Assembly (NCBI RefSeq): GCF_030403745.1
Contig: NZ_JAQMWP010000014.1
Span: 1-64,000, forward strand
Direction of reading: 5' to 3'
Source: Streptomyces sp. S.PB5
Lineage (GTDB): Bacteria > Actinomycetota > Actinomycetes > Streptomycetales > Streptomycetaceae
Length of the DNA stretch: 64,000 nucleotides
Shown here: positions 1 to 64,000 of the stretch, in pieces
Numbering within the stretch: the first letter of the stretch is position 1
Layout: every line of letters starts with the position of its first letter
Made by a program: the position numbers and the translations under genes
Notes under the pieces: model-generated
Seen by the model: the letters and a program-made list of their open reading frames with translations, nothing else
Databases searched by the model: none
What the model was told of the DNA's origin: nothing

Positions 1-3000
1 GGTACGGCAGGCCGTCACCGTGGTCCGTGAGGACACCCCGGGCGACAAGCGCCTGGTCGCCTACCTCGTCCCGGTCGAAGGCTCGGTGATCGAACCGCGT
101 GTCCTGCGCGAGGCCCTGGCCCAGGAGCTGCCGGACTACATGATCCCGGCGGCCTTCGTGGAGCTGGACGCGATCCCGCTCACCACCAACGGCAAGCTCG
201 ACAAGAGGACCCTGCCCGCTCCGGAGGCCGGACAGCTGCGCAGCGCGGGCGAGTTCACCGCTCCCCGCACCCCTCTCGAGGCGCATGTCGCCGAGATCTG
301 GCAGCAGGTGCTCGGGGTCGACAAGGTCGGCGTCCACGACAGTTTCTACGAGCTCGGCGGCGACTCCATCCGCGCGGTCATCCTCGTCGGCACCCTGCGC
401 GACGCCGGCTACCAGGCCGAGGTCCGTGACCTCATGGAGCACCCCGTCCTCGAGCGCCTCTGCGTTCTGATCGCCGGACGCGAAGCCGGCGGCTCGGGCC
501 CGCGCCGTCCGGTCGAACCGTTCGAGCTGGTCCCCGAGGCGGACCGCGACCTGCTTCCCGAAGGGCTCGACGACGCCTACCCGCTGACCCAGAGCCAGCT
601 GGGCATGCAGATCGAGATGCTCTCCGACCCCGAGAACCCGGCGTACCACCTGGTGAGCAGTCTGCGGATCCGCGACGAGCGGGCGTTCGACCCGCGGCTC
701 TTCCAGCAGGCGGTGGACTCCCTGGTGGCCCGGCACGACGTGCTGCGCACCGGGATCAGCCTCGACCGCGGCTCCGTCCCCCTGCAACTGGTGCACGGTG
801 ACGTGCGCGCCGAGGTCGAGCTCGTGGACCTGACGGCGCTCACCGACGAACGGGCCGAGGCGGCGGTCAGGGAGTACGCACAGCGGTTGTCCCGCACGCC
901 GCTCGACCCGGCGTCCGTGCCGCTGCTGCGGTTCACCGTCCACCTGTGCGCGGACGGCAGCTGGCAGCTCACCGCCGTCAACTCCCATGTGATCCTCGAC
1001 GGTTGGAGCACACGTCAGCTCTTCAGCGAGCTGTTCGGGACCTACCACGGACTGCTCGCGGGCGAGCCTGTGGTCCACGAGAGCCCGGCCCTGCGGTTCG
1101 CCGACACGGTCGCCGCGGAGCTCGAGGCCCTGGAGTCGGCCGAGGAGCGCGACTACTGGCGGACGCTCGTGACCGGCACGGAACGGTTCACCGTCCCGGC
1201 CGGCTGGGGCTCGGACCAAGAGGAGGACGGCGGGCTCTACGTCCTGAGCGTGCCGTACGCCGACCTGGAGACCGAACTGCGCCGCCTGGCCGTGCAGTCG
1301 GGGGCGCCCTTCAAGAGCCTGCTGCTCGCCGCGCACCTCAAGGTGCTCAGCCAGCTCACCCCGGAGGAGGCCTTCCTCTCGGGCCTGACCCACCACGTGC
1401 GTCCCGAGGCGCCCGGAGCGGACCGGATCGCGGGCATGTTCCTCAACGTGCTGCCGATCCCGCACCACCGCACGGCCCGCACCTGGCGGGACCTGGTCGC
1501 GCAGACCTTCGCCACCGAGCGGACCACCTGGACCCACCGGCACTTCCCGATGCCGGTGATCGAGGGGGAGTACGGCGGTGGCGGCCGGCTCATCGAGGCG
1601 TACTTCAGCTTCCACGACTTCGAGGAGGCCGAGGACGCGGCGGGCGGCGCCATGGTCGACGCCACCGCGGCACTCGGATCGAGCACCAACGAGTTCGGCC
1701 TCGCCGTGTCGACGGCACCGGGACGCCTGCAACTGCGCTGCTCGCCGCGACTGGTGTCGCGTGCCCATGGTGAGCGGTTGGCGGGGATGTACCGGGCGGT
1801 GTTCGAGGCGATGGCGCTCGGTGGCGGAGGGGACGCTTCGGCGGTGTTCTTGCCGACGGTGGACTCTCAGTCGCTGAGCGGCTGGGAGGCCTCCGGTGAG
1901 GGTGCTGTGCGTGAGGGCGTGCCGGTGCCGGTCGTCTTCGCTGAGCGGGCTGCTGCGGCGCCGGATGCTGTGGCCGTCGAGGGCTCTGGTTTCTCGCTGT
2001 CGTTCGGGGAGTTGGAGGTGTCGTCGAATCGGTGGGCGGCGTATCTGGGGTCTGTCGGGGTCGGTCGTGGCTCGGTGGTCGGCGTGCTGCTCGAGCGGGG
2101 TGTGGACCTGCATGCGGTGATGCTGGGTGTGTGGAAGGCGGGGGCGGCGTTCGTGCCGCTGGACCCGGGCTTCCCGTCCGGCCGGGTCGCCGGGATGCTT
2201 GCTGACGCCGGCGCGAAGGTGCTGGTCACTGAACTGGCCTCGGCGCCGGTGGAGTTCGACGGCCGACTGGTCTGCGTGGATGATCCGGAGGTTGCTGGTG
2301 CGGTTGCGGGCGGTTCGGATGCGGCGTCGGGTGTGGTTCTTGATCCGGATGAGCTGGCCTATGTGATCTATACGTCGGGGTCGACGGGTCGTCCGAAGGG
2401 TGTGGCGGTCACGCATCGGGGTCTGGCCAATCATCTGGGCTGGGCGCAGCGGGAGTTGGCGGGTGCCGGTTCCGGTGGTGGTGCGGTGTTCTCGTCGGTG
2501 GCTTTCGATCTGGTGGTGCCGAATGTGTGGGCGCCGCTGCTGGCGGGGCAGCGGGTGCATCTGCTGCCGCAGGATCTCGACCTGTCGGAGCTGGGTGAGC
2601 GGCTGGTGGCGGCCGGTCCGTTCAGTTTCCTGAAGCTGACGCCGGGGCATTTGGAGATCCTGGCCCAGCAGCTGAGCGACGAGCGGATCGCGGGTCTGGC
2701 GTCGGTGATCGTGGTGGCGGGTGAAGCTCTTCAGGCCTCGCTCGCGTCCCGGTTCACGCGGGTCCTGGGTGAGGGCCGTCTGGTCAATGAGTACGGGCCC
2801 ACCGAAGCGTCCGTCGGCACCTGCATCCACCCGGTGCCGCTGGGCGCGGGGCAGGGTGTGGTGCCGATCGGGGCTCCGCTGCCCGGCATGGTGATGCGCG
2901 TCCTGGACTCCGGCTATCGCCGTGTCCCGGTCGGTGCCGTGGGTGAGCTCTACGTCGCCGGAACCGGTGTCGCCCGCGGTTACCTCGGCCGATCGGCCCT

Positions 3001-4732
3001 GACCGCCGAGCGGTTCGTGCCCGACCCGTACGGTCCGTCCGGTTCCCGGATGTATCGCACGGGGGATCTGGCGCGCTGGGTGGAGCCGGGCGTGGTGGAG
3101 TTCCTGGGCCGTACGGATCACCAGGTGAAGATCCGTGGCTATCGGATCGAGACCGGCGAGATCGAAGCCGTCCTGCACAACCACCCGCAGATCAGCGAGG
3201 CGCTCGTCATCGGATACGAGCCCGCCCCGGGTGACGGCAGGCTCGCCGCGTATGTGGTGCCGCGCTCCGGAGCCGACGCGTTCGACTCCGCCGCGCTCAC
3301 CGCGTACTGCCGTGACCAGCTGCCCGACTACATGATCCCGGGCAGCTTCACCGAGCTGCCGGCCCTGCCGCTCAACGCCAACGGCAAGATCGACCGGGCT
3401 CAACTCCCCGACCCCGCCGAGGCGGTGCGGCAGCGCCGGTACAGCGCACCGCGCAGCGAGACCGAGCGGCGTCTCGCGGCGATCTGGGCGGATGTGCTCG
3501 GTGCGGAGCAGGTCGGCCGGGAGGACGGGTTCTTCTCCCTCGGCGGACACTCGATCCAGGTGATCAAGGTGATCGCCGCCTGCCAGCGGGAGCGGCTGCC
3601 GCTGTCGCTGTTCATGCTCTACCAGCACGAGACGCTCGCCGACGTGGCCGCGGCCGTGGACGCGGCGGCATCCGAGCCGGCGCCGTCCGAGTCCGCGGCG
3701 GGCCGGTCCCGGGTGCCCGCGGGCAGTGAACTGGACGCGCTGCTCGCCGACTACGCCGTGCCCGGTGCCTCCGTCGCCGTGCTCGAAGGCGGTGACCTGG
3801 TCGCCGTGGAGAGTGCGGGACAAGACGGACAGGGGCGGCCGGTGACCCCGCGGACGAGGTTCCAGGCCGGCTCGATCAGCAAGCACATCGCGGCACTCGG
3901 CGCGATGCGGCTCGTGGAGGAAGGGGTGCTGCGGCTCGACGAGGACGTGAACCGCTACCTCGCCGGCTGGCAGGTGCCGGGCGCCCCCGGCGACACCCCG
4001 GTCACCCTGCGCCACCTCCTGGGCCACCGCTCGGGTCTCACCCCGACCCCGGGCAACGGGTTCGTGCCCGGCGGCCATCTGCCGTCCCTGCTCGACCTGT
4101 TGACCGGCGCGGCCGATCCGGCGGTGGCCCCCGTGGGCCGTGGAGTGGAGCCCGGTGCCGGGTTCCGCAAGGCCAACGTGCACTACGTCGTGCTGCAGAA
4201 GGTGATGGAGGACGTCACCGGTGAGCCGTTCGACGAGCTGATGCGGCGCCTCGTGCTGCTGCCGGCCGGCATGAACGACAGCAGCTTCGCCGCCGACTGT
4301 CCGGAGCGGTCCGGAGTGCTCGCGGCGTACGGACACGACGCCGACGGCCGGCTGATCGAGGGCGGCCGGCGGATCAGGCCCGACGCCGCGGCGGCGGGGC
4401 TGTGGACCACGGCGTCCGACCTCGCCCGGGCGGCGCTCGAACTGCGGCGCTCCGCGCTCGGCAGGCCGCTCGGCCTGCTGTCCAGGCAGACCGCCGAGCT
4501 GATGCTGACGCCTGCCGCCGACAGCCTCTACGGGCTCGGCACCGTCGTCGACGTGCTGAGCTCCGACACCGAGTTCGGGCACGGCGGCACCCCGGTCGGC
4601 TACTACGGCGCGTCCGTGCTGCGCCTGGGCACGGGGCGTGGCCTGGTGGTGCTCACCAATGGTGAGTCCGGTGAGCACGTGGCCAAGGCGGTCGCGGCCC
4701 GAGTGCGCAACGCGGCGGGCGACCCCCGCTGA
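1..4732 (+). CDS. NRPS subunit, 5'-truncated: (A)-T-C-A-T-PBP/beta-lactamase-like release domain
   Basis: The frame is open from base 2, so the gene starts left of the window. Domains by position: end of an adenylation (A) domain with NGKLDK (~200), carrier (T) domain LGGDSI (~352-369), condensation (C) domain ~570-1870 whose HHxxxDG motif reads SHVILDG (first His is Ser, catalytic His kept), complete A domain ~1920-3400 ([26 protein letters not shown]), second T domain LGGHSI (~3540), then a serine beta-lactamase/DD-peptidase-like domain ~3730-4710. My eight-position reading of the complete A domain gives code DLPKVAEVG(K), which I cannot assign; Lys at position 278 often goes with Asp/Asn-type substrates. 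The last domain has SISK (Ser codon 3872) and HGG (4580), but KAN (4169-4177) where the family has YxN. As the last domain it probably releases the peptide by hydrolysis or cyclisation, as the usually free-standing PBP-type thioesterases do. There is no E domain in the last module. Confidence 0.93.
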
Positions 4733-4738
4733 CAGCCC

Positions 4739-4771
4739 GGCGAACCCCCGTCAGCGCGACGGGGGTTCGCC
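4739..4771 (+). terminator. Intrinsic-type hairpin terminator after the NRPS gene
   Basis: A perfect 14-bp stem (4739-4752 paired with 4758-4771) with a 5-nt loop begins 7 nt after the NRPS stop codon. There is no U-tract, as is common in Streptomyces. It should end the NRPS transcript before the transporter genes. Confidence 0.8.
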
Positions 4772-5120
4772 CGCGCGGCCCCGCCCACCGCGGCCCGACG
4801 ACCGCCGCCCGGTGACCCGGGCGCTCCCAGGGCGCCCTTCTGATGGATCTCCGCGGCGTCACGCCGCCCGGCACGCACGCTCGAATGCGCTCGCGCGGGG
4901 GCGCCCCCAAGCCGCCGCGCGGGCCCTTCGGGCGAACGACGGGAAGGTGACGACAGGGCCTGGGCGGCCCGGCCGACCGCGTCCGGCCGACCGCGTCCGG
5001 GCGGACGCCTGTGACGTCGCACCCCGGTGCCTCGACCGGCCGCCACGCGGGCCATCTGCCCGGCTCCGCACATGAATCCGCAGCCCTTTCCACACCCCCG
5101 GAAGACACCCGGAAGCCCCC
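4772..5120. other. Non-coding gap before the MFS gene
   Basis: About 350 bases between the terminator and the MFS start, extremely GC-rich. It holds a perfect 14-bp tandem duplication (4969-4982 and 4983-4996). Several long antisense frames are open here, but none has a ribosome binding site or recognisable protein. The promoter of the MFS-MMPL-lipoprotein operon must lie here, but I see no clear -35/-10 pair. Confidence 0.5.
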
Positions 5121-6404
5121 ATGACCTCAACGGACACCCTCCCTCCCGACGCCCCTGCCTTCCCGCCCTTGCGCCGCAACCGCGACTTCCGTCGCCTGTG
5201 GCTCGGCGCCGGTGCCGCGCTGCTCGGCAACCGCGCCGCCGTCACCGCGTATCCGCTGCTCTACCTCTGGGCCGGCGGGAGCCCGGCCGAGGCGGGACTC
5301 GTCGGCTTCGCCTCCCTGCTGCCCCAACTGCTCGTACTGCTGCCGGCGGGCGCCCTGGTCGACCGGCTCGACCGGCGCCGTGTGCTCATCACCTGCAGCC
5401 TCACCGGACTCACCGCCATGACCACCCTGGTCGCCGCGCTGCTCGCCGGCCGGCTCTGGCTCTGGCACGTCATGGCCGTCGCCTTCGTCCAGGGCGCCGC
5501 GGGCATCCTGCACCGGCTCGCCGAGCGGGCCGCCGTACGGCATGTCGTCCCCACCGGCCAACTGCGCACCGCCCTCGCGCAGAGCGAGGCCCGCGGTCAC
5601 GGCGCGGGGCTGCTGGGACAGCCCCTGGGCGCGGCTCTGTTCAGCGCGGCGCGCTGGCTGCCCTTCTGCGCCGCCGCACTCGGCCATCTCCTCGCCCTGG
5701 CGACGGTGTCCGGGATCCGTGCCGACCTGCAGGACAAGGCGCGGCCCGAGCCCCGCTCCCTGCGCCGGGAGATACGCGAAGGCCTGGTGTGGGTGTGGCG
5801 GCAGCGTTTCATGAGAGCGTCCATCGCCCTGGTCGGCGGCAGCAACCTCGCCTTCCAGCTGATCACCCTGGCCATGGTCCTGATCGTCAAGGAGAACGGG
5901 CACAGCGCCGCCATGGTCGGCGTGCTCGGCGTGCTCGGCGGCCTGGGCGGTCTGACCGGCGCCCTCGTCGCCCCCTGGATCAACCGCCGTCTTCCCGTAC
6001 AGGTGATCCTCATCGGTGCCCTGGCCCTGTGGTCCGTCCTGATGGCGGCCGTCGCCGTGGCCGACCATCCGGTCCAACTCGGCGCCCTGATGGCCGGGAT
6101 GAGCGGCGCGGGTGCCCTGCTCAATGTCGCCGCGGGCAGCTATCAGGTCCTGGTCACCCCCGATGCCATGCAGGGCAGGGCCACCAGTGTCTTCACCCTG
6201 ATCGGCTCCGGCCTCAACTCCCTCGGGGCGCTGATGGGCGGCTTCCTGCTGCATGCCCTCGGCAGCACCACCGCCGTGCTCGGCGCCGCCGCAGCCATGG
6301 CCCTGCTCGCGCTCACGGCACTCGCCTCTCCCGTCGTACGACGCGGAGGAGACGGCCACGAGAGCGCGCCGAACGGCCCAGACCGGCCGATATCGATCCA
6401 GTAG
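5121..6404 (+). CDS. MFS transporter, probable peptide exporter
   Basis: A 427-aa polytopic membrane protein with about 12 hydrophobic segments. The start of the protein (RNRDFRRLWLG) and the loop after TM2 (DRLDRRRVL) are typical of the MFS group that includes EntS-type exporters. The ATG follows a purine-rich stretch. It lies downstream of the first NRPS gene and 77 bp upstream of the MMPL gene, so it probably exports the NRPS product or gives self-resistance. Family membership is well supported; the substrate is inferred from context only. Confidence 0.85.
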   Translation: MTSTDTLPPDAPAFPPLRRNRDFRRLWLGAGAALLGNRAAVTAYPLLYLWAGGSPAEAGLVGFASLLPQLLVLLPAGALVDRLDRRRVLITCSLTGLTAMTTLVAALLAGRLWLWHVMAVAFVQGAAGILHRLAERAAVRHVVPTGQLRTALAQSEARGHGAGLLGQPLGAALFSAARWLPFCAAALGHLLALATVSGIRADLQDKARPEPRSLRREIREGLVWVWRQRFMRASIALVGGSNLAFQLITLAMVLIVKENGHSAAMVGVLGVLGGLGGLTGALVAPWINRRLPVQVILIGALALWSVLMAAVAVADHPVQLGALMAGMSGAGALLNVAAGSYQVLVTPDAMQGRATSVFTLIGSGLNSLGALMGGFLLHALGSTTAVLGAAAAMALLALTALASPVVRRGGDGHESAPNGPDRPISIQ

Positions 6405-6481
6405 AGAACCCCCGTATAGGACCTACAGGAACCGCGACGGCGCCGAACCGCCGGAGCACGCACCGCACCGTAGGAGACTTC

Positions 6482-8749
6482 ATGCCCACACATCCCCCCA
6501 CCGAGGCCGGAGTTCCCCCGGCACGCGCGCCGCTCACCGAGCGGATCGCGGGCTGGTCGGCCCGTAACGCCAAGAAGTCGATCGCCGGCTGGCTGCTGCT
6601 CGTGGTCCTCTCCGTGCTGGCGGGCTCGGCCGCCGGAAGCGGTGCCAAGACCACCGACGCCGGAGAGTCCGGCCGGGCTCAGCGGATCATCCGCGAGGAG
6701 CGGACCATCGCGTCGTACTCCGAGAACATCCTGGTCGAGTCCGATCGCCGCGACAGCCGCTTCGCCGACGACCCGCGGCTGCGGGCCGCGGTCAAGGACG
6801 TGGTCGCGGCGCTGCGCGGTGCGGACGGCGCGGCCGAGAAGGTGCTCAGCCCGCTCGACGGCGCTGAGGCGGCCGCCGAGCTGGTCTCGGAGGACGGCCG
6901 CAGCGCCCTGGTCACCTTCGAGATCCCGGGCCCCGGTCCGAAGGCCGACACCCGGTTCGCCGCGATCAAGAAGTCGGTGGCCGAGGTGCGCGAGACGCAC
7001 CCGGACGTCCGTTTCGCGATGGCCGGCGACCTGTCCCTGACCGCCGCCGTCGACCAGGCCGCCGACGAGGACCTGGCGCAGGCCGAGACGCTGTCGCTGC
7101 CGGTCACCCTGATCATCCTGCTCGTGGTCTTCGGCGCCCTGGTCGCCGCCGCGGTGCCGGTGCTGCTCGCCGCGACCGCGGTGCTCGCGGCGACCGGCCT
7201 GCTCGCGGTGGCGGGCACGGTGGTCCCGGCCAACAGCACCGTCTCCTCGGTGGTGCTGCTCGTCGGCATGGCGGTCGGTGTCGACTACTCGCTGTTCTAT
7301 CTGCGCCGTGACCGCGAGGAGCGGGCGGCCGGACGTACCCCCGCCGAGGCGCTGCGGATCAGCGCGCGCACCTCCGGGCACGCCGTCGTGGTCTCCGGGC
7401 TCACCGTGATGCTCTCCATGGCCGGGCTCTTCCTCACCGGCGTCGACGTGTTCAACGGCATGGCCGTCGGCACCATCATCGTGGTCGGCCTCGCCGTGCT
7501 CGGCTCCGTCACCGTGCTGCCCGCGACGCTCTCGCTGCTCGGCCCCCGGGTCGACGCCCTGCGGGTGCCGTTCCTCGGCCGCCGGCGCACCACCGCCACC
7601 AGGTCCACGCTGTGGACGGCCACCGCCGCCGCCGTGGTCAAGAAGCCGCTGCTGCTCGGCGGCGCCGCGCTGCTCGCACTCGGCGCGCTGGCGGTGCCCG
7701 CACTCGACATGAAGCTCAGCGAGCCGGGCCGCCTCGACTCACTGCCGCGCAGCATTCCCGAGGTCGACGCCGGCATCCGGCTCCAGGAGGCCTTCCCCGG
7801 CGGCCCGGATCCGGCGCAGATCGTCGTCTGGGGCCAGGGCGCCACCGACGGCAGGGCGGACGCCGCCGTCGACGCCGTCCGCGAGGCGGCCGCCGGCAGC
7901 AAGCTGCTCGGCGAGCCGGTCACCGTGCAGAAGGTCGGCGACGTCCTGAGCGTCAAGGTGCCGCTGGCCGGCAAGGGCACCGACGCCACGTCGGTCAAGG
8001 CGCTCACCGAGTTGCGCGAGGACGTCCTGCCGCGCGCTTTCGAGTCCACCGAAGGACTCCACTACGCGGTCACCGGACGCACCGCCGGACTGCATGACTT
8101 CGCGGAGGTGCTCGACCAGCGCTCGGCGTGGGTCATCGGCTTCGTCCTCGCCATCTCCCTGGTGCTGCTCATCGCCGCCTTCCGCGCCCCGCTGGTGGCC
8201 ATCGCCTCCGTGCTGCTCAACCTGCTGTCCATCGGCGCGGCCTACGGCGTGATCGTGCTGGCCTTCCAGCACGGCGGACTCGCGGGGCCGCTCGGCTTCA
8301 CCTCGTTCGGCGGGATCGTCAACTGGCTGCCGCTGTTCATGTTCGTGATCCTGTTCGGCCTGAGCATGGACTACCACGTGTTCATCCTGAGCCGGATCCG
8401 CGAGCGCCGGCAGCGCGGTGAGAGCGCCGAGGACGCCGTCACCCAGGGCGTCGGCGCCAGCGCCGGGGTGGTGACCAGCGCCGCCGTTATCATGATCGCC
8501 GTGTTCGCGCTGTTCGCGACGCTCTCCGGTATCGAGTACAAGATGCTCGGCATCGGCATGGCGACCGCCATCCTGCTCGACGCGACCATCGTCCGCGGCA
8601 TTCTGCTGCCCGCCGTCCTCGCCCTGCTCGGCGACCGCGCCTGGGGCCGTCCGCGTCCCGGTACTGGCCCGTCCGCGGACGAGCCCGTCGTCCAAGAGCC
8701 CGCGGAGGAGCCCGAGACCGCCCAGACACCTACCCTCCTGAGGACCTGA
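6482..8749 (+). CDS. MMPL/RND-family transporter
   Basis: A 755-aa protein with the duplicated MMPL layout: N-terminal TM (~25-45), extracellular domain to ~190, a block of TMs including GVDYSLFYLRR, a second extracellular domain, and a second TM block containing GLSMDYHVFILSRIRE. These are the family's conserved Asp-Tyr TM motifs. The ATG at 6482 was chosen because AGGAG lies 6 nt upstream; the frame is open far upstream but without a matching start. Actinobacterial MMPL proteins (mycobacterial MmpL, ActII-3 of actinorhodin) use proton-motive force to export lipids or secondary metabolites. It sits in an operon with the MFS gene and the lipoprotein, suggesting a second export or resistance path for the peptide. 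Confidence 0.9.
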   Translation: MPTHPPTEAGVPPARAPLTERIAGWSARNAKKSIAGWLLLVVLSVLAGSAAGSGAKTTDAGESGRAQRIIREERTIASYSENILVESDRRDSRFADDPRLRAAVKDVVAALRGADGAAEKVLSPLDGAEAAAELVSEDGRSALVTFEIPGPGPKADTRFAAIKKSVAEVRETHPDVRFAMAGDLSLTAAVDQAADEDLAQAETLSLPVTLIILLVVFGALVAAAVPVLLAATAVLAATGLLAVAGTVVPANSTVSSVVLLVGMAVGVDYSLFYLRRDREERAAGRTPAEALRISARTSGHAVVVSGLTVMLSMAGLFLTGVDVFNGMAVGTIIVVGLAVLGSVTVLPATLSLLGPRVDALRVPFLGRRRTTATRSTLWTATAAAVVKKPLLLGGAALLALGALAVPALDMKLSEPGRLDSLPRSIPEVDAGIRLQEAFPGGPDPAQIVVWGQGATDGRADAAVDAVREAAAGSKLLGEPVTVQKVGDVLSVKVPLAGKGTDATSVKALTELREDVLPRAFESTEGLHYAVTGRTAGLHDFAEVLDQRSAWVIGFVLAISLVLLIAAFRAPLVAIASVLLNLLSIGAAYGVIVLAFQHGGLAGPLGFTSFGGIVNWLPLFMFVILFGLSMDYHVFILSRIRERRQRGESAEDAVTQGVGASAGVVTSAAVIMIAVFALFATLSGIEYKMLGIGMATAILLDATIVRGILLPAVLALLGDRAWGRPRPGTGPSADEPVVQEPAEEPETAQTPTLLRT

Positions 8750-8754
8750 CACCC

Positions 8755-9390
8755 ATGCGCAAGCCCATCACCGCCGCCCTCGCCGTAGCCGCTCTCGCCA
8801 CGCTCTCCGGGTGTGAGATGGACGAGGCGTTCGGCAACGACAAGTCGAACTCCGAGTCCAGTTACACCGTCACCGACAAGGTCCGTGCGCTCGATCTCGA
8901 CACCAAGGGCGGCCATGTCGAACTGATCGTCACCGACGCCGAGTCCGTCAAGGTCACCGAGAAGTTCTCCTACAGCGACGACAAGCCGGCCACGAGTCAC
9001 CAGGTCGAGGGCGGTGAGCTGCGGCTGACCGGCGGCGGCTGCGACACCGGTGACTGCTCGGTCAGCTACCGCATCGAGCTGCCGGCCGAGACCCAGCTGC
9101 GGGTGGACAGCGGCGGCGGCCACATCACCGGCAAGGGGCTCGCGGGACCGGCCCGGCTGCGCACCGAGGGCGGCCATGTCGACGTCTCCTTCACCAAGGC
9201 CCCGGACCGCATCTACGCGGCGAGCGGCGGCGGTGACATCACCGTGCAGGTTCCCGGCGGCCCGTACGCCGTGAGCATCGACGCCGAGGGCGGCAAGAGC
9301 GAGACGGCCGTCGACAACGACCCGAACGCCAAGCGGAAGATCGAGGTCCGCAGCGACGGCGGTGATGTGAAGGTCAAGTACGCCCAGTGA
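8755..9390 (+). CDS. Lipoprotein with DUF4097-like beta-strand repeats
   Basis: A 211-aa protein with a lipoprotein signal peptide: positive n-region, hydrophobic stretch, lipobox LSGC with Cys20 as the lipidated residue. The mature part is beta-strand-rich with recurring Gly-Gly/His turns (TKGGHVEL, SGGGHITGKG, TEGGHVDVSF, SGGGDITV, SDGGDVKV), which resembles the DUF4097/adhesin-like beta-solenoid family. It starts 5 nt after the MMPL stop, so the two are translationally coupled. A role as extracytoplasmic partner of the MMPL transporter is possible but inferred from position. A strong hairpin closes the operon downstream. Confidence 0.75.
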   Translation: MRKPITAALAVAALATLSGCEMDEAFGNDKSNSESSYTVTDKVRALDLDTKGGHVELIVTDAESVKVTEKFSYSDDKPATSHQVEGGELRLTGGGCDTGDCSVSYRIELPAETQLRVDSGGGHITGKGLAGPARLRTEGGHVDVSFTKAPDRIYAASGGGDITVQVPGGPYAVSIDAEGGKSETAVDNDPNAKRKIEVRSDGGDVKVKYAQ

Positions 9391-9456
9391 GCGGGCAGTT
9401 GGGCCACGCGGACTGCTTCCCGGCATAACGGAAAAATATAGCCACTCCTGACACAG

Positions 9457-9492
9457 TCCGGTCCTGGACGGATCACTCCGTCCAGGACCGGA
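9457..9492 (+). terminator. Strong hairpin terminator
   Basis: A perfect 16-bp stem (9457-9472 with 9477-9492) and a TCAC tetraloop, 66 nt after the lipoprotein stop. It separates the transporter operon from the thioesterase-MbtH-NRPS operon. Confidence 0.85.
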
Positions 9493-9559
9493 GCCGTTTG
9501 TGCCCGCGTCGCTGCAAGGCCACGACCGTCTCTGTCAAGGCCACGACCAGGGAGCCCTC

Positions 9560-10333
9560 ATGACTCGTTCCAGCTGGCTGCGGGTGTTCGACCCGCGGCC
9601 CGCACCCCGGCTGCGGCTGTTCTGCTTCCCGCACGCCGGGGGCGCCGCCAGCGCCTTCCACCCACTCGCGGCCCTGCTGCCCGAGGAGATCGAGGTGGTC
9701 GCCGTCCAGTACCCCGGACGGCAGGACCGCTACGGCGAGCCGATGCCCCGCTCCATGGGGCACCTCGTCGCCGAGGTCACCGACGCCGTCGCGGGACGGC
9801 TCGATCTGCCGGCCGCGTTCCTCGGCCACAGCATGGGCGCCACCGTCGCCTTCGAGACCGCCCGCCGGCTGCGTGCCACCCATCCCGTCGCCCTGCGCAG
9901 GCTGTTCGCCTCCGCCCGCCGCGCCCCGCACATCGACACCGGCCGCGCGCTCGACTTCGCCGACGACGCCGCGGCCATGGCGTACATCGACGCGCTGGGC
10001 GGCACCGGGGCCGAGCTGCTCAAGGACGCCGATCTGCGCGACCTCGTGCTGCCCGTGCTGCGCGCCGACTTCCGTCTGATCGCGGGCTACCGCTATGTGC
10101 CCGGTGCCCCGCTCACCTGTCCCATCACCGCGATCGCCGGCGACAGCGACGCCTCGTTCGCCCTCACCGACGCGGCCCAGTGGAACCGCCACACGATCGC
10201 CGGCTGCGAGACGCGGGAACTGCCCGGCGGCCACTTCTACCTGGAGGACGAGATGCCGGCGCTCGCCGCGCTCGTGCTCGACGCGCTCGCCGCCGATCTC
10301 CCCGCCCCGCAGCCCCCCGCAAGGAGCCTTTGA
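9560..10333 (+). CDS. Type II (editing) thioesterase of the NRPS cluster
   Basis: A 257-aa alpha/beta hydrolase of the GrsT/RifR type II thioesterase family. The nucleophile elbow is GHSMG (Ser91), the Asp candidate is in GDSDASF (Asp197) and the His is in GGHFYLED (His225). FCFPHAGG near the N-terminus is the oxyanion-side motif usual in the family. These enzymes clear mis-primed or stalled carrier proteins. ATG 9560 has GGGAG upstream and was preferred to an in-frame start at 9500. The stop overlaps the MbtH start (TGATG), so the pair is translationally coupled. Confidence 0.93.
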
Positions 10334-10545
10334 TGAGCAGCAACCCCTTCGACGACGCCGACGGGCAGTTCCTGGTCCTGGTCAACGACGAGGACCAGCA
10401 CTCCCTCTGGCCCGCCGCGGTCGCCGTGCCGGACGGCTGGCGCACCGCCCTCGACCGCACCGACCGCGCGGCCTGCCAGTCGTACATCGAAGCCAACTGG
10501 ACCGACCTGCGCCCGCGCAGTCTGCGCGAGCAGTACGCCGGCTGA
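10333..10545 (+). CDS. MbtH-like NRPS accessory protein
   Basis: A 70-aa protein with the family's conserved residues: [25 protein letters not shown], and the C-terminal [11 protein letters not shown]. MbtH-like proteins bind A domains and are often needed for their folding or activity. The start codon overlaps the thioesterase stop, with AAGGAG about 6 nt upstream. The gene lies directly ahead of the two complete NRPS genes, its most likely partners. Confidence 0.95.
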
Positions 10546-10639
10546 GAGCCGTACGCGAGCAGCGCGCCAGTTGCCCGCCCGACGCGAGCAGCACATCAGC
10601 TGACCGCCGTAACCGACGCCCGACTCCTGGGGAAGCACC

Positions 10640-13600
10640 GTGACATCTCTGACCCGCCTGCCGCTGTCCGCGGCGCAGACCGGTATCTGGTTCGCGCACC
10701 ACATGGATCCGACCGGCCATGCGTACAACATCTCCGAGTACGTGGAGATCAACGGCCCGGTGCGGCCCGATCTCTTCGACGAGGCCTGGCGGCACACGAT
10801 CGACGAGGTGGAGACGCTGCGGGTGCACGCGCTCGCCGAGGACGGCGACGGTTCGCTGTGGCAGCTGCTGCACAGCGCCCCCGAACGCGGCCTGGAACAC
10901 GTGGACGTCTCGGTGGCCGCCGACCCGCACGCCGCGGCCATGGAGTGGATCCACCGCGACCTCGGCACGGCCATGGACCTCACCCGGGGCGGCCTGTGCA
11001 CCTTCGCGCTGCTGCGCCTGGCCGCCGACCGCTTCCACTACTACCAGCGCGTCCACCATGTGCTGATCGACGGCTACGGCGGCTCCCTGATCTCCCGCAA
11101 GGTCGCCCGCAGATACACCGAACTGGTCACGGGCGAACTGCCGGAGGACGGCGTCGAACCGTCCGCGTCCCTCGCCGAACTCCTCGACGAGCAGACGGCG
11201 TACCGGGCCGGCGAGGCCTTTGATGCCGACCGCGCCTTCTGGCAGCGGGAGTTGACGGACCTGCCGGCCCCCGCCCGCCTCCACGACCAGATCGCCTGCC
11301 CCGAGCCCGGCCCCGCCGACCCCGGAGCCGTGCACATCCGGCGCAGCACGCACCGCCCGCAGGAGTTCGCCGACCGGCTCGCCGACGCGGCCCGTGCCGT
11401 GCGCACCCGCTGGCCGGTCCTGGTCATCGCCGCGGCCGCGGCCTTCGTGCACCGCAGCACCGGCGCCCGCGAGGTGGTCCTCGGACTGCCCGTCGCCTGC
11501 CGCGACTCCGCGGTGCTGCGCAGCACCCCGGGTCTGGCCTCCAACGTGGTGCCGCTGCGCATCCCCGTCAGCCCCGAGGACAGCTTCGCCGAGCTCGTGC
11601 CGAAGGTCACCGCCCGTACCCGCCAGGTGCTCAAGCACCAGCGGTACCGCTACGAGGACATGCGCCGAGATCTGGGCCTGACCGACGGCGACGCGGGACT
11701 CACCGGCCCGGTCGTCAACATCATGGCGTTCCCGTACCGGCTCGACTTCGCGGGCCTGCCCGCCACCGCGCACAACCTGGCGCTCGGCCCCGTCGACGAC
11801 CTCTCCATAGCCGTCTACGACCGCGGTGACGGCAGCGGTCTGCGCTTCGACTTCGACGGCAACCCCGAGCGGTACGCGGCAGGCGGCCTCGACGGCTGCC
11901 AGGACCGGTTCCTGCGTTTCCTGGAGCGGATCACCGAGCGGCCCGCCGCGCCGCTCGGTCGGATCGACCTGCTCGGCGCCGAGGAGACGCGCCGGGTGAC
12001 CGCCGACTGGAACGCCACCGAAGGCCCTGTTCCGGACGGCTCCCTCGCGCGGCTCTTCGAGGAGCAGGCGGCCCGCGCCCCGGACGCGATCGCCGTGGCC
12101 GCGGACGACATGGAGCTGACCTACGCGGAGCTCGACGCCCGCGCCGACTCCGTCGCCCACCGGCTCATCGAGCACGGCGTCGGCGCCGAGACCCCGGTCG
12201 CCGTACTCCTCGAGCGCTCCCCGGCGGTGGTCGTCGCCACGCTCGCCGTGCTCAAGGCCGGCGGCACCTACGTCCCCCTGCACTCCGGCTACCCGGCCGA
12301 GCGCATCGCCTGGGTGCTCGGCGACATCGGCGCCCCGGTGCTGATCTCCGACCGCCCGGACGCCGAACTGCCCTTCGCCGAGGGCCGGGTGGTGCTGCGC
12401 GTGCCCGAGAGCGCGGGCGCCGCTGCCGAGCGCTTCGGTACCGCTCCCCGCCCCGGCCGCAGCGTGTCGCCCCGGCAGCTCGCGTACATCATGTACACCT
12501 CGGGCTCGACCGGCGTCCCCAAGGGCGTCGCCGTCGAGCAGCGCGACGTCGTGGCGTTCAGCGCCGATCCGCGCTGGCGCGGTGGCGCCCACGACCGTCT
12601 CCTGATGCACTCCCCGCACGCCTTCGACGCTTCCACGTACGAGCTGTGGGTGCCGCTGCTCTCCGGCGGCACGGTCGTCGTCGCGCCCGCCGCGGGCCTG
12701 GACGCCGCGAAGCTGCGTGAGCTGTCCGCCCGGCACGGCGTCACCAGCGCGTTCCTCACCGCCGCGCTCTTCAATCTGATCGCCACCGAGGACCCGGGCG
12801 CGTTCGCGGGTCTGCGCGCGGTCATCACCGGCGGCGAGGCGGCCGCGCCCGCCTCGTTGCGCCGGGTCCGCGAGGCCTGCCCCGGCCTCGAACTGGTCAA
12901 TGGCTACGGGCCGACGGAGACGACGACGTTCGCGGCCTGCCACACCATGGACCGGATCGACGAACTCCCGCCGATCGGCGCCCCGATGCAGAACATGCGG
13001 GCCTACGTCCTCGACAGCGCACTGCGACCGGTGCCGGTGGGTGTCAACGGCGAGCTGTACCTCGCCGGTACGGGGCTCGCGCGCGGTTATGCGGGCCGTC
13101 CCGTCCTGACGGCCGAGCGCTTCGTGGCCTGTCCGTTCGGCGCTCCGGGCGGGCGGATGTACCGGACCGGGGATGTGGTGCGGTGGCGGGCGGACGGGGT
13201 CCTCGAATACCTCGGGCGCGGCGACGACCAGGTGAAGATCCGCGGCTTCAGGATCGAACTCGGCGAGATCGAGGCCGCGTTGGGCGCGGTGCCCGGCGTG
13301 GACCAGGCCGCCGTCGTGGTCCGCGCGGACGGGCCCGGAGCACAGCGGCTCGTGGGGTACGCCGTCGGCGCCGGACTCGACCCGCACACCCTCCGCGAGA
13401 CGCTGGCGGGGACCCTGCCGGAGTTCATGGTGCCGCAGGCCGTGGTCATCCTCGACGCCCTGCCGCGCACCGCGAACGACAAGCTCGACCGAGCCGCACT
13501 CCCCGCGCCGGAGCTCACCGGGACCGGAACAGGCCGCGCCCCCGCCACACCCGCCGAACAGGCCTTCACCGCCGCCTTCGCCGAGGTGCTCGACGTTCCC

Positions 13601-13870
13601 CGCGTCACCGTGGAGGACGGCTTCTTCGACCTGGGCGGCGACAGCATCCTCGCCCTGCGCGTGGTCACCCTGGTCCGGGCCGCGGGCTTCGAGATCAGCG
13701 CCCGCGACGTCTTCCGGCTGCGCACCCCTGAGGCCCTCGCCGCGGCCGCCCGGCCGGTGGACCCGGCCGCCGTCGCCTTCGACGACGACACCCCGCTGCT
13801 GGACCTCGACGACGACGAACTCGCCCTGCTCACCGCGGGCCTGACCGCCGAGGCCGGTGAGACGCGATGA
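10640..13870 (+). CDS. NRPS subunit C-A-T with EntF-like starter C domain
   Basis: 1076 aa. The C domain (~5-430) has HHVLIDG at ~139 and opens with [17 protein letters not shown]. That opening and segments such as FHYYQRVHH and [11 protein letters not shown] resemble the C domain of EntF, which accepts an aryl/acyl donor from a free carrier protein. With nothing before it, this is probably the initiation C domain. The A domain (~455-960) has [11 protein letters not shown]; my code reading is DAYFIGGTF(K), closest to aliphatic (Val-type) codes, low confidence. The A10 motif reads NDKLDR, with the catalytic Lys kept. The T domain has LGGDSIL (~998). GTG start with GGGGA upstream; the 3' end overlaps the next NRPS start (ATGA). 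Confidence 0.92.
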
Positions 13871-16800
13871 GCGCACTGCCCCCCGGTGTCGCCGACCTCC
13901 TCCCGCTCACGCCGCTGCAGGAGGGCTTCCTGCTGCACGCCGCCCAGAACGAGCCGGGCTCCGTCGACGTCTACGCCACCCAGATCCGCGTAGACCTCGA
14001 CGGGCCCCTCGACCCGGCACGGCTGCACACCGCCGCCCGCGCTGTGCTGGCCCGGCACAGCGCCCTGCGCGCATCGTTCCGCCACCACGGCCTGAAGCGT
14101 CCGGTGCAACTGGTGCACAAGGACGTACAACTACCGTGGGTTCAGCACGACTTGACGGGTCTGGCGGAGTCCGGACGCGAGGACGCCGCGCTGCGGCACG
14201 CGGCTGATGAACGCAGCCGCGGCTTCGACCTCACCACTGCGCCACTGCTGCGCTTCGCCGTGCTGCGCCTCGCGGAGCGGCACCACCGGATCGTCGTCAC
14301 CGTGCACCACATCCTGTGGGACGGCTGGTCGGTGCCCGTGGTCCTCGCCGAACTCTTCCGGCTGTACGCCTCGGGGGAGCATGCCGCCCTGCCGCCCGCC
14401 CCGCCCTTCCGTACCTTCCTCGCCTGGCACAGGGCTCAGGACCGCGCAGGCGCGGAACAGGCCTGGGTGGCGGCCCTCGACGGGCTCCAAGGGCCGACGC
14501 TGTACGCCCCGCAGGCGGCCGAGCTGCCGGCGGTGCTCCAGCGCGAAGCCCGCGCCGAGGTGCCCGCCGAGGTCGTGGCAGGGCTCGCCGAGGCGGGCCG
14601 CGCGGGCGGCTTCACCCTCAACACCGCGGTCCAGTTCGCCTGGGGACTGCTCCTGTCCCGGCTCACCGGCAGCGACGACGTGGTGTTCGGCGGGACGGTC
14701 TCGGGACGGCCGCCCCAGCTGCCTGGCGTGGACCGGATGGTCGGCATGCTGCTCAACACCCTGCCGGTGCGCGTACGCCTCGACGCGGCCGAGCCGGCCG
14801 CGCGGGCGCTCACCCGGCTGCAGCGCGAACAGGCCGAGCTCCTCGACCACCAGCACCTCGCCCTGACCGCCGTGCAGAAGCAGGCGGGCCACGGCCCGCT
14901 CTTCGACACGACCACGGTCTTCCAGAACTTCCCGGTCGACTACGCGGCGATCGCCGCCCCGCTCACCGAGGCGGGACTGACCCTCGTGGACGCGGCCGTC
15001 GCCGACTCCACCCATTACCCGCTCCGGCTCGCCGCCACCCTGGACGACGGCGCCCTCGACCTGCGGCTCGGCCACCGGCCCGACCTGATCCCCGACGCCG
15101 AGGCCCGGCTGCTGCTCGACCGGCTGACCGGACTGCTCACCCAGATCTCCGGACAACCCGGTCTGCCCGTAGGCGAGTTGACGCTGCTCACACCGGGTGA
15201 GCACGAGACGGTGGTCGACCGCTGGAACGACACCGCGGGCCCGCGGCCCACGGGAACCCTCATCTCCCGCTTCGAGGAACAGGCCGACCGCACACCGGAC
15301 GCCGTCGCGGTCGTCTTCGAGGGACGCGGCGTCAGCTACCGCGACCTCGACACCGCGGCGAACCGCCTCGCGCACCGCCTGCTCGCCCAGGGCGCGGGCC
15401 CCGACCGGCTGGTGGGCGTGGCCGTGCCGCGCTCCCTCGACCTGATCATCGCGCTGTACGCCGTCCTGAAGACCGGCGCCGCCTATCTCCCCGTGGACCC
15501 CGACTATCCGCTCGGACGCATCGCCCAACTGCTCGAGGACGGACGGCCGGTGTGCACGCTCACCACGACGGCCGTCGCCGAGCGGCTGCCGGCGGACGGC
15601 CGTGCGCTCCTGCTCGACGAGCCGGACCCGCAGGCGTACCCCGCGCACCGCCCCGCCGCGGCGGCCGGCCCGGCGGACACCGCGTATGTCATCTTCACCA
15701 GTGGCTCGACCGGCCGGCCCAAGGGCGTCGCCGTCCCGCACCAGGGCATCGTCAACCGCCTGGCGTGGATGCAGGACCGCTACGGACTGCGGCCCGGGGA
15801 ACGGGTCCTGCAGAAGACCCCGGCCGGTTTCGACGTGTCCGTATGGGAGTTCTTCTGGCCACTTCTGTACGGTGCGACGCTGGTCGTCGCCCGTCCGGAG
15901 GGGCATCGCGACCCCGAGTATCTCGCCGGGCTGATCCGGGACGAACAGGTCACCACCGTGCACTTCGTGCCCTCGATGCTGGGCGCCTTCCTCGGTGACC
16001 CGGCGGCCGCGGCCTGTACGGGGCTGCGCCGGGTGGTGTGCAGCGGCGAGGCGCTGCCCGCGGAGCTCGCGCGGCGGTTCTTCGAGGTGCTGCCCGGAGT
16101 GGAACTGCACAACCTGTACGGGCCGACGGAAGCCTCGGTGGACGTCACGGCCTGGGAGTGCCGGCCCGCGCGGGAAGAGCGGTCCGTGCCGATCGGAGCG
16201 CCGATCCGCAATGTGCGCACCTATGTGCTCGACGCCGCGCTGCGGCCCGCTCCGGTGGGCGTGGCGGGGGAGTTGTACCTCGCCGGAGTCCAGCTGGCCC
16301 GCGGCTATGTGGGCCGTCCCGTCCTGACGGCCGAGCGCTTCGTGGCCTGTCCGTTCGGCGCTCCGGGCGAGCGGATGTACCGGACCGGGGATGTGGTGCG
16401 GTGGCGGGCGGACGGGGTCCTCGAATACCTCGGGCGCAGCGACCACCAGGTGAAGATCCGCGGGCTGCGGATCGAACTCGGCGAGGTCGAGACGGCCCTC
16501 GCGCAGGCCGCGGGGAGCGCGCAGTGCGTGGTCGTGGTACGCGAAGACCGGCCCGGCGTACAGCAGTTGACCGGGTACGTCGCCGGGTCCGCGCGCGACC
16601 CGCGGGCCATCCGTACGGCCATGGCGAACACGCTGCCCGACTACATGGTGCCGCAGACGGTCGTGCTGCTCGACGCGCTGCCGCTGACGCCCAACGGCAA
16701 GGTGGACCGGGCCGCGCTGCCCGCGCCCGAGCAGCCGGCCGCCGCGCGTCGCCGCGCCCCCGGCACCGACGCCGAGCGGGTGTTCGTGGAGGTCTTCGAA

Positions 16801-19800
16801 GAGGTCCTCGGGCTGACCGGGGTGTCGGCCGAGGACGGCTTCTTCGACCGGGGCGGCGACAGCATCCTCGCCATGCGTGTGGTCTCCCTCGCCCGAGGGC
16901 GGGGCCTGGAGATCACCGCACGCGAGGTCTTCCGGCTGCACACGCCCGAGGCGCTCGCCGCGGCCGCCCGTCCCGAGCGCGCCGGCCGGCCCACGGAACC
17001 GGCGACCGGCCCGGCGCCGCTGCCACCGGTGGCCCACGACGCGCTCGCCCAGGGCGCCCCGGTCGACGGCTTCCACCAGGCGGTCCTCCTCGAACTCCCG
17101 CCGCAGACCGATGACGCGGACCTCGTCCGCGCACTCGGCACCCTGCTCAACCGACACGACCTGCTCCGGGCACGCCTCGTGCGCGACAGCGACGGGCGCG
17201 TGACGGCTGGCGAGGCCGTGCCGGGCAGCGAGACCGTGGCGGGTGGCGGGGCCGTGCCGTGCAGCGAGACCGTGGCGGGCCCCGAGACCGTGGCGGGCCC
17301 CGAGACCCTGGCGGGTGGCGAGGCTGTGTCGGGCGGCGGGTGCGTCGCGGGCCCCGAGGTCGTCCTGGGCGACGGGTGCGTCGCGGGTCCCGAGGCCGTG
17401 CCGGTCGACGGGCGTGTGGCGGGCCCCGAGACCCTGGCGGGTGGCGAGGCTGTGCCGGGCGGCGGGTGGGTCGCGGGCCCCGAAGCCGTCCTGGGCGACG
17501 GGCGCGTCGCGGGTCCCGAGGCCGTGCCGGTCGACGGGCGCGTGCCGGGCCCCGAAGCTGTGCCGGGCAGCGAGGCTGTGCCGGGCAGCGAGACCGTGGT
17601 GGGTGGCGGGGCCGGAACGCGCGGCAAGGGCGGCATGGCCCGCATCCGCTACGAGATCGCCGCCCCCGGCACCACCGACCCCGCCGGCTGCTACCGCCGC
17701 GAGGACGCCTCGGCCTCCGTCGCCGCCGTGGCCGAAGCCGCCCGCGACCGGCTCGACCCCTGGTCCGGCGTCACGCTGCAGGCCGTACGGATCGGTTCCG
17801 ACCGGCTGCTGCTGTGTGTCCATCACCTCATGGTGGACGGCGTCTCCTGGCGCGCCCTGCTGCCGGACCTGGTCGCCGCCGTATACGACCCGGACGCGCT
17901 CGCCCCCGTCCCCACGCCGTATCGCGCCTGGGCCCTCGATCTGCAACGGCGTGCCGCCGACGGGGCCTGGCGGCACGAGCTCGGCCGCTGGACCGAGGTC
18001 CTCGACGGCGCCGGTGAACCCCCGCTCGGTGAGCGCCGCACGGACCCGGCCCGGGACAGCGCCGCCACCGCCCGGCACACCAGGATCACGGTGCCGCCGC
18101 ACATCGCGGGACCGCTGCTCGGCGAGGTGCCGGGCGCGTTCCACTGCCGCCCCGACGAACTGCTGCTCACCGCTCTCGCCAGGGCTGTCGCCGCGTGGCG
18201 GGTCCGGTACGGCGGCGCGGACCACGACGCCCCCGTGCTCGTCGACATCGAAGGCCACGGCCGCGACGGCGACCTCGATCTGTCCCGTACGGTCGGCTGG
18301 TTCACCAGCGTTCACCCGGTCCGCGTCACCGGCCACGGCGGCACCGCGGCCGCCGCGGTGAAGCAGGTCAAGGAGGAGCTGCGGGCCCACGCCGGACCCG
18401 GCTTCGGAGCGCTGCGCCATTACGACCCGCACGGGGGCGCGGCGCTCGCGGACCTGCCCGGCCCGCAGATCCTCTTCAACTACCTGGGCCGGATCGGCGC
18501 CGAGGACATCGCCCCCGGCTGGCGTGTCCTCAGCGGCGACGAACTGCCGTACGGACGCGGCCCCGGGATGCCCCTGCGGCATGCTCTGGAACTGAACGTC
18601 CACAGCGACGGGCAGTACCTGCACGCGCTGTGCACCACCGCGTCCGGAGTGCTCACCGACGCGCAGACCGCCGAGCTGATGGACCTGTGGCAGTCGGAGC
18701 TGGCCGCGCTCGCCGCGCTCGCCGACCAGCCCGGCGCGGGCGGCCGCAGCCCTTCGGACCTGCCGCTGCTCGACCTCACGCAGGAGGAGATCGAGAGAAT
18801 CGAGCAGGTGGCCCCCGGCCTCACCGAGATCCTCCCGGTCACCGCCCTGCAGGAGGGCTTCCTCTTCTACGCCGAGCAGGCGCGGGGCCGTGCCGACGGC
18901 ATCGACGTGTACACCAATCAGGTACGGCTCGATCTCGAGGGCCCGGTGGACAGTGCCGCCCTGCTCGCCGCGGGCGAGCGGCTGCTCGCCCGGCACACGG
19001 CGCTGCGCTCGTCCTTCCGGACCACGCCGCGCGGCACCGCCGTGCAGACGGTCCACCGCGAAGCGGCCCTGCCCTGGGCGGAGATCGACCTGTCAGGCCG
19101 CCCGGCCGACGACCAGGCCGCCGAAGCGGCACTCATCGCCGAGGGCGACCGGGTGCGCCCCTTCGACATGACCAGGCCCCCGCTGCTGCGGCTCACCCTG
19201 ATCCGCTTCGGAGCGCACCGCCACCGCCTGGTGCTGACCGGTCACCACATCATCTGGGACGGATGGTCCACGCCCGTGCTGGTCGGCGAACTGCTGCGGC
19301 TGTGGGCCGACGGCCGCGCGGCCGCCCTGCCCAGGCCCGTACCGCACCGCGAGCACCTGCGGTGGCTGTCCGGCCAGGACGAGGCCGCCGCGGAGCGGGC
19401 CTGGGCCGCCTATCTGGCCGGTGACGCGCAGCCGTTGCTCGTCGCGCCCGAGTCCGAGCACCGTGCGGCCGTGCTGCAGCACACGCTCGAGGAGGAGCTG
19501 CCGGCAGCCGTGACCGCGGAACTCACCGAACGGCTGAGGCCGCACGGCGTCACGCTCAACACGGCCCTCGAGTTCGCCTGGGGCCTGGTGCTGGCCCGGA
19601 CGACCGGTCGCGACGACGTCCTGTTCGGCACCACCGTCTCGGGCCGGCCTCCCGAACTGGCGGGCTCCGAGCGGATGGTGGGGCTCTTCGTGAACACCGT
19701 CCCGGTGCGCATCCGGGTACCCGCCGAGGCGAGACTGATCGACGCCCTGGTCCGCGCCCAGGACGAACGCGCCGACCTGCTCGACCATCTGCATCTGGGG

Positions 19801-20172
19801 CTCGGCAGGATTCAGCGCCCGACCGGACACGCGCGGCTGTTCGACACCACGACCATGCTCGTCAACTACCCCTTCGACACGGCGGCCCTGAACCCCGCCG
19901 GCGCCCGGGCAGAGGTCACCGGCTTCGGTCTCGACGACGCCACCCACTACCCCCTGCGCCTGGTGGCCGTACCTCAGCGGGACGGCGGGCTCGCCGTACG
20001 CCTTGGACACCGGCCCGATGTGGTGCCGCGTGAGGAGGCGGCGGCGTATCTCGAACGGACGCTGCGGGCCCTTGCCGAACTGGCCCGGGATCCCGGCCGG
20101 CCGGCCGGGCAGGTGGACCTGCTGAGCGAGCGGGAGAGAGCGATGCTCCTGTCGCAGTGGGGAGGCTACTGA
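13867..20172 (+). CDS. NRPS subunit C-A(Ser)-T-E-C
   Basis: 2101 aa. C1 ~8-430 (HHILWDG ~146); A ~455-950 with code DVWHVSLVD(K), a good match to serine; T ~965-1040 (GGDSIL ~996); epimerisation (E) domain ~1055-1620 with [10 protein letters not shown] (~1319), [19 protein letters not shown] and ILFNYLGR; then C2 ~1640-2090 (HHIIWDG ~1793). The protein ends right after C2 (QWGGY), so the next A domain must come from another polypeptide. D-Ser is the predicted residue. The E domain is interrupted at ~1113-1256 by a Gly/Pro/Val-rich repeat. The start overlaps the preceding NRPS stop by 4 nt. This is the last structural gene before the regulators. Confidence 0.93.
17205..17634 (+). repeat. In-frame tandem repeats inside the E domain
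   Basis: A stretch of about 430 bases made of short repeats coding for VAGPE, EAVPG, VLGDG and PVDGR elements. The clearest unit is 126 bp (42 codons), present as two adjacent near-identical copies at 17290-17415 and 17416-17541. All units stay in frame. The insertion lies between the N-terminal helix/strand of the E domain (HDLLRARL) and the strand starting ARIRYEI, where E domains normally have only a short loop. Confidence 0.9.
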
Positions 20173-20344
20173 CCGCAACGAGTGATCCCCCCTTCACCGA
20201 GCGTGCCGAGAGGCCCGGTCGCCCTTCCGGTGTGCCATGTGACCGGCGCGTAGCGTGAGTTTTCCTGTTCGACATTTGTCATGCCCGGGTGGCGGACACA
20301 CAATGATCATCGGGACTGCACACCTGGGGGAGGTGAGCGGGGGG

Positions 20345-23323
20345 ATGCCACCTCGCCTGATGTTTCAGCTGCTCGGCGCATTGAAGGTCTGCGCCGACGA
20401 CCGGCAGCTGCCGATCCGCAGCGCACGCCAGCGCACAGTGCTCGTGATGCTCCTGCTCGCCCCCGGCCGGGTGGTCTCCGTCGACTCGCTGGCGGAGACC
20501 GTCTGGGACGGTGCCCCGCCGGCGACCGCGCGCAACCAGATCGCCATCTGCATCGCGGCGCTCAGGAAGACACTGCGCGAGGAAGCGGGCGTGGACGGCC
20601 TCATCGAGACCGCCCCGCCCGGCTACGTCCTGCATCCCGGGCACCACCGCATCGACCTGCTCGAGATGGAGGAGCTGGTCGCCCGCGCACGGCGGGCCGC
20701 GGAGGACGGCGAACACGCCGCCGCCGCCGAGCACTTCGAGCAGGCCCTCGCCCTGTGGCGCGGGCCCGTGCTCGACGGCATGACAGGGGAGGGGATCGAC
20801 AGCACCGTCGCACGGCTCAGCGAACTGCGCCTCGACATCGCCGAGGAGTTCGCGGCCCAGCAGTTGCACCTCGCGGGCTATCGGAGGGTGATCGCCGACC
20901 TCGCGCCGCTCGTGGCCGAGCATCCGCTCCGTGAGGAGGCGCGGGCCCTGCTCATGCGGGCCTACCACCTCTCGGGGCGGCGGGCCGACGCCCTGGAGTG
21001 CTTCCGCGAGGGGCGGCGGATCCTGATCGACGAGCTCGGGATCGAGCCCGGCGGGAAACTGCAGGCACTGCACGGCGAAGTGCTCGCCGGATCCCCGGTT
21101 CAGGCGCGGACACCGCGTACCGAGCAGAAACAGGTGCCGCGTCAACTGCCGCGCCCTGCCGAGCGGTTCGTCGGCCGGTTGCCGGAGCTGAGGCAGCTCG
21201 ACGGCCTCCTCGAGACCACCGGACCGCCCCTTGCGGTGCTCTGCGGCGTCGCGGGCGTAGGCAAGAGCGCGCTCGCCGTGCACTGGTCCGTCAAAGCGGC
21301 GGAACGTTTCTCCGATGGGCAGCTCTTCATCGACATGGCGGGCTTCCGCGAGCGTGGCGCGCCGGTGACCCCGCTCGCCGCGCTCGACCAGGCGCTGCGC
21401 GGACTCGGTCTGCCCGGCGTCGCGATCCCCGCCGAACTCCACGAGCGGGCCGCGCTCTACCGCAGCACCCTCGACGGCCGCCGGGTCCTGATCGTCCTCG
21501 ACAACGTCGCCTCGCCCGACCAGGTCCGTCCGCTGCTGCCCGGCTCGGGCTCCAGCCGGGTGCTGATCACCAGTCGCGATCCGCTGTCCGCGCTGGTCGG
21601 TGAGTACGGTGCGCGGCGCATCGCGCTCAGCCGGATGACCGAGCGGGAGGCTCACGAGCTCCTGGTCAGCGTGATCGGCGCCGAACGCGTCGAGGCCGAA
21701 CCCGAGTCCGCCCGCCGGCTCGCCGACCTCTGCGACCGGCTGCCGCTCGCGCTGCGTATCGTCGCCACCCGGCTGATCTCCGACTGGCGGGGCTCCCTGC
21801 GCCAGCTGGCGAGCCGGATGGAGGACCGGCGCGGCCGGCTCGACCTGCTCAGCCCCGACGAGGGCGGGCTCCGCTCCGGCGTCTGGCTCAGCTACCGGGA
21901 ACTGTCGGTCAAGGCGGCCCGGCTCTACCGGCTCCTCGGCCAGCTCGCCGTACCCGACTTCCCGGCGTGGATCGGGGCCGCCGCTCTCGGCGTGGAACTG
22001 AGCGAGGCCGAGGGCCTGCTGCGGCAGCTGGTCGGCGCGCAGCTCCTGGAGTTCAGCTCGGTACCGGAGCACACCGAGCCCCGCTTCCGCTTCCAGGACC
22101 TGCTGCGCCTGTATGCCTGGGAACGCTCCCAGGTCGAGGACCCCGAGCCGGTGCGCAGGGCGAGCCTGAAGCGGGTGCTTTCAGCGATGCTCGGGCTCGC
22201 GGATGAGGCGCATCGGCAGTTGTACGGCCCGGACGAGGCCCTCCCCGACGACCTCGACCGCACCCTGTGCGTACCGGCCGACACGGCCACGGAGCTGCTC
22301 GTCAATCCTGTCGACTGGATGGAATCGGAGCGCGAGTCCGCGTCGGCACTGATCCGGCAGGCGGCCGAGGGCGGTTTCGCCGCGTACGCCTGGGCCTTGA
22401 CGGTTCGTCTGGTACCGCTCTTCGAAACCCGCAGCTACCTCGCGGACTGGCAGCGCAACGCCGAACTGGCCCTCGACTGCGCACGGGCGGCCGGTGATCT
22501 GCTGGGGGCCGGCACCATGCTCAGCAGCCTCGGAACCATCGGCATCTACCAGCGCCGGTATGCCGAGGCGCAGCGCCTGATCGGCGAGGCCGCGCAACTC
22601 CATGAGCGGTCCGGCTTCGTACAGGGACAGGCCATCACCCTGCGCAACCTCGCGGTGTGCGTGCGTTTCACCGGGGATCTGGAAGCCGCGGCGAAATACT
22701 GCACCGCCTCTTTGGAACTGTTCCGAACCGCCGGCGACCCGGTGGGACTTTCCTACGCCCTTGGCCTGCTCGCGCAGATCGAGCTGGATTCCGGATATCC
22801 GGAGCGTGCTGTTCAGCTCAGTAACCAGGCGATCGAGGCCAGTTATCAGGCGGGTTCCATCCGCAGCCGGACGCAGAATTTCTACCGTCTCGCCGAATCT
22901 CTGATCGGCGCCGATCGGTTGGACGAGGCGGAGCAGGTCTGTCAGGACGTGATCAGCCTCAGCCGGGGCCAGGGCGACAAAGTGGGTGAGACCTACGGCC
23001 TGTGCGCCCTCGGCGAGACCCACTGGCGGCAGGGCAGGACGAACCAGGCGCGTGCGGTTCTCGCGAGAGCCCTGCGGGCCACCGAGCTGATCGGGGACCG
23101 CTTCCTGCGCGCCCGCGTCGACACCAGCCTGGCCTGTATCGAGGCGCTCTGCGGCGCGGACTCCGCGCTGGGGCGGCTGGACCGGGCGCGGGAGGAGTTC
23201 CAGGCTCTCGACGCCGTCGTCTGGGAGCGCCGCACCAGGCGTCTGCGCACGGCCATCGACCATGGTCTGGACGGTTCCGCGGCGGACGCCACCCTCCTGG
23301 CACACCTCCTCAAGGGCCCCTGA
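20345..23323 (+). CDS. AfsR-type SARP regulator (HTH-BTAD-NB-ARC-TPR)
   Basis: About 992 aa. An OmpR-like winged helix at the N-terminus (FQLLGALKVCADDRQL) is followed by the bacterial transcriptional activator domain to ~245, an NTPase domain with P-loop GVAGVGKSA (~300), VLIVLDNV and RLPLALRI, and a C-terminal helical TPR-like region (~680-960). This is the full AfsR layout of Streptomyces antibiotic regulatory proteins, which activate cluster promoters. ATG 20345 was chosen as it sits behind GGGGAGG at a usual distance and matches where the HTH domain begins; the frame is open to 20255 with other starts. No in-frame TTA codon was noticed. It is the probable pathway activator of the NRPS genes. 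Confidence 0.88.
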   Translation: MPPRLMFQLLGALKVCADDRQLPIRSARQRTVLVMLLLAPGRVVSVDSLAETVWDGAPPATARNQIAICIAALRKTLREEAGVDGLIETAPPGYVLHPGHHRIDLLEMEELVARARRAAEDGEHAAAAEHFEQALALWRGPVLDGMTGEGIDSTVARLSELRLDIAEEFAAQQLHLAGYRRVIADLAPLVAEHPLREEARALLMRAYHLSGRRADALECFREGRRILIDELGIEPGGKLQALHGEVLAGSPVQARTPRTEQKQVPRQLPRPAERFVGRLPELRQLDGLLETTGPPLAVLCGVAGVGKSALAVHWSVKAAERFSDGQLFIDMAGFRERGAPVTPLAALDQALRGLGLPGVAIPAELHERAALYRSTLDGRRVLIVLDNVASPDQVRPLLPGSGSSRVLITSRDPLSALVGEYGARRIALSRMTEREAHELLVSVIGAERVEAEPESARRLADLCDRLPLALRIVATRLISDWRGSLRQLASRMEDRRGRLDLLSPDEGGLRSGVWLSYRELSVKAARLYRLLGQLAVPDFPAWIGAAALGVELSEAEGLLRQLVGAQLLEFSSVPEHTEPRFRFQDLLRLYAWERSQVEDPEPVRRASLKRVLSAMLGLADEAHRQLYGPDEALPDDLDRTLCVPADTATELLVNPVDWMESERESASALIRQAAEGGFAAYAWALTVRLVPLFETRSYLADWQRNAELALDCARAAGDLLGAGTMLSSLGTIGIYQRRYAEAQRLIGEAAQLHERSGFVQGQAITLRNLAVCVRFTGDLEAAAKYCTASLELFRTAGDPVGLSYALGLLAQIELDSGYPERAVQLSNQAIEASYQAGSIRSRTQNFYRLAESLIGADRLDEAEQVCQDVISLSRGQGDKVGETYGLCALGETHWRQGRTNQARAVLARALRATELIGDRFLRARVDTSLACIEALCGADSALGRLDRAREEFQALDAVVWERRTRRLRTAIDHGLDGSAADATLLAHLLKGP

Positions 23324-23695
23324 CCCGCAAGGCGCGGCCCGAATGTGCGCTCGGTCTCAGCGCCATGCCGTAAGCCCGGCGTGTCGTTGAGACTCGGGCA
23401 ACACTTGCCGAGCGCCACACGGATTCGCCAACGGCGTCCGCCGAGCGGTGCGGCCGGTCGGCTTTCGCGGCGTCGCGGGTCGCGGCCGGGTTCGGCTCGG
23501 CGCGCCGGGGTCATGGCGGCCCGCGCCGCCCTGACCGGCTCGCGCAGCGGTGTGGAGCTTCGGCCCGGCCGGCCGGTCACGGACCATCCGGTCTGGCGCG
23601 GTCCGGATGGCTGCACCACTCGGCGGGACGCCACCCGCGCCGAGGGGGACCCGGCCGGACCGTGCCGCCGGGTCCCCCGCTCGACCGACGATGAA
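23324..23695. other. Intergenic region between convergent genes
   Basis: About 370 bases between the SARP gene on + and the small secreted-peptide gene on -. Apart from the hairpin at 23644-23678 I see no feature; open frames here lack ribosome binding sites and recognisable content. Confidence 0.5.
23644..23678 (-). terminator. Hairpin terminator of the secreted-peptide gene
   Basis: An 11-bp perfect stem (23644-23654 with 23668-23678) and a 13-nt loop, 17 nt past the stop codon of the minus-strand small gene. It may also stop read-through from the SARP gene. Confidence 0.6.
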
Positions 23696-23920
23696 TCAGT
23701 TCCAGGGGAGGTCGCCGTCGAGCGTGTCCTCCGCGAGGTCACCGACCTCGGCGACGCGATCGAGCGCAAAGCTCAGCGGTCTTTCGATCCCGGCCCCGCT
23801 GACCTCCGCACTCTGCAGACCCCCGTTGTCCTCCGCGTGAGCCGTACCGGCCAGCAGCAGCGTGTGCAGGGCGGCGGTGGCGATGAAGGCGCCTGCTGCG
23901 AGTTTGTGGGACTTGCGCAT
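23696..23920 (-). CDS. Small secreted peptide (signal peptide, 45-aa acidic mature part)
   Basis: 74 aa. Residues 1-29 form a classic Sec signal peptide: MRKSHK, a hydrophobic core and an AHA cleavage site. The mature 45 residues are acidic (EDNGG at the N-terminus, GDLPWN at the C-terminus) and contain no cysteine. GAGGAAA about 6 nt before the ATG supports translation, and a hairpin follows the stop. I do not recognise a family. It lies between two AfsR-type regulators and is the only minus-strand gene in the cluster; the upstream region is shared with the second regulator. Confidence 0.7.
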   Translation of the reverse strand: MRKSHKLAAGAFIATAALHTLLLAGTAHAEDNGGLQSAEVSGAGIERPLSFALDRVAEVGDLAEDTLDGDLPWN

Positions 23921-24173
23921 CGTCAGTTTCCTCTGTTTGCGGGTACCTGCTTGCTTTCTCGAGGCAGACATTAGTGATCTGCGTTGTCGCCTCAATTTCT
24001 CCTCTCTTTCGCCTCCGAATGGCGACGCGAAATCTGACCGAAAGCCCCCTTCCGTACGGTCCATGACGACCATCGGCCGCTTGCTGAGCGGCTGCGTCAT
24101 CCCGACCAGATGCGCGCGAACCGTGCGCCGGAAACGGACGATCGCTGTGATTGCTTGGACAACCACCGCCGAC

Positions 24174-25988
24174 ATGGCGGCAGGTGTACCCGCGCACCCC
24201 CGCACTCCCTCGCGTGAGGTGCCGACCCTGCAGTTCCGCCTGCTCGGCCCGGTCTCGGCGCAACGGCACGGCGAGCGGCTGCCGTTGTCCGGGACGAAGA
24301 TCCACACAGTGCTCGCCGCCCTGCTGCTCGCAGGCGGCCGCACGGTCTCCGACGACCGCCTGAGCGACATGCTCTGGGGCGACACCCCGCCCTCCACGCA
24401 CAGCGCGCAGATCTACACATACGTCTCCCGGTTGCGCAAGCACTTCGGCGGTGCGGCCGAGATCCTGCGGCAGGGCCCCGGCTATGTGCTGCACGCCGAG
24501 GCCGGGCAGACCGACCTCTTCACCTTCGAGTGGCTGCGGCGCAAGGGGCAGCAGGCCCTCGCGGAAGGCCGCCACCCGCAGGCGGCCCAACTGCTCGCGG
24601 ACGCGCTCGCCTGCTTCACGGGCGACCCGCTGGACAACACCACCGAGCACCTCCTGCAGGCGGAACGCCCCCGCCTGGAGTCCCTGCGCACCGAGGTGCT
24701 CGAGCAGCGCATCGAAGCCGATCTCGCCTGCGGCCGCCATCGCACCCTGATCGCCGAACTGACCGCCCTGGTCGCCCGGTTCCCGATGGCCGAGCCACTG
24801 CGGGCGTACCTCATCACCGCGCTCTACCGCTCCTCCCACCAGGCCGAGGCCGTCCGGGTCTACGAGGAGGGCCGCCGGGTCCTCGACGAGCAGCTCGGTG
24901 TCGCACCCGGGCCGCAACTGAGCGAGGCGTATCTGACCATGCTGCGCGGCGAGCCCTTGCCGGTGCACGACAGACGGCCGGCGCTCCTGCCGCCCCGCGT
25001 CGGCTCGTTCACGGGACGCGCGGCCCAACTGTCCCGGCTGAGGCTGCTGTTGAGCGGCGCCGGTCAGGGCCGTCGCACCGTGCAGATCACCGGAATGTCC
25101 GGCAGCGGCAAATCGGCGCTCGCCGCCGAGGTGGCGCATGATCTCGCCGACGGCTTTCCCGACGGCGTGCTGCACGCCGTCCTGCAGGACGGGCAGGGCG
25201 CGCCCCGGCCGCTGACGGAGGTCGTCTCCGAACTCCTCCTCGACCTGGGCGACCAGAGCGCCTGGGGCGGTTCGGACCTCACGGAGCTCATCCGGCGCTA
25301 CCGGGCCCGTACCGCACATGGCCGGCTGCTCGTCGTCCTCGACGGCGCGGGCTCGGACTCCAGGATCGCTCCTCTGCTGCCCGCCGACCCGGCCGCCGCC
25401 GCCCTGATCACCAGCCGGACCCGACTCGCCTCGGTGCCCGCCGTGCACACGGTGGCGCTGGGACCGATGTCCGACGAGGAAGGCCTCACCCTGCTGTCCG
25501 CGCTCGTCGGCCCGGCCCGGGTGGCGGCGGAGCCCGCCGCGGCCCGCGACGTGGTGCGCTACTGTGCGGGGCTTCCGCTGGCGCTGCGTATCGCCGGCGC
25601 CAGGCTCCTCGCTCACCCCCACTGGTCCCTCGACCGGATGTCGGCGCTCCTGCGCGAGCCGGCCGGCCGCCTGCAGGCGCTCTCGTACGGCGATGCCGAC
25701 CTGCGACGCGTGCTGGGGCAGCCGCTGAACCAGCTGTGCCAGGCCACCAGGACCGCGCTGCCGTGGCTGGCCCGGCTGGGCCTCGGCCCGTTCACGGCCC
25801 GCCTCCTCGCGGATTCGACGGGCCTCGCCGAGACCCAGGCCCAGCGCGTTCTCGAGGAACTCGCCGACGCGGCCCTGCTCGACGCGGAGCCCTCGGCGGG
25901 CGAGGGCGTCCACCGGTACCGGTTCCATCCCCTGGTGCTGCTGCTCGCCGAATCCCTTCCATGCGACCGCCGATACGGACAGGGCTGA
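24174..25988 (+). CDS. SARP-family regulator with NB-ARC domain, lacking TPR
   Basis: About 604 aa from the chosen ATG. A winged-helix domain (QFRLLGPVSAQRHG, DMLWGDTPPS, YVSRLRKHFG) is followed by the activator domain to ~260 and an NTPase-like region with P-loop GMSGSGKSAL (~307), LLVVLDGAG and GLPLALRIAGARLL. The protein ends there, without the TPR region of AfsR and of the neighbouring regulator. The start is uncertain: ATG 24174 and GTG 24219 both precede the HTH domain and neither has a good ribosome binding site; ATG 24063 would add an unlikely basic extension. Probably a second regulator of the NRPS cluster, divergent from the secreted-peptide gene. Confidence 0.82.
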   Translation: MAAGVPAHPRTPSREVPTLQFRLLGPVSAQRHGERLPLSGTKIHTVLAALLLAGGRTVSDDRLSDMLWGDTPPSTHSAQIYTYVSRLRKHFGGAAEILRQGPGYVLHAEAGQTDLFTFEWLRRKGQQALAEGRHPQAAQLLADALACFTGDPLDNTTEHLLQAERPRLESLRTEVLEQRIEADLACGRHRTLIAELTALVARFPMAEPLRAYLITALYRSSHQAEAVRVYEEGRRVLDEQLGVAPGPQLSEAYLTMLRGEPLPVHDRRPALLPPRVGSFTGRAAQLSRLRLLLSGAGQGRRTVQITGMSGSGKSALAAEVAHDLADGFPDGVLHAVLQDGQGAPRPLTEVVSELLLDLGDQSAWGGSDLTELIRRYRARTAHGRLLVVLDGAGSDSRIAPLLPADPAAAALITSRTRLASVPAVHTVALGPMSDEEGLTLLSALVGPARVAAEPAAARDVVRYCAGLPLALRIAGARLLAHPHWSLDRMSALLREPAGRLQALSYGDADLRRVLGQPLNQLCQATRTALPWLARLGLGPFTARLLADSTGLAETQAQRVLEELADAALLDAEPSAGEGVHRYRFHPLVLLLAESLPCDRRYGQG

Positions 25989-26008
25989 CGTGCTGGATCG
26001 GCAACCCG

Positions 26009-26644
26009 TCAGACACCCGTCACCGCCCCGCACGCCTCCGCGCACCCCCGCACCGCTCGCGTGACGACCCCGCCCAGGGTGATCAGCGGGGCGTTGCCCT
26101 CGGCGACCAGGGCTTCGTACGTCTCCTCCGTGCCGGCGCGTTCGCCGAGGGCGAGCCGGTGGTCGCGCAGCGGTCCGGCGCTCTCGGGGAGGGCCGGGAA
26201 CGGCTCGCCGGCCGGGTCGGCGAAGGTGAGCTCGGGACGGGCCGCGAGGGGGCGGGTGTCCGGGAGGGCGACCAGCCGGGGCTCCTCGACGACGGCCGTG
26301 CACCGGTAGCGGCCCGCGTCCGGCAGCGGCAGCCGGACGAGCGCGACGTCCACGTCCCCGTCCGCCGGCCCCGCGATGGGGTCCTCCCAGCTCACCTGGC
26401 GCACCCGCAGCACCGCGTCCGGGTGCGCGGCCGTGAAACGGGACCGGACGGCGGGCAGCAGCCGCCCGCGCCCCGGGCTGGTGCTCATCCCCACGACCAG
26501 CGTGCTGCGCTGCGCCGACGGGGCCGCCGCGCTCTCAGCCCATGTGTCCACCACCCGCCGGGCATGCGGCGACAGTGCCCTGCCTGCCTGCCTGCCTGCC
26601 TCCGCGAGCGCCACGCCGTGCCGGTCACGCCGGAACAGCTCCAC
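26009..26644 (-). pseudogene. Decayed LysR-family regulator
   Basis: The translation matches the intact LysR protein encoded at 35279-36178 from residue ~50 on (ELFRRDRHGV, STLVVGMSTSPGRG, RFTAAHPDAVLRVRQVSWED, ALPESAGPLRDH, NAPLITLGGVVTRAVRG). The whole N-terminal helix-turn-helix is missing: similarity stops abruptly near 26642. In-frame deletions remove parts of the effector domain that in the intact gene include GRAVRVGAEI and GLGICLVAAG, and the C-terminus is replaced. A (CCTG)5 run at 26579-26598 lies inside. Without its DNA-binding domain it cannot act as a normal LysR regulator. It marks the right edge of the NRPS cluster. Confidence 0.88.
26579..26598. repeat. (CCTG)5 tetranucleotide repeat
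   Basis: Five perfect copies of CCTG inside the decayed LysR gene. The matching place in the intact copy has no such run, so it expanded after duplication, consistent with relaxed selection. Confidence 0.85.
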
Positions 26645-26800
26645 CCGGGGCCGAGGTCAAGGCCCGTCTGTCGCAGGGGAGTTCGCCTGACCGAACAGGG
26701 TGCAGCTCTTCCGAAGGGAAGGTCAATGACTCGGCGTCAGCTTCTGCCGGCATGATCGCCGGCCATGGGCGATGTCTTTGTGCAGGCTGGTCCCATCGAG

Positions 26801-26840
26801 AACGTCGTCGGCCCCGCCTGTTGGCGGGGCCGACGACGTT
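26801..26840. terminator. Perfect 18-bp hairpin without an obvious gene
   Basis: An 18-bp perfect inverted repeat (26801-26818 with 26823-26840) with a TGTT loop. It looks like a strong terminator, but the nearest upstream intact + gene ends over 800 bases away. A 9-codon open frame at 26726-26755 with GGGAAGG before its ATG precedes it. It insulates the helicase gene from upstream transcription or is left over from a deleted gene. Confidence 0.6.
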
Positions 26841-26889
26841 TCGGGACCCGCGGGGGAGAATTGGGGCCGGTGCGAGAGGGGCGGGGCGC

Positions 26890-29082
26890 GTGGGGCGTGA
26901 GGAGCGGGACGTCGTCGCGAGGGGAGCGCGGCTGTACGAGGCTGCGCAGGCCGTGGTCGGGGATCACGGCAGGGCCGTCGAGGCGGTACGGGCGGCGCTG
27001 AAGCCGATCATGGACGCCGAGGTGAAGCGGGAGCTCGACGCCATCCCGATCGCCCGGCTGCGGGACGTCACCGAGGGGCGGCTGCAGCTGGGGGCCGTCG
27101 AGAAGAGCGGCCTTAACACGGTCGGACGGGTGCTCGAAGCGGGCTCCTACCGGCTCCTTCAGATCCCGGGCGTGGGCAAGCGGACCGTCGACCACATCCT
27201 CGGCGCGGCCGGCCGGCTCTCCGAGGCGGCGTACGAGACGGTGGCCGTCCATATCGACGTGGACCGGCCGGAGCCCCGTACGACCTCGCTGGTCATGGCC
27301 CTGCATGTGCTGGTGGAGGCGGGGCCGGAGGCCCGGCGGGCGGTGGATCGGGCCGTCGTCCTGGCGGAGCGGCTCGGTCCGTTGCTGGATGAGGCCCGGC
27401 CCGTCACCGGGCGCCTGCGGATGCTGCTGGCGGGCGGGGAGAAGCGGGCCCGTGCGCTCTCGGCGGTCGCCGGGATCCGGGCGGCGGCGGACGAGGCGGA
27501 GCGGGCCGGTCTGCCAGGGTTGCTCGCCCAGGCCTCCGTGGATCTGCTGCGGGGGCCCTCGACCGACATCGCGGCCTGGGTGGACTTCGAGCTGCGGTCC
27601 GCCGAGTACTACAGCCTGCTCGCCGAGATCTCCGAGCGGCCGCCCGACACGGCCGCCGCCGAGGGCTTTCTGCCGGACGAGATCGCCGAGCGGGTGCGGG
27701 GCCAGCAGCTCGACGACTCGCTGCGGCGGGTGTCCCTGCGCGGGTACCAGGCGTTCGGCGCACGGTTCGTCCTGGCGCAGCGCAAGGTGATCCTCGGGGA
27801 CGAGATGGGGCTGGGCAAGACCATCCAGGCGATCGCCGTGCTGACCCACCTGGCCGCCGAGGGGCAGAGCCACTTCATGGTCGTGTGCCCGGCGGGTGTT
27901 CTCGTGAACTGGACGCGGGAGATCGAGGCGCGCAGCACGCTGCGCCCCTTCGTGCTGCACGGGCCCGACCGGCGCGAGGCGTTCGCCGACTGGAAGGGGC
28001 GCGGCGGGGTCGCGGTGACCACGTTCGACGCCCTGCGCGGTTTCCCGGTGCCGGGCGGCGGCGAGGTCGGACTGCTCGTCGTCGACGAGGCGCACGCCGT
28101 GAAGAACCCCAAGGCCAAGCGGTCCCAGACGGTCGCCCAGTGGGCGGAGCACTGCGAGCGCGCCCTGTTCATGACCGGAACCCCGATGGAGAACCGGGTC
28201 GGGGAGTTCCGCAACCTGGTCGGGATGCTCGACCGCGATCTCGGGGAGTCCCTGGGGGAGGGGAACGCGCCGGGCGGCTCGGTCGCCTTCCGCAAGGCCG
28301 TCGCCCCGGTCTATCTGCGCCGCAACCAGCAGGACGTACTGACGGAACTCCCCAGCCTCCAGCACACCGACGAGTGGGAGGAGCTCAGCGCCTCGGACGA
28401 GGATGCCTATCGCGACGCCGTGCGCGCCGGGAACTTCATGGCGATGCGCAGGGCCGCGTACGCACGCCCCGAGAAGTCGGCCAAGCTGGACCGGCTGCGG
28501 GAGATCGTCCGGGAGGCCGGCGAGAACGGGCAGAAGACGGTGGTCTTCTCGCTGTTCAAGGATGTGCTGGGGGCGGTGGAGGCGGCGCTCGCGGCAGAAG
28601 GCGAGAAGAGCACCGCCGACGGTGCGCGGGTGTTCGGCCCGCTGACCGGAAGCGTCCCGGCCGTGCGGCGGCAGCGGCTCGTCGACGACTTCGCCGCAGT
28701 CCCGGGACCGGCGGTGCTCCTGGCGCAGATCCAGGCGGCGGGCCTCGGCCTCAACATCCAGGCCGCCTCCGTCGTCGTCCTGTGCGAGCCCCAGATCAAG
28801 CCGACCCTCGAACACCAGGCGGTGGCCCGGGCCCACCGCATGGGGCAGGTCCGGCCGGTCAGTGTGCACCGCCTCCTCACCACCGGAGGAGTCGACGAAC
28901 GCCTGGTGAAGCTGCTGGAGAACAAGACCCGCCTGTTCGACGTGTACGCCCGCCGCAGCGCCGTCGCCGAGGCCACCCCGGACGCGGTCGACGTCTCGGA
29001 CATGGAGCTGGCCCGCCGGATCGTCGAGGAGGAACAGGCCCGGCTGGGCATGACGGACGGGGAGCGCGCGGCGCCCGGGTGA
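26890..29082 (+). CDS. SNF2-family DEAD/DEAH helicase with helix-hairpin-helix motif
   Basis: About 730 aa. The N-terminal third is helical and holds an HhH-like DNA-binding motif (LLQIPGVGKRTVDHIL, ~90). The SNF2 motor follows: Walker A DEMGLGKT (~303), DEAH box VVDEAHAVKN (~398), MTGTPMENR, and the C-terminal RecA lobe with GLGLNIQAAS and motif VI QAVARAHRMGQ (~643). Such proteins translocate on duplex DNA using ATP. GTG 26890 was chosen for its GAGAGGGGCGGGG leader and because upstream residues are low-complexity. It ends 138 bp before the EACC1-caspase operon on the same strand, so co-expression is possible. A role in the neighbouring conflict system is inference; similar solitary helicases are common in Streptomyces. 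Confidence 0.9.
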   Translation: MGREERDVVARGARLYEAAQAVVGDHGRAVEAVRAALKPIMDAEVKRELDAIPIARLRDVTEGRLQLGAVEKSGLNTVGRVLEAGSYRLLQIPGVGKRTVDHILGAAGRLSEAAYETVAVHIDVDRPEPRTTSLVMALHVLVEAGPEARRAVDRAVVLAERLGPLLDEARPVTGRLRMLLAGGEKRARALSAVAGIRAAADEAERAGLPGLLAQASVDLLRGPSTDIAAWVDFELRSAEYYSLLAEISERPPDTAAAEGFLPDEIAERVRGQQLDDSLRRVSLRGYQAFGARFVLAQRKVILGDEMGLGKTIQAIAVLTHLAAEGQSHFMVVCPAGVLVNWTREIEARSTLRPFVLHGPDRREAFADWKGRGGVAVTTFDALRGFPVPGGGEVGLLVVDEAHAVKNPKAKRSQTVAQWAEHCERALFMTGTPMENRVGEFRNLVGMLDRDLGESLGEGNAPGGSVAFRKAVAPVYLRRNQQDVLTELPSLQHTDEWEELSASDEDAYRDAVRAGNFMAMRRAAYARPEKSAKLDRLREIVREAGENGQKTVVFSLFKDVLGAVEAALAAEGEKSTADGARVFGPLTGSVPAVRRQRLVDDFAAVPGPAVLLAQIQAAGLGLNIQAASVVVLCEPQIKPTLEHQAVARAHRMGQVRPVSVHRLLTTGGVDERLVKLLENKTRLFDVYARRSAVAEATPDAVDVSDMELARRIVEEEQARLGMTDGERAAPG

Positions 29083-29220
29083 GGCGAGTTCCGCTTCCAC
29101 GCCCCGGCGGAGCTGCTTCCGTGCCCCCGGCAAAGCTGCCGCGACCCTTTCCGTCCTCCGGATGAGGCTTGCCCAAGTGGGTACGCTGATACGGGTGTTG
29201 GCTCGCGGGGGAGGCTGTGC

Positions 29221-29556
29221 ATGGCGACGAGGATCTCGGTTTCGGTCAAGGGGCTGACCGGACTGGACGACCCGGACCGGATGCTCGCGGAGCTGGAGGC
29301 GGCGACCCGGATGTCGTGGCGGCCGGAACCGGTCGCCGAGGGGCGCGTCCTGTCGAGCGGGATCGTGGAGATCATCCTCGTGGCGGTGGCCGTCAAGGGC
29401 GCCGAGATGACCCTGGAGGCCACGGTGGCCGCGGTGAAGGGCGTCGTCGAGCGGTGGCGCCGGGAGCGGCTCGAACCGCCGGAGGCGAGGATCGACACCG
29501 AGCCCGTGCCGGACCCCGACCCCACGCCCGTACCCGACCCCGAACGGGGTGACTGA
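29221..29556 (+). CDS. EACC1-like small protein (effector-associated constant component)
   Basis: 111 aa. It starts MATRISVSVKGLTGLDD, has an aliphatic segment (SGIVEIILVAVAVKG) followed by an amphipathic helix (VAAVKGVVERWRRER), and ends in an acidic Pro-Asp tail (PDPDPTPVPDPERGD). This size and pattern fit EACC1, a small protein of unknown mechanism encoded next to caspase-like and other effectors in predicted actinobacterial conflict systems (Aravind group). GGGGAGG precedes the ATG. The caspase gene starts one base after its stop. The call rests on overall pattern and neighbourhood and would need a profile search to confirm. Confidence 0.72.
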   Translation: MATRISVSVKGLTGLDDPDRMLAELEAATRMSWRPEPVAEGRVLSSGIVEIILVAVAVKGAEMTLEATVAAVKGVVERWRRERLEPPEARIDTEPVPDPDPTPVPDPERGD

Positions 29557-29557
29557 C

Positions 29558-30586
29558 ATGGCCTTCCGGGCGGTCGTGATCGGTCCGGCGCGCTACGCCG
29601 CGGACTCGGGGATCGACAGCCACCCGTCGATCGGCGCGAGCGCACGGATGTACGGCGAGGTGCTGGCCGCCGACGGGATGTGGGGGCCGGACAGCTGCCG
29701 GGTGCTCGGCGAGGACGAGGTGCAGACGACCGACGGGGTGATGCGGGCGCTGCAGCAGGCCGCGGACGAGACCACACCGCAGGACATATTCCTGGTCGTC
29801 TACGTCGGCCACGGCCAGTACTGGAGCGATCTTCCCGGCGCCCAGGTGCACTTCTCCGTGGGCCGCTCCTTCCAGGACAAACCCTGGACCTGGCTGTCCA
29901 GTTGGTACGTCTACCGGGTCATGCGCAAGGCCAGGGCCCGGCTGAAGGTGCTCATCGCCGACTGCTGCTACTCCAATCTGCTGCCGCAGCTGGGTGAGGA
30001 GCCCCTGCTCCCGGGCGTGCTCGGTGAACTGGACGAGGGCACCTGTGTCTTCACGGCCGTCAAGAACCTGCACTTCGCCGACGCGGCCGGCTGCCCCTCG
30101 CTGCCCGGCGACCTCGCGCAGTGCACACCGTTCAGCGGACATCTGCTGCGCATCCTGCAGAACGGCACGAAGGACCACAACCACCAGCTCACCATCGGCC
30201 TGCTCAGGGAGGCCGTGAAGCAGGAGATGGAGCGCTGCCCCAGCGCCCGCCACCAGGTGCCGCGCATGTCCCTCAACGACGCCCGGGACGGCACACCGCT
30301 CTTCACCAACCACATGGAGCCCGCCCGCCGCGACCTCGCCCCGCAACTCCCGGTCGCCCCCGAGGACTGGGTCAGGACCCTGATGCTGGACCGGGACGAC
30401 CGGCTGGACGAACTGCTGAAGGACGCTCAGAAGACGGGAGCCGTCGTCGCCCTCCTCAACGGCGCGTCGGACGAGGCAAGTCGTCATCTCGCGGGCTACA
30501 TAGGCGCCCGCGCCAACAGCGCGTTCACCGAACCCCGGGCCTTCGCCCGCTACTGGAACCAGGTGGACAGGGCACTGCGCGTATGA
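29558..30586 (+). CDS. Caspase-like (peptidase C14) protease, EACC1-associated type
   Basis: 342 aa. The caspase/metacaspase p20 core spans about residues 1-235. The catalytic His is His85 in YVGHGQYW and the catalytic Cys is Cys137, the second Cys of ADCCYSN, which matches the DxCxS pattern. AVVIGPARY at the N-terminus is the first core strand, and SLPGDLAQCTPFSGHLL fits the region after the catalytic strand. The C-terminal ~100 residues are helical and may bind a partner. ATG 29558 lies one base after the EACC1 stop; an overlapping GTG at 29549 is the alternative. The stop overlaps the next gene (ATGA). Predicted to be a protease that is activated on sensing a threat; substrate unknown. Confidence 0.87.
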   Translation: MAFRAVVIGPARYAADSGIDSHPSIGASARMYGEVLAADGMWGPDSCRVLGEDEVQTTDGVMRALQQAADETTPQDIFLVVYVGHGQYWSDLPGAQVHFSVGRSFQDKPWTWLSSWYVYRVMRKARARLKVLIADCCYSNLLPQLGEEPLLPGVLGELDEGTCVFTAVKNLHFADAAGCPSLPGDLAQCTPFSGHLLRILQNGTKDHNHQLTIGLLREAVKQEMERCPSARHQVPRMSLNDARDGTPLFTNHMEPARRDLAPQLPVAPEDWVRTLMLDRDDRLDELLKDAQKTGAVVALLNGASDEASRHLAGYIGARANSAFTEPRAFARYWNQVDRALRV

Positions 30587-32298
30587 AGGACGGCCAGGAG
30601 GCCAGAGGCGGCGGGGACGCGGAGACGTGGAGTGTCGCCTACGGCGCCGCGTACACCTGGGTGGCCGACTGCCCGGTGGAGCAGTTCCAGGGCCGTGTGA
30701 AGGCGATACGGGAGGGGGATAAAGGGGGCTCCGAGCCGGGCTCCCCACCACGGCCCGCGACCGCGATCCGGGCCCTGTACGCCTTCGCCCTGAGACGCTC
30801 CATCGACGAACTCATCGCCTCCGCCCGGGAGTTCGACACCAGGGACGCCATCACCCTGCTCGCCACCGCCGCGTTGAGCCGCAACATCCTGCAGGCCGCG
30901 GAACTCGCGATCAAACAGTGGGACGCCGAGCAGGACATCGACGACGACAGCCTGCGGCTGACCTACGGCGTCATCCATGACATCGCCTGCCAGCGGACCG
31001 TCCTCGACGTCGCCGTGTTCATCCGGCAGTGCCGTAAGGCCGGCAAACAGGAGATGGTCGACCGCACGGTGAGCGTCTTCACCGCCCCGGGTTCGGGACG
31101 CACCAACCTCGACAAGGCGCTGCTCTACATCGCGTTGCGCGACGAGGGCTGCGCTGAGGAGGCGGCCGAACTGCTGCGCCGGGCGCTCTTCTCGATCACC
31201 GGCGACAACTCCGTGCAGGCGTCGGAGACCGTCCCGAGGGAGTTCCAGGACCTCGCCGGAGCACTCCATGAACTCAGCCCCTCCGAACGGATCCTGGAGG
31301 AGTGGATCGACGATCAGCTGCGGGTCCTGGACCGTGTGCACGACACCCGCCGGATAGTCGCCCAGCTGATCGCGACCGGCACGGACCGCGACGACAGCCT
31401 CATGAGGCACGTCGGCCGGCGGCGCTCGCAGTACGACATCGTGGAGATCTGCGGCCAGTTGGCGAAGGAGTCGCTCACCGACAAGTGCGAGGGGATCCGG
31501 TGGCACGCCGCGACCCGGGAGAACCTGGAGGAGCTCGCCGAGATCGTACGGTTCTGGCACGAGTCCGAGCTCCTCACCCGCACGACCAGGGACCTGCTCG
31601 CCGACATCGTGGCCGGCGGGGACAAGAGGCAGGCGCGCTCCCCGCACGAACTCGACCGCCTGGACACGGTCCTGGGCAACGTCAACGCCTCCGCGGAGTG
31701 CCGCAGGCTGCTGCGGATCGCCGCCGCCGTGCACACCGAGGGCCGCACCGGCGCCGACCTGGTCGCCCTGCTCGGCAAAATCGAGGGCACCCGGGACCGC
31801 AACCGCGCCGCCCAGACCATCGCTCAGCGGCTCGCCGTGCACATCCTCGAACAGGACGCGGACACCGGGCTGTTCGTCGAATACGTCCGGGGGCTGCGCG
31901 TCGCGAGGAGTGGTGACGCCGTCTATCGGGCCTGCAAGGAGCTGGCGGACCCACCGGACTCCGTACGGCGGTCCGCGGGCTCGGGCGCGCTCATCGCCGA
32001 GATCGCCGCCGAGCTGTACGACGAGACGGACCCCGACCTGCGCGAGGCGCTGCGCAAGGACGGCTGGGACCTGCTCGAACGCTGCCTGGAGAACGAGCAG
32101 CGGGTGACCCCCCAGGACGTGGTCGTGATCGTCGGGAAGCTGTGCGAAAGCCAACTCCCGGTGGACGACCGGCACTTCCTGCTCCGCGCCACGGTGGGCC
32201 GCTGGTCCGACACACACCGCCGGGAGGAGGCGGTCCGCGTGCTGCGTGACGGCGGCTTCCACGACGAGGCGAAGCAGGTCATCCGTTCGCTGCGCTAG
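30583..32298 (+). CDS. Helical-repeat protein of the caspase operon, unknown function
   Basis: 571 aa, almost entirely predicted helix, without signal peptide or membrane segment. Irregular repeats of ~35 residues can be seen (AIRALYAFALRRSIDELIAS, AITLLATAALSRNILQAAEL, RRLLRIAAAVHTEGRTGADL), suggesting a TPR/PPR-like solenoid. No catalytic motif was found. Its start overlaps the caspase stop by 4 nt, so it is translationally coupled and very likely acts with the protease, as sensor, scaffold or substrate. The last 20 bases overlap the convergent transporter gene. I do not recognise the family with confidence. Confidence 0.8.
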   Translation: MKDGQEARGGGDAETWSVAYGAAYTWVADCPVEQFQGRVKAIREGDKGGSEPGSPPRPATAIRALYAFALRRSIDELIASAREFDTRDAITLLATAALSRNILQAAELAIKQWDAEQDIDDDSLRLTYGVIHDIACQRTVLDVAVFIRQCRKAGKQEMVDRTVSVFTAPGSGRTNLDKALLYIALRDEGCAEEAAELLRRALFSITGDNSVQASETVPREFQDLAGALHELSPSERILEEWIDDQLRVLDRVHDTRRIVAQLIATGTDRDDSLMRHVGRRRSQYDIVEICGQLAKESLTDKCEGIRWHAATRENLEELAEIVRFWHESELLTRTTRDLLADIVAGGDKRQARSPHELDRLDTVLGNVNASAECRRLLRIAAAVHTEGRTGADLVALLGKIEGTRDRNRAAQTIAQRLAVHILEQDADTGLFVEYVRGLRVARSGDAVYRACKELADPPDSVRRSAGSGALIAEIAAELYDETDPDLREALRKDGWDLLERCLENEQRVTPQDVVVIVGKLCESQLPVDDRHFLLRATVGRWSDTHRREEAVRVLRDGGFHDEAKQVIRSLR

Positions 32299-33961
32299 CC
32301 GCCGGTCCCGGCAGCATGGGCCGCACCTCCGCCATGTGTCTGCGGGACGCGGTGACCAGCCCCTGGAAGGACACCAGCGCCGTGACGACGGCCAGGACAC
32401 CGAGGTGCACCTCGTAGTCCTCGCCGAACGACGTGTCGCTCACCAAGGTGAGCAGGGTCAGCACCGCGAGATGGCCGATCAGCCAGAGCGCCGCCTGGGC
32501 CGCGGGGCTGGTGCGCCAGTCCCGGAACAGCGTGACGTGCACCTTGGCGTCGTAGACCCGTCCGAAGGCGGGGAGCCGGCGGGCCAGGATGGGCAGCCAC
32601 AGCAGCAGAGCGCAGCCCACCGCGAGGGTCAGCATGCCCCGCCACATGGGCCCCCAGCCCGCCCGGTGCAGGATCAGCGCGATGAGGGCGAAGCTGGTCC
32701 GCGCCAGGATCTCGTGGAAGCGCTGCCGGACCCGGGAGCGGACCGGCAGATGGTCCCGCAGGGACACGAGGACCACGCCCGGGACGGCGTAGACGACCAG
32801 GGTCAGGACCCCGGTGATCTCCACGAGGGTCTGCCAGCTGCCGCCGACCGCGACCAGCACGGTCCCCGCGACGAAGAAGTCGACGAGCAGCACCAGCCAG
32901 TAGACGTCGTAGCGACGGTTCAGCGTGGCCTTGCGGGCGGTCTGCAGGCCCCGGTGGGTGAGATGGGCCCGGCTGAGCGCCGCGACCTCACGGGTCACCG
33001 CATGGGCGAAGACGAGCCCCGCGCCCATGGGGGAGACCACGGCGACGACCCTGAGCAGCCAGCCGAGCCAGATCAGCCCGGCGAGCCTGGCGAAATGGGC
33101 GTACGGGTTGGACTCGTCGGCGCCCGTCACCCAGTACTCGGTGAAGACCACCTGGAGCGCTATGTACAGGATCATCGAGCCGATGATCGTCCCGAACACC
33201 GCCCGCCGCAGCCGGGCCGCCTCGCCTATCCCGCGCCGCTTGATGTTGCCGGCCAGGTCGAGCGGCCCCTGGAAGCCCACATAGGCGTAGATCACCCCGC
33301 TGGTGACCACCGCGCGCAGCGCCGCGTCGGTGCCGAGGCCGCCCTTGGGGTCGTGCTGCGCCGGGGCCGCGTCGCCGTGGACGGCGGCCACGATGAGCAG
33401 GACGACGGCCAGCACCGGTACGGCGATCTTCACCACGGTCAGCCAGGAGTTGATGGTGAAGAAGATCCGCGGCGCGATCAGATTGACCGCGGCGATCACC
33501 GCCATGAACGTCAGCGCGTACACCCAGCCCTTGAGGGTCAGGGTGTCGGAACTGTCCAGGAGGCCCTTCATCCCGGCGTCGAGACCCCTGGTCATCGCGA
33601 CGGCCTCACTGGCCAGGTTGATCGCGTAGAAGATCCACAGCCCGGCCGCGACCACCGTCGCCACCAGTGCGCCGCTGCTCTGCAGGGGCAGGAAGACCAG
33701 CCCGCCGGTCTTGGGCGCGGCGGTGCCGAGTTCGACCATCACCGCGGCGATGAGGAGCATGAGCAGGCCGCCGAAGACCCAGGCCAGATAGGCGTCCGAA
33801 CCGGCCTTCTCGTACGCCTCGTGGGTGCCGAGGATCCAGCCCGAACCGATCACTCCGCCGGCCGCGAGACCGACGAGATGGAACACCGACAGCCGCCGCT
33901 GTTCGTCCTCGTCCTCGAAGTCCCCTGACCGGCTGCTGTGGGGCTGCACCGTCTGGACCAT
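32279..33961 (-). CDS. APC-superfamily amino acid permease
   Basis: 560 aa with ~12-14 hydrophobic segments. The N-terminus RRLSVFHLVGLAAGGVIGSGWILG is the APC signature region around TM1 (split helix with GVIGSG), and TYPICAL internal segments include LNLIAPR-like AAVNLIAPRIFF and GVIYAYVGFQGPLDLAG. These transporters move amino acids or polyamines by H+ or Na+ coupling. The ATG at 33961 has a purine-rich GGGGGGACAGGGCGG leader; longer upstream reading lacks a start signal. It is convergent with the helical-repeat gene and overlaps it by 20 bp. Substrate not deducible. Confidence 0.87.
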   Translation of the reverse strand: MVQTVQPHSSRSGDFEDEDEQRRLSVFHLVGLAAGGVIGSGWILGTHEAYEKAGSDAYLAWVFGGLLMLLIAAVMVELGTAAPKTGGLVFLPLQSSGALVATVVAAGLWIFYAINLASEAVAMTRGLDAGMKGLLDSSDTLTLKGWVYALTFMAVIAAVNLIAPRIFFTINSWLTVVKIAVPVLAVVLLIVAAVHGDAAPAQHDPKGGLGTDAALRAVVTSGVIYAYVGFQGPLDLAGNIKRRGIGEAARLRRAVFGTIIGSMILYIALQVVFTEYWVTGADESNPYAHFARLAGLIWLGWLLRVVAVVSPMGAGLVFAHAVTREVAALSRAHLTHRGLQTARKATLNRRYDVYWLVLLVDFFVAGTVLVAVGGSWQTLVEITGVLTLVVYAVPGVVLVSLRDHLPVRSRVRQRFHEILARTSFALIALILHRAGWGPMWRGMLTLAVGCALLLWLPILARRLPAFGRVYDAKVHVTLFRDWRTSPAAQAALWLIGHLAVLTLLTLVSDTSFGEDYEVHLGVLAVVTALVSFQGLVTASRRHMAEVRPMLPGPAASAANG

Positions 33962-34323
33962 CCGCCCTGTCCCCCCGTGTTGCCTCGGCGGCTCCTGACA
34001 CACAGTGGCGACAGGGTACAGCGAGCGCTTCCTGTTGTGCCTGAAGTACGGTGCCCTCAGCCGGGGTTGGACCGGACGGCGGCGCAGGCCGCCACGTACC
34101 CGCGTCATGGCGTGGGAGAAGAGCACCCGGCATCCATAGCCGATGGTTATCGACGACGTTCTCGGACAGCCGCGCTGATCCGGTCGAACACTGGCTTCAC
34201 CAGGGGAATTTCCGGGACGGCCGGGCATGGTCAGGTGATGACCGCCGCCTGTGGATCGACGGGGGCAGGGCCACGAGATCGTCAACGGGGCGACGCCCCT
34301 GTCCGTCCTCGGGAGGCCCGTGG
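33962..34323. other. Intergenic region with an SDR-tail remnant
   Basis: About 360 bases upstream of the permease and downstream of the synthase-like gene. 34104-34130 matches 37051-37077, near the 3' end of the SDR gene, at 26 of 27 positions on the same strand. Bases 34285-34298 can form a small hairpin (GGGGC/GCCCC). No gene is seen; the permease promoter should lie in the left part. Confidence 0.55.
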
Positions 34324-35232
34324 TCAAGCCGTCGTCCGGCGCAGCTTGCGGGCGTGGTGCAGGACGCGCAGGGTGGCCGGCAGGGGTGGGCCGGCGGAGC
34401 CGTTCAGCAGTCCCGCTCCCCGTGCCGCCGCCGCGTCCGCCGTCAGCAGTTCGATCTCGATCACCGCGTTCACCAGTGCGCGACCCCAGGGCGCGGCCAG
34501 GGCGGTCAGTTCGCGGGCCGATTCCAGGGACGTGCGGGCGGCGTCGATCTGGTCGTTCACCAAGTCGCGCAGGCCCGCCGGGGCCTGGCCCGCCACCAGG
34601 TCCTCGGGGGTCAGTGAGAAGCGGGCCAGAGTCTCCGCGGGGATGCCGAGACGGCCCTCCGGCAGGTCCTCGGCGAGGTCGTTGACGAAGTCCAGGCGCT
34701 GGCTGCCCTCCATCAGGGTCCGGCACAGGGCCCGGTACCCACCGTCGTCCGCCTCCGGTCCCAGCAACGTGCCGACCAGCATGAAGGCGGGCAGCGAGTA
34801 GGCGTCCACATACGCCTGGAAGTCGGCCTCCGTCGTGAAGCCGGTGAACTCCAATTCGGCGGTGGCGGTGGCCAGATAGTCCTCCAGCGCTTCCCTGAGC
34901 CGCGGATACGCGGCCACGGTGTGCAGCAACGCGCGGATCGCCGGATCGTCGCCCACCCCCGTCTCCAGGGCCTTGCGCACCCGCTGTTCCCAAGATGCCC
35001 ACGCCGCGACCCGCTGGGGCCGCGAGCCGGTGTCCAGGAGGTTGTCCCCGTGGTGCATGACGGCCGTCGCGGCCACCACGTGCGGCAGCACCGGCGCCGG
35101 CAGCAGCAGCCGGGCCGCCAGATACGAACTGCGCCGGAAGCGCGCCACCAGCCGCCGCTGGGCGTCGTAGTCGCCGCGCAGCTCCGGATCCCGGACCCCC
35201 GCCGCAGCCAGGGCCCTCCTCCACGTACTCAT
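34324..35232 (-). CDS. Squalene/phytoene synthase family protein
   Basis: 302 aa, a normal length for the trans-isoprenyl head-to-head synthase family. The first Asp-rich motif is DNLLD (Asp63, Asp67) and the second is DFVNDLAED (Asp181, Asp185, Asp189), which bind Mg2+-diphosphate of the two prenyl substrates. The family condenses two FPP or GGPP molecules to presqualene or prephytoene diphosphate. The ATG encodes MSTWRRAL. No desaturase, cyclase or other terpene gene is in the neighbourhood, so it is solitary and its product is unclear. Transcribed in the same direction as the LysR gene 46 bp upstream. Confidence 0.82.
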   Translation of the reverse strand: MSTWRRALAAAGVRDPELRGDYDAQRRLVARFRRSSYLAARLLLPAPVLPHVVAATAVMHHGDNLLDTGSRPQRVAAWASWEQRVRKALETGVGDDPAIRALLHTVAAYPRLREALEDYLATATAELEFTGFTTEADFQAYVDAYSLPAFMLVGTLLGPEADDGGYRALCRTLMEGSQRLDFVNDLAEDLPEGRLGIPAETLARFSLTPEDLVAGQAPAGLRDLVNDQIDAARTSLESARELTALAAPWGRALVNAVIEIELLTADAAAARGAGLLNGSAGPPLPATLRVLHHARKLRRTTA

Positions 35233-35278
35233 GCGGGGATCGTAGACAGCCCCGACGCGCCGCGAGGCACCTGCCCCG

Positions 35279-36178
35279 TCAGGCCTCCGCGACCGACCGG
35301 CACGCCCGCGCGTACGCCTCCACGAGCGGTCTGCGGTCCCCCTTGCGCCAGGCGAGCGCATACCGGCTCGGGCTCACCCCGCGCACCGCCCGTGTCACCA
35401 CCCCGCCCAAGGTGATCAGCGGGGCGTTGCCCGCGGCCACCAGGCAGATGCCGAGGCCGGCCACCAAGGCCTCGTACGTCTCCTCGGTGCCGGCGATCTC
35501 GGCGCCCACGCGGACCGCGCGGCCGGGGTGTTCGTCGAGGGCCAGCCAGTGGTCGCGCAGCGGACCGGCGCTCTCGGGCAGGGCGAGGAAGGGCTCGTCG
35601 GTGAGGTCGGCGAAGTCCAGCTCGGCGCGGGCGGCCAGGGGATGGGCCTCCGGGAGGGCGATCAGCCGGGGTTCCTCGGCGACCACCGTCCAGGCGTAGC
35701 GCCCGGCGTCGGGCAGCGGCAGCCAGCAGAAGGCGACGTCCGCGTCCCCGTCCGCGAGGCCCGCCGTCGGGTCCTCCCAGCTCACCTGCCGCACCCGGAG
35801 CACGGCGTCCGGGTGGGCCGCGGTGAAACGGGACCGGATGGCGGGCAGCAGGCCGCCGCGCCCCGGGCTGGTGCTCATCCCCACGACCAGCGTGCTGCGT
35901 TGGGCCGACCGGGCCGCCTCCAGTGCCGCCGCCCCCTCGGCCCACGACTCCAACAGCCGCCGGGCGTGAGGCAACAGCGCCTCGCCGGCTGCGGTGAGCG
36001 TGACACCGTGCCGGTCACGCCGGAACAGTTCGACTCCCAACTGCCGCTCCAGCGCCCGCACTTGCTTGCTCAGCGCGGGCTGGGACACGTACAGCCGCTC
36101 GGCGGCGCGGGTGAAGTGGAGCTCCTCGGCGACGGTGAGGAAGTAGCGCAGGTCCCGCAGATGGACGTCCGGTGTCAT
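35279..36178 (-). CDS. LysR-family transcriptional regulator
   Basis: 299 aa, the usual LysR length. Helix-turn-helix at ~10-68 (LRYFLTVAEELHFTRAAERL, VSQPALSKQVRALERQLGVE), then the periplasmic-binding-like effector domain (RSTLVVGMSTSPGRGG onward). It is divergent from the SDR gene with 89 bp between starts, the classic arrangement in which a LysR protein controls its divergent neighbour and itself. A decayed copy of this gene lies at 26009-26644. The effector is unknown. Confidence 0.92.
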   Translation of the reverse strand: MTPDVHLRDLRYFLTVAEELHFTRAAERLYVSQPALSKQVRALERQLGVELFRRDRHGVTLTAAGEALLPHARRLLESWAEGAAALEAARSAQRSTLVVGMSTSPGRGGLLPAIRSRFTAAHPDAVLRVRQVSWEDPTAGLADGDADVAFCWLPLPDAGRYAWTVVAEEPRLIALPEAHPLAARAELDFADLTDEPFLALPESAGPLRDHWLALDEHPGRAVRVGAEIAGTEETYEALVAGLGICLVAAGNAPLITLGGVVTRAVRGVSPSRYALAWRKGDRRPLVEAYARACRSVAEA

Positions 36179-36232
36179 GCCAACCGGTTATCACCGCGGG
36201 TCTTGGACGGGCAACGGACTTCCGCAGCAGGC

Positions 36233-36246
36233 TGGTTCATAAGCCA
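36233..36246. promoter_or_regulatory. Candidate LysR operator
   Basis: The 14-bp imperfect palindrome TGGTTCATAAGCCA lies in the 89-bp region between the divergent LysR and SDR genes, 21 bases upstream of the SDR start. LysR proteins usually bind short interrupted palindromes in such spacers. Position and symmetry are the only support. Confidence 0.35.
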
Positions 36247-36267
36247 CTCAAGGACAGGGGATCCGAG

Positions 36268-37098
36268 ATGAACAAGGTCTGGCTGATCACGGGCGCGAGC
36301 AGCGGCTTCGGGCGGGAGATCGCGAAGGCGGCCCTCGCCGAGGGCGATGTCGTCGTCGGCGCCGCACGCCGGCCCGAGGCGCTGGACGACCTCGTGGCCG
36401 CCCACCCCGACCAGGTGGAGGCGCTGCGGCTGGACGTCGCCGACGCGGCGGCCGCCGAGGCGGCGGTACGGGACGTGGTGGCGCGGCACGGGCGGATCGA
36501 CGTACTGGTCAACAACGCGGGCCGCACCCACGTCGGCGCGTTCGAGGAGACCGGGGACGAGGAGCTGCGCGCGCTGTTCGACGTGCACGTCTTCGGACCG
36601 GCGGCCCTGGTGCGTGCGGTACTGCCGTCGATGCGCGAGCGGCGCTCCGGGGCGATCGTGCAGATGAGCAGCATGGGCGGGCAGATGTCCTTCGCGGGCT
36701 TCGGCGCCTACAGCGGTACCAAGTTCGCCCTGGAGGGCATGTCCGAGGCGCTCGCGGACGAGGTCGAGGAGTTCGGCATCAAGGTGCTGATCGTCGAGCC
36801 GGGCGCCTTCCGGACCTCCCTCTTCGAGACCGACCGTGCGGGCGTCAGCGCGGACAGCGGGGTGTACGCCAAGGTCAGCGGCACCCGCGGCTTCGTCGCC
36901 GGCGGCGACGGCTCCCAGCCCGGCGACCCGGCCAAGGCGGCGGCGGTGATCCTGGCCGCGCTCCAGGCCGACCGCACCCCGCTGCGCCTCCCGCTCGGCG
37001 ACGACGGCGTGACGGCGGTGCTGGGCCACCTCGACCAGGTCCGCGAGGACGTCCTGGCGTGGGAGAAGAGCACCCGGTCGACCGGCTTCGACGCCTGA
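36268..37098 (+). CDS. Short-chain dehydrogenase/reductase (SDR)
   Basis: 276 aa, classical SDR. The dinucleotide-binding motif is TGASSGFG (8-15), followed by NNAG, and catalytic Tyr148 and Lys152 in YSGTK; the catalytic Ser lies in the preceding MSSMGG region. The family reduces or oxidises carbonyl/hydroxyl groups using NAD(P)H. ATG 36268 has CAGGGGA upstream; the frame is open further but that part covers the operator region. Probably regulated by the divergent LysR protein. Substrate unknown. Confidence 0.92.
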   Translation: MNKVWLITGASSGFGREIAKAALAEGDVVVGAARRPEALDDLVAAHPDQVEALRLDVADAAAAEAAVRDVVARHGRIDVLVNNAGRTHVGAFEETGDEELRALFDVHVFGPAALVRAVLPSMRERRSGAIVQMSSMGGQMSFAGFGAYSGTKFALEGMSEALADEVEEFGIKVLIVEPGAFRTSLFETDRAGVSADSGVYAKVSGTRGFVAGGDGSQPGDPAKAAAVILAALQADRTPLRLPLGDDGVTAVLGHLDQVREDVLAWEKSTRSTGFDA

Positions 37099-37184
37099 CG
37101 GCTCGACGACCGAGGGACGACGACACCCGGACCCCGCCCGGTCGAACCGCGCCGGACGGGATCCGGGACATCCCCGGCTGCACG

Positions 37185-37376
37185 GCCCTCGGCCACACGG
37201 CCCTCGGCTATGCGGCCCCTCGGTCATGCGGCCCCTCGGTCATGCGGCCCCTCGGTCATGCGGCCCCTCGGTCATGCGGCCCCTCGGTCATGCGGCCCCT
37301 CGGTCATGCGGTTCCCGGACCACGCGACCCCTCAGTCATGCGGCTCCCGAACCACGCGACCCCCCGGGCACACGGC
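37185..37376. repeat. 16-bp tandem repeat array
   Basis: The unit CCCTCGGTCATGCGGC is repeated in strict 16-bp phase. Copies start at 37201 (one variant), 37217, 37233, 37249, 37265, 37281 and 37297, of which five are exact; four diverged copies continue in phase to 37376, and a partial unit precedes the array. It lies between the ends of the convergent SDR and PLP-enzyme genes. There are no spacers, so it is not a CRISPR. Open frames through it are repeat artefacts. Confidence 0.9.
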
Positions 37377-37382
37377 CCCCGA

Positions 37383-38489
37383 CTACCCACCCGCCAGCCC
37401 CGACTTCAACCCCGCCCCGCACAACGGCACCACTCCGCTCCGCTCCCCGAGCGCCCCCTCCCGTACCGCCGCCCAGCACGCCACCCCCGTCGCCTCCACG
37501 AACAGCCCCATCGACGCCAGGTCCCGCTGGGCGTGCCGGATCTGGTCCTCCGTCACCGTCAGGAAGGTGCCGCCCGACTCGCGTACCGCCCGCAGGATCT
37601 GCCGGGCGCGGGGCGGGCGGGGGATCGCGATGCCCTCGGCGAGGGTCGGTGCCGTCGGTGTCGTGCCGGCGAGGTCTTCCGAACCCTCCTGCCAGGCATG
37701 GGCCAGTGGAGCGACCGCCGCCGCCTGGACCCCGTACAGGGCGGGCCGGCGGTCGATGAGTCCGGCGGAGTGCAGCTCGGCCACGGCGAGGGCCGCTCCG
37801 AGCAGGAGCGTGCCGTTGCCGACGGGGACGACGAGGACGTCCGGGAGACGGCCGCCGAGGTCCTCCCAGAGCTCGTGGACGTAGGTCTTGGTGCCGTGCA
37901 GGAAGTACGGGTTGAAGACGTGGGAGGCGTAGAAGGTGCCCTCCGCGTCCGCGGCCGCGCGGGCCGCCGTGGCCGCCGCCTCGCGGTCACCGGCGACCAC
38001 CTCAAGGCGTGCCCCGTGCGCCCCGATCTGCTCCAGCTTCTTCGCCGAGGTGCCCTCGGGGACGTACACCGTGCAGGGCAGCCGCGCCCGTGCGCAGTAC
38101 GCGGCGATCGCCGTGCCCGCGTTGCCGCTGCTGTCCGCGATCACCCGGCGCGGTTCCAGCCGCAGGGCCAGCTCGGCGAGGAGCACGGCCCCGCGGTCCT
38201 TGAAGGACAGGGTGGGCATCAGGAAGTCCAGCTTGGCCGAGATCCCGTCGCGCAGCGGCACGAGCGGGGTACGGCCCTCGCCGAGCGAGACCGAGGGGGC
38301 GCCCAGGGGGAGCGTCTCGGCGTACCGCCACAAGGAATTGGCCCTTCCGGAAAGGGACTTGAGGGGCGCCGGAGTCGGGTGGAAGTCCAGGTCGAGGGGC
38401 CCGCGGCAGACGGGGCAGCACCAGAGGAGCGACCCGCCGGGGACGCGGGTGCCGTCCGAGGGGCAGTAACAGTCCGGCAGTGGGGTCAT
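37383..38489 (-). CDS. Threonine-synthase-like PLP-dependent enzyme
   Basis: 368 aa, fold-type II PLP enzyme. An N-terminal zinc-ribbon-like segment has Cys7, Cys9, Cys24, Cys25 and Cys28 (CYCPSDGT, LWCCPVCRG). The PLP lysine is Lys97 in LSFKDRGA, the phosphate-binding/Asn loop is DSSGNAGTAIAAY, and the Gly-rich loop is VPVGNGTLLLG. The arrangement is that of the threonine synthase/cysteate synthase group, which carry out beta/gamma-replacement on amino acids. It is monocistronic, convergent with the SDR gene across the tandem repeats. Whether it makes threonine cannot be decided here; no hom or thrB is nearby, so a paralog with another substrate is likely. Confidence 0.83.
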   Translation of the reverse strand: MTPLPDCYCPSDGTRVPGGSLLWCCPVCRGPLDLDFHPTPAPLKSLSGRANSLWRYAETLPLGAPSVSLGEGRTPLVPLRDGISAKLDFLMPTLSFKDRGAVLLAELALRLEPRRVIADSSGNAGTAIAAYCARARLPCTVYVPEGTSAKKLEQIGAHGARLEVVAGDREAAATAARAAADAEGTFYASHVFNPYFLHGTKTYVHELWEDLGGRLPDVLVVPVGNGTLLLGAALAVAELHSAGLIDRRPALYGVQAAAVAPLAHAWQEGSEDLAGTTPTAPTLAEGIAIPRPPRARQILRAVRESGGTFLTVTEDQIRHAQRDLASMGLFVEATGVACWAAVREGALGERSGVVPLCGAGLKSGLAGG

Positions 38490-38641
38490 GTGCGCAGCGT
38501 AGATCGGCCGTGCAGGGCCTCTTGTGCAATTCCTGTGGAGGCATCAATCTTTCGGCGGGCGCACAGCAACCCCACAGCTATTTGACATGAGCACATCTAG
38601 TTCACCGTCGAATGCGCCACCGATCGAGGAGGATCCCTCAG

Positions 38642-40198
38642 ATGGCAGTGATGCGTAATCGAAGATACGCAGTGCTCGGCGCGGCCGTGACCGCCGCCCT
38701 CGCCGCGAGCCTGGTCTCCGCCCTCCCCGCCACGGCCGCCCCAGAGGGCCGTGTCCAGTACGAAGGCGCGGCGAACGCCGTCGCCGACAGCTACATCGTG
38801 ACCCTCAAGGCCGGCACCAGGGCGGGCTCCGCCCAGGGCAAGGCCGTCGCCAAGGAGTACGGCGCCGACATCGAGCGCACCTACACCAAGGCCCTCAACG
38901 GCTACGCCGTCGAGGCCTCCGCCGCCGAGGCGAAGCGTCTGGCCGCCGACCCGGCCGTCGCCTCCGTCGTCCAGAACCGCACCTTCTCGATCGCCGCGAC
39001 CCAGACCAACCCGCCCTCCTGGGGCCTGGACCGCATCGACCAGAAGTCGCTCCCGCTGAACAGCTCGTACACCTACCCCGACTCCGCGGGCACGGGCGTG
39101 ACGGCGTACGTCATCGACACGGGCGTCCGCATCACCCACAGCGACTTCGGCGGCCGGGCCCGCTACGGCTACGACGCCATCGACAACGACAACACCGCCC
39201 AGGACGGCCACGGCCACGGCACCCATGTCGCCGGCACGGTCGCGGGCACGGCGTACGGCGTCGCCAAGAAGGCGAACATCGTCGGCGTCCGCGTCCTGAA
39301 CAACTCCGGTTCCGGTACGACCGCCCAGGTCGTCGCGGGCATCGACTGGGTCGCCGCGAACGCCGTCAAGCCGGCCGTCGCCAACATGTCCCTCGGCGGC
39401 GGCGCCGACACCGCCATCGACACCGCCGTCCGCAACGCCATCTCCTCCGGCATCACCTTCGCCGTCGCGGCCGGCAACGAGACGACCAACGCCTCCACCA
39501 GGTCGCCCGCCCGCGTCACGGAGGCCATCACGGTCGGCGCCACGACCTCCACCGACGCCAAGGCAAGCTACTCCAACTACGGCTCCGTCCTCGACCTGTT
39601 CGCCCCCGGCTCGTCCATCACCTCGACATGGAACACGAGCGACTCCGCCACCAACACCATCTCCGGTACGTCGATGGCGAGCCCGCACGTGGCGGGCGCG
39701 GCGGCGCTGTACCTGGCGGACAACCGGTCGGCGACCCCCGCGCAGGTGTCCTCGGCGCTGGTGAGCCTCGCTTCCACCGGTGTGGTCACCAGCCCCGGCT
39801 CCGGCTCGCCCAACCGGCTCCTGAACGTGCCGGGCGGCACCGTCACCCCGCCAGGACCGCGCTTCGAGAACACCGGGGACTACGCGATCGCCGACAACTC
39901 CACCGTCGAGTCCCCGGTGACCGTCTCCGGCGTCACGGGCAACGCGCCCTCGGCCCTGGCCGTGGAGGTCCACATCGTCCACACCTACATCGGTGACCTC
40001 CAGGTCCAGCTGATCGCCCCCGACGGCACGGCGTACACCCTCAAGGCGTACGGCACCGGCGGCAGTTCGGACAACATCGACACCACGTACTCCGTGAACG
40101 CCTCCTCCGAGGTGGCCAACGGCACGTGGCGGCTGCGGGTCAGCGACAACGCGGCGCAGGACATCGGGCGGATCGACGCCTGGGCGCTGCAGTTCTAG
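38642..40198 (+). CDS. Secreted subtilisin-like serine protease (S8) with P-domain
   Basis: 518 aa. Signal peptide ~1-35 ending ATAAP, an I9 inhibitor-type propeptide ([10 protein letters not shown] to ~115), the S8 catalytic domain with Asp159 (YVIDTGVR), His195 (GHGTHVAGT) and Ser344 ([11 protein letters not shown]), then a C-terminal proprotein-convertase P-domain (~410-518, [12 protein letters not shown] to DAWALQF). It is exported and self-activates by cleaving the propeptide. GAGGAGG lies ~9 nt before ATG 38642, deciding that start over one at 38612. A shared terminator separates it from a convergent serpin gene. Confidence 0.95.
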
Positions 40199-40225
40199 AC
40201 GGTCGCTGAGTACGTCATGACAGGT

Positions 40226-40274
40226 CGTCCTCGCGGCGGGCTCCGGGTCGGTCACCCGGCCCGCCGCGAGGACG
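40226..40274. terminator. Bidirectional terminator between subtilase and serpin genes
   Basis: A perfect 15-bp outer stem (40226-40240 with 40260-40274) encloses a second 6-bp stem (40243-40248 with 40254-40259). It lies between two convergent stop codons (40198 on +, 40291 on -) and can serve both. Confidence 0.85.
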
Positions 40275-40290
40275 AGCCGTGTCGCGCGGA

Positions 40291-41526
40291 TCAGAAGGGC
40301 GCGTCCTCCCCGTCGTACTCGTCCTCCTCGTCGTACTCAGGGTCCTCGGGGTACGCCGTCGGGTCGGTGACCCAGCCCGCCGCGAGGACGAGGCGTGTGT
40401 GGCGGTGCAGGGCGAGGAAGCCGAAGGGACGGTCGAAGGCGGCGTCGATCCTGGTCGTCACCCAGCGGAACGCGGGGGCGGCACAGCCGGCGGCGACGCC
40501 GACCGCGGTCACCGCGGCCGCACGGAAGCCGAGCTTCCCGAACTCCGCCACGGTGGACTGCTTCGCGGAGCCGACGGCCAGCGGCTGGTCGCTGATGCCG
40601 GGGAAGTGCGGTCGCTCACGGTTCATCGCCGTGGTGAGGCCGAACACCCGGTGGAGTTCCAGCAGGTCGTGCTCGGCCCGCATGCCGAACGCCGCGGTGG
40701 TCACGTGGAGGGTCGGAGGATCCGGCGTCACGCTGCGGACCTTCCGGACCAGGAGGCCCGGGCCCACCTCGCCGTAAGGAAGCAGGGGCCCCGGGACCAC
40801 CGGGTGCCGCCGCTCCAGGACGCCCACGCCCGCCCCGAGCACCTGCCCGGGCGTCATGCCCTCCTCCCCGAGCAGCAGATGGACGTCGATGGCGGTGTCG
40901 CCGAGCACCTTCAGCTCGGTCACCCGGCCGTGGGGCGTGTCGGCCACCCCGATCCGGTCCAGCAGCTCGGACCGCCGGTACAGCCCCGTCAGCCTCCGGT
41001 CCTGCCACGGCCCCGCGTCCGGCCACAGCGGCCAGGTCCGGAACCGCCGAAGCCAGTCCGTCCGCAGCGTCAGCGCACTCGCCAGCACCATCTCGGTGCG
41101 GCGGTCCAGCAGAACGGGCATCTCTTCGACGAGCCCGCCCGTCCGTTTCGCCGCCCAGGAGTCCAGCGCCCCCTTGTCGACGGCCGCGTCCCCCGTCAGC
41201 ACCCCGTGCGCCCCGGCCGGCAGTCCCGCCTCCCACCGTTCCCGCAGCTCCAGCGTCCGCCTGGTCCACAGCCCCAGCGCCGAGTCCAGCCCCCGCATCC
41301 GATCCATGCCGGCCAGCAACTCCCGTGCCGCCGCGGCCGATTCACCGGCGGACATCCCCACGGCCGCCGCGAGCTCGTCCCGCGCCGCGCCTCCGGCCCC
41401 GTCCGCCAGAAACGCGAGCAACGGCCACACCCCGGCCGCCGAGAACACCGTCCCGCCCCCGGACGCGTCCGCCCACCGGGCGGTCAGTCCGTTGACCGCC
41501 CGGATCGTCGTATTCGTGACCGCCAT
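40291..41526 (-). CDS. Serpin-family protein (serine protease inhibitor)
   Basis: 411 aa. The start (NGLTARWADASGGGTVFSAAGVWPLLAFL) matches serpin helix A and strand 6B. The C-terminus FDRPFGFLALHRHTRLVLAAGWVTDP is the serpin signature just after the reactive loop. The hinge and loop appear as GFRAAAVTAVGVAAG, with small residues as in inhibitory serpins, but the usual acidic/Thr residues at the start of the hinge are absent. No signal peptide is seen, so it is probably cytoplasmic. It ends with an acidic tail (DEEDEYDGED). It faces the subtilase gene across one terminator. Whether it inhibits that protease is untested, and compartment differs. Confidence 0.82.
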   Translation of the reverse strand: MAVTNTTIRAVNGLTARWADASGGGTVFSAAGVWPLLAFLADGAGGAARDELAAAVGMSAGESAAAARELLAGMDRMRGLDSALGLWTRRTLELRERWEAGLPAGAHGVLTGDAAVDKGALDSWAAKRTGGLVEEMPVLLDRRTEMVLASALTLRTDWLRRFRTWPLWPDAGPWQDRRLTGLYRRSELLDRIGVADTPHGRVTELKVLGDTAIDVHLLLGEEGMTPGQVLGAGVGVLERRHPVVPGPLLPYGEVGPGLLVRKVRSVTPDPPTLHVTTAAFGMRAEHDLLELHRVFGLTTAMNRERPHFPGISDQPLAVGSAKQSTVAEFGKLGFRAAAVTAVGVAAGCAAPAFRWVTTRIDAAFDRPFGFLALHRHTRLVLAAGWVTDPTAYPEDPEYDEEDEYDGEDAPF

Positions 41527-41616
41527 ACCGCCCCCACCAGCCCCGCGCTTACCATGCGCCCAGTCGCACGCAAGTTCCCCCGAGCATCACCAGCCCGAAC
41601 CAGGAGCACGGTACCC

Positions 41617-42771
41617 GTGTCCATACCGCCACCCCCCGGCCCCCACCAGCCCCAAGGGCCGTACCCGCCGGGCCCCTACACCCCGCCCGGCCCCTGGGGC
41701 TACGGCTGGGGCGGCTACGCGCAACCCGTGCCCGTCAACGGGGTCGCCATCGCCGCCCTGGTCCTCGGCGTCCTCTGCTTCCTGCCGGCCGTCGGTCTGG
41801 TCCTCGGACTGATCGCCCTGAGCCAGATCAAGAGGAAGGGCGAGCGCGGCAGGGGCATGGCGATCGCGGGGTCGATCCTCTCCTCGGTCGGTCTGGCGCT
41901 GTGGACCCTGTCGCTGACCACCGGCGCCGCCGGCGAGTTCTGGGCCGGCTTCAAGGACGCCGCGAGCGGCCAGGGCACCGCCTACGCGCTCGCCGAGGGC
42001 GACTGCTTCGACTCGGGCACCGGCGCTCTGACGGGCGAGGCCTACGACGTCGACGAGGTGCCCTGCTCCCAGGAGCACCACGGCGAGGTGTTCGCCGTCG
42101 AGAAGCTGCCCGCCGGATCGTTCCCCGGCGACGACGCGCTCACCGACACCGCCGAGGACAAGTGCTACACGCTGCGGGAGACGTACGCGATGGACGTCTG
42201 GGCCGTGCCGGAGGACGTGGACATCTACTACCTCGTGCCCTCCGAGGAGAGCTGGGACTACGGCGACCGCGAGATCACCTGTGTGTTCGGCAACGTCGAC
42301 GAGAAGAACAGCCTGACCGGCTCCCTCCGCAACGACGCCACGACCCTCGACGCCGACCAGATCGCCTTCCTGAAGGCGGCCAACGCCGTCGACACGGTGC
42401 TCTACGAGGAGCCCGTGGACTACGCCGAGGACGATCTGCGGGCCAACCGGGAATGGGCCGGGGACGTCGGCACCGCCTTCGGTGAGCAGGCCGAGGCGCT
42501 GCGCGGCCACTCCTGGCCGGCCGGCGCCGAGAAGCCGGTCGCGGACTTCCTGAAGGGCATGGAGGCCGCCGGGAAGGAGTGGACGAAGGCCGCCGAGGCG
42601 AAGGACGTCGACACGTACTACGAGCACTACGACCTCGCCTACGAGTTCGTCGACGGCGCGAGCACCGTCACCGCCCGCGAAGCTCTGGGCCTGGCCACCA
42701 CCGTGCCGACGTACGACGAGGAGGACGGCGGAGGGAGCGGCGGTGGAGGCGAAGGCGAACTCGATGTGTGA
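41617..42771 (+). CDS. Membrane protein with DUF4190 and septum-formation domains
   Basis: 384 aa. A Pro/Gly/Tyr-rich N-terminus (~1-40) precedes two TM helices with a DUF4190 pattern (VAIAALVLGVLCFLPAVGLV, GRGMAIAGSILSSVG). The extracellular part starts with the Septum_form pattern GDCFDSGTG...VPCSQEHHGEVFAVEKLP and has paired cysteines. The C-terminus is Gly/Glu-rich. GTG 41617 follows AGGAG by about 10 nt. Such proteins are abundant in Streptomyces; precise function is unknown. It is divergent from the serpin gene. Confidence 0.8.
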   Translation: MSIPPPPGPHQPQGPYPPGPYTPPGPWGYGWGGYAQPVPVNGVAIAALVLGVLCFLPAVGLVLGLIALSQIKRKGERGRGMAIAGSILSSVGLALWTLSLTTGAAGEFWAGFKDAASGQGTAYALAEGDCFDSGTGALTGEAYDVDEVPCSQEHHGEVFAVEKLPAGSFPGDDALTDTAEDKCYTLRETYAMDVWAVPEDVDIYYLVPSEESWDYGDREITCVFGNVDEKNSLTGSLRNDATTLDADQIAFLKAANAVDTVLYEEPVDYAEDDLRANREWAGDVGTAFGEQAEALRGHSWPAGAEKPVADFLKGMEAAGKEWTKAAEAKDVDTYYEHYDLAYEFVDGASTVTAREALGLATTVPTYDEEDGGGSGGGGEGELDV

Positions 42772-42918
42772 GCGCCCCCATAGCGGGGAGAAAGTGCCTG
42801 CGTAAAGCCCGACGCGGGCACATGTCACTACATCGAGTGATTCCCTGGCCTTTGCTTGCATGGCGGAACCCACGGTTGCCACGCTGTTGCTGTCTGTACA
42901 ACCTGATGGGAGCGGCCA

Positions 42919-43671
42919 GTGACTTTCGGTGAGCAGCCGGCGTATCTGCGCGTCGCGGGTGATCTTCGCAAGAAGATCGCCGACGGTTCGCTGCCACCGC
43001 ACACCCGCCTGCCCTCGCAGGCGAGAATCCGCGAGGAGTACGGCGTCTCGGACACCGTCGCGCTGGAGGCGCGCAAGGTCCTGATGGCGGAGGGTCTGGT
43101 CGAGGGCCGCTCCGGCTCCGGGACCTATGTCCGTGAGCGCCCCGTGCCCCGCCGGGTCGCCCGCTCCGGCTTCCGTCCGGACGGCGGGGCCACCCCTTTC
43201 CGCCAGGAGCAGGCCGACGCCGAGTCGCGCGGCACCTGGGAGTCCAGCAGCGCCCAGACCGAGGCCAGTGTCGCGGTCGCCGAGCGGCTCGCCATCCGCC
43301 CCGGCGACCGCGTGATGTGCACCAAGTACGTCTACCGGGACAGCGGCGAGCCGATGATGCTCTCCACCTCCTGGGAGCCCCTCGCCGTCACCGGCCGCAC
43401 CCCCGTGATGCTCCCCGAGGAGGGCCCCCTCGGCGGTATGGGCGTCGTCGAGCGCATGCGGGCCATCGACGTGATCGTGGACAACGTGACGGAGGAGGTC
43501 GGCGCCCGCCCCGGCCTCGCCGAGGAACTCCTCGCGCTGGGCGGCGTCCCCGGCCATGTCGTCGTGGTCGTCCACCGCACGTTCTACGCCTCGGGCCGTC
43601 CCGTCGAGACGGCGGACGTGGTGATCCCGGCGGACCGCTATCGGGTCGCCTATCACCTTCCGGTGAAGTAG
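42919..43671 (+). CDS. GntR/HutC-family transcriptional regulator
   Basis: 250 aa. The N-terminal GntR winged helix (YLRVAGDLRKKIADGSLPPH, RLPSQARIREEYGVSDTVAL, GSGTYV) is followed by a UTRA ligand-binding domain (VAVAERLAIRPGDRVMCTKY to the end). GTG start with GGGAG ~8 nt upstream. The sequence TGTCTGTACAACC at 42891-42903 just upstream of the start resembles half-sites bound by autoregulating GntR proteins; this is a guess. It is monocistronic and the ligand is unknown. Confidence 0.9.
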   Translation: MTFGEQPAYLRVAGDLRKKIADGSLPPHTRLPSQARIREEYGVSDTVALEARKVLMAEGLVEGRSGSGTYVRERPVPRRVARSGFRPDGGATPFRQEQADAESRGTWESSSAQTEASVAVAERLAIRPGDRVMCTKYVYRDSGEPMMLSTSWEPLAVTGRTPVMLPEEGPLGGMGVVERMRAIDVIVDNVTEEVGARPGLAEELLALGGVPGHVVVVVHRTFYASGRPVETADVVIPADRYRVAYHLPVK

Positions 43672-43992
43672 CGCACACCGCTTCGGCAGTTGCCCTCAGT
43701 ACCCGTCCAAACGGACCTCATGCGCCGGGCGTTGCAATCTGGCCGTTCTCGCAGGTGACCCCAGGCCTGCCCACACCGCGCTGACCGGACGCATTCCCGC
43801 CCGCGCACGGCGCGTTCGCCGTCGTGCGCCCCCTGCGTTCTGGCTGGTTGCGTACCTCTTTGTGAGAATCCGTATTCGGTGCGTAAAGGTTAGGCGTAGG
43901 CTCGGGCATATGCGGATTGCGGTTTCCTTAGCGGGCGGGGTACGACGAGAGCCGCGAGCGAAGGCCGGGGCGGGAAGGGGCGGTGGGGTGCG
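43672..43992. other. Intergenic region upstream of the SPOR-like gene
   Basis: About 320 bases. An imperfect hairpin (43804-43829, arms GCGCACGGCG and CGCCGTCGTGCGC) may end the GntR transcript. An AT-richer patch at 43855-43925 contains TAGGCGTAGGCT and may be the promoter of the following gene. No coding sequence is supported. Confidence 0.45.
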
Positions 43993-44187
43993 GTGAACGA
44001 CGGCACGATCACTCTTCCCTGGCTCGTCGTACGACAGGACGACAACGGCAACCGCTACCGCGTGGGCCGCTACGCCACCCGCGCCGAGGCCCAGAAGATC
44101 GCGGACAGCCTCGACAGCCGCGGCCACAAGCAGCTCTACTGGGTCGAACGCATCGGCCAGAACGGCAGCAGCGCGACGGCGAACTGA
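43993..44187 (+). CDS. Small SPOR-like domain protein
   Basis: 64 aa. The sequence LPWLVVRQDDNGNRYRVGRY and ATRAEAQKIADSLDSRGHKQLYWVERI follows the strand-helix-strand pattern of a single SPOR domain (peptidoglycan-binding in division proteins), here stand-alone and cytoplasmic. GTG start; the leader is G-rich. Such short proteins are common in Streptomyces and uncharacterised. The Nudix gene starts 30 bp downstream. Confidence 0.72.
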   Translation: MNDGTITLPWLVVRQDDNGNRYRVGRYATRAEAQKIADSLDSRGHKQLYWVERIGQNGSSATAN

Positions 44188-44217
44188 CCGCAGGCTCCCT
44201 CCCGTAGGCTCCGCCGC

Positions 44218-44613
44218 ATGACGGAACCGATCGTGGTGGTGGGAGCCGCCCTCCTGAACACCGGCCGCCTCCTGGCCGCCCGCCGCAGCGCACCCCCCGA
44301 ACTGTCCGGCCGCTGGGAACTCCCGGGCGGCAAGGTGGAGCCCGGCGAGACCCCGGAGGCGGCCTTGGTGCGCGAGCTCCGGGAGGAACTCGGCGTGGAG
44401 GTGGCGGCCGGGGAGCGGATCCCGGGGCAGTGGCCCCTGAGAGAGCCGTACGTCCTCCAGGTCTGGACGGCGGAACTGCTCCCGGGCTCGCCCGACCCCA
44501 AGCCCCTGCAGGACCACGACGACCTGCGCTGGCTGACAGCGGCGGAACTGTGGGACGTGCCGTGGCTGGACCAGGACGTGGCGGCGGTCCGGGAAATCGC
44601 CGGGCGCCTGTAG
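44218..44613 (+). CDS. Nudix hydrolase (MutT-like)
   Basis: 131 aa. The Nudix box is complete: GGKVEPGETPEAALVRELRE followed by ELGVE, giving GX5EX7REUXEEXGU. The opening IVVVGAALLNTGRLLAARRS and closing DDLRWLTAAEL fit the MutT/8-oxo-dGTP diphosphatase branch. It hydrolyses nucleoside diphosphate-linked compounds, with oxidised dNTPs as the likely substrate. Probably transcribed with the SPOR-like gene. Confidence 0.92.
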   Translation: MTEPIVVVGAALLNTGRLLAARRSAPPELSGRWELPGGKVEPGETPEAALVRELREELGVEVAAGERIPGQWPLREPYVLQVWTAELLPGSPDPKPLQDHDDLRWLTAAELWDVPWLDQDVAAVREIAGRL

Positions 44614-44712
44614 GCGCTCTTCTCGCGTGCGCGGGGCCGCGACGCCCCCCGCTACGCCGTTCGCACCACAACGCGCCGTCCCGCACGGTAACGCGCGCCT
44701 GATATCGGGTAT

Positions 44713-45165
44713 GTGCCCATTAACCCCACGAAACCAGACATGGGTGTGGCCTGGGAAGTGATCGGCGTGATCGACACCGAAGGCGACTGCGCCGACTGGA
44801 CCTTCCCCGCGGACCCCGGCGCCGTACGCGCCGCCCGCGCAGCCGTCCGCGGCCGGCTGCGCGACTGGGACCTGGACAGCGTCTCCGACATCACCGCTCT
44901 GCTGGTGAGTGAACTGGTGACCAACGCGTTGCGGCACGCCACAGGCCCCATCGGCGTGCGCCTCGTCCGCCCCACGGGCCTCGACGCCGTCCTGCTGGTG
45001 GAGGTCTCCGACCCCCTTCCGGACCCGCCGAGGGAACGGGTCGCCCGCCCCGAGGACGAGAGCGGCCGGGGTCTGCAACTGGTCGCCCACTCCTCGCGCC
45101 GCTGGGGCACCAGACCTGGTGAGGAGGGCAAGACGGTGTGGTTCGAACTCGCCGTACCGGGATGA
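44713..45165 (+). CDS. RsbW/SpoIIAB-like ATP-binding (anti-sigma kinase-type) protein
   Basis: 150 aa, HATPase_c_2 family. N box ALLVSELVTNALRHA and G boxes SGRGLQLV and EGKTVWFEL are present. The family binds ATP and acts as anti-sigma factor/serine kinase or related regulator in partner switching. The start is uncertain: GTG 44713 (used) or ATG 44740, neither with a clear ribosome binding site. Its C-terminal part is very like that of the next gene's HATPase domain (both have GRGLQLV and GKTVWFEL), suggesting related targets. Confidence 0.85.
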   Translation: MPINPTKPDMGVAWEVIGVIDTEGDCADWTFPADPGAVRAARAAVRGRLRDWDLDSVSDITALLVSELVTNALRHATGPIGVRLVRPTGLDAVLLVEVSDPLPDPPRERVARPEDESGRGLQLVAHSSRRWGTRPGEEGKTVWFELAVPG

Positions 45166-45427
45166 TTCAGGGCCGTTACGGGCTGTACGGCACGGCCGGC
45201 ACTGTCCACCGACTGGTTCAGGCCACTGGCGGGTGCCGGAGTACGTGATTCGACAGCGTGTTGGCTGGTTAGAAGACTGGAAGTGTTTTCGCGGTGCGGT
45301 CCAAAAAACGCTGGGACCGTGCTGTGATCGTGAACACCGTGTTGTGCGGCGCCGTAGTGCTGGATACTGCGGGCAGCCGCTGCCGGTGACCGGTGCCGGA
45401 CGCGGTGAGCTGGAGGGGACGGTTCGC

Positions 45428-48058
45428 GTGAGCGAGATACCAGCGAAGGCCACGGAGTCCGAGGACCCGTCGGACGGCGCGAGGTCACCCGCCGCGGGTG
45501 ATGCCGCGGCGGAGGCGGCGCGTGGTGCCACGGGCGAGGCCGTGGGCGACGCGATGTGGCAGAGCAGCCCGCCCGGCTCCATCTACGACTACATCAAGGT
45601 CGCGTCCTTCTCCATAGGCCCCGACGGCCTCGTCGACCAGTGGAGCCTGCGCGCCGAGCAGCTTTTCGGCATCCCCGCGGACCGCGCCGTCGGCATGGAC
45701 CCCATCGAGGCGTTCATCCACCCCGCCCAGCGCGAGGTCGGCCAGCGCAAGATGGCGGAGATCCTCGACGGCCGCGAGTGGACCGGGGTGGTCCCCTTCC
45801 GGGTGCCGGAGTCGGCCGACCGGGAGGCGGGCGAGGAAGGCCTCGCGGAGGTCTACGTCATGCCCACGCAGACGGAGGAAGGCGAGCGGGCCGCCGTCTG
45901 TATCGTCGTGGACGTCCGCACACTGCGCCGGATTGAGACCGACCTAGCCGCCTCGCAGTCGATTTTCGGTCAATCTCCCTTCGGCTTCCTGCTGATCGAC
46001 ACGGATCTGCGGGTCCGCCGCGCCAACCAGCAGTTCGCCAGCACCTTCGGCGGCACTCCGGACGACCACCGCGGCCGCGGCGTCCACGACTATCTCCGCA
46101 GCCCGGAGGCCGAGCGGGTGGCCGCCACCCTGCGCCGGGTCCTGGAGACCGGCAACTCCATCACGGACATGCACGTCACGGGCTTCGTGCCGGGTTCGGA
46201 CGACCGCCGTCACTGGTCCATCAACCTCTACCGCGTGCACAGCGGCACAGGGCGCCCCATCGGCATTGCCTGGCTCGGAATCGACATCACCTCCCGTCGT
46301 GCGGCAGCCCGGGAAGCGGCCGCGGCACGGCGCAATCTCGCCCTTCTGAACGAGGCCGGCGCCCGCATAGGCAACTCCCTCGACCTGGAGACCACCGCCC
46401 GCGAACTCCTCGACGTCGTCGTCCCCGGCTTCTGCGACCTGGCGACCGTAGACCTCTACCAGGGCCTCCTGGCCGGCGACGAGACCCCGCCGGGGCTCGC
46501 CGACGGCAGCGCCGAACTCCGCCGCGTCGCCTTCGCCAGCGCCGTCTCCGATGCCCCCTTCCTCGGCTCGGGCCCGCCCGTCGCGGTCGGTGCCGTTCAC
46601 CACTTCCCCTTCAACTCCCCCTGCGCGGACGCCCTGCGCACCGCCCGCCCGCAGTTCATCCCGGCCGAGGAGGGCGGCCTGGTCCAGTCCACGCTCGCCG
46701 TGCCGATGGTCGCCCACGACACCGTGGTGGGTCTCGCGCAGTTCTCCCGTACGAAGGGCAGCGAGCCGTTCGGGGACCGGGACCGGGATCTGGCGGTGGA
46801 GCTGGCCGCGCGGGCAGCGGTCTGTATCGACAACGCACGGCTGTACCGGCGGGAGCACGAACGGGCGCTGATACTGCAGCGGTCGCTGCTGCCCCCGGGC
46901 GACCCGGTGGCCTCCGGGCTGGACATCGCCTGCCGCTATCTGCCGGGCAACTCCTCCTCCGACCGGCCCAGCGAGGTCGGCGGTGACTGGTTCGACGTGA
47001 TCGAACTGCCCGGTCACCGTACGGCGTTGGTGGTCGGGGACGTCATGGGGCGCGGTCTGCGCGCCGCGGTGGCGATGGGTGAACTGCGCTCCGCGGTCCG
47101 TACGCTGGCACTGCTGGACCTCGAACCGGCGGAAGTGCTGAGCGCGTTGGACGAGATCGCGCGGGGGCTGGGGGCGCCCGGTGGCGTCCAGCAGGCGACC
47201 CGCGCGGCCCGCCGCCCCCGCGAGGCGGATCTGTCCGAGGTGTACCTCGCGACCTGCGTGTACGCCGTCTACGACTCGGTGACCCGCCGCTGCACCTTCG
47301 CCAACGCCGGGCATCTGCCGCCGGTGCTGGTGGAGCCGGGGGAGGCGGCGCTGATGCTGGACGTGCCGCCGGGGATGCCGCTCGGTGTGGGCGGCGAGCC
47401 CTTCGAGGAGGTCGAGGTCGAACTTCCCGAAGGTGCTCTGTTGGCGCTCTACACGGATGGACTGGTCGAAAGCCGCGATCACCCCCTCGACGAGGGGCTC
47501 CAGGCGTTCGTGGGCGCGCTGACCGACCCGACCCGGCCGCTGGAGGACGTCTGCGACCACGTCCTCCACACCCTCGACACCCACCACGGCGAGGACGACA
47601 TCGCCTTGCTGATGGCGCGGGTCCAGGGACTGCCGACGGACTCGGTCGGCGACTGGACGCTGCCGCGCGAGCCGCGGAGCGTGGGACGGGCCCGGGAGTA
47701 CGCGCGCGGGCAGTTGCTGTCGTGGGACCTCGAACCGCTCGTCGACACCACCGAACTGCTGGTCAGCGAGCTGGTGACGAACGCGCTGCGGTACGGCGAG
47801 GGCGAGATCCGGCTGCGGCTGCTGCTGGACCGGACGCTGGTGTGCGAGGTGTGGGACTCCGGGCTGGTGCAGCCCCGGCGGCGGCGGGCGCGGGACACGG
47901 ACGAAGGCGGGCGGGGCCTGCAGCTCGTGGGGCTGCTCAGCGCCGCGTGGGGTTCCCGGCGGACGCCTCGCGGCAAGACCGTCTGGTTCGAACTGCCGTT
48001 GCCGGACGGGGAGACGGGCCTGGCGGATCCGGCGGAGGCGTTGCTCAGCCTGTTCTGA
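45428..48058 (+). CDS. PAS-PAS-GAF-PP2C (SpoIIE)-HATPase regulatory phosphatase
   Basis: 876 aa. Order: flexible N-terminus; PAS ~45-155 (SIYDYIKVASFSIGPDGLVD); PAS ~175-295 (FGQSPFGFLLIDTDLRVRRA); GAF ~300-470; SpoIIE/PP2C phosphatase ~480-735 with EVGGDWFDV, VVGDVMGRGLRAA, YTDGLVE and GEDDIALL metal-binding motifs; HATPase ~745-865 (ELVTNALRYG, GGRGLQLV). Such proteins dephosphorylate anti-anti-sigma factors when signals bind the PAS/GAF domains. GTG 45428 follows GGAGGGG at normal distance. It lies 262 bp after the RsbW-like gene, so the pair may belong to one partner-switching circuit. Confidence 0.93.
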   Translation: MSEIPAKATESEDPSDGARSPAAGDAAAEAARGATGEAVGDAMWQSSPPGSIYDYIKVASFSIGPDGLVDQWSLRAEQLFGIPADRAVGMDPIEAFIHPAQREVGQRKMAEILDGREWTGVVPFRVPESADREAGEEGLAEVYVMPTQTEEGERAAVCIVVDVRTLRRIETDLAASQSIFGQSPFGFLLIDTDLRVRRANQQFASTFGGTPDDHRGRGVHDYLRSPEAERVAATLRRVLETGNSITDMHVTGFVPGSDDRRHWSINLYRVHSGTGRPIGIAWLGIDITSRRAAAREAAAARRNLALLNEAGARIGNSLDLETTARELLDVVVPGFCDLATVDLYQGLLAGDETPPGLADGSAELRRVAFASAVSDAPFLGSGPPVAVGAVHHFPFNSPCADALRTARPQFIPAEEGGLVQSTLAVPMVAHDTVVGLAQFSRTKGSEPFGDRDRDLAVELAARAAVCIDNARLYRREHERALILQRSLLPPGDPVASGLDIACRYLPGNSSSDRPSEVGGDWFDVIELPGHRTALVVGDVMGRGLRAAVAMGELRSAVRTLALLDLEPAEVLSALDEIARGLGAPGGVQQATRAARRPREADLSEVYLATCVYAVYDSVTRRCTFANAGHLPPVLVEPGEAALMLDVPPGMPLGVGGEPFEEVEVELPEGALLALYTDGLVESRDHPLDEGLQAFVGALTDPTRPLEDVCDHVLHTLDTHHGEDDIALLMARVQGLPTDSVGDWTLPREPRSVGRAREYARGQLLSWDLEPLVDTTELLVSELVTNALRYGEGEIRLRLLLDRTLVCEVWDSGLVQPRRRRARDTDEGGRGLQLVGLLSAAWGSRRTPRGKTVWFELPLPDGETGLADPAEALLSLF

Positions 48059-48082
48059 GGGGCGACGGCGGCCGCGCCCCGG

Positions 48083-49645
48083 TCAGAGCCGTGCCCGGCG
48101 TTCCCGGGTGCGGGGGCCGCCGAAGCTCCCCGGTGCCTCGCCGTCCCGCAGGACTCCGCCCACGATCGCCCCGGCCACCCCGCTCTCGTGCGCGGCCGCC
48201 CCCTCGACGGGATTGCCGTGCACCCGTACGTCCTGCTCGGCCAGGTCACGGGCCTCCCCGGCGTACGCGTCGGCGGCCAACGGGTCCTCCACGAGCAGCC
48301 GTTCCGCCTCCGCCAGCCGCGTGCGGGCGGCCGCGCCCACCGCGCCCCGGTGGGTCGCCACGAAGTCGCCCGCCCCGGCGACGGCGCTGCGGGCCACGAG
48401 CAGGGCGGCGGCACCCAGCACCCCGGTCGTCGGATCAGCCGTCAGAGGCGCGGCCGACCGCGCGATCCGGCGCAGCCCGTCGAGAGGGTCGTAAGGCCCG
48501 GTGGTCCGTGCGTCCCGTACGGCGGCCAGGGCGCCGTCGGAATGCAGGATCCGGGCCCAGAGCTCGCCGCTGGGGATCTCGGCGGGGGCCTCCGTCAGGG
48601 TCGCCAGCCGCTCCCGTGCGCCCGCGATCGCCGCCTCCGCTCCGGTCAGGGCCGCCGGTGTCAGGGCGTCGGCGGCGGCCAGCTCCGTGGTGAGGCGCTC
48701 GATGCCGTCCAGGAACACCGCGGCCTGGGGTATGGCGCTCTCGGCGGTGCGCAGATGGGCGGCGGCGAGGTCGGGGTCCCGGCGGTCGGCGGCCTGGCGG
48801 GAGTGGTTGAGGCGGAGGGTGGCGAGCACCAGACGGTCCTTGGCCTGTTCGGCATGGCCGGTGACGGCGGCGGTGGCCGAGGGGGCGTAGCGGCGGCGGA
48901 GTCCGGCCAGGAGCGACTCGACGGACGCGGTCCGGGCGGCCAGGGCCCGGAAGCGGTCCTCGGCGATCTTGAGGGCCTCGTCCGCGTCTCGCTCCAGGGC
49001 CCGCAGCTGGTCGAAGCCGGCCGCCTCCGCGTCCAGTCGGCGCCCGGCCTCCTCGCACCGGCCGACGATCCCGGCGAGTGCGTGCTGCCGGGCGGCGGGC
49101 TCCTGCGGTATGCCGTCGTCGTACTGCTGCCGTATCCGGAAGGCGGCGGTCAGTTCGGCCTCGGCGTCCCGGACGGCCCGTGCGTAGGGGGCCACGGGGG
49201 TCGCGCCGAACCGTGCCTCGGCGAAGCCGAGTTCCTCACGGCTGGTGCGGACGCAGTCGTCGGCGGTGACGAGCAGTGCGCGGGCCTGCCGGTCGAGTTC
49301 GTCGGTGGAGGGGGTCCACGGTCCGACGAGGGCCGTGGCGGGAGTGGTCCGGGTTCGGGCGCGCCGCGTCCGCCGCACATACGCGTACCCCCCGATCACC
49401 CCCGCGGCCCCCACCGCGAGGAGAGGCAGGACGAGGTCGGCGCCCGAGGAGTCGTCCTCCTGCACCGCCGCCTTCTCCACGGCCCCCGCCCGGGCCTCCA
49501 CGACCACGGCCCCGCCGTCGTGCGTCATCCCCGGCAGCACCAGCCACGCCACCCCGGCCAGCCCGCCCAGCAGCGTGTGCGCCACCCGCACGGATATGTG
49601 CGGGGTCGCGCGCCGCGGCCGGCTCCTGATCGAGGATGACGTCAC
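48083..49645 (-). CDS. Membrane protein related to the C-terminal part of TPM-domain proteins
   Basis: About 520 aa. An N-terminal hydrophobic segment (VAHTLLGGLAGVAWLVLPG) may be a signal peptide, a short Ala-rich stretch and a second TM (LVLPLLAVGAAGVIGGYAYV) with a basic stop (RRTRRARTR) follow, and the rest (~150-520) is long Ala/Glu/Arg-rich helices, probably coiled coil, facing the cytoplasm. Streptomyces TPM-domain proteins have this C-terminal part after an extracellular TPM domain; here that ~130-aa domain is absent. GTG 49645 is a weak start call. Convergent with the phosphatase gene, 24 bp apart. Confidence 0.7.
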   Translation of the reverse strand: MTSSSIRSRPRRATPHISVRVAHTLLGGLAGVAWLVLPGMTHDGGAVVVEARAGAVEKAAVQEDDSSGADLVLPLLAVGAAGVIGGYAYVRRTRRARTRTTPATALVGPWTPSTDELDRQARALLVTADDCVRTSREELGFAEARFGATPVAPYARAVRDAEAELTAAFRIRQQYDDGIPQEPAARQHALAGIVGRCEEAGRRLDAEAAGFDQLRALERDADEALKIAEDRFRALAARTASVESLLAGLRRRYAPSATAAVTGHAEQAKDRLVLATLRLNHSRQAADRRDPDLAAAHLRTAESAIPQAAVFLDGIERLTTELAAADALTPAALTGAEAAIAGARERLATLTEAPAEIPSGELWARILHSDGALAAVRDARTTGPYDPLDGLRRIARSAAPLTADPTTGVLGAAALLVARSAVAGAGDFVATHRGAVGAAARTRLAEAERLLVEDPLAADAYAGEARDLAEQDVRVHGNPVEGAAAHESGVAGAIVGGVLRDGEAPGSFGGPRTRERRARL

Positions 49646-49773
49646 ATTTCGGAGCGTATGAGCAGGAATGCGGCGGCGCGACCGGGGTGGAGCAGGGGGC
49701 GGAATCCCTTTACGGAATCCATGCGTGCCCCTGCCGAGTACGACCTGGTACGCGTCCTGGACCTGGTGCGACG

Positions 49774-50079
49774 ATGATCGACGTGCACGAGACATTGATG
49801 GTGGTGGCCGTCGTGGTGCTGACGGCCGGGGCGGTGATCGGTCTCGCCGCGGTCATCGACGGCTGGATGATCCCGGGGCGGGGGCGGGACAAGGTGCTGC
49901 GGCCCCGGATGTGGGGGTACGGCACGCTGGTCGGTCAGGCCGGGATCGGCACGTTCCTCTTCCTCGGACCGCTCGACGAATCGCGCCACCCGGCCTTCTT
50001 CCCGTATGCGCTGGCCGGCATGGCCGTGTTCGCGCTGGGGCTCTATGTGCAGCGACTGGCTATGAGGTCCGCCTCCTGA
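49774..50079 (+). CDS. Small membrane protein, unknown function
   Basis: 101 aa with three or four hydrophobic segments (TLMVVAVVVLTAGAVIGLAA, LVGQAGIGTFLFLG, YALAGMAVFALGLYV) and a short basic loop (GRGRDKVLRPR). No family recognised. The ATG has only a weak ribosome binding site. The last 20 bases overlap the end of the convergent iron-sulfur subunit gene. Coding bias supports a real gene. Confidence 0.6.
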   Translation: MIDVHETLMVVAVVVLTAGAVIGLAAVIDGWMIPGRGRDKVLRPRMWGYGTLVGQAGIGTFLFLGPLDESRHPAFFPYALAGMAVFALGLYVQRLAMRSAS

Positions 50080-50830
50080 TCTTCGACCCCAGCCACACCA
50101 GCGGGTCGTACTTGCGGTCGACCGCACGTTCCTTCAGCGGGATCAGCGCATTGTCCGTGATCTTGATGCCCTCGGGGCAGACCTCCGTGCAGCACTTGGT
50201 GATGTTGCAGTAGCCGAGGCCGTGCTCGTCCTGGGCGGTGGCCTTGCGGTCGAGGCCGGTGTCGGCGGCCGCGTCCAGCGGGTGCATGTCCAGCTCCGCC
50301 ACCCGCATCAGGAAGCGCGGGCCCGCGAACGCCGGTTTGTTCTCCTCGTGGTCACGGACGACATGGCAGGTGTCCTGGCACAGGAAGCACTCGATGCACT
50401 TGCGGAACTCCTGCGAGCGGTCCACGTCCTCCTGCATCATCCGGTACTCACCGGGGCCCAGCTCCGCCGGCGGTACGAACGCCGGGACCTCGCGCGCCTT
50501 CTCGTAGTTGAAGCCGACGTCCGTCACCAGGTCGCGGACGACCGGGAAGGCGCGCAGCGGGGTGACGGTGATCGTCTCCTCCCGCGTGAAGACCGACATA
50601 CGGGTCATGCACATCAGCCGGGGCCGCCCGTTGATCTCCGCCGAGCACGAACCGCACTTGCCCGCCTTGCAGTTCCAGCGGACGGCGAGATCGGGGGCCT
50701 GGGTGGCCTGGAGGCGGTGGATGATGTCGAGGACCACCTCGCCGTCGTTCACCTCGACCGCGAAGTCCTCCAGACCGCCGCCCTGCACATCGCCGCGCCA
50801 CACCTTGAAGCGGGCCTCGTAGCTGCTCAC
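50060..50830 (-). CDS. sdhB: Succinate dehydrogenase/fumarate reductase iron-sulfur subunit
   Basis: 256 aa. The plant-type [2Fe-2S] site is CKAGKCGSCSAEINGRPRLMC. Two further Cys clusters, CIECFLCQDTCH and CNITKCCTEVCPEGI, hold the [4Fe-4S]/[3Fe-4S] centres. It passes electrons from the flavoprotein to the membrane anchor and quinone. Its GTG overlaps the flavoprotein stop by 4 nt (translational coupling). It is the last gene of the operon. Confidence 0.94.
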   Translation of the reverse strand: MSSYEARFKVWRGDVQGGGLEDFAVEVNDGEVVLDIIHRLQATQAPDLAVRWNCKAGKCGSCSAEINGRPRLMCMTRMSVFTREETITVTPLRAFPVVRDLVTDVGFNYEKAREVPAFVPPAELGPGEYRMMQEDVDRSQEFRKCIECFLCQDTCHVVRDHEENKPAFAGPRFLMRVAELDMHPLDAAADTGLDRKATAQDEHGLGYCNITKCCTEVCPEGIKITDNALIPLKERAVDRKYDPLVWLGSKIRRRTS

Positions 50831-52770
50831 TCGTAGAGCTCCTCTTCGGCGAGGTACTTGACCAGCTCCTCCTTCTCGAAGAGGGCGAGCAGATCGGAGC
50901 GGATGGGGTCGGTGGTCTCGCGGATCAGGTCGATCTGGCCGCGGACCGGGTCCGTGGCCGCCAACCCGCCCGTCGGGTCGGCCAGTCGGCACAGCAGGTT
51001 GATGTTGCGCCACTTGCGGTCCATCGCCGGGTGGTCCTCGCGGGTGTGACCGCCCCGGGACTCGGTGCGCTCCAGCGCCGCCCGTGCCACGCACTCGCTG
51101 ACCAGCAGCATGTTCCGCAGGTCCAGGGCGAGATGCCAGCCCGGGTTGAACTGGCGGTGGCCCTCGACCCCGGCCCGCCGTGCCCGTACACGCAGATCGG
51201 CGAGTTTCTCCAGGGCCTGCTTCATCTCCGGCTCGCGGCGGATGATGCCGACGAGGTCGTTCATGGCCTGCTGGAGTTCCTGGTGGAGGGTGTACGGGTT
51301 CTCCGGCGGGCGTCCGTCGTCCTCGCCCGGCGCCGGACCCTCCGCGGAGAACGGGCGCAGGGCCTCGGCGGCGGCCATGTCGAGCTGGACGTCGTCCACG
51401 GCGGGGCGCTCGAAGGCGAGGGAGGCCGCGTGCTCGGCCGCGTGCAGGCCCGCCCTGCGGCCGAACACCAGGAGGTCGGACAGGGAGTTGCCGCCGAGAC
51501 GGTTCGAGCCGTGCATGCCGCCCGCGACCTCGCCGGCCGCGTACAGACCGGGTACGCCGCGTGCGGCCGCCGTGTCCGACTCGACCGCGATGCCGCCCAT
51601 CACGTAGTGACAGGTGGGCCCGACCTCCATCGCCTCCGCGGTGATGTCGACGTCCGCCAGCTCCTTGAACTGGTGGTACATGGAGGGCAGCCGGCGCCTG
51701 ATGACCTCCGCCGGCATCCGGGTCGACACGTCCAGGAAGACACCGCCGTGCGGGGAGCCGCGGCCCGCCTTCACCTCGGAGTTGATGGCCCTGGCCACCT
51801 CGTCACGCGGCAACAGCTCGGGGGGACGCCGGTTGTTGTCCGGGTCCTCGTACCAGCGGTCGCCCTCCTCCTCCGACTCGGCGTACTTCTCCTTGAAGAC
51901 GTCGGGGACGTAGTCGAACATGAACCGCTTGCCCTCGGAGTTGCGCAGCACCCCGCCGTCACCGCGGACGGACTCCGTGACGAGGATGCCCTTCACCGAC
52001 GGCGGCCAGACCATGCCCGTCGGATGGAACTGCACGAACTCCATGTTCAGCAGGGGCGCGCCCGCGAGCAGCGCCAGTGCGTGGCCGTCGCCCGTGTACT
52101 CCCACGAGTTCGACGTCACCTTGAAGGACTTGCCGATGCCGCCGGTCGCGATGACCACGGAGGGGGCTTCGAGGACGAAGAAACGGCCGGATTCGCGTTC
52201 GTACGCGAAGACGCCGCTGACGCGGGAGCCGTCTTTCAACACCCGTGTGACCGTGCACTCCTGGAAGACCTTCAGACGGGACTCGTAGTCGCCGGTCTCC
52301 TTCATGTCCTGCTGCTGCAGCGACACGATCTTCTGCTGGAGCGTGCGGATGAGTTCCAGGCCCGTGCGGTCTCCGACGTGGGCGAGGCGGGGGTACTCGT
52401 GGCCGCCGAAGTTGCGCTGGGAGATCCGGCCGTCCTTGGTGCGGTCGAACAGCGCGCCCCAGGTCTCCAGCTCCCAGACCCGGTCCGGGGCTTCCTGGGC
52501 GTGCAGTTCGGCCATCCGCCACTGGTTGAGGAACTTGCCGCCGCGCATGGTGTCGCGGAAGTGGACCTGCCAGTTGTCGTGCTCGTTGGCGTTGGCCATC
52601 GCCGCCGCGATGCCGCCCTCGGCCATGACGGTGTGCGCCTTGCCGAAGAGGGACTTGCAGATGACGGCCGTACGGGCGCCTCGTTCGCGGGCCTCGATGG
52701 CGGCGCGGAGGCCGGCGCCGCCGGCGCCGACCACGACGACGTCCCATTCCTGCCGGTCGACCACGGACAT
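50827..52770 (-). CDS. sdhA: Succinate dehydrogenase/fumarate reductase flavoprotein subunit
   Basis: 647 aa. FAD-binding Rossmann motif VVVVGAGGAGLRAAIEA near the N-terminus, KAHTVMAEGG with the His expected to bind FAD covalently, substrate-site segments FVQFHPTGM and NRLGGNSLSD, and a typical C-terminal helical domain. It oxidises succinate (or reduces fumarate). AGGAGGGG about 6 nt upstream fixes ATG 52770; a start further upstream would cover that site. Middle gene of the operon, 19 bp after the cytochrome-like gene. Confidence 0.95.
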   Translation of the reverse strand: MSVVDRQEWDVVVVGAGGAGLRAAIEARERGARTAVICKSLFGKAHTVMAEGGIAAAMANANEHDNWQVHFRDTMRGGKFLNQWRMAELHAQEAPDRVWELETWGALFDRTKDGRISQRNFGGHEYPRLAHVGDRTGLELIRTLQQKIVSLQQQDMKETGDYESRLKVFQECTVTRVLKDGSRVSGVFAYERESGRFFVLEAPSVVIATGGIGKSFKVTSNSWEYTGDGHALALLAGAPLLNMEFVQFHPTGMVWPPSVKGILVTESVRGDGGVLRNSEGKRFMFDYVPDVFKEKYAESEEEGDRWYEDPDNNRRPPELLPRDEVARAINSEVKAGRGSPHGGVFLDVSTRMPAEVIRRRLPSMYHQFKELADVDITAEAMEVGPTCHYVMGGIAVESDTAAARGVPGLYAAGEVAGGMHGSNRLGGNSLSDLLVFGRRAGLHAAEHAASLAFERPAVDDVQLDMAAAEALRPFSAEGPAPGEDDGRPPENPYTLHQELQQAMNDLVGIIRREPEMKQALEKLADLRVRARRAGVEGHRQFNPGWHLALDLRNMLLVSECVARAALERTESRGGHTREDHPAMDRKWRNINLLCRLADPTGGLAATDPVRGQIDLIRETTDPIRSDLLALFEKEELVKYLAEEELYE

Positions 52771-52789
52771 CAGAAGCCCCTCCTTTCTG

Positions 52790-53611
52790 TCAGAAGATGG
52801 TCGGATCGTCGAAGACACCGGATGCGACGAGATAGACGTAGAAGTCGGCGAGTGCCACGCTCACCAACGACGCCCAGGCCAGCAGCATGTGACGGGCATT
52901 CAGCTTCCCGACGAACTGCCAGGCCTTGTAGCGCACGGGGTGCTTGGAGAAGTGCTTGAGCTTGCCGCCCACGATGTGCCGGCAGGAGTGGCAGGACAGG
53001 GTGTACGCCCAGATCAGCACGATGTTGACCAGGAACACCAGGGTGCCGAGGCCCATGTGGCCCCACTCGTAGTGCTCGTCGCGGAAGGCGAGCACGGTGT
53101 CGTAGGTCAGGATCCCGGCGACGACGATCGCGGCGTAGAAGAAGTACCGGTGCAGGTTCTGCAGGACCAGCGGGAAGCGGGTCTCGCCGGAGTACTTCTT
53201 GTGCGGCTCGGCGACCGCGCAGGCCGGCGGCGACGCCCAGAAGCCGCGGTAGTAGGCCTTGCGGTAGTAGTAGCAGGTCAGACGGAAGCCGAGCGGGAAG
53301 ATCAGGATGATGATCGCGGGGGAGATGCCCCACCAGCCGCCGAAGATCTCCCAGTTGGGGCCGTTGCGCATGGGCTCGCAGCGTTCCGCCAGACACGGCG
53401 AGTAGAACGGCGAGACATACGGCGCCGCGTAGTAGTCGGTGTCGGCGAACGCCCGCCACGTCGAATAGACGATGAACGCGAGCAGCCCGGCGGCGGTGGC
53501 GGCGGGCGCCAGCCACCAGCGGTCGGTCCGCAAGTGCGGGGCGTCGATCGCGGCGCGCGTACCGGTGCGTACGCCGCCGCTGTTCAGATGTGGTTCCGTA
53601 CCAGTGGCCAA
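52790..53611 (-). CDS. Succinate dehydrogenase membrane anchor (cytochrome b-like) subunit
   Basis: 273 aa with about five TM helices (ATAAGLLAFIVYSTW, ISPAIIILIFPLGF, YFFYAAIVVAGILTY, LGTLVFLVNIVLIWAY, LLAWASLVSVALADFYVYL). Several His residues (LHRYFFY, CHSCRH, KHPVRY) may bind haem. This large single-chain anchor is typical of the actinobacterial Sdh enzymes with the anchor-flavoprotein-FeS gene order. The best start is TTG 53611, 8 nt after GGAG; upstream residues in frame look non-coding and overlap the preceding gene's tail. Confidence 0.85.
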   Translation of the reverse strand: MATGTEPHLNSGGVRTGTRAAIDAPHLRTDRWWLAPAATAAGLLAFIVYSTWRAFADTDYYAAPYVSPFYSPCLAERCEPMRNGPNWEIFGGWWGISPAIIILIFPLGFRLTCYYYRKAYYRGFWASPPACAVAEPHKKYSGETRFPLVLQNLHRYFFYAAIVVAGILTYDTVLAFRDEHYEWGHMGLGTLVFLVNIVLIWAYTLSCHSCRHIVGGKLKHFSKHPVRYKAWQFVGKLNARHMLLAWASLVSVALADFYVYLVASGVFDDPTIF

Positions 53612-53642
53612 CTTATGACTCCGGTCGGGGTTGAAGGAGGGC

Positions 53643-53933
53643 TCAGTGGCCGGGCCCGTGGTGGGCGCCGAGTCCCTCGTCGTCCGAGTCCGTCCACAGA
53701 CTGCTGTCGTACGGGGTGTCGGGGATCGAGACCAGGTCGGAGCGCTTGGCTTTCGCGAGCGCCGGATCGGCCTCCTTGAGCAGGGCGAGGCTTTCGCGGA
53801 GACGGTCGGCGTCCACCCGGACGCGGCGCATCTCCAGACCACCGCTGCCCAACTGCTGTTCCAGTCGTTTCACATACCGGATCAGTTCGTCGAGCGAGCG
53901 CTGTGCCGATGCCAGTTCGTCGTACACGGACAT
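53643..53933 (-). CDS. Small coiled-coil protein ahead of the sdh operon
   Basis: 96 aa, MSVYDELASAQRSLDELIRY then two amphipathic helices with heptad pattern (VKRLEQQLGSG, VDADRLRESLALLKEADPAL), and a short acidic/His tail. No membrane segment. It starts the sdh transcription unit, 31 bp ahead of the anchor gene, and is probably co-transcribed. Function unknown. Confidence 0.72.
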   Translation of the reverse strand: MSVYDELASAQRSLDELIRYVKRLEQQLGSGGLEMRRVRVDADRLRESLALLKEADPALAKAKRSDLVSIPDTPYDSSLWTDSDDEGLGAHHGPGH

Positions 53934-54218
53934 GACGTGACCTCACTTAGGGCGGCAACACGTTCATGTGCGCCTGCGAGTGTTGCGCGTCACACCGGCC
54001 GCTGTGAAGGCACGTGCACGGATTGGCGGATCGTGAGCCTCCGTGCGCGCCCCCTGTACGCCCGCGATTGCGCCGCACGGGTGGGCTTCCGGCCGCTCCT
54101 CGCCGTGTCGCCACCGTCCGCCGAACCCTTTCCTCTTCAGTGGCCGCATACATCTGATCAGCTCCATATACCGCCAAACGTGATCCAAACCGGCGGCGTA
54201 ACCCCGGAGGTATGCGGC

Positions 54219-56438
54219 ATGTCCCACGACGACGTCGGACTGCGCGCGGTCATGCGCTCGGTCGCCTTCCTCACCGCGGGGGCGCTCGCGGTGTCCATGC
54301 TCGCCGGGTGCAGTTCGAAGCATCCGGCGGGCAGACCGCTCGCCGACCAGGACATCGCCGCCGCCGACCGTTCCCTGGTCGCGGACGGCGGCACCCTGCA
54401 CTGGGCGGTGGACTCCGTGCCGGAGACGCTGAACACCTTCCAGGCCGACGCCGACGCCACCACCAGCCGGGTCGCCCAGGCCGTACTGCCCTCCATGTAC
54501 CGGCTCGACGCGAACGGGCGGCCGCAGGTCAACCCCGACTACCTGGAGAAGGCCGAGGTCGTCGAGACCGAGCCCAAGCAGGTCGTGCTGTACAAGCTGA
54601 ACCAGCAGGCGGTGTGGAGCGACGGCCGGGAGATCGGCGCCGCCGACTTCGCCGCGCAGTGGCGGGCCCTGTCCGGCAAGGACACCGCGTACTGGACGGC
54701 CCGCAACGCCGGGTACGACCGCATCGAGAAGATCCAGCGCGGCGCCGACGACCTGGAGGTCAAGGTCACCTTCGAGCGGCCGTACGCCGACTGGAAGTCG
54801 CTGTTCTCGCCGCTGTACCCGAAGGACGTCATGGGAACCCCGGACTCCTTCAATGACAGCGCGCGCAAGAAGCTCAAGATCACCGCAGGTCCCTTCGCGG
54901 TCAAGAAGGTCGACCGCAAGGACGACGAGGTCACCCTCGCCCGCAACCCGCGCTGGTGGGGCCGTCCCGCCAAGCTCGACGAGATCGTGCTGCGCGCCGT
55001 GCCGCGCGACAAGCGGGCCACCGAACTGGCCGCGGGCAAGCTGGACCTGGCCGAGATCGACCCCGAGTCGGTCAAGCGGATCACCGTCGCCGCCAAGGCC
55101 GGCCGCCGCAGCGCCACCCCGCTGATGGGCCCCGGCAGCGACCTCGACGCCGCCGACTCGCTGCGCTCCTGGGCCGTCGCCAACGGCTCCGACGAGGAGG
55201 CCGCGGAGGAGGAGACGACCGCGCGCGAGAAGCAGCAGAAGGCGATCACCGAGTACGGCCGTCAGCAGCAGGCCCTGCGCGGTTTCGAGGTGCGCCGCTC
55301 CCTGGAACCCGCCTACACCCAGCTCGCCCTCAACGGCGCCGACGGCCCCCTCGCCGACGAGCGGGTCCGCCGAGCCGTGGCCCGGGCGCTGGACCGGGAG
55401 GCGCTCGCCGACGTCGTCCTCACCCCGCTCGGTCTGCCCGCCGTGCCGGTCGGCAGCCACCTCGCGCTGTCCGGCCAGGCCGCGTACGCCGACAACAGCG
55501 GTGCGCTCGGCGGGCGGGACCCTGAGGAGGCGCAGGCGCTGCTCGCGGACGCCGGGTGGGTGAAGGGGGGCCCGATCACGGAGAAGAAGAAGGGAGAGAA
55601 GGGGGAGAAGGCCGCGGGCGCCGAGGGCAGGAAGGCCGAGGACGAGTCCGAGGGCGGCGACGACGGTACGTACATCGTCGGCGAGGACGACAAGGCGCCG
55701 CGCGAGGCCGACCGGGAGAAGAAGAAGGACCCCAAGGGCAGTGGCGAGGGGGCCAAGCACCTCGCACAGGACGGCCAGCAGTACGCGAACAAGCTGAAGC
55801 AGGGCGGGGCGCCGGGGGCGTACGCGCCGCGCGGCACGGCCGCTCCGGCCGGGGCGGCGGCGGGGGCGCTGGCCAAGGACGGCAAGGCGCTGACCCTCCG
55901 CTTCGTGCTCCCCTCGGGTCCGGGCTCGCAGACGCTGCGTACGGTCGCCGACCGGATCTCGGGGATGCTGCGCAAGGTCGGCATCCGTACCGAGATCTCC
56001 AAGGTCGACGACGAGAGCTACTTCAAGGACCACATCGCTTCCGGCCAGTACGACCTCGCCCTGTACTCCTGGCCGACGTCGGCCTTCCCCGCGACGGACG
56101 CCCGCCCGATCTTCGCGAAGCCGGTCCCGGCGGCCGACGGCTCCCTGAACGTCGAGCAGAACTACACGAGGGTCGGCACCGACCAGGTCGACCAGCTCTT
56201 CGAGCAGGCCATGGCCACGCTCGACGAGAACGAGAGCCGGGGCCTGATCCGCAAGGCCGACTCCCGCATCTGGGCCGCGGCCGGCTCCATCCCCCTCTAC
56301 CAGCGCCCCCAGCTGACCGCCGCGAAGAAGAACGTGGCCAACGCCGGTGCCTTCGGTTTCCAGACACCGGTGTACGAGGACATGGGGTTCCTGAAGAAGG
56401 GCGCGAAGGCGTCGGCGAGCCCGGCTTCCGGCGACTGA
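54219..56438 (+). CDS. Peptide/lipid-binding ABC lipoprotein (SBP family 5) with charged insertion
   Basis: 739 aa, longer than the usual ~550. Lipobox SMLAGC with Cys as residue ~30. Family 5 features: GGTLHWAVDSVPETLNTF, VWSDGREIGAADFAAQW, YDRIEKIQ, and QLALNGADGPLADERVRRAV. Residues ~447-554 form a Lys/Glu/Gly/Ala-rich low-complexity insertion (GPITEKKKGEKGEKAAG, READREKKKDPKG) between the two lobes. It resembles the LpqW-type/solitary substrate-binding proteins of actinomycetes. GGAGG precedes ATG 54219. No permease is adjacent, so it either works alone or with a distant transporter. Divergent from the sdh operon. Confidence 0.85.
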   Translation: MSHDDVGLRAVMRSVAFLTAGALAVSMLAGCSSKHPAGRPLADQDIAAADRSLVADGGTLHWAVDSVPETLNTFQADADATTSRVAQAVLPSMYRLDANGRPQVNPDYLEKAEVVETEPKQVVLYKLNQQAVWSDGREIGAADFAAQWRALSGKDTAYWTARNAGYDRIEKIQRGADDLEVKVTFERPYADWKSLFSPLYPKDVMGTPDSFNDSARKKLKITAGPFAVKKVDRKDDEVTLARNPRWWGRPAKLDEIVLRAVPRDKRATELAAGKLDLAEIDPESVKRITVAAKAGRRSATPLMGPGSDLDAADSLRSWAVANGSDEEAAEEETTAREKQQKAITEYGRQQQALRGFEVRRSLEPAYTQLALNGADGPLADERVRRAVARALDREALADVVLTPLGLPAVPVGSHLALSGQAAYADNSGALGGRDPEEAQALLADAGWVKGGPITEKKKGEKGEKAAGAEGRKAEDESEGGDDGTYIVGEDDKAPREADREKKKDPKGSGEGAKHLAQDGQQYANKLKQGGAPGAYAPRGTAAPAGAAAGALAKDGKALTLRFVLPSGPGSQTLRTVADRISGMLRKVGIRTEISKVDDESYFKDHIASGQYDLALYSWPTSAFPATDARPIFAKPVPAADGSLNVEQNYTRVGTDQVDQLFEQAMATLDENESRGLIRKADSRIWAAAGSIPLYQRPQLTAAKKNVANAGAFGFQTPVYEDMGFLKKGAKASASPASGD

Positions 56439-56580
56439 CCCGGCCCTCCGCCCGACGACTGGTTCCGTTCCGTTACGGACGGCGGTTCCCGCACCCGCCC
56501 CGCACCCGCATCATGGATTCGATCAAGGATCATGGCGCGGGCGCGGGGCGTTCGCGCGACGGGGGAAAGGAAGCCGGCGT

Positions 56581-57264
56581 ATGCGCGGCAAGGCACGACG
56601 TACCTGGACGGCGGGACTGGCCACGGTGGCACTGGCGGCGGGCCTGGCGGCCTGCACCGGCAGCAGCGGTGACGGGGGCAAGGACGGCAGCGGCGACAAG
56701 ACGAGCGCCAAGCCCGTGGCCAAGGCGTGCGCGAACGGCACGTTCACCTGGTTCGACGTCGAGAAGTCGGACAGGCTGACCGGGGTCTCCGACCTGCATC
56801 CGCTGCCCGAGGGCGTCACGATGACGAGCCACATGGAGCGGGTGTACACCCCGCGTGCCTCGGTGAAGACCCAAGGTCCGGCCCTGTCCCCGGCGGAGGT
56901 TCTCTTCTCGCTGGGCAAGAAGATCGGCGAGATCGACTCCGACGCCCCCACCCTGGCGGCCGCCGGCGGAGACACGTGGGCCTTCACCGACGTGAACGGC
57001 AAGGCCCCGTCCCTGGACAGCGGCATCGTGGGGGGCGACAACGCCGGGGACTTCGTGACGTACGCCGGAGTCCGCGAGGTGACGGCGGACTTCCAGTACT
57101 CCTGCCCGGACGGCACGGCCACCACAGGACAGGCGCGGCAGTGGACCGTCGACATCGGCGGCGTCCTGTCCTGTGACGAGGCCGTCGATACCGACGACCT
57201 CGCCCGCCAGGCCGCCCGGCGGTCCTGCGAGGCGGGGGCGGTCGCAACTCGGGACGCCGCCTAG
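56581..57264 (+). CDS. Small lipoprotein, unknown function
   Basis: 227 aa. Signal peptide with lipobox LAAC (Cys25) followed by a Gly/Ser/Asp/Lys linker (TGSSGDGGKDGSGDKTS). The mature domain has Cys residues (KACANG, YSCPDG, LSCDEAV, RRSCEAG) that may form two disulfides. No family recognised. GGGGAAAGGAAG precedes the ATG. Lies between the binding lipoprotein and typA on the same strand. Confidence 0.75.
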   Translation: MRGKARRTWTAGLATVALAAGLAACTGSSGDGGKDGSGDKTSAKPVAKACANGTFTWFDVEKSDRLTGVSDLHPLPEGVTMTSHMERVYTPRASVKTQGPALSPAEVLFSLGKKIGEIDSDAPTLAAAGGDTWAFTDVNGKAPSLDSGIVGGDNAGDFVTYAGVREVTADFQYSCPDGTATTGQARQWTVDIGGVLSCDEAVDTDDLARQAARRSCEAGAVATRDAA

Positions 57265-57294
57265 GCCGTACTCGCAAAACCGCATGTCACGTGC

Positions 57295-57313
57295 GGGGCG
57301 GACCGCCCGCCCC
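57295..57313 (+). terminator. Possible hairpin terminator before typA
   Basis: A GGGGCG/CGCCCC stem (57295-57300 with 57308-57313, 7-nt loop), extendable by a few pairs, 31 nt after the lipoprotein stop. Short, so a weak call. Confidence 0.35.
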
Positions 57314-57482
57314 ACGCCGCCCGCGCCGCCGCCCCGGGCCATCCCCGCGCAGCCCGGCGCGCCCTTGCCCGAAAGGCCCCGTACCATGGGGTGAGGCCGT
57401 GGCATGTACAGCCCGGCAGGGTCCGCGTAACACAGACGTACGCGCAGGCCTCTTCCACACCACTCCGGGAGTACGCCGCACT

Positions 57483-59390
57483 ATGGCCACGCGCCACGAC
57501 ATCCGCAATGTCGCCATCGTCGCCCACGTCGACCACGGCAAGACCACCATCGTCGACGGCATGCTGAAGCAGGCCGGCGCCTTCGCCGCGCACCAGCTCG
57601 AAGGCGTCGACGACCGCATGATGGACTCGAACGACCTGGAGCGTGAGAAGGGCATCACGATCCTGGCGAAGAACACGGCGGTGAAGTACCACCCGAAGGA
57701 CGGGGGGGACGTCATCACCATCAACATCATCGACACCCCCGGTCACGCCGACTTCGGTGGCGAGGTCGAGCGCGGGCTGTCCATGGTCGACGGCGTCGTG
57801 CTGCTCGTCGACGCCTCCGAGGGCCCGCTGCCGCAGACCCGCTTCGTGCTGCGCAAGGCGCTCCAGCAGCGGCTGCCCGTCATCCTCTGCATCAACAAGA
57901 CGGACCGTCCGGACTCCCGGATCGACGAGGTCGTCAACGAGACCTACGACCTTTTCCTCGACCTGGACGCGGACGAGGAGCAGATCGAGTTCCCGATCGT
58001 CTACGCCTGCGGCCGTGACGGCATCGCCTCGCTGACCAAGCCGGAGAACGGGACCGTCCCCGCCGACTCCAACAGCCTGGAGCCGTTCTTCTCGACGATC
58101 CTCCAGCACATCCCGGCGCCGACGTACGAAGAGGACGCCCCGCTCCAGGCCCACGTCACCAACCTGGACGCCGACAACTTCCTCGGCCGTATCGCGCTGC
58201 TCCGCGTCGAGCAGGGCGAGCTGCGCAAGGGCCAGACCGTCACGTGGATCAAGCGCGACGGCTCCATGTCCAACGTCCGCATCACCGAGCTGCTGATGAC
58301 CGAGGCGCTCACCCGCAAGCCCGCCGAGGTGGCCGGCCCCGGTGACATCTGTGCCGTCGCCGGTATCTCGGACATCATGATCGGCGAGACCCTCGCGGAC
58401 CCGGAGAACCCGATCCCGCTGCCGCTGATCACGGTCGACGAGCCCGCGATCTCCATGACCATCGGCACCAACACCTCGCCGCTGGTCGGCCGGGGCGGCA
58501 CCGGCAAGGGCGCCGACAACAAGGCGGCCGTCAAGGACCGCAAGGTCACCGCCCGTCAGGTCAAGGACCGTCTGGACCGCGAGCTGATCGGTAACGTCTC
58601 GCTGCGCGTCATCGACACCGAGCGTCCCGACGCCTGGGAGGTCCAGGGCCGTGGTGAGCTCGCGCTCGCCATCCTGGTCGAGCAGATGCGCCGCGAGGGC
58701 TTCGAGCTGACCATCGGCAAGCCCCAGGTCGTCACCAAGGAGGTCGACGGCAAGACGTACGAGCCGGTCGAGCGCATGACGATCGACGTCCCCGAGGAGC
58801 ACATGGGCGCGGTCACGCAGCTCATGGGCGTCCGCAAGGGCCGGATGGACAACATGTCCAACCACGGTTCGGGCTGGGTGCGCATGGAGTTCGTGGTGCC
58901 CTCGCGTGGTCTCATCGGCTTCCGGACCGAGTTCCTGACGCAGACCCGCGGCACCGGTATCGGTCACTCCATCCACGAGGGCTTCGAGCCCTGGTTCGGC
59001 ACCCTGCAGACCCGTAACAACGGCTCACTGGTCGCCGACCGCGCCGGTGCCGTCACCGCGTTCGCGATGACCAACCTCCAGGAGCGCGGTGTGCTGTTCA
59101 CCGAGCCCGGTACCGAGGTGTACGAGGGCATGATCGTCGGCGAGAACTCGCGCTCCGACGACATGGACGTGAACATCACCAAGGAGAAGAAGCTCACGAA
59201 CATGCGGTCGTCGTCGGCCGACTCGTTCGAGGCGATCGTCCCGCCGCGCAAGCTCTCCCTGGAGCAGTCGCTGGAGTTCTGCCGCGACGACGAGTGCGTG
59301 GAGGTCACCCCGGAGGCGGTCCGCATCCGCAAGGTGAACCTGGACGCCCGTGAGCGCGCCCGCGCCGCGAGCCGCGCCAAGCACGGCTGA
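57483..59390 (+). CDS. typA: Ribosome-associated GTPase TypA/BipA
   Basis: 635 aa, full length. GTPase motifs: G1 [10 protein letters not shown]2 region EREKGITI, G3 DTPGHADF, G4 NKTD. Then the EF-G-like domains and the TypA-specific C-terminal domain ([44 protein letters not shown]). It binds ribosomes and acts under stress and cold. ATG 57483 has GGGAG ~12 nt upstream. It is followed by a strong terminator. A conserved housekeeping gene that places this end of the window in the chromosome core. Confidence 0.97.
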
Positions 59391-59410
59391 CCCATTGCCG
59401 TGAGGTGAGA

Positions 59411-59446
59411 CACCGGGCACCCCGCTCCGCCGCGGGGTGCCCGGTG
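59411..59446 (+). terminator. Terminator of typA
   Basis: A perfect 14-bp stem (59411-59424 with 59433-59446) with an 8-nt loop, 20 nt after the typA stop. Confidence 0.85.
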
Positions 59447-59970
59447 CCGTCGTAGGGCCATGGGGGCGGGCGGGGCGGGACGGGGCTGGGCGACCGAGGG
59501 TAATCCCTCTGATCTGCCCCTCGTTTGCCAGGATTTGAAGGCGACGGCCGTGGGACACGTTCCGTTCGCACTAACCTGCTACCGGAAATGGCGTACCGAA
59601 CGGCTCTGCCCCGGTGGCTGGGTCATGCGCAAGTCATTTTTCACCCCTGATCCGTCCGGATTCCGGACACTCAATGCCGATAGATGTGTAACAAGTCCGT
59701 TTCGCAGGGATCTTTCGGCAAAGGGTTTGTCCGGATTTTGGAAGAAGTATGCGGCAGGTGTGATCGAACCGAGACCTTGAGGGTGTGGTTCGGCCATGGC
59801 GCATGGCAGATAGTTAGGCGCGTAGAGCTCGGTTGTGCAGGACATGTGTGCTGCATGGGCCGGCTCGCGTGCGTGGGGGCATCTCACTTACTCCGGTACC
59901 GGTCACGGTGACTGATGTGTGACGTGTGCTCCCTTTTGCGGTGAACCAATGGACTCATGAGGAGGAACCC
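59447..59970 (+). promoter_or_regulatory. Long upstream region of the oligopeptide ABC operon
   Basis: About 520 bases with distinctly lower GC than the rest of the window (for example 59630-59850). It has a small perfect hairpin (GTCCGG ATT CCGGAC, around 59655-59671), a second GTCCGGATT at about 59729, and no convincing coding frame. The operon promoter and a long leader must lie here; no riboswitch class was recognised. Confidence 0.5.
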
Positions 59971-61599
59971 ATGCGCGGTGCCAAGAGCGCCAAGTGGGTC
60001 GCGATAGCCGCGGTTGTGGCGCTGGGCGCGACCGCCTGTGGTGGTGGCAACGACGACAGCAGCAGTGGCGACAAGGCTGCGATCGACCCGAACGGCACGT
60101 TCTCGATCGAGGTCGGCGAGCCGCAGAACCCGCTGCAGCCGGCGAACACCATGGAGTCCAACGGCAGCATCGTGACGCGAGCGCTGTTCACCGGGCTGGT
60201 GGACTACGACTCGAGCGGCAAGATCGAGATGATGAACGCCCAGTCGGTGGACTCCACCGACAACAAGACGTTCACCGTCAAGCTGAAGCCGGGCTGGAAG
60301 TTCCACGACGGCACCCCGGTGACCGCCGAGTCCTACGTCAAGGCGTGGAACTGGGCCGCCCAGCCGAAGAACAAGCAGACCAACAGCTTCTGGTTCTCGG
60401 ACATCGAGGGCTACGCCGACGTCGCGCCCGAGAAGGGCGACCCGAAGGCGACGGAGATGAAGGGTCTGAAGGTCGTCGACGACAGCACCTTCACCATCAC
60501 CCTCACCACCCCGATCCCGTACTTCGTGTACAAGCTCGGCTACGAGGTCTTCTCGCCGCTGCCCGAGTCCTTCTACAAGGACCCGGCCGCCGCGGGTGAG
60601 AAGCCGGTCGGCAACGGTCCCTACAAGTTCGTCAGCTGGGACCACAAGAAGCAGATCAAGGTCGTCCGCAACGACGACTACCAGGGCTCCAACAAGGCGA
60701 AGAACGGCGGTGTGATCTTCAAGAACTACACCAGCCTCGAGACCGCCTACCAGGACCTGAAGTCCAACAACGTCGACGTCCTGCGCCAGATCGCGCCCAA
60801 GGACCTGCCCGTCTACAAGCAGGACCTCGGCGACCGTGCCGTCGACCAGGCCTACTCCGCGATCCAGACGATCGCCCCGGCCCGCTACACCAAGCAGTGG
60901 AAGGACATCGACCCCAAGGTCCTGCAGGGCCTGTCGATGGCGATCGACCGCAACACCATCACCAAGACGGTGCTGCAGGGCACGCGTGAGCCCGCCACCG
61001 GCTGGGTCGCCAAGGGCGTCCTCGGTTACCAGGCCGACCTGGGCACCGACATCTTCAAGTACGACCCGACCAAGGCGAAGGCGCTCATCAAGGAGGGCGG
61101 CGGCGTTCCCGGCAACTCCGTCACCATCCAGTACAACGCCGACGGCGGTCACAAGGACTGGGTCGAGGCGGTCTGCAACTCGATCACCAACGCCACCGGT
61201 GTGAAGTGCTCCGGCGACTCGAAGGCCGACTTCCAGGCCGACCTGAACGCCCGGGACAACCAGGAAGTCAAGTCGATCTACCGCTCCGGCTGGGTGCTCG
61301 ACTACCCCTTCAACGCCAACTTCCTGCGCGACCTGTTCGGCACCAAGTCGTCCGGCAACCAGAGCGGCTTCTCCAACAAGGAGGTCGACACGCTGATCGA
61401 GCAGGCCGACGCCGCCAAGACGCTGGAGGAGTCGGAGAAGCTGTACCAGGACCTCGAGAAGAAGCTCCCGGACTACATGCCGAGCATCCCGCTCTGGTAC
61501 TACAAGGTCAACGCGGGCTTCTCCGAGAACGTCACCGGCGTCCAGTACGCCCAGGACGGCGACCCGATCCTGACCGGTGTTCAGGTCAAGAAGAAGTAA
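59971..61599 (+). CDS. Oligopeptide-binding ABC lipoprotein (SBP family 5, OppA/DppA type)
   Basis: 542 aa. Lipobox ATACGG (Cys ~23) and a short Ser/Asp linker. Family motifs: KPGWKFHDGTPVTAESYVKAW, KPVGNGPYKFVSW, and an Arg/Asp-rich peptide pocket region. AGGAGGAA 6 nt before ATG 59971 is near ideal. It captures oligopeptides and delivers them to the two permeases encoded next. Order SBP-permease-permease-ATPase next to typA recalls, from memory, the bldK/SCO5117-type region of S. coelicolor, whose bldK transporter is needed for aerial growth; which of the two this corresponds to is not decided here. Confidence 0.93.
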   Translation: MRGAKSAKWVAIAAVVALGATACGGGNDDSSSGDKAAIDPNGTFSIEVGEPQNPLQPANTMESNGSIVTRALFTGLVDYDSSGKIEMMNAQSVDSTDNKTFTVKLKPGWKFHDGTPVTAESYVKAWNWAAQPKNKQTNSFWFSDIEGYADVAPEKGDPKATEMKGLKVVDDSTFTITLTTPIPYFVYKLGYEVFSPLPESFYKDPAAAGEKPVGNGPYKFVSWDHKKQIKVVRNDDYQGSNKAKNGGVIFKNYTSLETAYQDLKSNNVDVLRQIAPKDLPVYKQDLGDRAVDQAYSAIQTIAPARYTKQWKDIDPKVLQGLSMAIDRNTITKTVLQGTREPATGWVAKGVLGYQADLGTDIFKYDPTKAKALIKEGGGVPGNSVTIQYNADGGHKDWVEAVCNSITNATGVKCSGDSKADFQADLNARDNQEVKSIYRSGWVLDYPFNANFLRDLFGTKSSGNQSGFSNKEVDTLIEQADAAKTLEESEKLYQDLEKKLPDYMPSIPLWYYKVNAGFSENVTGVQYAQDGDPILTGVQVKKK

Positions 61600-61619
61600 T
61601 CGCTGGTAGCCCGCGAACG

Positions 61620-61651
61620 CGGGTGCGGTACCGAGACACGGACCGCACCCG
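61620..61651 (+). terminator. Intra-operon hairpin after the binding-protein gene
   Basis: A perfect 10-bp stem (61620-61629 with 61642-61651), 12-nt loop, 20 nt after the SBP stop. Probably a partial terminator or 3' stabiliser that makes binding protein more abundant than permease. Confidence 0.65.
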
Positions 61652-61670
61652 AGGCGGACGGCAGCGGCCG

Positions 61671-61720
61671 GGGGGCCCTTTCCACGCGCATGTTCAGGTA
61701 ATGCGCGGGGGGAGGGCCCC
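61671..61720 (+). terminator. Second intra-operon hairpin
   Basis: Two stacked 7-bp stems (61673-61679 with 61713-61719; 61685-61691 with 61701-61707) separated by an internal loop, 34 nt before the permease start. With the preceding hairpin it forms a double structure in the 154-bp SBP-permease spacer. Confidence 0.5.
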
Positions 61721-61753
61721 GTGGGCTGCCGCCGGAACTGACATGGAGGCACG

Positions 61754-62686
61754 ATGGGGCGCTACGTCGCACGACGACTGCTCCAGATGATCCCGGTGTT
61801 CATCGGGACAACTCTGCTGATCTTTCTCATGGTCTACGCCCTGCCCGGTGACCCCGTGCGCGGGCTCTTCGGCGACAAGGCGGGCAGCCCGCAGGTCATC
61901 GCGCAGCTGAGACATGAGTACGGCCTGGACCAGCCGATCCTGGTGCAGTACTGGAATTACATGAAGGACATGATCCTGCATGGTGACTTCGGCACCCAGG
62001 TGGCCAGCAACCGTCCCGTCACGGAGGTGCTCGGCGACGCGTTCCCGGTGACGCTGCGACTGGCCGGTCTGGCCTTCGCCTTCGAGGCGGTGCTCGGCCT
62101 GGCGCTCGGCGTCGTCAGCGGTCTGCGGGCCGGCCGGATCACCGACAACTCGATCCTGGTTCTGACGCTGCTGCTGATCTCGGTCCCCGTCTTCGTGCTC
62201 GGCTTCATCCTCCAGATGGTCTTCGCCGACCAGCTCGGTTGGGTGGCGCCCAGCGTCAACGACGACACCGATCTCACTCAGTTCATCCTGCCCGCGGTCG
62301 TTCTGGGCACGGCCTCACTGGCCTATGTCACCCGGCTCACCAGAACCTCGATCGCCGAGAACCTGCGCGCCGACTACATCCGCACGGCCATCGCCAAGGG
62401 TCTCCCGCGGCGCCGTGTGGTCGGCGTCCACCTGCTGCGCAACTCGCTGATCCCGGTGGTCACCTTCCTGGGCACCGACCTCGGTGCGCTGATGGGCGGC
62501 GCCGTCGTCACCGAGCGCATCTTCAACATCCATGGCGTGGGCGGCACCATCGCCGAGTCCATCACCCGGCGCGAGGGCACGACCCTGGTCGGTCTGGTGA
62601 CCATCCTGGTCCTCGTCTACCTCCTCGCCAGCCTTCTTGTCGACCTGCTCTACGCGGTCCTGGACCCGAGGATTCGCTATGCCTGA
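61754..62686 (+). CDS. Oligopeptide ABC transporter permease (OppB/DppB type)
   Basis: 310 aa, six TM segments. N-terminus MGRYVARRLLQMIPVFIGTT and FLMVYALPGDPVRGLFG are typical of OppB/DppB. The EAA loop that docks the ATPase is DYIRTAIAKGLPRRRVVGVH. GGAGG lies 8 nt upstream of the ATG. The end overlaps the second permease start by 8 bp. Confidence 0.95.
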   Translation: MGRYVARRLLQMIPVFIGTTLLIFLMVYALPGDPVRGLFGDKAGSPQVIAQLRHEYGLDQPILVQYWNYMKDMILHGDFGTQVASNRPVTEVLGDAFPVTLRLAGLAFAFEAVLGLALGVVSGLRAGRITDNSILVLTLLLISVPVFVLGFILQMVFADQLGWVAPSVNDDTDLTQFILPAVVLGTASLAYVTRLTRTSIAENLRADYIRTAIAKGLPRRRVVGVHLLRNSLIPVVTFLGTDLGALMGGAVVTERIFNIHGVGGTIAESITRREGTTLVGLVTILVLVYLLASLLVDLLYAVLDPRIRYA

Positions 62687-63629
62687 CGTGACCAAGACCG
62701 CAACCAAGGACGTCAGCACCGAGCCGACGGACGCGGCCGCCCCCATACCGGCCGACGCCTCGAAGCCGGAGAAGACGCGCAGTCTGTGGGGCGACGCCTG
62801 GGCGGATCTGCGGCGCAGCTGGATCTTCATCGTCTCCAGCCTGCTGATCCTGTTCCTGCTGTTCGTCACCTTCTTCCCCGGCTGGTTCACCGGCGCCAAC
62901 CCGATCAGCGGCGACCTGGCGAAGCACTACATCCAGAAGCCGAAGCTCGGCGACATCGGCTCGGCCGACTGGCTGGGCTACGACGCCCAGGGCCGCAGCG
63001 TGTACGCGCGCCTCATCTACGGCACCCGGGCCTCGGTGGCCGTCGGCTTCGGCACCACCATCGCGGTCACCATCGTGGGCGGCCTGATAGGCATGCTCGC
63101 CGGCTACTTCGGCGGCGTCCTGGACTCGATCCTGTCCCGCCTGACGGACGTGTTCTTCGGCATCCCGTTCCTGCTCGGCACGATGGTCGTGCTGAACTCC
63201 TTCACCGACCGCACCACCTGGGTGGTCATCGGCGCCCTCGCCTTCTTCGGCTGGACCCAGATCGCCCGCGTCATGCGCGGCGCGGTCATCACCACCAAGC
63301 AGGCGGACTACGTGCACGCGGCCAAGGCGCTCGGCGCGAGCACGACCCGCATCATGTTCCGGCACATCCTGCCGAACACCCTCGCCCCGGTGATCGTCGT
63401 CGCGACCATCTCGCTCGGTGTCTACATCGGCGCCGAGGCCACGCTGTCCTACCTGGGCCTCGGCCTGGAAGGCGTCTCGTGGGGCAACGACATCTCCGAC
63501 GGCGGCAACTCGATCCGCGTAGCCAAGTGGATCATGCTCTACCCGTCGATCATGCTCAGCATCACGGTGCTGGCGTTCATCATGCTCGGTGAGGCCGTAC
63601 GCAACGCCCTCGACCCGAAGATGCGCTGA
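62679..63629 (+). CDS. Oligopeptide ABC transporter permease (OppC/DppC type)
   Basis: 316 aa. A soluble N-terminus (~1-45, VTKTATKDVSTEP) is followed by a first TM (IFIVSSLLILFLLFVTFFPG), the OppC_N region, and five more TMs. The EAA loop reads DYVHAAKALGASTTRIMFRH. ATG 62679 overlaps the preceding permease by 8 bp (translational coupling). Partner of the previous permease. Confidence 0.95.
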   Translation: MPDVTKTATKDVSTEPTDAAAPIPADASKPEKTRSLWGDAWADLRRSWIFIVSSLLILFLLFVTFFPGWFTGANPISGDLAKHYIQKPKLGDIGSADWLGYDAQGRSVYARLIYGTRASVAVGFGTTIAVTIVGGLIGMLAGYFGGVLDSILSRLTDVFFGIPFLLGTMVVLNSFTDRTTWVVIGALAFFGWTQIARVMRGAVITTKQADYVHAAKALGASTTRIMFRHILPNTLAPVIVVATISLGVYIGAEATLSYLGLGLEGVSWGNDISDGGNSIRVAKWIMLYPSIMLSITVLAFIMLGEAVRNALDPKMR

Positions 63630-63640
63630 GGGAGGCGTAC

Positions 63641-64000
63641 GTGACGATCATCGAAGAAGTTTCCGTGCCCTCGCCGCGCGACGGCGGGGACGACGGCGGG
63701 CCGCTGCTCGAAGTACGCGACCTGCACGTCGAGTTCAAGACCCGCGAGGGCCTGGTCAAGGCCGTCAACGGCGTCAACTACAGCGTGAGCGCCGGTGAGA
63801 CGCTCGCCGTGCTGGGTGAGTCCGGCTCCGGCAAGTCCGTGACCGCGCAGGCGATCATGGGCATCCTCGACATGCCGCCGGCGACGATCCCGCAGGGCGA
63901 GATCCTCTTCCGCGGCCAGGACATGCTGAAGATGTCCGGCGAGGAGCGCCGCAAGATCCGCGGCCGCCGTATCGCCATGATCTTCCAGGACGCCCTGTCC
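63641..64000 (+). CDS. Oligopeptide ABC transporter ATPase (OppD/DppD type), 3'-truncated
   Basis: The first 120 codons are present; the window ends inside the gene. LEVRDLHVEFKTREGLVKAV and Walker A GESGSGKSVT are visible, followed by IPQGEILFRGQDML and the Q loop MIFQD. GTG 63641 follows GGGAGG, 11 nt after the permease stop. It powers uptake through the two permeases; a second ATPase (OppF-like) is expected right of the window. Confidence 0.95.
   Translation, partial: MTIIEEVSVPSPRDGGDDGGPLLEVRDLHVEFKTREGLVKAVNGVNYSVSAGETLAVLGESGSGKSVTAQAIMGILDMPPATIPQGEILFRGQDMLKMSGEERRKIRGRRIAMIFQDALS

Follow-up and report, generated by a model that had tools for sequence, protein, structure and literature searches.

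The window, by which we mean the whole 64,000-nucleotide stretch of Streptomyces sp. S.PB5 DNA that was analysed, opens inside an NRPS gene that is truncated by the contig start (base 1 of contig C6). The gene start and the earlier modules lie beyond the window, and the NRPS is known here from its remaining 3′ part (Table 1), which translates without a stop into 1576 aa. Its domain order is T-C-A-T followed by a PF00144 (S12/β-lactamase) domain, placed by Pfam at residues 1245–1571 with a score of 176.6 bits (cut-off 27); the protein has 0 residues beyond the matched domain. No epimerisation domain or other NRPS domain lies between the last T domain and the fused domain of the window protein, in which Pfam also gives no match to PF00975, the type I TE domain. 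The first-pass annotation had described a β-lactamase-fold domain fused 3′ of the last carrier, which the Pfam score and the absence of any NRPS domain between the two bear out. In the last module, the condensation domain carries a motif at 980–1009 that departs from HHxxxDG, and the adenylation domain has the specificity code DLPKVAEVGK (read by alignment), which we take to be Asn/Asp-like.

Table 1. Features of the window and of related loci; positions are those of the window unless a locus is named.
Feature	Position	Strand	Basis or remark
NRPS 3′ part, T-C-A-T-fused domain	2–4732	+	Translation, Pfam
Carrier (T) domain, penultimate module	287–463	+	Pfam PP-binding, residues 96–154
Condensation domain, last module	572–1741	+	Pfam Condensation, residues 191–580
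Adenylation domain, last module	1937–3388	+	Pfam AMP-binding (residues 646–995) and AMP-binding_C
Last carrier (T) domain	3437–3667	+	Residues 1146–1222, directly 5′ of the fused domain
Fused PF00144 (S12, β-lactamase fold) putative release domain, 338 aa, C-terminal	3716–4729	+	Pfam, AlphaFold2, fold matches
SISK, Ser53 to Lys56, then His57	3872–3883	+	Ser53 and Lys56 in 51/51 fused rows
KAN, Lys152-Ala-Asn154, at the YxN place	4169–4177	+	Structure-sequence alignments
HGG, His289-Gly-Gly291, at the KTG/HTG place	4580–4588	+	His289 and Gly291 in 51/51 fused rows
MFS transporter gene, adjoins the fused-domain gene	5121–6404	+	Pfam MFS_1
Stand-alone thioesterase	9500–10333	+	Pfam PF00975, 155 bits; GHSMG
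NRPS C-A-T	10640–13870	+	Domain search
NRPS C-A-T and two condensation-type domains, the second C-terminal	13867–20172	+	Domain search
Carbamoyltransferase-like gene in L113	L113:21049–22005		
SbnA/SbnB pairs	L175:12621–14602; L172:7903–9818		5′ of NRPS genes

Domain residues are numbered with residue 1 at window position 3716 (domain 3716–4729). As the first-pass annotation had reported, SISK and HGG are present and KAN occupies the place of YxN, a reading that emerges from alignments to R61, SurE, 2qmi, IS11 and 3wwx. In phmmer alignments, the Lys of FRKAN (Lys152) falls on the Tyr of Y-L-N in 2qmi, of Y-N-N (7spn, IS11) and of Y-S-N in both R61 (1cef/1sde) and 3wwx, and the sequence of SurE (6KSU) reads FSYSNTGY at its YxN motif. 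The same annotation had allowed that another Tyr-x-Asn might occupy the active site; none exists in the domain, whose 7 Tyr all lie outside such a motif. A one-off change or sequencing error as the origin of Lys152 is excluded, as Lys is also found in L033 (92% identical, from another strain) and across the lineage. The available text of PMC9889268 defines S12 by SxxK together with YxN; the window domain is a member of the S12/PF00144 family by its Pfam match, its predicted fold and its SxxK, and departs from it at YxN.

The AlphaFold2 model of the fused domain (mean pLDDT 94.0, pTM 0.93, from an input of 57 aligned sequences) has the predicted fold of β-lactamases and DD-peptidases. Foldseek ranks 2qmi (1e-22), IS11 and R61 highest and places SurE eighth (E 5.9e-21). 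Counting rows within 1 Z unit as ties, VIA gives Z values of 36.1 for IS11, 35.9 for 2qmi, 34.1 for SurE 6KSU (310 residues, 3.0 Å), 33.7 for R61 and 32.1 for Ulm16 8FEK. No lipocalin-like domain, nor any further domain, is present in the model.

We scanned a collection with one genome per species and compared the best 80 of 95 loci. Among the 40 of these that are NRPS-fused, the Tyr place holds Lys in 37 and Val, Pro and Tyr in one each; among the 40 that are not, it holds Tyr in 38 and Thr in one, and is masked in one (L092). Lys in 37/40 fused versus 0/40 non-fused domains is more than chance would give, and the search for other NRPS-fused domains with Lys at this place, which the first-pass annotation had suggested, thus finds a whole series of them. 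Two loci (L035 and L057) lie near contig ends with no preceding T domain seen and were counted as fused by tree position. Matches at E ≤ 1e-30 occur in 20 of 295 genomes across the genus, and matches at E ≤ 1e-35 in 7/394 and 3/396 genomes drawn from the class and the phylum, respectively; each count includes the window's own genome, and the draws overlap. Besides the window, 22 genus loci have Lys (17), Tyr (3), Ser (1) or a misaligned partial match (L029, covering 149–332, where the apparent Arg at the Tyr place is a product of the alignment). The loci from the class and phylum draws carry Lys (L183, L184, L185, L189), Val (L186) or Tyr (L188) in long frames and Tyr in short frames (L187, L190, L191). 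Within the window's own genome there are 15 other matches, and all nine relatives read have Tyr.

The conservation of the domain was assessed in 51 fused rows, drawn from three sources and including close kin, and in 20 non-fused rows (alignment A2, which like the 71-row tree is without L076, L081, L088, L089, L092 and L094–L112 of the 80 loci). Residue 152 is Lys in 42 fused rows, Tyr in four, Val in two and Pro, Ser and Leu in one each, versus Tyr in 20/20 non-fused rows. Ser53, Lys56, His289 and Gly291 do not vary in either set, and the five fused rows with Val, Val, Pro, Ser or Leu at 152 thus retain Ser53, Lys56 and His289. Other residues separate the sets: Trp230 (51/51 versus 14/20), His207 (50/51 versus 9/20), His57 (45/51 versus 0/20) and residue 154, which is Asn in 26, Ser in 15 and Gly in 10 fused rows and Gly in 14 and Asn in 6 non-fused rows. 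Between the window and L033, its nearest relative, dN is 0.036 and dS 0.243 (dN/dS 0.15). Together with the invariant Ser, Lys and His, this ratio makes decay of the domain unlikely.

The 71-row tree unites all 51 fused rows (SH-aLRT 96); their closest group in our trees is the stand-alone YSGGG serine hydrolases of PF00144 (L068–L071, L073–L079, L082, L083, L085, L087, L090 and L093). These are short separate genes that keep the Tyr and have no NRPS fusion, whereas the window domain is fused and has Lys. All Lys rows fall within a 47-row group (87), and the Tyr members (L084; L116, L027 and L028) branch off outside it; five changes among Lys, Tyr and other residues suffice to explain the states at residue 152.

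Adding L147, which is BifB-like, and ten SurE-type rows leaves the fused rows (93) with the YSGGG hydrolases (99.8); a separate group (99) takes in all eleven SurE-type rows. Constraining fused and SurE-type rows together is 15.9 log units worse and is not rejected (p-AU 0.164). Owing to the missing lipocalin-like domain and the grouping with stand-alone hydrolases (99.8), the window domain is probably not a SurE by descent, and on both counts we depart from the first-pass view of it as a thioesterase of the SurE/MppK kind that is merely fused. As the fused rows side with the YSGGG hydrolases and the SurE-type rows stand apart, the PBP fold likely entered NRPSs twice. The recruitment into actinomycete NRPSs was probably separate from that of SurE and would have started from a Tyr-bearing stand-alone hydrolase, with an early change from Tyr to Lys.

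The window domain can be compared with several characterized systems. With SurE, PenA, Ulm16 and WolJ (available text of PMC11735501) it has in common the fold, the SxxK motif and the His of HxG. However, the SurE-type thioesterases are stand-alone and have a lipocalin-like domain, have Tyr in the YxN motif (SurE, by alignment) and act on substrates with a C-terminal D-residue or Gly (same text), whereas the window domain is fused, without a lipocalin-like domain, has Lys, and follows a module without an epimerisation domain and with a non-Gly code. Among its relatives, a C-type domain lies between the last T and the fused domain in L051, L084, L086 and L116, and a gap of ~400–450 aa separates the two in L040 and L115. 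Of the S12 enzymes, the R61 DD-peptidase, ClbP, class C β-lactamases and EstB/IS11 esterases share the fold and the Ser and Lys of SxxK, and R61 also aligns in its HTG region, but all of these have the Tyr of YxN and are free or membrane-bound.

The first-pass annotation held that PBP-type thioesterases are normally separate proteins and use Tyr. The available text of PMC11735501 agrees that they are stand-alone but gives a catalytic tetrad of Ser, His, Asn and Lys without Tyr; in the S12 enzyme ClbP, S95, K98 and Y186 are reported to be indispensable (PMC9889268). An exception to the stand-alone form has been published: BifB, from the biffamycin A pathway of Streptomyces albidoflavus S4, has a cis-SurE domain, the deletion of which abolishes biffamycin A (PMC13285481, available text). 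BifB and the window protein thus both have a PBP-fold domain fused 3′ of the last NRPS carrier, and in BifB it is required for the product. The available main text of that paper does not name the catalytic residues and contains neither the term Tyr nor the term catalytic.

In a SurE search of the 295 genus genomes, 69 matched at E ≤ 1e-35, and two of the matches lie in frames over 3000 aa (L147 and L148). One of the two, L148, has no A-domain motif and looks like a frame run-through. The other, L147 (G057:C1:5576000-5594000), has the domain order of BifB (C-A-T-C-C-A-T-SurE), keeps the Tyr (FSYSDVGY), extends 96 aa beyond the match in a SurE-like C-terminal tail and is likely biffamycin kin; its adenylation codes, DLGASGAIDK and DILQLGVIWK, are presumably Lys-like and Gly-like. 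Since this BifB-like protein retains the Tyr and the tail and clusters with SurE, the window domain is something different from a BifB-type cis-SurE.

Downstream of the fused-domain gene, the stand-alone thioesterase appears by its form to be of type II. The first-pass annotation had raised the presence of a canonical TE elsewhere in the cluster as an objection: this thioesterase exists, but no NRPS in the window ends in a TE domain. No convincing gene was found in the window at 6404–8755 and 30586–34324; six frames in and around these stretches were tried without a Pfam match (6143–7381−, 7739–8752−, 30550–32400−, 32246–33925+, 29221–29553+ and 29549–30583+). Stand-alone TE or α/β-hydrolase genes also occur near the fused gene in clusters H1, H2 and H3. 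At the end of the H1 cluster, a stand-alone “serine hydrolase” (L113:38754–39806) with IGGVTK and RQQITRANY apparently lacks the SxxK Ser and the Tyr and is a possible pseudoenzyme; the fused domain beside it has Val at 152.

The fused protein ends the run of NRPS genes in clusters G295 and G296 and is the last of three in H3. In some loci the last module is split, and the fused domain is part of an A-T-domain protein (L050, L059, L060, L062 and L065 by Pfam; L056, L061, L063, L064 and L066 by BLAST), preceded in L050, L060 and L062 by an NRPS that ends in C. Cluster G295, which contains L034 (64%), encodes proteins with the orders A-T-C-A-T; C-A-T-C-A-T-C; and A-T-C-A-T-C-A-T-C-A-T-domain; a carbamoyltransferase; and a final NRPS pair (C-A-T; C-A-T and two C-type domains), as well as a separate upstream C-A protein with no assignable place in the line. 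The window pair at 10640–20172 matches this final pair, which, judging by its ends, would act first. In the window pair, the first C domain matches the myxochelin synthetase MxcG best in NCBIfam, with a score below the cut-off. If this is a starter C domain, the peptide would be N-acylated, and the head-to-tail closure made by SurE would therefore be impossible.

The upstream part of the window's NRPS line is likely the A-T-C-A-T-C-A piece at the end of contig C15 (L151), which is preceded by a TauD dioxygenase and a phosphopantetheinyl transferase; the NRPS contig C43 (L170) is another candidate for the missing 5′ part. The fragments on C15 and C43 stop at contig edges, and their A domains are up to 88% identical. 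No overlap was found between the ends of the window contig and those of C15 or C43.

We examined 44 fused loci (the 40 fused among the best 80 of 95, and L113–L116); in 26, a carbamoyltransferase-like gene lies 3′ of the matched domain, at a distance of no more than ~250 bases. It forms one protein with the fused domain in L050 and shares its open frame in L056. The encoded protein keeps STRTR and HPTQ and has HDLP for HCLP. Lys152 is not a rule-bound companion of this gene, as either occurs without the other: Lys without carbamoyltransferase in the window and in L033, L035, L041, L045, L049, L052, L060–L067 and L072, and carbamoyltransferase without Lys in L054, L058, L113 and L114. In G295 and G296, the two carbamoyltransferase clusters read further upstream, SbnA and SbnB genes precede the NRPS genes, the G296 pair matching NCBIfam above cut-off. 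We take this pair to provide 2,3-diaminopropionate synthesis. Neither gene is present in the stretch read of G297, which has no carbamoyltransferase. In the window's genome, the best matches to the carbamoyltransferase (31%) and to SbnB (30%, E 1.5e-9) are not close, and an assignment of DLPKVAEVGK as a code for ureido-diaminopropionate is thus unsupported for the window.

The condensation domains of the lineage are also altered. In the fused lineage and its partner proteins (among them window 980–1009, L034, L036–L059, L080, L091 and L113–L115; the set also includes L084, which like L115 is without Lys152), the first His of HHxxxDG is replaced in 72 of 86 C domains, mostly by CHxxxE or SHxxxE, in the forms [C/S/other]HxxxEGWS or SHxxxDGWS. 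HH is kept in 12, 11 of them being C domains that come first in their stretch; the remaining two are epimerisation-like. Outside the fused lineage, the motif could be seen in 7/9 C domains of the window's genome, and all 7 have HH.

Based on these sequences, the fused domain is probably an active domain for terminal release by way of an acyl-Ser, with Lys152 in the role of Tyr. The finished peptide would be handed from the neighbouring carrier domain to Ser53 to give an acyl-enzyme as in class C β-lactamases and DD-peptidases, a step in which Lys56 of SxxK would act as base or relay. Lys152 stands where Tyr activates Ser and the incoming nucleophile, and would most likely assume an acid/base or electrostatic role with Lys56 and His289. 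Water or an internal amine or hydroxyl would then release the acyl-enzyme, yielding an acid or a ring product; we infer the catalysis itself, the acyl-Ser step, the part played by Lys152 and both modes of release from sequence comparison. The side chain of Lys has about the same reach as the hydroxyl of Tyr, and the pKa of each of two Lys falls when they lie close together; Lys152 could therefore be the neutral base. Among the points against this reading are the Tyr of 4/51 fused rows and the variation at residue 154, although Asn belongs to the tetrad in the available text of PMC11735501. Moreover, the five fused members with neither Lys nor Tyr mean that Lys is not strictly needed, or that these five differ.

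The same five members, which retain Ser, Lys and His, are also consistent with a reading that we consider possible but unlikely, namely that Lys56 and His do the chemistry of an active Ser/Lys(/His) release domain and Lys152 has an electrostatic or binding role (for phosphate, carboxylate or oxyanion). The lineage-enriched His57 and His207 may have taken over from Tyr, and the tetrad of PMC11735501 (available text) is without Tyr; however, Lys occupies the exact position of the catalytic Tyr, and it is kept in 42/51 members with differing last-module codes, so it is not matched to a single side chain. The first-pass annotation offered Lys as a substitute for Tyr or an inactive domain. Of these, we retain the substitute as the probable case, while the invariant Ser53, Lys56, His289 and Gly291 (51/51) and the low dN/dS speak against inactivity. 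A catalytically dead scaffold or docking domain, with release in trans, is accordingly very improbable, even though the stand-alone thioesterase of the window could be the release enzyme, such genes recur in H1, H2 and H3, and the indispensable Tyr of ClbP (PMC9889268, available text) makes its absence here a possible loss of activity. Also against a dead domain is the essential role of the domain in the related system BifB (PMC13285481, available text), though this is a SurE and its nearest look-alike here has Tyr.

It is also highly improbable that the domain performs a non-terminal step on the T-bound chain, with other NRPS proteins elongating further. This would fit the window, H1, H2 and G295, where NRPS genes lie downstream of the fused gene, and H6, where three adenylation-domain genes follow a Tyr-type fused gene. 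However, the downstream NRPS ends in C in the window, H2 and G295, and another NRPS protein starts with A-T, which by collinearity would place the downstream NRPS upstream in the line, and H3 and G296 have no NRPS gene 3′ of the fused gene on the same strand in the stretch read.

Terminal release with Lys152 in the Tyr role thus remains our preferred reading. A fused PBP-fold release domain is known from BifB; in the open-access literature, we found no account of an NRPS-fused domain with Lys for the Tyr of YxN, and this feature appears to be new there. More speculatively, and at rather long odds, the lineage may represent a third catalytic set, Ser-Lys-Lys-His as opposed to Ser-Lys-Tyr, of the penicillin-recognising fold in actinomycete NRPSs; most condensation domains of this lineage lack the first His of HHxxxDG, and part of it has a carbamoyltransferase and the genes for 2,3-diaminopropionate. 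Ring closure by the domain may there use a side-chain amine or ureide. If this is correct, a β-lactamase fold would make a lactam instead of breaking one.

A natural lineage with Lys for Tyr and invariant Ser, Lys and His would make the role of the Tyr (base, relay or electrostatics) testable by exchange of Lys and Tyr. Lacking the lipocalin-like part, the putative fused release domain is smaller than SurE, and it may be of use in NRPS engineering. The findings also suggest more than one entry of PBP-fold release domains into NRPSs, and the arrangement looks like a distinct, working way of releasing peptide natural products that is common to dozens of related enzymes.
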